Positions 1 through 25,428 of a stretch of 25,428 bases of DNA are shown piece after piece. Numbering within the stretch: the first letter of the stretch is position 1; each line of letters opens with the position of its first letter. The DNA is from a virus. Made by a program: the position numbers and the translations under genes. The notes beneath the pieces were generated by a model. That model worked only from the letters and a program-made list of their open reading frames with translations, was not told where the DNA came from and did no database searches. The DNA lies in IMG/VR virus record IMGVR_UViG_3300025132_003822, positions 1 through 25,428 of that record, one strand, 5' to 3'.

Positions 1-967
1 TTATTCACATTCAGGTACTAAATGGAATATGAATAAGCCTCTTGATATGGATGATAATACTATAACGACTACTGGGGCAATAGCAGCAGCTACTCTTAAT
101 ACAGGACAAGGAGCTAATGAGTTATATGCTATGGATCAGGACGTACAAACTTCTGACAGTCCACAATTTGCTGGAGTTAACGTAGGACATGCTTCAGATA
201 CTACACTTACAAGAGCAAGCGCAGGAGATATAAATGTAGAAGGTAATTTAGTCTACAGAGCTGGCGGTACAGATGTACCAGTTACTGACGGAGGTACAGG
301 TGCTTCTTCTTTGACTGACGGTGGAGTATTATTAGGATCAGGTACAGGAGCTATAACTGCTATGGCGGTACTAGGGGACGGTGAAATGATTGTAGGAGAC
401 GGAACAACTGATCCGGTTGCCGAAAGTGGTGCTACGTTACGTACTTCAATAGGAGTAGGTTTAGCAGACAATGTACAATTTTCTGCTATATCCGGTTCTA
501 CAGTAACAGCTAGCGGTAATATATCAGGTAGTGGATTACTAAAAATCTCAGGAGCAGGAACTAGTGAATTTACAAGCCACTTAAAGTCGCACTGTTTAGG
601 CGTAGGAACTGCACCTTCAGGTACTGGAGGAGAAATTAGAGCTACAAATGATATTACAGCGTACTATTCTTCAGATGAAAGATTAAAAGAAAATATTATA
701 GAATTAGATAATGCCTTAGATAAAGTAAATAATCTTAGAGGTGTATCATTCGATTGGAAGACATTATCTGCCGAAGAAAAAGCAACAATTCATTCTCACG
801 AAGGTCATGATATTGGAGTAATTGCTCAAGAAGTAAAAGAACAGTATCCTGAACTAGTTGAAGAAAGAGATAACGGATATTTAGCAGTTGATTATAAAAA
901 ATTAACTGCAGTATTAATACAAGCAGTAAAAGAACTATCTAAAAAAGTAGATAAATTAAATAAATAA
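1..967 (+). CDS. Tail fibre protein, C-terminal part, with S74-type intramolecular chaperone (5' partial)
   Basis: The reading frame is open from the first bases of the window through the ATG at 29, with fibre-like sequence before it, so the true start is probably upstream and the gene is 5'-truncated here. The visible part is rich in Gly, Ala, Thr and Ser with short beta-type repeats such as TDGGTGASSLTDGG, as in trimeric fibre shafts. From about residue 215 of the ATG-29 numbering it has the S74 peptidase / intramolecular chaperone signature: SSDERLKENI, then GVSFDWK, HDIGVIAQEV and YLAVDYKKLTAVLIQAVKEL, ending in a Lys-rich coiled coil. In this family the domain trimerises the fibre and is often cleaved off after folding. 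Cleavage here is inferred from the family. It is the likely receptor-binding or accessory fibre of the virion. Confidence 0.9.
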   Translation, partial: YSHSGTKWNMNKPLDMDDNTITTTGAIAAATLNTGQGANELYAMDQDVQTSDSPQFAGVNVGHASDTTLTRASAGDINVEGNLVYRAGGTDVPVTDGGTGASSLTDGGVLLGSGTGAITAMAVLGDGEMIVGDGTTDPVAESGATLRTSIGVGLADNVQFSAISGSTVTASGNISGSGLLKISGAGTSEFTSHLKSHCLGVGTAPSGTGGEIRATNDITAYYSSDERLKENIIELDNALDKVNNLRGVSFDWKTLSAEEKATIHSHEGHDIGVIAQEVKEQYPELVEERDNGYLAVDYKKLTAVLIQAVKELSKKVDKLNK

Positions 968-969
968 AA

Positions 970-1518
970 ATGGGTTACCAAATAAATGCAGATTTAGAAA
1001 CCTCATCAGGTCCTACTTCAGAGTTATATATAAGAATAGAAAATTGGAAGATCAATAGATCAACTAATATAGTTACATTTACTACAACATCGTGGCTAAA
1101 TTCTAATTATGCTAAAAAGTTTAATAGAAAGTATGCTGATGATAAATTTAGAAATGCAGTAGGTATTGTATCTTCTAAAGTTATATATTATGAAAATGAG
1201 CGAAGTAAAGGTAAACATTTAGATATAGAAAATTTATATACTTTCGAAATGGTAAAAGAAGAAGAGGTTGAAATACCTATCATGAAAAAGAAAAAAGTTG
1301 CCGTTGAAGTACCTTATATAAGCTTTGATGAAAATGGAGACGAAGTCACTCTTTATAGAACAGTAGAAGAAGAAAAACAAGTTCAAGTTGGAGTTAAAAA
1401 AGAAGTTAAAAAAGTAATAGATTATTCAATTATAGATAATTTAACTATTTATAGTTACGAAATTTTAAAAAATGAACTTTCTAAGTTATTTCCTAAAAGT
1501 AAAATTTTAAACGGATAA
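970..1518 (+). CDS. Hypothetical protein, probably virion-associated
   Basis: This 182-aa protein starts 2 nt after the fibre stop codon. I do not recognise a family. The N-terminal 60 residues look beta-rich (ELYIRIENWKINRSTNIVTF), with no signal peptide or membrane segment. Residues of about 95-150 form a highly charged stretch rich in Glu, Lys and Val (for example EEEVEIPIMKKKKVAVEV), suggesting extended beta strands or a charged linker. The C-terminus looks helical. Its place between a fibre gene and another probable structural gene suggests a fibre-associated or adsorption protein, but that rests on position only. Confidence 0.7.
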   Translation: MGYQINADLETSSGPTSELYIRIENWKINRSTNIVTFTTTSWLNSNYAKKFNRKYADDKFRNAVGIVSSKVIYYENERSKGKHLDIENLYTFEMVKEEEVEIPIMKKKKVAVEVPYISFDENGDEVTLYRTVEEEKQVQVGVKKEVKKVIDYSIIDNLTIYSYEILKNELSKLFPKSKILNG

Positions 1519-1519
1519 A

Positions 1520-1966
1520 ATGGCAGTACACACTTACGGAACAACCAACATATCATTCAGTTCATTTGACACTTGGGCTAACAATATAGGCTCAGATTCT
1601 AATGTAACTATGAACAATGCATTAGCAGATGCTTCACCAGCTAACAGTAACCCTACATCGGCTAGTGAAATTTATAATAATAATTGGTTCTACGGTCAAG
1701 TTCAAGTTTCTTCAGGAGGTTTTGTAGATGTAGCTGCAGGTAGTTATACACTCAGCGATGTAAATAGTACTACTACACTTAAAAATGTAAATTTAGATTT
1801 AAACGACTTAACATTAACAGCAGACGAAACTGCTGCATATCCTAAAACGTTTGTAAGATGGAGAGCGGGAGGAGCAAGTGGTACTGAGATACAAACAGGA
1901 GAAGTACTTACTCTTAATGCTTCTACACAAACATCAACTACAGTATTTTACGCTGAATTTACTTAA
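1520..1966 (+). CDS. Hypothetical structural-type protein
   Basis: This 148-aa protein begins one base after the preceding stop codon. It is rich in Ser, Thr, Asn and Ala and poor in charge. It has no cysteine and no membrane segment, and reads as alternating beta strands (SYTLSDVNSTTTLKNVNLDL). That composition is typical of phage fibre or baseplate decoration proteins. No specific family was recognised. It is the last gene before the glycosyltransferase/radical SAM block. A 15-nt gap follows, in which I see no hairpin or promoter-like element. Confidence 0.7.
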   Translation: MAVHTYGTTNISFSSFDTWANNIGSDSNVTMNNALADASPANSNPTSASEIYNNNWFYGQVQVSSGGFVDVAAGSYTLSDVNSTTTLKNVNLDLNDLTLTADETAAYPKTFVRWRAGGASGTEIQTGEVLTLNASTQTSTTVFYAEFT

Positions 1967-1981
1967 TAGTTAATAAAGGTT

Positions 1982-2830
1982 TTGAAGATAATATGGGTTT
2001 ATGAAAATATAAGTGAAAAAGACTTTTTTTATTCCAAGCTAGATACTCTGTTACTACTTAGTTCTGCTATACAATGGAAAAAACATCATCCTGAACATAC
2101 TACTACTTTACATTGTGATGATCTAACTAAAGCTTTTTTAGATAACTTGAACGCACTAAGTGTTTGGGATGAAGTTATATTACTTCCTAAGAATAAATTT
2201 ATTAATAAAAATATTTTTTGGGCTTCTAGTAAAGCTCAAGTACTAAGAAGTGTAAAAGAACCAGTAGTAATTATGGATCATGACTTTTTAGTTTATAATA
2301 ATTTAAGTAAGTATCTAAATACTAAGACTATTTTTGCTCACGAAGAAGATGGAACTAGATACTACCCTACTGCTAGTGATCCATTTATAGGGGAAATAAC
2401 TGATATGATACCAAGGCCGCAGCCTTATGCAATAAATTGTTGTTTTTGTTATTTTCCTGATTATAAATTTACTAATAATTATGCTGAATTTGCTTTACAG
2501 TTAATGACTAGATTTACTGATTTAAAAGTACCTAATTCAAAGTTTTTAATTTTTGCTGAACAGTTATCTCTTAAGTATCTATTAGATTATCATAATGTTT
2601 CTTACGATACATTAATGCAAGAAATATTTATGTCGAATGAAAAAAAATTCGTATCTTATGATAAAGGTTTAATACCAAAAAATGAAGTTTATAAATATTT
2701 TAGACACTACTGGATGGATAAACCAGATATAAGAAAAGACGAATCAAGTATTGAATATACTACGTTAAAAAATATTATCAAACAAAAGAAAGTTATAAAT
2801 TTAGAACCTATAAATGATCTTAAATCTTAA
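1982..2830 (+). CDS. Putative glycosyltransferase (GT-A-like)
   Basis: This 282-aa protein probably starts at a TTG, because the frame opens directly into MKIIWVYE, a typical first beta strand of a nucleotide-sugar-binding fold. A short AAAGG lies just upstream. Residues 92-105 (KEPVVIMDHDFLVY) form a hydrophobic strand followed by an acidic DHD at 99-101, the place of the DxD metal/nucleotide motif in GT-A enzymes. Later features are a Cys-containing segment (NCCFCYFP) and a C-terminal HYW motif that could supply the usual late His ligand. It would transfer a sugar from an activated donor; donor and acceptor are unknown. It is the first gene of the accessory block and its end overlaps the methyltransferase gene by 17 nt. 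Confidence 0.65.
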   Translation: MKIIWVYENISEKDFFYSKLDTLLLLSSAIQWKKHHPEHTTTLHCDDLTKAFLDNLNALSVWDEVILLPKNKFINKNIFWASSKAQVLRSVKEPVVIMDHDFLVYNNLSKYLNTKTIFAHEEDGTRYYPTASDPFIGEITDMIPRPQPYAINCCFCYFPDYKFTNNYAEFALQLMTRFTDLKVPNSKFLIFAEQLSLKYLLDYHNVSYDTLMQEIFMSNEKKFVSYDKGLIPKNEVYKYFRHYWMDKPDIRKDESSIEYTTLKNIIKQKKVINLEPINDLKS

Positions 2831-3581
2831 CTTTATAAGAGAGTTTATTACCAATAACCAAAAAGAACAGTTAGAACATAACGGCAAGGTAAGAACTCAA
2901 TATGACTCTGTTCCTTACAGGTGGACGCACGGTGCTACCGAATATTCTTTAGGGGATGGACTACTTATATACTCTATTATTCATTATATGAGAGCGAAGG
3001 TCTGTGTATGCTTAGGTTCAGGAGGAGGTTTTATTCCCCGTATAATGACTCAAGCAAGATTAGATCTACACGATTCAGGTATATTCGAAGGTAAGAAAGA
3101 ATTTAATTGGGGTGATATAGGTTCTACCTTTTTAGTTGATGCTACTAATGGAGTAGGAGGAGAAGTTGATTATTTAGAAGAAGCTTCATTTTTTAGATCT
3201 AAATTTTATCCTAGATTTATTAACGATACTACTGAAAATGCTTATTATAATTTTTTTATCAAAGAAGATATTAAAATTGATTATTTACACATTGACGCAG
3301 ATCATTCATATGATGGAGTAAAAAAAGATTTTGAATTATATTCTAATATTATTTCAGAAAACGGTATTATCTCTATACACGATACTGATAAAAATTATTC
3401 TAAAAATTATATAGTATCTAAAGATTTAAAAGAGCAAAAAAAATATCAAAAATTTGCTGAAGGACCTTCTAAGTTTATAGAAGAAATATCAGATAAATGG
3501 CAAAGATTCGATTTTTTTAATGAAGGAGTTTTTCCTTCAAAACCAAGTTCAACAGGATTAACAATTTTAAGACATGCCTAA
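2814..3581 (+). CDS. Class I SAM-dependent methyltransferase (Methyltransf_24-like)
   Basis: This 255-aa protein has a Rossmann-type glycine-rich SAM motif I, CVCLGSGGGF (residues 64-73), an acidic residue after the second strand (D109), and the block IDYLHIDADHSYDGVKKD (155-172) followed by GIISIHDTD (184-192). The HIDADHSYDGVKxD pattern is characteristic of methyltransferases found in surface-polysaccharide and cephalosporin-hydroxylase-like families. It probably O- or N-methylates a sugar or another small acceptor. The acceptor cannot be read from the sequence. The gene overlaps its neighbours by 17 nt upstream and 8 nt downstream, so it is likely translationally coupled with the two glycosyltransferases. 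Confidence 0.82.
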   Translation: MILNLNFIREFITNNQKEQLEHNGKVRTQYDSVPYRWTHGATEYSLGDGLLIYSIIHYMRAKVCVCLGSGGGFIPRIMTQARLDLHDSGIFEGKKEFNWGDIGSTFLVDATNGVGGEVDYLEEASFFRSKFYPRFINDTTENAYYNFFIKEDIKIDYLHIDADHSYDGVKKDFELYSNIISENGIISIHDTDKNYSKNYIVSKDLKEQKKYQKFAEGPSKFIEEISDKWQRFDFFNEGVFPSKPSSTGLTILRHA

Positions 3582-4413
3582 TTTAGTTACAGTAGTAGGA
3601 GAGAATACACATATTCTCCCACATATGTTAAAACATTATGAAGATAAAATAGATAAAGCTTATATAGCAGTTTATAGACAAGGTAAAGATGATGGTATAC
3701 TAGAAGAAATAGAAGAGCTAGGTATTAAACCTTTTATGGTTTTCACCGAAGACAAGTATAACTGGAATAGAGTTACTGAAATATATAACACAGTAAAGAA
3801 AACTAAACCAAATGACTGGTGGATAGTAGCTGATGATGATGAACTACAGGTATACCCAGAGCCTATTGAAGACATAATAGAGAATTGTGAGAGATATGGA
3901 TATGACTTTGTTACAGGGGGGTTCTTAGATCGTATAGGTAAAGATGGTACTTTCCCCGAAGTAACTAGAGATACAAATATTCATAAAGCTTTTCCATTAG
4001 CTGGATTTTTTAGGTACCCTATGTCAGGAGCATGTCCGAATAAAGTTACTCTTATGAAAGGACACCAAAATGTTACTCCTGGTCAGCACTATGCTACTTT
4101 TGACGATGGTACTAACAGTTGGGGAACTGGTCATGCTAGAAGGATGCCAGTAAATGAAATATTTACTCAAGTGCATCATTTTAAATGGGATAGTAGTTGT
4201 GTGGATAGAATAAAAAAAGTAGCAGATAATAAAAAAGACTATTCTTTTTCCGATGAATATAGAGTTATGTACGAAGGTATAAAAGACTCAGGTTTTAGAA
4301 TTGATATAAAAAATCCTGAATATTTAGTTGAAAATCTTAAAGAATTTTCTTATATTAATTATAACGATTATACCGAATGGTCGTTACTTAAAGATAAAAT
4401 AATTAAAATATGA
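3574..4413 (+). CDS. Putative glycosyltransferase (GT2/GT92-like)
   Basis: This 279-aa protein starts with MPNLVTVVGENTHILPHML, resembling the opening strand and acceptor loop of GT2/GT92-type enzymes. The middle contains NDWWIVADDDELQVYP (residues 80-95), a hydrophobic strand ending in DDDE that fits the DxD metal/nucleotide-sugar motif. The segment QVHHFKWDSS further on resembles the late His-containing motif of the same group. It has no membrane anchor and is probably cytosolic. It overlaps the methyltransferase gene by 8 nt and the next small gene by 4 nt (ATGA). Transfer of a hexose or similar to a glycan or protein acceptor is likely; specificity is unknown. Confidence 0.7.
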   Translation: MPNLVTVVGENTHILPHMLKHYEDKIDKAYIAVYRQGKDDGILEEIEELGIKPFMVFTEDKYNWNRVTEIYNTVKKTKPNDWWIVADDDELQVYPEPIEDIIENCERYGYDFVTGGFLDRIGKDGTFPEVTRDTNIHKAFPLAGFFRYPMSGACPNKVTLMKGHQNVTPGQHYATFDDGTNSWGTGHARRMPVNEIFTQVHHFKWDSSCVDRIKKVADNKKDYSFSDEYRVMYEGIKDSGFRIDIKNPEYLVENLKEFSYINYNDYTEWSLLKDKIIKI

Positions 4414-4625
4414 GTAAAACTGATAAGAAAGCTGAAGATTTAGTTTTAGAGCAACGTAAAGTTAGAGCTTTAGAAAAAATAGCTGTATCGTTAGATACTT
4501 TAACTATGTGGTTTGAAGAAGTAGATAAAGAAGGATGGAGCGATAGAATAGCTTGGTACCTTAGTTTATGGAAAGAAAAGTACATAGATGAAGTAAAACC
4601 AAGTAAGTCTAAGAAAAATGCATAA
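4410..4625 (+). CDS. Small hypothetical protein (71 aa)
   Basis: This gene overlaps its upstream neighbour by 4 nt and its downstream neighbour by 8 nt, which supports it as a real gene. A shadow frame on the opposite strand exists but is less plausible. The protein is strongly helical and charged (KKAEDLVLEQRKVRALEKIA). It has a Trp-rich central segment (LTMWFEEVDKEGWSDRIAWY) and a Lys-rich tail. There are no cysteines, no leader-like Gly-Gly motif and no membrane segment. A role as a small partner of the flanking glycosyltransferases is conceivable but unsupported. I do not recognise it. Confidence 0.6.
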   Translation: MSKTDKKAEDLVLEQRKVRALEKIAVSLDTLTMWFEEVDKEGWSDRIAWYLSLWKEKYIDEVKPSKSKKNA

Positions 4626-6018
4626 ATTAGGTATAATTGTACCTTATAGAAATAGACCAGAACAATTAGCTAAATTTAGACAGAGTATAAAGGAATATAT
4701 TACTGATATAGATTATGAGTTAATTATAGTTGATCAACAAGGTAATAAAAAATTTAATAGAGGTTGGCTTTTAAATATAGGATTTAAAGAGGCCGAAAAA
4801 TTAGGTTGTGATTATGTAGTATTTCACGATATTGATATGCTACCTATCGAGGCCGATTATAGCTACTCTGATAAACCTTTACATCTAATTACTGATTTAG
4901 ATTTACCTAGTGGAGTATCAAGAACTCTTTTTGATGAATATTTCGGTGGAGTTACTTTATTTCCTGCTGATATATTTAGACAAATAAACGGATATACTAA
5001 TTTATACCAAGGTTGGGGATTCGAAGATGATAATTTACTTCTACGTTGTTTAGAAAATCATATAGCTTTAGATGGTAATATGGTAGTACAGAAAGCAAAA
5101 TCTGCTATTGCATTAGAATTTAACGGAGAAGATAGTTATGTAGCTATTCCTAATAAATTAAATGCATCTAGAAATTTTTCTATATTTGTATCTTTTAGTT
5201 ACGACGAAATTAATATTTCTAAGTATGAGATAAACGACTATAACTCTATATTCAGTATACCAGGATTCGATACTACTTTAACCGTAAATTCATTCTTCGA
5301 TTTGACTTTTCAATTTTGGAGTAAGACTTTAGAGTCTATGGCTATATCTACTAAAGCATTAAGAGCAGGTAAATACAATGCTATTATTACAGTTAAAAGC
5401 AAAACTCGTTATCAAAATGTAGTTAAGTTATATATTAACGGAGAGTTAGTAGGTGAAAGCGCATTTGATAAAATGTCTAACTTAAGGGATTCAAAATATT
5501 TATATTTAGGAGTTGGTGATCCCGATAGAGAGGAAAAAAATAACTGGTTTAAAGGAACTATAGATACGTTTGCTACATATAATACTGATTTAACTGAAAG
5601 AGAATGTGCTCAATTAGGAAATAATACTCATAAGAGTTTATTCGGATTAGAATCAGGTCCAAGTTTATCTTCTTATTACGATTGCAAATTTGTAGATTAT
5701 GGTGAGCTATTAGATTTAAAGAAATCAGTTAACGGTACTATAGTAAATTGCGAACAAGTAAACGTTTATAAAACTCCAGATTTTAAAAAGCCTATTCCAT
5801 ATAGAAGAGAAGGTAAATTTGAGGTGCTATATCATAAAGAAAATGGGTATAAAGATGGTTATTGGATTAGTTGGACTAGTAGAGATAATCAACTTAAATA
5901 CTTAGATAGTTACTATAAATCAGGTACAGGATATCAAAAAGACGGACTAACTACTTGTTCATATAGAGTTATAAGTAGAGATTCGATAGATAACTACCAC
6001 CATATATTAGTTAAATAA
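4618..6018 (+). CDS. GT7 (beta-1,4-galactosyltransferase-like) enzyme with inserted LamG-like domain
   Basis: This 466-aa protein has the motif series of family GT7: VPYRNR (residues 8-13), FNRGWLLNIGF (46-56), a DxD-type HDID (70-73), YFGGVTLF (108-115) and GWGFEDDNLLLRC (132-144). From about 163 to 385 the fold is interrupted by a LamG/concanavalin-like jellyroll. The jellyroll begins at LEFNGEDSYVAIPN, has LYINGELVGES in the middle, and ends with KGTIDTFATYNTDLTEREC. The GT7 pattern then resumes with RREGKFEVLYH (396-406), where H406 sits where the animal enzymes have their metal-binding MIRH histidine, and DGLTTCSYRVI (442-452). The jellyroll probably binds glycan and positions the acceptor. 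The gene overlaps the small upstream gene by 8 nt and shares one base (TAATG) with its downstream paralogue. Confidence 0.85.
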   Translation: MHKLGIIVPYRNRPEQLAKFRQSIKEYITDIDYELIIVDQQGNKKFNRGWLLNIGFKEAEKLGCDYVVFHDIDMLPIEADYSYSDKPLHLITDLDLPSGVSRTLFDEYFGGVTLFPADIFRQINGYTNLYQGWGFEDDNLLLRCLENHIALDGNMVVQKAKSAIALEFNGEDSYVAIPNKLNASRNFSIFVSFSYDEINISKYEINDYNSIFSIPGFDTTLTVNSFFDLTFQFWSKTLESMAISTKALRAGKYNAIITVKSKTRYQNVVKLYINGELVGESAFDKMSNLRDSKYLYLGVGDPDREEKNNWFKGTIDTFATYNTDLTERECAQLGNNTHKSLFGLESGPSLSSYYDCKFVDYGELLDLKKSVNGTIVNCEQVNVYKTPDFKKPIPYRREGKFEVLYHKENGYKDGYWISWTSRDNQLKYLDSYYKSGTGYQKDGLTTCSYRVISRDSIDNYHHILVK

Positions 6019-7439
6019 TGAAACATAAGTTAGGAGTTTGTGTACCCTATAGAAATAGAGAATTGCATATGCATGAATTTATTCCTAAAGTTGGGAAATA
6101 TTTAAAAAATCGTAATATAGATTTTCAAATTTATATAGTTCATCAAGTAGACGATAAACTGTTTAATAGAGGTGCAACTAAAAATATAGCTGCAAAGCAT
6201 GCATTTGAAGATGGCTGTGATTATATAGTATGGCATGATATAGATATGATTCCGGAAGAAGGCGGAGGAGCTGACTACTCCTACCCAGATAAAGCACCAA
6301 GACATATAGCTACTAAAATCGAACAGATGGGCTGGCAGTTAAAGTATCATGAATATTTTGGTGGAGCAGTTTTATTTACTAAAGAACAGGTAGAAGCTAC
6401 AAACGGTTACTCTAACGATTATTGGGACTGGGGTATGGAAGATGATGATCTCTTTTGGAGATGCCATAAAGAAGGTTTGACTAACGATACGTGGTTAGAT
6501 ATTGAACCTATTGAGCAAAAGTATTTAGCTTTTAATGGTATTGATTCATATGCAAAATTTCCCTTTGATAATAAATTACTTAATTTGACTGCTAAGTCTC
6601 ATACTATATCAGTATTAGTTAGAGCATACCATACTTTAGATAAAAATAAAATATATCTTATAGGAGACAAAAAAAGAGCATATGTAGAGTACCCTATTTT
6701 AAGAATACCTGGTTATGATTATGGATTTTCATTTAATAATTCTAGGGCATTAACTTTAACTTATTGGAACTCTTTTAATAAACATAATTATATGTGGCTC
6801 AAGAGATACGATAACCAATGGAGCTGGTTAACTGCAGTATTAAATGAAGAAAGACATTTATCTCATTTATATTTAAACGGGACTGAGGTTGATTCAAAAG
6901 GAGGTTTTGGTAGCCCTTCTCCTTTTAGGTTTACTGGTAAGTTGAAAAAATATGGTACTAATAGTATCTATTTAGGTACATCACCTTCACAATCTGAAAA
7001 TAGTTCATATAAATTTTTCAAAGGTGATATTGCAAGAGTATATGCTTGGAATAGAGCTCTAAATATATCAGAGGTAAGAAATTTACATCATGACCTACCT
7101 AAAAAAGGATTAGCTATTAATTATAATGCTAATAAACCTATAACTAAGTTAGATACTTATAATGTAGATATTAAAGAAGATACTCTTAAAATACCTAATT
7201 CAATTATACCTCATAGAGTTGAAGGTAGAATGAGATGTTTACCTCATAAAGATGAAGGTATAGTTGATGGAGTATTTGCAAAAGGTGAAACCACAGCAGC
7301 TAATGAAAGAAGGTATGTCCTTAAGATGCAACAAAATGAAATTAACTATAAAGAAGATGGTATTAAACAACTTAAATATGAGTTAGTAGGAGAACAAATC
7401 TTTACTCCTTGGGCTAAGATGCTTAATATAAAATTATGA
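6018..7439 (+). CDS. Second GT7-like enzyme with inserted LamG-like domain (paralogue)
   Basis: This 473-aa protein has the same architecture as the gene before it. GT7 motifs are VPYRNR (9-14), FNRGATKNIA (49-58), HDID (73-76), YFGGAVLF (113-120) and WDWGMEDDDLFWRC (136-149). A LamG-like jellyroll occupies about 166-362, from YLAFNGIDSYAKFP to KGDIARVYAWNRALNISEV. The C-terminal GT7 segment follows: RVEGRMRCLPH (400-410, probable metal ligand H410) and DGIKQLKYELV (447-457). The two copies have diverged most in the jellyroll, as expected if that domain sets acceptor specificity. The gene overlaps the first radical SAM gene by 4 nt (ATGA), tying the glycosyltransferase and radical SAM parts into one unit. 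Confidence 0.85.
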   Translation: MKHKLGVCVPYRNRELHMHEFIPKVGKYLKNRNIDFQIYIVHQVDDKLFNRGATKNIAAKHAFEDGCDYIVWHDIDMIPEEGGGADYSYPDKAPRHIATKIEQMGWQLKYHEYFGGAVLFTKEQVEATNGYSNDYWDWGMEDDDLFWRCHKEGLTNDTWLDIEPIEQKYLAFNGIDSYAKFPFDNKLLNLTAKSHTISVLVRAYHTLDKNKIYLIGDKKRAYVEYPILRIPGYDYGFSFNNSRALTLTYWNSFNKHNYMWLKRYDNQWSWLTAVLNEERHLSHLYLNGTEVDSKGGFGSPSPFRFTGKLKKYGTNSIYLGTSPSQSENSSYKFFKGDIARVYAWNRALNISEVRNLHHDLPKKGLAINYNANKPITKLDTYNVDIKEDTLKIPNSIIPHRVEGRMRCLPHKDEGIVDGVFAKGETTAANERRYVLKMQQNEINYKEDGIKQLKYELVGEQIFTPWAKMLNIKL

Positions 7440-8821
7440 AGCTACCTGTAGCATTCAAAGATGTTAAAAATAAACTTGACAACGTAGGTTGTGGTTTTTG
7501 CTTGGCTAAATGGAGTCAGGTTACTATGCACCTACATAATGGACTTACCCATTCCTGTCACCACCCAGCTCCTCATAAAATACCATTAAGAGAAATAGAA
7601 CATAATCCTACTGCGTTACATAATACCCGTCATAAGAAAAGACAGAGAATGGCTATGCTTAAGGGCAAAAGACCTAAAGAGTGCGATTACTGTTGGAACG
7701 TAGAAGATAACTCAGATAGATTTTCAGATAGAGTTCTCAAATCATCTGAGCCATGGTCTATGAATCATTTTGACGATATAGTATCTAAACCATGGAATAC
7801 CGATTATAATCCTAAGTACGTAGAAGTATCTTTTTCTAATACTTGTAATTTTAAATGCTCTTATTGTGGTCCTTTATTTTCTTCTAAATGGATGGATGAA
7901 GTAAGATCTAAAGGTCCTTACCCAACTGATGATAAATTCGGTAGATTAGATACTCTAGAAGAAAAAGGTCATATACCTTATTTACAATCAGAATATAATC
8001 CATATGTAGAAGCCTTTTGGAGATGGTGGCCTGAACTATATACTGATTTAGATACTTTTAGGATTACTGGAGGAGAGCCTTTACTGTCTAAAGATACTTG
8101 GAAATTGTTAGATTTTATCATAGAATCTCCTGAACCTAATCGCAATCTTAAACTATCAGTAAATACAAATTTAGGTATACCCGATAATTTATTTGATAGG
8201 TTTGTAGAAAAAGTAAGTAAAATTATAGAACAAGAAAGAGTTAAAGAGTTTATAATATTTACCTCAGTAGATGGTTGGGGAGAACAAGCTGAATATATAC
8301 GTAACGGATTAGTATTTAATAAATTTTGGGATAACGTCAATACTTTACTTGATAAGCTACCAAGTGTTACAGTAGTATTAATGTCTACTTATAATATGTT
8401 TTCTCCATTTACTTATAATAAATTAATTGAAGGAGTATATAAATTAAAGAAAGAATATGCAAACGACTATAGATATTGGAAGCATGCTATACATTTAGAT
8501 ACATCATACTTAAGGTATCCTCATCATCAGACAGTACAATTATTAGAGAGTAACCATAAAGAACTTATAAGATCGAATGCTGAACTTATGTACTTTAAAA
8601 GCTCTCCAGTCTTTAATTTCAATCAATTAGGATTTACTACTATAGAGATCAATAAAATGAAAAGAATTTATGATTGGTCTAAATCTAACATAGATTCTAA
8701 AAAATTAAAATTAGAAAGAAATAATTTAGTTAAGTTTGTAGATGAACACGATAAAAGAAGAGGTACTAATTTTTTAAATACGTTTCCTGAGTTAGAAGAA
8801 TTTTATTATGATAATAAGTAG
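7436..8821 (+). CDS. Radical SAM protein with N-terminal twitch/SPASM-like region, copy A1
   Basis: This 461-aa protein carries the radical SAM CX3CX2C motif CNFKCSYC (C137, C141, C144), preceded by a beta strand (YVEVSFSNT), and the SAM-contacting TGGEP (211-215). The N-terminal 100 residues hold a second Cys set: C19 and C22 in GCGFCLAKW, C41 in SCHH, and C83/C86 in ECDYCW. This fits an auxiliary iron-sulfur cluster of the twitch/SPASM type placed before the radical SAM barrel. From memory, database entries for phages name a similar family 'twitch domain-containing radical SAM protein'. The C-terminus ends with DKRRGTNFLNTFPELEEFY, a motif shared by all six paralogues here. The substrate is unknown. 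The gene overlaps its LamG-like neighbour by 14 nt. Confidence 0.9.
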   Translation: MKLPVAFKDVKNKLDNVGCGFCLAKWSQVTMHLHNGLTHSCHHPAPHKIPLREIEHNPTALHNTRHKKRQRMAMLKGKRPKECDYCWNVEDNSDRFSDRVLKSSEPWSMNHFDDIVSKPWNTDYNPKYVEVSFSNTCNFKCSYCGPLFSSKWMDEVRSKGPYPTDDKFGRLDTLEEKGHIPYLQSEYNPYVEAFWRWWPELYTDLDTFRITGGEPLLSKDTWKLLDFIIESPEPNRNLKLSVNTNLGIPDNLFDRFVEKVSKIIEQERVKEFIIFTSVDGWGEQAEYIRNGLVFNKFWDNVNTLLDKLPSVTVVLMSTYNMFSPFTYNKLIEGVYKLKKEYANDYRYWKHAIHLDTSYLRYPHHQTVQLLESNHKELIRSNAELMYFKSSPVFNFNQLGFTTIEINKMKRIYDWSKSNIDSKKLKLERNNLVKFVDEHDKRRGTNFLNTFPELEEFYYDNK

Positions 8822-9455
8822 AGGTGAACCTTGGATACTTTGGCCTGAAAAATATAGTCACGGTTTATGTAAAGACGATTTAAATAAATCTTTACAAGGT
8901 GATAACGATTTTACTATAGGTATTAACTTTAAACTTCTATCAAAAGGTCCCGATAAACGAACTATCTTTTCAAGATTACCTAATTATTTAGGTTTAGATA
9001 TAGAAAAAGAAAATAATAACGTTTTATTTATTTGTAAGACTATAAAAGAAGGAAAAGAAAAAGCATATTACGAATTTTCTAATTTCAGTTTAAAAAATTC
9101 TTTTTATAGATTTTACATTAGGTATAATAAAAAAGAAAATTTTTTAGATTTAAGTATAGATGAAAAAATTATATTTGAAATTAATTTTGATAAAAATGAA
9201 AAGTTATTACAATCTCAAGATTCTCATATAATATTCGGCTCAGGTAATTTTCCTCATAACAATTTTAATTTAAATTATAGCGAATTAGATATCGATCAAT
9301 TTTTCGTGAGTAGAAAATTTTTAGATTTAAAAAAATATACTACTGAAGAATTATTAAATCTATCATGCGTAGGAATTTACGATTTTAAAAATAAAACTGA
9401 TTATCAAATTTGGGACTATACTAATAATTATAATCTCATAGGCAAAATACTTTAA
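8808..9455 (+). CDS. Free-standing LamG-like (concanavalin-fold) protein
   Basis: This 215-aa protein has the strand order of a LamG-like jellyroll. FTIGINFKLL (35-44) and RTIFSRLPNYLGLDI (51-65) come first, then RFYIRYNKKENFLDLSID. The family-typical end is ELDIDQFFVSRKFLDL plus a YTTEELLNL helix, followed by a YDFKN...IWDYTNNYNLIGKIL segment. The same end pattern occurs in the inserts of the two GT7-like enzymes upstream, so it is plausibly a third, unlinked copy of that module. No catalytic domain, signal peptide or membrane segment is seen. It overlaps the preceding radical SAM gene by 14 nt and shares one base with the next, so it belongs to the same unit. Glycan binding is likely from the fold but not proven. 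Confidence 0.65.
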   Translation: MIISRGEPWILWPEKYSHGLCKDDLNKSLQGDNDFTIGINFKLLSKGPDKRTIFSRLPNYLGLDIEKENNNVLFICKTIKEGKEKAYYEFSNFSLKNSFYRFYIRYNKKENFLDLSIDEKIIFEINFDKNEKLLQSQDSHIIFGSGNFPHNNFNLNYSELDIDQFFVSRKFLDLKKYTTEELLNLSCVGIYDFKNKTDYQIWDYTNNYNLIGKIL

Positions 9456-10825
9456 TGCAAGAATATTATTCCATAAGAGAAAAGTTAAATGAAATAAGCC
9501 CTAGCTTCTGTATAGCTAAATGGGCACAGTTAACTTTATATCTACATACAGGATTTAATCACTCTTGCCACCATCCTACACCTCATAAAATACCATTAGA
9601 AGAAGTACTAGCAAATCCTAAAGCATTACATAATACTAAGCATAAGAAGTCTCAAATGAGAAAAATGCTGAGAGGCGAAAGACCGGCAGAATGTGAATAC
9701 TGTTGGAAGATAGAAGACTTAGGAAAAGATTACATAAGCGATAGAGTTTATAAATCAGCTCATGAAATGTCTACAGTTAAATTAGAAGAGATAGTAGAAA
9801 AAAAATCTGCAGATATTGAACCTAGTTATCTTGAGATTAGCTTTAGTAGTGCATGCCAACTAAAATGTGCTTACTGTTCACCAGATATATCAACTTCTTG
9901 GATGCAAGAGATAGAACAATTTGGTGGTTATCCTACTTCTACTAACTTTAATAATTTAGATTGGTTTAAGTCACAAAATAAAATGCCTTACAAGTATAGT
10001 GAAGATAATCCTTATGTAGAAGCTTTCTGGAAATGGTGGCCTGAGTTAGCTCCTAATCTACATACTTTAAGATTAACTGGAGGAGAACCTTTGCTGTCTA
10101 AAGATGTATGGAAAGTTATAGATAAAGTTATAGAAAATCCTAATCCTAAATTAGTATTTTGCGTCAATACAAATTTATTAGTCCCAGATGCTTTAATAGA
10201 TAAGTTAATCTATAAGCTTAACGAACTAGATGGTAAAGTAAAAGAAATACAAATTTTCTCTAGCGGTGAAGCAACCGGTTTAGCTAATGAATATATTAGA
10301 TTCGGTACTAATTACAAAAAATGGCAAAAGAACTTTGAAAGAGTATTAAATGAAACTGAAAACGTTTTAGTAGCTAATATGACTACAGTAAATTTAACCA
10401 GTGTAGGTACTTACTGTGATTTTTTAAGATACTTATTAAGTTTAAGAAAAATTCATAATAAAACAGTTAACTTTGATAAAGTACAATTTATGAGTAATTA
10501 TTTAAGGTATCCTGAGTTTTTAGCTATAACTAATTTAGATAATGAAAGTAAAGATAGATTCAAATTATCAGTAGATGAACTTATAAAAGAACGTAAACCT
10601 GACTCAGGTTTAGATAGAGATGAATGCTTAACATACTCACAGATCGATCAGTTAAATAGATTGGTAGATCATATGTATAATAATACCGACAGTGGTGATA
10701 AACTAAAGTTAAATCGTAAAGATTTTTTTAATTTTACGCAAGAATACGATAAAAGGAGAGGAACTTCTTTCGAAGAAGCTTTTCCTGATTTAAATGAATT
10801 TTATAAGTTATGTCAAGAAGCCTAG
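9455..10825 (+). CDS. Radical SAM protein with N-terminal twitch/SPASM-like region, copy A2
   Basis: This 456-aa protein is the closest relative of copy A1. The radical SAM motif is CQLKCAYC (C134, C138, C141) and the SAM motif TGGEP is at 208-212. N-terminal cluster residues are C19 (PSFCIAKW), C38 (SCHH) and C80/C83 (ECEYCW). It shares with A1 the block NPYVEAFWKWWPEL and an identical GGEPLLSKD, also visible at the DNA level. The C-terminus has DKRRGTSFEEAFPDLNEFY. The radical SAM signature has Gln instead of the Asn seen in the five other copies, which is harmless for cluster binding. It overlaps the next gene by 16 nt. It probably generates a 5'-deoxyadenosyl radical; the substrate is unknown. 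Confidence 0.9.
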   Translation: MQEYYSIREKLNEISPSFCIAKWAQLTLYLHTGFNHSCHHPTPHKIPLEEVLANPKALHNTKHKKSQMRKMLRGERPAECEYCWKIEDLGKDYISDRVYKSAHEMSTVKLEEIVEKKSADIEPSYLEISFSSACQLKCAYCSPDISTSWMQEIEQFGGYPTSTNFNNLDWFKSQNKMPYKYSEDNPYVEAFWKWWPELAPNLHTLRLTGGEPLLSKDVWKVIDKVIENPNPKLVFCVNTNLLVPDALIDKLIYKLNELDGKVKEIQIFSSGEATGLANEYIRFGTNYKKWQKNFERVLNETENVLVANMTTVNLTSVGTYCDFLRYLLSLRKIHNKTVNFDKVQFMSNYLRYPEFLAITNLDNESKDRFKLSVDELIKERKPDSGLDRDECLTYSQIDQLNRLVDHMYNNTDSGDKLKLNRKDFFNFTQEYDKRRGTSFEEAFPDLNEFYKLCQEA

Positions 10826-12147
10826 AAGAAACTAAAAAATTAATCGATTCGATTTCTCCATCGTTTTGCGCAGCTAAATGGTATAATGTATCTATATGGT
10901 TAGGAAACGGTAGAACAGCATCATGTCACCACCCATTAGCCCATCATATTCCTAGAATGGAGCTACAAAATAATCCATCAGCATTACATAATACAGAATT
11001 TAAAAAAACTGCTAGAAAAGAAATGCTTGAAGGCACTAGACCTAAAGAATGTGGGTACTGTTGGAGAGTAGAAGATGCTGCTAAAGGAAAAAAAGATGTA
11101 TATAGTGATAGAGTTTATCAATCTCATAGATATACTACTGATGAGATAGTAAAGATTAAAGATAAGCCTTGGGACCATAACGTTATTCCTAAAACTGTAG
11201 AACTTGCTTTTGATAATTTATGTAATCTAGCGTGTAGTTACTGTAATGCTGAGTTTAGTTCTACATGGGCTAGAGATATTAATAAAAATGGTCCTTATAA
11301 GGGTATGGAAACAAAAGGAGGCCATACTTTTGCTAATAATGGTTCTCATGCAATGCCTTTTGGTCATAAGAATGAAGATAATGAATTTATAAAAAAGTTT
11401 TTCGAATGGTTTCCTTCAATTAGAGGAGGCCTACAGGAACTAAGAGTATCAGGAGGAGAGCCTGCTAGATCCCCATCTTTTTGGAAACTACTAGAAATGT
11501 GTAATAACGATAATTTTGATTTCGCAGTAAATAGTAATTTAATAATGCCTGAAGATAGATTAAATACTCTTATAGAATCAGCTAAAAAATTTAAAGCTTT
11601 TGATATCTATACTAGTGCGGAAGCATTTGGTAAAAATCAAGAATTTGTTAGAGATGGATTTGATTGGAAAATATGGGAAAGAAATATTCTTAAACTTTTA
11701 AAAGCTCCTCAAATAAGAGCAGTTCATGTTATGATGACTTTAAGTGCGTTAAGTGTATGGACTACTGATAAATTTTTAGAAAAAATAATAAAATGGAGAA
11801 AGAAAGCTAGAACTAAAGAAATGCTTTATATGTCTGTTAATATTTTAAGATTTCCTTCATTCCAAAGTATGAATATTTTACCTCAGGAAGTCAAGGATAA
11901 ATTAGCTTATAATATAGAAAAAGTTCTTATTCCATCTAAACCATGGATGCATGAATGGGAAATAAATCACTACAATAGATTATTAGTATATTTAAGGAAC
12001 GTTGATAAATCGTACGAAGATCAAGATACTTATGAAAATAAAGCAAACGACTTTAAAAACTTTACAGTACAATATGCACGTAGACGAGAAAAACCTATAG
12101 ATAAATTTATGCCAGTTGAGTTTAATGACTGGTTTAATACAATATAA
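10810..12147 (+). CDS. Radical SAM protein with N-terminal twitch/SPASM-like region, copy A3
   Basis: This 445-aa protein has the radical SAM motif CNLACSYC (C138, C142, C145), SGGEP (214-218), and N-terminal C20 (PSFCAAKW), C39 (SCHH) and C81/C84 (ECGYCW). It shares the group A hallmarks SCHHP, NPSALHNT and RPKECxYCW. It differs from A1 and A2 around the SAM motif (ARSPSFWK instead of LLSKDxWK) and in its C-terminal motif (YARRREKPIDKFMP). It starts inside the end of copy A2 (16-nt overlap) with no Shine-Dalgarno sequence, so coupled translation is likely. A single base separates its stop codon from the ATG of copy B1. Confidence 0.9.
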   Translation: MSRSLEETKKLIDSISPSFCAAKWYNVSIWLGNGRTASCHHPLAHHIPRMELQNNPSALHNTEFKKTARKEMLEGTRPKECGYCWRVEDAAKGKKDVYSDRVYQSHRYTTDEIVKIKDKPWDHNVIPKTVELAFDNLCNLACSYCNAEFSSTWARDINKNGPYKGMETKGGHTFANNGSHAMPFGHKNEDNEFIKKFFEWFPSIRGGLQELRVSGGEPARSPSFWKLLEMCNNDNFDFAVNSNLIMPEDRLNTLIESAKKFKAFDIYTSAEAFGKNQEFVRDGFDWKIWERNILKLLKAPQIRAVHVMMTLSALSVWTTDKFLEKIIKWRKKARTKEMLYMSVNILRFPSFQSMNILPQEVKDKLAYNIEKVLIPSKPWMHEWEINHYNRLLVYLRNVDKSYEDQDTYENKANDFKNFTVQYARRREKPIDKFMPVEFNDWFNTI

Positions 12148-12148
12148 T

Positions 12149-13429
12149 ATGTCAAATACTAAACTAGAATCTCCAGGGGATAAAATTAGCCCTACATTTT
12201 GTATACTACCTTGGATACATCTTAATACTTGGCCTAATGGTAACGTATATCCTTGTTGTCTAACTGATTATAGAGAAGAGTTAGGTAATATGAAAGATAA
12301 TACTTTAGAGGAGTTATGGAATGTACCTAGAATGAAAGAAATAAGAAGAGATATGCTTCTTGGTAATAAGCATGATAATTGTAGAAAATGTTATCAGCAA
12401 GAAGAAAATGGTTTAGATAGTACTAGAACTTCATCTAATAGGTGGTATAAACATCATATACCTAATATTATAGAGCAGACTAAGCCTGACGGTACTAATG
12501 AAAGATTCGAACTTTTATACTGGGATTTTAGGTTTTCTAATCTTTGTAATTTTAAATGTAGAATGTGCGGTTCTTATTTAAGTTCAAAATGGTTTGAAGA
12601 TGAAATAAAAATCTTTGGAGGTAGTAATATTCCTAAAGCTATAATAAACGTAAATGATTATAGTAAAAAAGATATTAAATTTTATCTTAATGAATTTATG
12701 GAGGACGTAGAAGAAATTTATTTTGCAGGAGGAGAACCTTTAATAATGGACGAACATTATTATATTTTAGAAAAATTAATCGAAATAGGTCATACTGATT
12801 TAAGGATAAGATATAATACTAATTTAGGATATTTAAAATTTAAAAAATGGGATAACTTAAAACTTTGGGAACCATTTAGAAAGGTAGATAATGCCAACGT
12901 AGCTATATTTGCGTCTATAGATGGTATAAACGAAGTAGCTGAATATAAAAGAAAAGGAACTAAATGGCCTAAAGTAGAAGCTAATATTAAAAAATGTATA
13001 GATGAAGGATTAAACTTTCATGTGAGTTGTACTACTAGTATAATGAATGTACTTCACATACCTACTTTTATAGATAGAATGATAGAATTAGGATTAGATA
13101 TATTTCATATTCAGCTTAACAATATTTTAACTAGTCCGTATTACTATAATATTAATATACTTCCTATATCGTTAAAAAATAAAGTTAGAATACTTTATAA
13201 TAAACATTTAGAAAAATTTAAAGGTAGAGAGAAAGAAGAGCTAGCTAAAAAATATGATAGTATCTTTAAATTTATGGATGAAACTCCTAAAGATAATGTA
13301 GATAAGATTTATAAGCAGTTAAAAAACTTTACTGATAAACTTGATAAAGGTAGAGATGAAAACTTCCTAGAAATATACCCTTACTATTCAGACTGGTATA
13401 ACAGTATAGGTAAAAGTAAAGCAATTTAG
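12149..13429 (+). CDS. Radical SAM protein with N-terminal twitch/SPASM-like region, copy B1
   Basis: I place the start at the ATG at 12149, one base after the previous stop codon, rather than at the in-frame TTG 33 nt upstream. The protein then begins MSNTKLESPGDKISPTFC and has 426 residues. The N-terminal cluster residues are C18 (FCILPWIHL), C36/C37 (GNVYPCC) and C78/C81 (CRKC). The radical SAM motif is CNFKCRMC (C133, C137, C140) and AGGEP lies at 193-197. The C-terminal motif reads LDKGRDENFLEIYPYYSDWY. Unlike group A it has the classical Cys-Cys pair, so it is closer to ordinary SPASM-type proteins. Substrate unknown. Confidence 0.9.
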   Translation: MSNTKLESPGDKISPTFCILPWIHLNTWPNGNVYPCCLTDYREELGNMKDNTLEELWNVPRMKEIRRDMLLGNKHDNCRKCYQQEENGLDSTRTSSNRWYKHHIPNIIEQTKPDGTNERFELLYWDFRFSNLCNFKCRMCGSYLSSKWFEDEIKIFGGSNIPKAIINVNDYSKKDIKFYLNEFMEDVEEIYFAGGEPLIMDEHYYILEKLIEIGHTDLRIRYNTNLGYLKFKKWDNLKLWEPFRKVDNANVAIFASIDGINEVAEYKRKGTKWPKVEANIKKCIDEGLNFHVSCTTSIMNVLHIPTFIDRMIELGLDIFHIQLNNILTSPYYYNINILPISLKNKVRILYNKHLEKFKGREKEELAKKYDSIFKFMDETPKDNVDKIYKQLKNFTDKLDKGRDENFLEIYPYYSDWYNSIGKSKAI

Positions 13430-14685
13430 TGGAACAACAAAGATTTATATGTGATTTACCATGGAAGCATTTAAGTGTACACCCTCACGGAAACTGCTCG
13501 ATATGCTGTGTGGCAGATCATAGTTATTTAGGTTCTCAAGCTTTAGTGGGTAAAGACGAAACTTTAAACGTTTTAAACGTATCAACCGATTCTATTGAAA
13601 GCATAGTTAACTCTGACAGTTATAAGACTATTAGAAAAGAAATGCTTGAAGGTAAAAAACCTTTAGCTTGTAAGACTTGTTGGGATGTAGAAGAATCAGG
13701 AGGAAGATCTAAAAGAGTTAGAGATTCAGTATTCGATGTTGACTTTGACGAAATAACTAAACCTGACGGCAGTATTGAAGTTGACCTATCTAATATAGAG
13801 TTAAGATTAGGTAACTTCTGTAACTTAAAATGCCGTTCTTGTAATGCAGAGTCTTCTACCTCTTGGATAGATGATTATTATAAACTCAAAGATAAGGTAC
13901 CATTACCTAGTAACTTTGATAAGCTTAAAAAAAGTAAATGGACTAATTACGACTGGGTAGAAGATACAGAGTTTTATAATAGACTTATTAAAAATAGTCC
14001 TAATATTAGACAGTTACATATAAGTGGAGGAGAACCTTTTTTGGTTCATAAGCATTTTTATTTATTAGAAAAATTAGTCAAAGATAATTTAGCTAAAGAT
14101 ATAGATATTTTTTATATTACTAATGGTAATTATAATTTTAAAAAACTTATACCAGTATTAGATAAATTAAATAATTTTCGCAAAGTATATATTAGTTTTA
14201 GTTTAGACGATATTTGGGATAGAAATGCTTATATAAGAAAATTAAGTAATTTTAAATTAACTATAAATAATATAAAAAATTTTCTTAATAATTATAATTT
14301 TTACTATACTATTACTCAAACTATAAGCACATATAATTTTCTTTACTGTGAAGAACTAAGTCAATACTTATTAAAAGAAGGACTTTATAATTTAGAAGGA
14401 ACAGGAAAAATTCCTCGTATTATTCCGAACCATGTTCATGCACCAGCTTATCAAAATGCTACAGTAATTCCTAAAAAGGTTAGACAGAAAAAATTAGAAA
14501 GTATAAAAAATTTAGTTCATAAGGAAATATATAATGATCTTCACGGCAGGTATTATAACGCTCCTGATAATAACGAACTAAGTAATTTTTTTAAAGTTAC
14601 TAATGCAGTAGATAAAGTAAGAAAAGAAAAAATGCAAGACTATTTTCCTGAATTATTTAACGTTCTTAAATCTGAATTAATATGA
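13429..14685 (+). CDS. Radical SAM protein with N-terminal twitch/SPASM-like region, copy B2
   Basis: Translation probably starts at the GTG that shares one base with the preceding TAG (TAGTG), giving MEQQRFICDLPWKHLSVHP at once, in register with copy B1. The 418-aa protein has N-terminal C8, the cluster C23/C26/C27 (NCSICC) and C81/C84 (ACKTCW). The radical SAM motif is CNLKCRSC (C131, C135, C138) and SGGEP is at 199-203. The third Cys in NCSICC is extra relative to the other copies. The end carries the shared C-terminal motif (DKVRKEKMQDYFPELF). It overlaps copy B3 by 4 nt. Confidence 0.9.
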   Translation: MEQQRFICDLPWKHLSVHPHGNCSICCVADHSYLGSQALVGKDETLNVLNVSTDSIESIVNSDSYKTIRKEMLEGKKPLACKTCWDVEESGGRSKRVRDSVFDVDFDEITKPDGSIEVDLSNIELRLGNFCNLKCRSCNAESSTSWIDDYYKLKDKVPLPSNFDKLKKSKWTNYDWVEDTEFYNRLIKNSPNIRQLHISGGEPFLVHKHFYLLEKLVKDNLAKDIDIFYITNGNYNFKKLIPVLDKLNNFRKVYISFSLDDIWDRNAYIRKLSNFKLTINNIKNFLNNYNFYYTITQTISTYNFLYCEELSQYLLKEGLYNLEGTGKIPRIIPNHVHAPAYQNATVIPKKVRQKKLESIKNLVHKEIYNDLHGRYYNAPDNNELSNFFKVTNAVDKVRKEKMQDYFPELFNVLKSELI

Positions 14686-15911
14686 GTTTAAGATGCGTAC
14701 ATATAGAGAGTGGTTTAAGAGTTACTAATAACGGTGCTATACAACCTTGCTGTTACTTTGATCCTAGCGTAAATTATAAAGACGATAAAGGTTTAGACTT
14801 AAACGTAAATAGTACGTCATTACTAAAGGCTTTTGATAGCCCTACTTTATCTAAATTAAGAGAACAGTTTAGCAGAGGTGAAAAACCAAAAGGTTGTAGT
14901 AGATGCTGGAAAGAAGAAGATGCTGGTATAACTAGTAAAAGAATAAGAGATAATAAATCTTATGATTTTAGAGAAAGTACCAACACTGTAAGGTTCTTAG
15001 AACTTAATTTAGGTAATACTTGTAATTTTGCTTGTAGGATGTGCGGTATAACTGCTAGTATTAAATGGTATAAGGAAGCTAAAAAACTTCACTATCCTCA
15101 TATAAGTAATGAAGAGTATGATAAGTACGTAAAAACTATGTATAAGAGCTATGACGATGATAGCTTATTTTGGGAATCAGTATATGATGTAGCTCCTACA
15201 TTAGAAATGATAGATATGTACGGAGGTGAGCCTTTTTTAGTTAAAAAACAGTGGGAATTTCTTAAAGAATTAATTAACTTAGGATATAGTAAAAATATAA
15301 GGTTGCATTTTAATACTAACGGTTCTATATTTAAGGAAGAATATTTTAAAATACTTGATAAGTTTAAATTTGTAAATATTAGCTTTAGTATTGACGGCAT
15401 AGAAGATAAATTTAACTATATAAGGCACCATGGAGACTGGAATCAAGTATATAATAATATGAATAAATGGGCTCAATATTCTAAAGGAAGAGAACATTGG
15501 TTATTAGATGTTTGTATTACTATTTCTATACTTAATATTTTAGATATAGGAGAATTGAATGAGTTTTTTAAAGAAAATTTTCCTCAAATGCCTTTATTTT
15601 TAAATCAAGTAAGCTGGCCGAGCTACTTCTCAGTAAAATGCATACCTAATATCTACAAAGGTAAAATTACTGAAAAAATAATACAATATGTCAATAATAT
15701 AGGCAAAAGTACTGATGAATGGCCTGATGCATATAATATAAAAGAACAAATTCTCAATACAGTAGAATTTATGAATACTAATAAAGGTACTGAAGATGAC
15801 TTTTTAAAGTTTTATAAAGTTAATGATTTATTAGATGAATCCAGAAGTCAAAACTTTCAAAAAACCTTTCCTGATCTTTATTCAATTTTTAAACCAACAA
15901 CAAAAGTTTAA
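14682..15911 (+). CDS. Radical SAM protein with N-terminal twitch/SPASM-like region, copy B3
   Basis: This 409-aa protein starts at an ATGA overlap with copy B2. The N-terminus is the shortest of the six: RCVHIESGLRVTNNG with C5, then QPCC (C23/C24) and GCSRCW (C72/C75). It lacks the FCxxxW context seen in the other copies. The radical SAM motif is CNFACRMC (C114, C118, C121), with YGGEP at 180-184. The C-terminal motif is LLDESRSQNFQKTFPDLYSIF. All cluster residues needed for a radical SAM site plus an auxiliary site are kept, so it looks active. It is the last gene of the accessory block; a 3-nt gap follows. Confidence 0.9.
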   Translation: MSLRCVHIESGLRVTNNGAIQPCCYFDPSVNYKDDKGLDLNVNSTSLLKAFDSPTLSKLREQFSRGEKPKGCSRCWKEEDAGITSKRIRDNKSYDFRESTNTVRFLELNLGNTCNFACRMCGITASIKWYKEAKKLHYPHISNEEYDKYVKTMYKSYDDDSLFWESVYDVAPTLEMIDMYGGEPFLVKKQWEFLKELINLGYSKNIRLHFNTNGSIFKEEYFKILDKFKFVNISFSIDGIEDKFNYIRHHGDWNQVYNNMNKWAQYSKGREHWLLDVCITISILNILDIGELNEFFKENFPQMPLFLNQVSWPSYFSVKCIPNIYKGKITEKIIQYVNNIGKSTDEWPDAYNIKEQILNTVEFMNTNKGTEDDFLKFYKVNDLLDESRSQNFQKTFPDLYSIFKPTTKV

Positions 15912-15914
15912 GTT

Positions 15915-16169
15915 ATGAAACAAAATATAAGTCTAACAAAAGAAGAACTAGCACTATTGAAAGCATTAGACAAAGATGCTAATACAATAATAAAAGAATT
16001 TGGTAATATTAATATATCTCAACTAGAATTAGATAAAAGAAAAGATAATGCTCTTAAATATTATGAAGCATTGAAAAAAAAGAAATCTGAAGTTTCTATA
16101 GCACTACAGAATAAGTACGGTAGAGGAAATATAGATATAGTTACAGGTATATTCACCCCTGCAGGTTAG
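15915..16169 (+). CDS. Small helical protein (84 aa) between the accessory block and tail module
   Basis: The protein is almost entirely predicted helix and coiled coil, with many Lys, Glu and Leu residues (LTKEELALLKALDKDANTII, YYEALKKKKSEV). It ends in the turn-rich segment NKYGRGNIDIVTGIFTPAG. I recall similar small proteins ending in KYGxGxIDxxTGxFTP in marine phages, without known function. It starts 3 nt after the last radical SAM gene and has no cysteine. It may be an ordinary phage gene that happens to end the transcription unit. A role as a radical SAM substrate cannot be excluded but has no positive evidence. Confidence 0.65.
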   Translation: MKQNISLTKEELALLKALDKDANTIIKEFGNINISQLELDKRKDNALKYYEALKKKKSEVSIALQNKYGRGNIDIVTGIFTPAG

Positions 16170-16187
16170 GTTACAAAGTTTTATTGA

Positions 16188-16197
16188 TATTTATAAG
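16188..16197 (+). promoter_or_regulatory. TATTTATAAG element, candidate phage promoter
   Basis: This lies 18 nt after the small helical gene and is one of six near-identical elements (consensus gATATTTATaA) found only in the gaps of the tail module. It is preceded by TTGA. The distance to the sheath ATG is about 90 nt, so the second copy at 16241 is better placed for that gene. Promoter function is inferred from recurrence and position. The opposite strand reads TATAAATA, the T4 late-promoter octamer. Confidence 0.4.
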
Positions 16198-16240
16198 TAA
16201 TCCAAAAAAATATCTAATTAGGTTTTTGTATATATTTAGA

Positions 16241-16250
16241 TATTTATTAA
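16241..16250 (+). promoter_or_regulatory. TATTTATTAA element, candidate promoter of tail sheath gene
   Basis: A second copy of the recurrent element (AGATATTTATTAA), 37 nt before the tail sheath ATG. The 108-nt gap 16170-16277 is otherwise AT-rich with no hairpin I could support and no Shine-Dalgarno sequence before the ATG. Confidence 0.45.
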
Positions 16251-16277
16251 TGTATAAAACAATCTAATTAACTAAAC

Positions 16278-18032
16278 ATGGCAGAAACATTAATCTCCCC
16301 AGGTGTATTAACCAGAGAAAATGATATTTCTTTTATCGCCCCCGCAGCTGTTCAAGCTGGTGCTGCTATTTTAGGGCCAACAGTCAAAGGTCCTGTAGAA
16401 GATCCTACCTTAGTAACCTCGTACGGTCAATATCAGCGTCTTTTCGGGACAACATTCGAATCTGGTTCAACAAAACAAGAATACCTTACTTCTCTTGCTG
16501 TAAAATCATATTTTACTCAAGGAGGAAACTCAGTAATAGTAACTAGAGTAGTATCTGGTTCATTTTCTGGTGCAGCAAGTTCAACGATTTCAACTATCAC
16601 AGGTTCATTAACTAATCCTTTTACTCTTGAAACTTTAGGTAAAGGCGCTATCTTTAATAACGCTACAGCTTCAGGAGACCAAGGTTTACATAATACCGAT
16701 GGTTCATTAAAATCAGGTTCAGCGGATAATTTAAGGTATGAAATATCAAATGTACAAAACGCTACAGGTACATTTTCTCTATTAATACGTAGAGGTGACG
16801 ATAATACCAAGAATAAAATTGTAATAGAAACTTTTAACGATCTATCTTTAGACCCTAACTCAAGTAACTATATAGAAAGAGTTGTAGGTAATCAGACAAG
16901 AACAAAAACTACCGACGGGGACGGTAATGTATACGTTCAGACTTCTGGAGAGTTCGTAAACCAATCTAACTTTGTTAGAATTTCTGCAGTTAATTTACCT
17001 ACACTTAATTATGTAGGTACTGATGGCTTAACTGTAGGTAGTGATGCTAATAATATTTCATTTTCAGGCTCATTACCGATAGCTCAATCTGGTTCATTTA
17101 GTGGAGCTACAGGAGCAAACGGAAAAGCAGGAGATAAATATAATGATGAAATTACAAATACTAATACTCAAGGGCTAGTAGGTGCTAATTACGCAGATAG
17201 TATTTCATTATTAGGCAACAAAGATGAGTATGAATTTAATATTATTTCAGCACCTGGATTAATATACGATTTCGGTACTCATAAAACTCAATTAGATTCA
17301 ATTATATCACTAGCTGAAACTAGAGGGGACTGTATTGCAGTTCTAGACCTAGAACAATATGGGGCTACCGTAAGTAATACAACTACTGTAGCTGCAACAG
17401 TTAATACATCGTATGCTGCTGCATATTGGCCATGGCTTCAAACTCAATCAGCTACAGGCAAAAACGTTTGGATACCAGCATCTACAGTTATCCCAGGAGT
17501 ATATGCATTTACCGATAGTGCTGCTGCACCTTGGTTCGCACCTGCAGGTTTAACTAGAGGAGGTATTGGAGACGTTATTCAAGCCGAAAGAAAATTAACT
17601 AGAACTCAAAGAGATACTCTATATAATGCAAATGTTAACCCAATTGCTACATTCCCAGGAGCAGGTATTTCAGTATTCGGTCAAAAGACCTTACAGAAGA
17701 AAAAATCTGCACTTGATAGAGTAAATGTTAGAAGATTGTTAATTAATCTTAAGAAATTTGTAAACGATGTATCAAGAACTTTAGTATTCGAACAAAATAC
17801 TAACGTAACTCGTAATAATTTCTTATCACAAGTTAATCCATTCTTGGAATCAGTAGTTCAAAGACAAGGTCTTTTTGCTTTCAGAGTGGTAATGGACGAC
17901 ACAAACAATACAGCCGACACTATTGATCGTAATCAATTAATAGGTCAGATCTTTATTCAACCAGCTAAAACAGTTGAATTCATAGTTCTTGACTTTACAA
18001 TTGAACCTACTGGAGCAACGTTTACGGCGTAA
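16278..18032 (+). CDS. Tail sheath protein (T4 gp18-like)
   Basis: This 584-aa protein opens with ISPGVLTRENDISF, then GAAILGPTVKGPVEDPTLV and YGQYQRLFG, the standard N-terminal pattern of contractile tail sheath proteins. The C-terminal part, VNVRRLLINLKKFVNDVSRT, NPFLESVVQRQGLFAFRV and the closing IFIQPAKTVEFIVLDFTIEP, matches the conserved sheath domain that forms the inter-subunit mesh. Residues of about 95-300 are the variable, Ser/Gly/Asn-rich surface insertion. Sheath subunits form rings around the tail tube and contract on infection. It has its own upstream gap with promoter-like elements and is followed by the tail tube gene, as in T4. Confidence 0.95.
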   Translation: MAETLISPGVLTRENDISFIAPAAVQAGAAILGPTVKGPVEDPTLVTSYGQYQRLFGTTFESGSTKQEYLTSLAVKSYFTQGGNSVIVTRVVSGSFSGAASSTISTITGSLTNPFTLETLGKGAIFNNATASGDQGLHNTDGSLKSGSADNLRYEISNVQNATGTFSLLIRRGDDNTKNKIVIETFNDLSLDPNSSNYIERVVGNQTRTKTTDGDGNVYVQTSGEFVNQSNFVRISAVNLPTLNYVGTDGLTVGSDANNISFSGSLPIAQSGSFSGATGANGKAGDKYNDEITNTNTQGLVGANYADSISLLGNKDEYEFNIISAPGLIYDFGTHKTQLDSIISLAETRGDCIAVLDLEQYGATVSNTTTVAATVNTSYAAAYWPWLQTQSATGKNVWIPASTVIPGVYAFTDSAAAPWFAPAGLTRGGIGDVIQAERKLTRTQRDTLYNANVNPIATFPGAGISVFGQKTLQKKKSALDRVNVRRLLINLKKFVNDVSRTLVFEQNTNVTRNNFLSQVNPFLESVVQRQGLFAFRVVMDDTNNTADTIDRNQLIGQIFIQPAKTVEFIVLDFTIEPTGATFTA

Positions 18033-18045
18033 TTTTAAAAGTAGA

Positions 18046-18055
18046 TATTTATAAT
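18046..18055 (+). promoter_or_regulatory. TATTTATAAT element, candidate promoter of tail tube gene
   Basis: This copy, GATATTTATAATAAA in context, lies in the 37-nt gap between the sheath and tube genes, with 24 nt from its first base to the tube ATG. If it acts as a -10-like element, the leader would be only about ten bases, which fits the absence of a Shine-Dalgarno sequence. Confidence 0.5.
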
Positions 18056-18069
18056 AAAGCAAAAATAAC

Positions 18070-18555
18070 ATGGCAGTATTAGACGCAACCGAGATAATGT
18101 TTAGAGCCTTCGAACCGAAGGTACAAAACAGATTTATAATGTTCATCGATGCTATTCCAGCATTTATGATCAAGCAAGTTTCTGCTCCTTCTTTTGAAGA
18201 TGAATCAATTAAACTTGATCATATAAACACTTATAGAAAAATTCGTGGGAAGAGAGAGTGGCAAACAATGGATATGACATTGTATGACCCAGTAACTCCA
18301 TCTGGAGCCCAAAAAGTAATGGACTGGGCGAGACTTTCATACGAATCAGTAACTGGTAGAGCTGGTTACTCTGATTTCTATAAGAAAGACTTAACATTGA
18401 ATGTATTAGGACCTGTAGGAGATATGATATCTGAATGGGTAATAAAAGGAGCATTCATTACAAGTATGGCACAAGGAGACTTTGATTGGGCTAATTCTGA
18501 GGTTGCTGAATTAACAATCACAGTAGATATGGACTATTGCGTACTTAACTACTAA
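18070..18555 (+). CDS. Tail tube protein (T4 gp19-like)
   Basis: This 161-aa protein has the length and motifs of contractile-tail tube proteins: EPKVQNRFIMFIDAIPAFMI at residues of about 16-35, then YRKIRGKREWQTMDMTLYDP, a mid-region GAQKVMDWARL, and a C-terminal ITSMAQGDFDWANSEVAEL beta strand set. The protein stacks as hexameric rings forming the channel for DNA ejection inside the sheath. The gene directly follows the sheath gene, as in T4-related phages, and is closed by a strong terminator. The start ATG has A-rich sequence before it and no Shine-Dalgarno. Confidence 0.93.
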   Translation: MAVLDATEIMFRAFEPKVQNRFIMFIDAIPAFMIKQVSAPSFEDESIKLDHINTYRKIRGKREWQTMDMTLYDPVTPSGAQKVMDWARLSYESVTGRAGYSDFYKKDLTLNVLGPVGDMISEWVIKGAFITSMAQGDFDWANSEVAELTITVDMDYCVLNY

Positions 18556-18576
18556 AATCTGCCACATATATTTAAG

Positions 18577-18601
18577 ACCCGGTTTTATACCGGGTTTTTT
18601 T
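18577..18601 (+). terminator. Rho-independent terminator after tail tube gene
   Basis: A 6-bp GC-rich stem, ACCCGG (18577-18582) pairing with CCGGGT (18590-18595), encloses a 7-nt loop and is followed by a run of T residues (18595-18601). The U-tract lies only on the + strand side, confirming the transcription direction. It would cap the highly expressed sheath-tube transcript. Confidence 0.9.
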
Positions 18602-18637
18602 ATGAATTAAGGTTGTTTAATAAATTTTGAGTTCGTA

Positions 18638-18647
18638 TATTTATTAA
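18638..18647 (+). promoter_or_regulatory. TATTTATTAA element, candidate promoter of gp26-like gene
   Basis: This element lies between the terminator and the gp26-like gene, 36 nt before its ATG. It is less perfect than the copies at 18046, 19669 and 22785. A partial second match (TTTTATAATAAAA) lies closer to the ATG, so the exact element is uncertain. Its place directly after a strong terminator makes a promoter here likely. Confidence 0.45.
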
Positions 18648-18673
18648 AAAGAACTAGTTTTATAATAAAATTT

Positions 18674-19417
18674 ATGAGTACAGAAAACAATTTTCCTACA
18701 GAAGTAGTAGATTTACCTTCTAAAGGCCTTCTTTATACCGAAGATTCACCTCTAAAATCCGGAACTATAGAGATGAAGTATATGACAGCTAAAGAAGAAG
18801 ACATTTTAACTAATCAAAACTTTATCGAAAAAGGTATAGTTATTGATAAATTACTCCAAGCACTTATCGTTGATAAAAAAATTAATTATAATGAATTATT
18901 AATTGGAGATAAAAACGCATTATTAGTAGCTGCAAGAATATTAGGTTATGGAGCTGACTACGAATTTGTTTACCAAGGTGAAAAAGTAAAAATTGACTTA
19001 ACAACTATTGAAAATAAACCTTTTGATGAAAAATTAGTAAAAGACGGTAAAAATGAATTTAAGTTTACTTTACCTACTACTAAAAACGAATTAACTTTTA
19101 AATTTCTTACTCACGGAGATGAGAAAAAAGTAGATCAAGAAATAAAAGGATTAAAAAAAGTAAATAAAGATGCTTCACCAGAACTTTCTACTAGATTAAA
19201 GTATTTAATTACCGGAGTAGATGGTAATGTTGAAACTGCATTTATTAGAAAATTTGTTGATAATCAATTTTTAGCCAGAGATTCTAGAGCTTTTAGAAAA
19301 CATTTAGCTGAAATACAGCCAGATATAGATTTAAAGTTCTATCCAGAAAATGGCCCAGAGGAGGGGGTAGACATCCCGTTGGGAGTAACATTTCTTTGGC
19401 CTGACTTTGGAGTATAA
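18674..19417 (+). CDS. Baseplate/tail assembly protein, T4 gp26-like
   Basis: This 247-aa protein starts with VVDLPSKGLLYTEDSPLKSG, then MKYMTAKEEDILTNQNFIEKG, VIDKLLQALIVD and LIGDKNALLVAARILGYGADY. This series matches the T4 baseplate protein family that includes gp26 (Pfam T4_baseplate). In T4, gp26 belongs to the baseplate hub assembly pathway. The gene lies between the tail tube and tape measure genes and overlaps a small downstream gene by 11 nt. That is the usual place of a tail assembly chaperone pair in other long-tailed phages, so a chaperone role is also possible. Cytosolic, no membrane segment. Confidence 0.8.
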   Translation: MSTENNFPTEVVDLPSKGLLYTEDSPLKSGTIEMKYMTAKEEDILTNQNFIEKGIVIDKLLQALIVDKKINYNELLIGDKNALLVAARILGYGADYEFVYQGEKVKIDLTTIENKPFDEKLVKDGKNEFKFTLPTTKNELTFKFLTHGDEKKVDQEIKGLKKVNKDASPELSTRLKYLITGVDGNVETAFIRKFVDNQFLARDSRAFRKHLAEIQPDIDLKFYPENGPEEGVDIPLGVTFLWPDFGV

Positions 19418-19658
19418 AGTAAATTTATTTTCCCAAATTCACGAAATAGTATTTCACGGTAAAGGAGGGTATGATTACGAAACAGTTTATAACATGCCTG
19501 TTTGGTTACGTACTTTTACCTTTAAAAAACTCAACGAGTATTATGAAAAAGAAGCCGAAGCTGCTCGAAAAGCAAGCGGCAAATCTAAACTAGGAAGTAA
19601 AGTTCCTAAAGGACCTGCTATCAAAGGTGCAGATTATACTGCTAAGGCCCCTAATTAA
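19407..19658 (+). CDS. Small tail assembly protein overlapping gp26-like gene (gp51/chaperone-like position)
   Basis: This 83-aa protein probably starts at a TTG inside the end of the gp26-like gene (11-nt overlap), giving MEYKVNLFSQIHEIVFHGKG. The segment YETVYNMPVWLRTFTFKKLNEYYEKEAEAA resembles the short helical C-terminal part of tail assembly chaperones, where a P-x-W-L-R-x-F motif is common. The tail is Lys/Gly-rich (KSKLGSKVPKGPAIKGAD). It lies in the +1 frame relative to gp26. Either reinitiation or, less likely, frameshifting could couple the two. The stop codon lies within the loop of a hairpin. Confidence 0.6.
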   Translation: MEYKVNLFSQIHEIVFHGKGGYDYETVYNMPVWLRTFTFKKLNEYYEKEAEAARKASGKSKLGSKVPKGPAIKGADYTAKAPN

Positions 19659-19665
19659 GGGCCTT
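19644..19665 (+). terminator. Hairpin overlapping the stop codon, weak terminator candidate
   Basis: AAGGCCC (19644-19650) pairs with GGGCCTT (19659-19665) in a 7-bp stem. The 8-nt loop includes the stop codon of the small tail gene. Only a short, broken T-run follows, so intrinsic termination would be weak; it could instead protect the upstream mRNA end. The promoter-like element at 19669 starts 3 bases after it. Confidence 0.6.
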
Positions 19666-19668
19666 TCC

Positions 19669-19678
19669 TATTTATAAT
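19669..19678 (+). promoter_or_regulatory. TATTTATAAT element, candidate promoter of tape measure gene
   Basis: This is a perfect copy of the recurrent element (CTATTTATAATAAAA in context) in the 33-nt gap before the tape measure gene, 23 nt from its GTG start. It sits directly after a hairpin, forming a compact end-of-one, start-of-next arrangement. Confidence 0.5.
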
Positions 19679-19691
19679 AAAATAAATACCT

Positions 19692-22600
19692 GTGACCCCA
19701 GAAGAATTAAAACGGTTAAAAGAAGCTCAAGCAATTGAAAAAGAGAGACTGCGTATTGAACGTGAACGTCAAGGTCTTACTGCATCTGATGCTTATCTAT
19801 CAGACTCCATTGATCAAGCTAAATCTTTAACTTCATTTTCTAGACAACTTACCGAAGACCTCAAAGAGCAGGTTGGAATGCGAAGAGGCATTGGTGAAGA
19901 AAATCGTAAACTTGTTAGTTTAGCAAGACAGCTTCAAGACTCAGCATCTCAAGTAACTGCAGAAATAGGCGCAGAAGCAGCTGTATCTAAACAGCTAGCT
20001 AAAGATAGAGAGATTCAAAGACAAATACAGATTGAACTTGAAAAAGCTCAAGGGGAACTAGCAGCTGAACAGTTCAAAAAAGCAAAAATGCTTGCAGGTA
20101 TAGATAAACAAAGAGCTGATATACTTGCTGACCTTAATAAAGCACAAAGAGAGTTAAATGTAGGACAAGATAAAGCTAAAAGGCTTGGTGAATCTGAAAA
20201 TGAGGGATCTAAAATAGCTGCTCAATTTCAAGAGAAACAAAACGACAAACAAAAGCAGATAGTTGATAGTCTTGAAGAAAAATTAAAAAAAGTAGAAGGT
20301 ATCTATGATTCTGAGAAACAAAGTGTAGATGCTGCTACCGATAAAGTATCTACTCTAGAAAATCAATTTGGTATAGCTACCGATTTAGTTGGTATTCGTG
20401 AAGCTGAATTAGATACACAGCGAAAAATTACCCAAGCTATGGGTGTTACCGGAGCAGTAGTAACTGGTTTAGGCGGTATAATGCAGAGACTTGGTCTTAG
20501 ATCAGGTATATTTAACCAAACCGTTGAAGATACTGCTGAAGCTATGAGAAAAGTAGCTGCTGAAACTGAACAAGCAGGTGGTGAGGTAAACAGATTAGAG
20601 ACCATGATGGTGGGTATTAAAACTCTTATCAATGGTACTGAAGATGGAGTTGGTGGTTTAAAAAGAGCATTAGGAGATCCTGCTACTATCTCTCTAGCAA
20701 TATTAGATGCATTTTTTAAGATTGATCAAGCAGCTGCTGACTTACAGCAAAAAATAGGAGTTAATACTTCAAATTTTGTTAATCAAAATAATGCATTAGC
20801 TACTAGTGTACAGCAGATGGAACTTATGTCCGATCTTGCTGATAAGACAGGAAGGAATGTAGCTGCTTTATTTACCTCTCAGCAAATAGGAGAAGCTGCT
20901 GAACTTACAAATACATTAGGATTATCTGCCGGTCAAGCCGGTGAACTTGCAATTATAGCTCAAGAAGCTGGAAGATCAGTTGGAGAAACTACTGATAACG
21001 TATTTGAACAAGTAGATGCTTTTAATAAAGTAAATAGAACAGCGATAAGTGGTCAAGCAGTACTTCGAGATATAGGAGATGCTTCCTTTGATATTAAAGC
21101 ATCGTTTTTAGCTTTTCCTGACGGTATAGCAGAAGCAGCTACAGCTGCTAAAAGATTAGGTATGAATCTTGACGATGTAAATAGTATCGCAGATTCATTA
21201 ATGGACTTTGAATCTTCTATTGAAGCAGAATTAGAAGCCCAGCTACTTACCGGCAAACAAATTAATATGGCTAAAGCTAGAGAGTTTGCTCTATCAAATG
21301 ATTTAGCTGGTTTAAGTAATGAAATATTCCAAAACTCAGTAGATGTAGCTGAATATGGTAAAATGAACCGTATACAGCAACAAGCCTTAGCCAAGTCAAT
21401 GGGTATTACTACCGAACAAATGGCTAAAGCTGCTTATTTTAGAGGTCTAGAAAATAATATGTCTGATGAAGCACTTAAAAATGCAACAGGTCTTACTAGA
21501 GAAGAATATGAAAGAATGTCAGCCCAAGATGCTATGGCAACAGCAATGGGTAAATTAGCTCAAGCATTTGCTCCTATTTTAGATATAGTAGGTACTTTAG
21601 CAAATACTATAGCACCTCTAGTAGGAGTTTTAGGTAAAATAGTCGGATTTGTGATTGGTCTACCAGGAGGAATCGGTAAAATTACTGTTGCTGCAATTAT
21701 TGCTGCTAAAGCATTTGGAGGTATAGGAAATGCTATTGGCGCTGCTGGTAAAGGTATAGGTAGTTTAGCTAGAGGAGTTGTAGACATAGGTAAAAATGCC
21801 GTAGGTGCTGGAAAATCTCTTTTAAAGATGGTTACTAGTCCTAAAAAAGGAATAAAAGATTTAAGAGAAGGATTTAAGAAATTCAGTTCTATGCTCAAAG
21901 AAGGTTATAGTGCAACTGGAGCTAAGGATCCTACTAAAAAATTAACCGAAGCTGGTAAAAAAGTTTCTAAAGATACATCTACAGGAGCTAAAGGAACTAG
22001 CAGTTTAACTAATACTATACAAAAAATTGATGCTAAAAAATTACTTGCTGGAGCAGCTGCAATGGTAATCGCTGCAGGAGCAGTATTTATATTTGCTAAA
22101 GCAACTCAAGAATTTATGGAAGTAAGTTGGTCAGCTGTAGGTAAAGCTATAGTAGGATTAGCTGCATTAGTACTTGCAGTAGGTGCAATTGGAGCAATCA
22201 TGATGTCTGGAGTAGGAGCAGTAGCTATTTTAGCTGGAGCAGCTGCAATGGTTGTTATGGCAGGAGCATTATACGTGCTAGGTAAAGCTATGCAACTATT
22301 CAACGATGTAAATTATGAAGGTATAGGACAACTAGGAGTATCGTTTATTTCTCTCGGAGCAGGATTAGCCGCATTAGGATTCTCTATTTTAGCAGCAGTT
22401 CCTGCTATAGCTATTTTAGGAACATTAGCATTATTAGGACCAGGTCTTGCATTGGCAGGAATGGGTATCGAAAGAATGGCTCAAGGAGTAGGAGCATTAG
22501 CCTCAGCTCTTAAAGAATTAGAAACGGAAAAATTAGAAAATCTATCAGACTTTACGGTTAAAGCTGCAGTAGCAGGAATAGCAGCAAGTGGAATAGGAGC

Positions 22601-22775
22601 TTTAGGTGAAATGGTTAGTAACTTAACTGGTGGCGGAGATAGCGAAAATCAAGAACTTTTAAATAAAGTAGATACTTTGATAGCTGCTGTAGAACAAGAC
22701 AGAGTTACTAAAGTATATATGAACGGTAATCAAATGTCTATGCAAATGGTTCAAGAAAATCCTAGACAAGGATAA
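19692..22775 (+). CDS. Tape measure protein
   Basis: This 1027-aa protein, the largest in the window, starts at a GTG. The first 240 residues are charged and form long predicted coiled coils (RLKEAQAIEKERLRIERERQ). Residues 240-600 are helical, with many Ala and Gln. From about 620 on there are several long hydrophobic Gly/Ala/Ile stretches (IAPLVGVLGKIVGFVIGLP and others), including two exact-length 62-aa repeats. This mix is typical of tape measure proteins, which set tail length and leave the tail with the DNA. At roughly 1.5 angstrom per residue the tail would be about 150 nm; that is family-based arithmetic, not measured. It follows the chaperone-like pair, as expected. Confidence 0.9.
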   Translation: MTPEELKRLKEAQAIEKERLRIERERQGLTASDAYLSDSIDQAKSLTSFSRQLTEDLKEQVGMRRGIGEENRKLVSLARQLQDSASQVTAEIGAEAAVSKQLAKDREIQRQIQIELEKAQGELAAEQFKKAKMLAGIDKQRADILADLNKAQRELNVGQDKAKRLGESENEGSKIAAQFQEKQNDKQKQIVDSLEEKLKKVEGIYDSEKQSVDAATDKVSTLENQFGIATDLVGIREAELDTQRKITQAMGVTGAVVTGLGGIMQRLGLRSGIFNQTVEDTAEAMRKVAAETEQAGGEVNRLETMMVGIKTLINGTEDGVGGLKRALGDPATISLAILDAFFKIDQAAADLQQKIGVNTSNFVNQNNALATSVQQMELMSDLADKTGRNVAALFTSQQIGEAAELTNTLGLSAGQAGELAIIAQEAGRSVGETTDNVFEQVDAFNKVNRTAISGQAVLRDIGDASFDIKASFLAFPDGIAEAATAAKRLGMNLDDVNSIADSLMDFESSIEAELEAQLLTGKQINMAKAREFALSNDLAGLSNEIFQNSVDVAEYGKMNRIQQQALAKSMGITTEQMAKAAYFRGLENNMSDEALKNATGLTREEYERMSAQDAMATAMGKLAQAFAPILDIVGTLANTIAPLVGVLGKIVGFVIGLPGGIGKITVAAIIAAKAFGGIGNAIGAAGKGIGSLARGVVDIGKNAVGAGKSLLKMVTSPKKGIKDLREGFKKFSSMLKEGYSATGAKDPTKKLTEAGKKVSKDTSTGAKGTSSLTNTIQKIDAKKLLAGAAAMVIAAGAVFIFAKATQEFMEVSWSAVGKAIVGLAALVLAVGAIGAIMMSGVGAVAILAGAAAMVVMAGALYVLGKAMQLFNDVNYEGIGQLGVSFISLGAGLAALGFSILAAVPAIAILGTLALLGPGLALAGMGIERMAQGVGALASALKELETEKLENLSDFTVKAAVAGIAASGIGALGEMVSNLTGGGDSENQELLNKVDTLIAAVEQDRVTKVYMNGNQMSMQMVQENPRQG
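22047..22418 (+). repeat. Two tandem 186-bp (62-aa) repeats inside the tape measure gene
   Basis: Unit 1 (22047-22232, residues 786-847) and unit 2 (22233-22418, residues 848-909) both begin with an identical 20-nt sequence coding for AGAAAMV. They are in frame and equal in length. The protein units share AGAAAMVxxAGAxxxxxKAxQxF followed by a Gly/Ala/Ile-rich half ending in AxAIL or AVAIL. A weaker third start (GTLALLGPGLALAGMG) follows. Each unit is hydrophobic enough to form membrane-type helices. Confidence 0.8.
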
Positions 22776-22784
22776 AAACAACGA

Positions 22785-22794
22785 TATTTATAAT
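22785..22794 (+). promoter_or_regulatory. TATTTATAAT element, candidate promoter of the baseplate genes
   Basis: This is a perfect copy (CGATATTTATAATAAAT in context) in the 41-nt gap after the tape measure gene, 32 nt before the ATG of the next gene. No hairpin is seen in this gap. It probably serves the downstream run starting with the 103-aa gene. Confidence 0.5.
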
Positions 22795-22816
22795 AAATTA
22801 ATTAATATATACAATT

Positions 22817-23128
22817 ATGGGAATACTAGAAAAATTTGAAGCTGGAGATCCAAAAGCTTCTGGACAAAGTGCTCAGAAAACTCCCGGTGTACCGCCTGCA
22901 ACTAGAGCAGCTGCGCTGAATACTTCTCAAATGCACGCTCAAGGAAATATAGGTGATGAAGCACCTGGCTTTGGTAAAGTTACTAAAGGATTTATAGCTA
23001 CTAATCAAGAAGAAGCTACTAATCTTAACTTTAAGCAATCAGGACCTTATTCAGAACTAGATCTAGACGGCAAAAAGCCTGAAGGAGGAACTTACAGAGA
23101 AAACGCACCCGAAGGAGCATCTTTCTAA
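22817..23128 (+). CDS. Hypothetical protein (103 aa), tail module
   Basis: The protein is polar and low in predicted structure, rich in Gly, Ala, Pro, Gln and Asn, with no cysteine or membrane segment. The opening MGILEKFEAGD resembles the opening of the next protein (MGIIREFNKGS), which may mark a shared docking or assembly segment. It lies between the tape measure and a baseplate protein, 5 nt before the latter, so it is probably a small baseplate or tube component. I do not recognise a family. Confidence 0.7.
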   Translation: MGILEKFEAGDPKASGQSAQKTPGVPPATRAAALNTSQMHAQGNIGDEAPGFGKVTKGFIATNQEEATNLNFKQSGPYSELDLDGKKPEGGTYRENAPEGASF

Positions 23129-23133
23129 AATAA

Positions 23134-25221
23134 ATGGGTATAATAAGAGAGTTTAATAAAGGCTCAATGGACGCTCTCCGTTCGTTGAAGAATAGTGATT
23201 CAGGCACTAAAGACTCTTTTATTGACAAAAAAGAAGGATTTAAGTATAATCAGATAAATGTTAGATTAACTGATGTTGAAAGATTTGCAAAACTCCTTAC
23301 AAGTAAACCTGGATTAAAATTTCAGGCTAATCAAGCTCTTTTACAGCAAGTAGATACTATAAATGATTTAAAAAAAGCAGCTAAAAAACCCGGCGGTGGA
23401 TTTAACTTTAAAGGTCTAGCTAAAGCAGCAGGTAAAAAAGCATTAAGTACAGCTGTTAATAATTTATCAACAACTGCATCTATACTTGCTCAAATACCAG
23501 TCAACGGTACAGGTACTCACTTTATTAGAGGGTTAGCCCCTTCAGGTTATCTTCAATCTGGAGCTCCTAGAAAAACTAGTTTAGGTCAATTTTTAGCCGA
23601 TCAAGGTATAGGAGGAGGAATAAACGGTGCTAAATCAGCTAAGAATGGTACTCCTGTAGGTCCTATAGACGGTCCATTAAATGCTGAGTACGTTATCGAT
23701 CAACCAGTATCTCCTAATGGACTTGATGATACTAGCAAGAACGAGTTTAACGGAACGATTAAGTTTGAAGAAAATCAATTTAATAGTTTTTTACCTCCTG
23801 GTGCTGGTACTATAAATCAAAATCAAAAAAATGATTATTTAGAGATATCAGGTAATCCTAGTAATATAGTAAAGGGAGGAAATAAAATTACTTTTTTAGA
23901 TAATACTGGTGAAGAAGGATGGGAAGGACAATCTTCTAAACAAAGATTACCAGGAGAAGATAGACCTGCTACAGCACCTCCACCTCCATCCCCATCTAAT
24001 GCTTTTTCAAGGTTTTTAGATCCAGCACCATCTGAAGAACCTGCTACTGAGCAGGAAGATAATACTAAAACGTATCTCAAAAAAAGAGGAAGTGGGGATC
24101 CTTTATTAGGTCATAAAACCGTTCAATTCGTTCAGAGAGATTTAAAAGAAAATCCTGACTCTAATAGAAAAGTTAAACTATTATTTGATAATTTAGCATC
24201 ACAAGATCAACAAGTTAGAGAATTTCCTATTGAAGGTGGTGAAGGTAAATTGAAAGATAAAACTACAGTACATGCTAAAACTGGATTACTACCTTATATA
24301 CTGGAAGACGGTAAAACATATACTGAATCTCCTTTATATATTCAAACTAGATATAAATTAGGAGATCAAGGCAATAGAGTAAATTCAGGACCTGATTTAG
24401 TAAACGCTTCTGATGCTATTGAACAGGCTACTAAAGATGAGTTTGGAATAGCAGATTTAATTCCTTTTCATTTTACTAGATTACAAGGTTCATCAGGAGA
24501 CGAAGATCCTACTGGGACATTTTTTCAATTCAGAGCATTTTTAGATGGATTTTCTGATGAATTTAGTGGAAACTGGAGTGGAACTAAGTACATAGGCAGA
24601 GCTGAAGAATTTTATACATACCAAGGATTCGATAGAAATATAAGTTTTAACTTTAAATTAGCTGCACTATCACGAAAAGAATTAACACCACTTTATAAAA
24701 AGTTAAACTTACTTGCAGGAACTACAGCCCCTACTTATAATTCAGATGGATTTTTTATGAGAGGTACATTAGTAAGATTAAAAGTAGGTGACTATTTAGA
24801 TAACGTAACTGGATACATATCTAGTGTAAATGCTGATTGGGAAATAACTTATCCATGGGAAACTGATGTAGAGAGGTTGGGAACTCAAAAATTACCTCAT
24901 ATATTAAGTATAAGTGTAAACTTTAAACCAATACACGACTTTAACGTTAAATCAGATATTAATCTTAATGATGAAGTATACATAGGTAGAAAAACATTTC
25001 CACCGTCAGAAGAACAAGAACCACAAGAAGAACCTTCAGGAGAAACTTATAATTTTTACTCCTCAGGCGGTACTTATACTATAGATAAAGCTACAAATAA
25101 AGTAGTAGCAGTAAATGGGCAACCTACTAAATACGTTAATGGAGGGTTTGCTTATAAAGCAAATAATGAACAGGCCATAATAACAAAAGTAAATGGTGCT
25201 GAGTCAACATTAGATGAATAA
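23134..25221 (+). CDS. Baseplate protein with tube-like C-terminal domain (gp48/gp54-like candidate)
   Basis: This 695-aa protein has three visible parts. Residues 1-130 are helical and charged. Residues of about 130-340 are Gly/Asn-rich and partly disordered, with a Pro-rich linker (ATAPPPPSPSNAF). Residues of about 440-620 form a folded beta-rich domain: PFHFTRLQG, FFQFRAFLDGFSDEF, YTYQGFDRNISFNFKLAALS, PLYKKLNLLAGTTAPTY, GTLVRLKVGDYL and YISSVNADWEITYPWE. That last part resembles tube-initiator baseplate proteins, which share the tail tube fold and nucleate the tube. Its place before a gp53-like gene supports a baseplate role. The exact T4 equivalent is uncertain. The stop codon shares one base with the next ATG. 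Confidence 0.7.
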   Translation: MGIIREFNKGSMDALRSLKNSDSGTKDSFIDKKEGFKYNQINVRLTDVERFAKLLTSKPGLKFQANQALLQQVDTINDLKKAAKKPGGGFNFKGLAKAAGKKALSTAVNNLSTTASILAQIPVNGTGTHFIRGLAPSGYLQSGAPRKTSLGQFLADQGIGGGINGAKSAKNGTPVGPIDGPLNAEYVIDQPVSPNGLDDTSKNEFNGTIKFEENQFNSFLPPGAGTINQNQKNDYLEISGNPSNIVKGGNKITFLDNTGEEGWEGQSSKQRLPGEDRPATAPPPPSPSNAFSRFLDPAPSEEPATEQEDNTKTYLKKRGSGDPLLGHKTVQFVQRDLKENPDSNRKVKLLFDNLASQDQQVREFPIEGGEGKLKDKTTVHAKTGLLPYILEDGKTYTESPLYIQTRYKLGDQGNRVNSGPDLVNASDAIEQATKDEFGIADLIPFHFTRLQGSSGDEDPTGTFFQFRAFLDGFSDEFSGNWSGTKYIGRAEEFYTYQGFDRNISFNFKLAALSRKELTPLYKKLNLLAGTTAPTYNSDGFFMRGTLVRLKVGDYLDNVTGYISSVNADWEITYPWETDVERLGTQKLPHILSISVNFKPIHDFNVKSDINLNDEVYIGRKTFPPSEEQEPQEEPSGETYNFYSSGGTYTIDKATNKVVAVNGQPTKYVNGGFAYKANNEQAIITKVNGAESTLDE

Positions 25222-25428
25222 TGGCTGATAGATATAGAGATATTAAAGAATTAACCTCAGAGGATGGTAGCAAGTATAGAACTAATTCTATATATCCTAC
25301 TATACCTGAAACTGAAGATGATATTTACGTTATTACAACCGGAGGAGATAGATATGATACTTTAGCTAGACAATTCTACGGTGATTCAAGTTTATGGTGG
25401 GTTATAGCATCAGCTAATAACTCAAAAA
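25221..25428 (+). CDS. Baseplate wedge protein with LysM-like motif, gp53-like (3' partial)
   Basis: The gene starts at an ATG overlapping the previous stop (TAATG) and runs off the window after 69 codons. The visible N-terminus has SIYPTIPETEDDIYVIT, then GGDRYDTLARQFYGDSSLWW and VIASAN, a LysM-like segment typical of T4 gp53 and P2 gpX baseplate proteins. In T4, gp53 joins the wedges around the hub. The strong motif makes the call fairly secure even though most of the gene lies outside. Confidence 0.8.
   Translation, partial: MADRYRDIKELTSEDGSKYRTNSIYPTIPETEDDIYVITTGGDRYDTLARQFYGDSSLWWVIASANNSK

Follow-up and report, generated by a model that had tools for sequence, protein, structure and literature searches.

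Tail module of the window and its recurrent element

The DNA analysed here (the window) is a 25,428-nucleotide stretch from a virus, a fragment of an incomplete genome, and its tail module carries genes for the tail sheath, tail tube, baseplate hub and tape measure and a small gene behind them (Table 1). Compared with Flavobacterium phage vB_FspM_immuto (hereafter immuto), the sheath protein shows 65% identity and the tube protein 75%; after immuto, the next relatives of the tube include Microcystis phage Mel-JY01 and Rhodothermus phage RM378. Far-T4 phages are widespread, and we treated the window as a fragment of one of them, kin of immuto. We place the group in Far-T4 because the paper on these phages (PMC4360716) deals with RM378.

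Every gap of the module larger than 30 nt (five gaps of 108, 37, 118, 33 and 41 nt) holds a TATTTATAAT-like element, and all six copies reported by an earlier reading of the sequence alone (the sequence-only reading) lie where that reading had placed them. Three copies are perfect, TATTTATAAG has one mismatch and the two TATTTATTAA copies have two mismatches each. The sequence-only reading counted four gene-proximal copies 23–37 nt before a start codon; the distances hold, but the number is five, the fifth being the copy at 16241 upstream of the sheath gene.

Table 1 Features of the tail module in the window. Distances to start codons are counted from the element's first base.
Feature	Position	Strand	Details
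Putative late-promoter element TATTTATAAG	16188..16197	+	5' member of the tandem pair before the sheath gene
Putative late-promoter element TATTTATTAA	16241..16250	+	Proximal copy before sheath; 37 nt to ATG 16278
Tail sheath gene	16278..18032	+	Behind the tandem elements; PHROG tail sheath E 4e-74
Putative late-promoter element, perfect	18046..18055	+	24 nt to tail tube ATG 18070
Tail tube gene	18070..18555	+	PHROG tail tube E 7e-24; 75% identity to immuto
Intrinsic terminator-like hairpin	18577..18602	+	3' of tail tube gene, 5' of the 18638 element
Putative host-type sigmaA-like promoter	18613..18643	+	TTG 18613-18615, 20-nt spacer, TATATTTA 18636-18643; overlaps late element
Putative late-promoter element TATTTATTAA	18638..18647	+	36 nt to hub ATG 18674; overlaps host-type -7 box
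Baseplate hub gene	18674..19417	+	PHROG baseplate hub E 1e-7
Terminator-like hairpin running into perfect putative late-promoter element	19644..19678	+	Hairpin 19644-19665, element 19669-19678; 23 nt to tape-measure GTG 19692; same layout in relatives L004 and L007
Tail tape-measure gene	19692..22775	+	PHROG tape measure E 3e-5; same position in immuto
Putative late-promoter element, perfect	22785..22794	+	32 nt to ATG 22817
Small gene after last element	22817..23128	+	No PHROG match; relative in L011

Counted on both strands, the perfect 10-mer occurs three times in the window, each time in a gap. The core TATTTATWA occurs seven times on the plus strand (six in gaps and one in coding sequence at 14059) and once on the minus strand. 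Dinucleotide-preserving shuffles of each gap gave a mean of 0.26 copies, and none of 20,000 such shuffles reached six copies or filled all five gaps. Searching the whole window with two mismatches allowed gave no excess (200 matches versus 199 expected), since approximate matches abound in AT-rich DNA; the signal therefore resides in the exact core and its location, and tests of the exact core were used in place of two-mismatch counts. A scan with the sigma70 consensus gave no excess (31 promoters versus 34 expected). The pattern in the window is genuine and far above chance.

The sequence-only reading had further noticed no copy at gene junctions in positions 1–16169. This absence tells little, as junctions in that part never exceed 15 nt. 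Directly 5' of the tail module, positions 2814–15911 form a gapless 13-kb cassette encoding a methyltransferase, a glycosyltransferase and at least six radical-SAM-type proteins (one with SPASM), none of whose junctions carries the element.

Conservation of the element in relatives

TATTTATW precedes the tail tube gene in all 39 distinct upstream regions of relatives (53–99% protein identity), with drifting spacing, and for the sheath gene 31 of 32 distinct relatives have the TATTTAT core upstream, again with shifts in spacing. The window copy at 16188 lies 53 nt 5' of that at 16241, and a sheath tandem pair with copies 53–66 bp apart is found in immuto and in relatives down to ~32% protein identity; one group of relatives at 52–57% protein identity has a single copy before the sheath. 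The upstream sheath copy lies directly 3' of a terminator-like hairpin in immuto and two relatives (L022 and L018). At the junction corresponding to the 22785 copy, TATTTATA is found in L011 and TATTTATAA in immuto; among more remote relatives, many hub genes instead carry TATTTATCA or ATATATGTATA.

Counts over whole genomes were made in immuto (160 kb) and in two further near-complete relatives of ~160 kb, G006 and G007, which were chosen because both carry the candidate sigma factor described below and for which gene calls came from a simple ORF caller. On the plus strand of immuto, 21 of 28 TATTTATWA copies are intergenic (1.3 expected), preceding the portal, sheath, tube and other genes; on the gene strand, the intergenic fractions are 20/28 in G006 and 26/28 in G007. 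The genes of G007 lie on the other strand, and the element switches strand with them. In all three genomes it sits 20–30 nt before tail and head genes. Upstream enrichment, which the sequence-only reading had proposed as a check, is thus strong in complete relatives, and the frequency inside genes, which it had named as the opposing outcome, is low.

The element keeps a narrow range of distances to the start codon (median 25, interquartile range 21–30), while its distance to the preceding stop codon varies widely (interquartile range 10–52). In 17 of 80 cases across four genomes, and in 16 of 33 long gaps (≥60 nt), a terminator-like hairpin separates the element from the previous gene, so that transcription must be restarted by something. 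The -7 element of F. johnsoniae ends 4–5 nt before the start site (PMC6847099); if the box were placed in the same way, starts would fall ~12 nt after the first base of the element.

Among the more distant phages, the structural part of Mel-JY01 has TATTTAT in 8 of 36 upstream regions versus 1.2 expected. In RM378 (42% G+C), TATTTAA was first spotted by eye upstream of genes and then tested genome-wide; 39 of 146 genes have it in the 60 nt before their start, versus 2.1 expected, and it is also the top 7-mer there. The genes lie on both strands, and TATTTAA is exactly 13 nt from the start codon in 10 cases and never nearer, which makes these sites likely promoters of leaderless or nearly leaderless mRNAs. 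Two unrelated Flavobacteriaceae phages of lower G+C, FCL-2 and phi14:2, showed no enrichment of the element. On these comparisons, the enrichment is not an effect of host or composition.

Early and putative late promoter classes in immuto

Word counting in the gaps of immuto returned the box of the element (the late box) and, separately, a longer early box. Sites of both classes were chosen by their boxes, so that the independent finding is the presence or absence of a -33 element. In all 22 aligned early sites, TTG stands at a constant spacing from TATNTTTAG (TTG-N20-TATNTTTAG). The 27 aligned late sites have no -33 signal, with information of at most about 0.3 bit everywhere upstream of -1, and their positions +7 to +12 are nearly all A/T, with the consensus ATAAA. 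With module borders drawn by hand from the annotation, the late element is found in 18 of 29 virion-module gaps versus 3 of 33 early-region gaps (P = 1e-5), and the early element in 18 of 33 early-region gaps versus 1 of 29 virion gaps. TATTTATW is also found in 7 of 32 gaps of the replication and metabolism genes, so the late class is not purely structural.

The immuto genome (L082-L084) has, mainly at 60–77 kb, ~20 near-identical early promoters of the form TTG-N20-TATNTTTAG(G/A)TAT; in most of them a conserved CAATAATTAAAA tail follows. The conserved block is longer than the host consensus requires, which suggests an added leader or activator site.

Some late sites combine features of both classes. 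Among 96 sites, 19 have TA in front of the core (TATATTTAT), and 6 of these 19 also have TTG at a spacer of 19–21. The window copy at 18638 is such a hybrid, with a spacer equal to that of the immuto early promoters. This hub-gene hybrid is conserved (window 18613–18647, immuto 149760, G006 61080, and G007 47510 in reverse-complement coordinates), and the baseplate-hub gene may be transcribed in both phases through it.

Comparison with host and T4 promoters

Bacteroidota housekeeping promoters consist of a -33 TTTG and a -7 TAnnTTTG (PMC6847099), and the phage early region uses a close version of them, TTG-N20-TATNTTTAG. If the element were a form of the host sigmaA -7 box TAnnTTTG, a phage specificity factor would be unneeded. 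Host promoters and the element do have an AT-rich -7 box and TATTTA in common, and the element shares TATTTA with the early -7 box of immuto as well; the hybrids, though a minority, are true ones, and the -33 element is weak in F. johnsoniae anyway (PMC6847099). However, the remaining 77 of the 96 sites lack the TA that TAnnTTT requires before TATTTAT, just 3 of these 77 have TTG at a spacer of 19–21, and the late copies have a conserved TAATAAA tail. Placed in register, TATTTATA deviates from the host consensus at two near-invariant positions (PMC6847099). Upstream regions of immuto, G006 and G007 are not enriched in TAHHTTTG, the early and late classes are split by module, and the two unrelated Flavobacteriaceae phages lack the enrichment. 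We therefore consider a host box to be an unlikely explanation. The fairly fixed distance to start codons would also suit an mRNA feature, such as an endonuclease processing site or a translation enhancer, and a review warns that some mapped T4 late 5' ends may be processed (PMC2988020). Yet terminator-like hairpins often precede the element, so that transcription needs a restart, and tight junctions lack the element, as do most early genes, which also need translating. RM378, moreover, keeps the core with a sharp minimum distance of 13 nt, and an mRNA feature in place of a promoter seems very improbable.

The T4 late consensus is TATAAATA, of which TATTTATA is the exact reverse complement. 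T4 late promoters are isolated 8-bp TATA boxes with no -35 element and AT-rich sequence downstream (PMC2988020); gp55 is the factor that reads them, and the clamp gp45 acts as their activator via gp33 (PMC2988020; PMC7892883). Likewise, the element is a short box of A and T alone at the -10 position, its 27 immuto sites show no conserved -35, the bases directly 3' of the box are AT-rich, and its many copies per genome precede virion genes (18/29 versus 3/33 gaps, as above). It differs in its sense core, which reads TATTTATA(A) in place of TATAAATA, and TATTTAA in RM378; the plus strand of immuto has 15 copies of TATAAATA, 7 of them intergenic, and 30 copies of TATTTATA, 24 of them intergenic. 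By analogy, the element works like a T4 late promoter in design, while strict membership of that class fails on sequence. The complementarity could mean that TATAAATA acts as a T4-type late promoter from the other strand and produces antisense transcripts, but the spacing varies little towards the downstream start and much towards the upstream stop, and the extra conserved bases (ATAAA) face the downstream gene. With few exceptions the genes share one strand, and the element in G007 flips along with the genes, so we give antisense transcription almost no credence.

That the element is a promoter is, by contrast with these alternatives, highly likely. The proposal of the sequence-only reading, a phage-specific and probably late promoter, is the best-supported one, since the element is enriched in relatives, is not a host housekeeping promoter and is not general in Flavobacteriaceae phages, and we hold it to be very likely. 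A fuller description, a Far-T4 late promoter with a single AT-only box [AC]TATTTATAATAAA at -10/-7 and no -35/-33 element, is the best explanation and a likely one. Very probably, the element is a start signal for late particle-building genes in this phage and its distant cousins; we infer both the start of transcription there and its lateness.

A candidate late sigma factor

The T4 late-sigma family phrog_234 gave one weak match in complete relatives, immuto gp118 (E 0.008), a protein annotated as hypothetical that is conserved across the clade and counts at least 600 relatives among viral contigs. Weak matches were found within the gp118 family to phrog_234 (14 of 35 members), to the sigma family phrog_1740 (7 of 35) and to Pfam Sigma70_r2 (22 of 35, best E 0.006). 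Comparison of the family with gp55 by hhalign was weak (probability 7.6%, E 0.0046), and a search of the PDB by sequence with the family profile found no sigma. No match was obtained to a second late-sigma family, phrog_12791, or, in a search run without a positive control, to T7-type RNA polymerase (PF00940).

The predicted structure of gp118 (mean pLDDT 77) aligns with T4 gp55 (7d7c_F) at Z 10.0 over 114 residues, although helical folds occasionally attain Z near 10 by chance and gp55 came near the top only after VIA-align realignment; plain Foldseek gave no E below 0.1, with a few sigmas among its top rows. The predicted fold also matches sigmaE (Z 9.4) and many sigma region-2 structures, and together with the weak Pfam matches it points to a sigma region 2 in the gp118 family. 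As with T4, complete relatives are thus predicted to encode a protein with a gp55-like sigma region 2, the likeness to gp55 (PDB 7d7c) lying in the predicted region-2 fold and in weak profile matches to the same PHROG. Family members have ~230–244 aa and a separate conserved C-terminal helical domain (model pLDDT 92) that gp55 lacks; sigmaE region 4 was the second match to this domain, at only Z 5.1, and no fold stood out. On these models, gp118 looks like a divergent member of the sigma70 family whose region 2 resembles gp55.

Homologues of gp118 are clear in Mel-JY01 (E 1.5e-46) and weak in RM378 (E 2.5e-4). The gp118 gene of immuto (78174–78872) lies 3' of an early-type promoter at 76191 and just 5' of a late element at 78885, and this placement, with an early promoter behind and a late element ahead, fits what a cascade needs. 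A gp118-type sigma was seen neither in the window, a fragment of an incomplete genome, nor in the incomplete contigs that encode the closest relatives of the tube, and the tube was missing from every incomplete contig with the sigma; the two occur together in complete or near-complete relatives only. The T4-type sliding clamp PF02916 gave no match in immuto, RM378, Mel-JY01, G006 and G007, in a search that had no T4 positive control and could miss divergent clamps. We infer that the gp118 family is probably the reader of the late element.

A proposed late system of Far-T4 phages

In the scheme that we propose, host sigmaA would first transcribe the early region from TTG-N20-TATNTTTAG promoters, which would yield a phage sigma of the gp118 family. 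This sigma would take the host sigma's place on core RNA polymerase, then read the TATTTAT box, directing the host RNA polymerase into virion genes from sites 20–30 nt before their start codons. Tail and head genes, or small groups of them, would each be started separately, often right behind the terminator of the preceding gene.

More tentatively, Far-T4 phages may have a late system of their own, in which a lineage-specific box (TATTTAT, or TATTTAA in RM378) accompanies the phages across such distant hosts as Flavobacterium, Rhodothermus and, reportedly, Microcystis and is read, without the sliding clamp that T4 late transcription needs, by a two-domain sigma, with a gp55-like region 2 and a C-terminal domain that is possibly a helix-turn-helix. 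In the study that defined the Far-T4 group, the T4 core transcription-control genes were undetectable and transcription was considered possibly unlike that of T4 (PMC4360716). The likely late promoter and the candidate late sigma, hitherto a hypothetical protein, would supply both halves of a testable answer on Far-T4 transcription, and a comparison with the clamp-dependent late transcription of T4 becomes possible. Late genes of uncultured relatives could be marked by eye through the element. We found no report of the element in a literature search that covered a minority of subscription papers.

RM378 encodes two proteins of interest in this respect. Its gp144 (L204 28329–28928) is annotated as a sigma factor and lies near the major head gene, and gp020 (L202 17032–17826) is a separate protein. 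The latter matches the gp118 family weakly, whereas gp144, a clear sigma, does not match it. This clearer second sigma could be the late factor of RM378.
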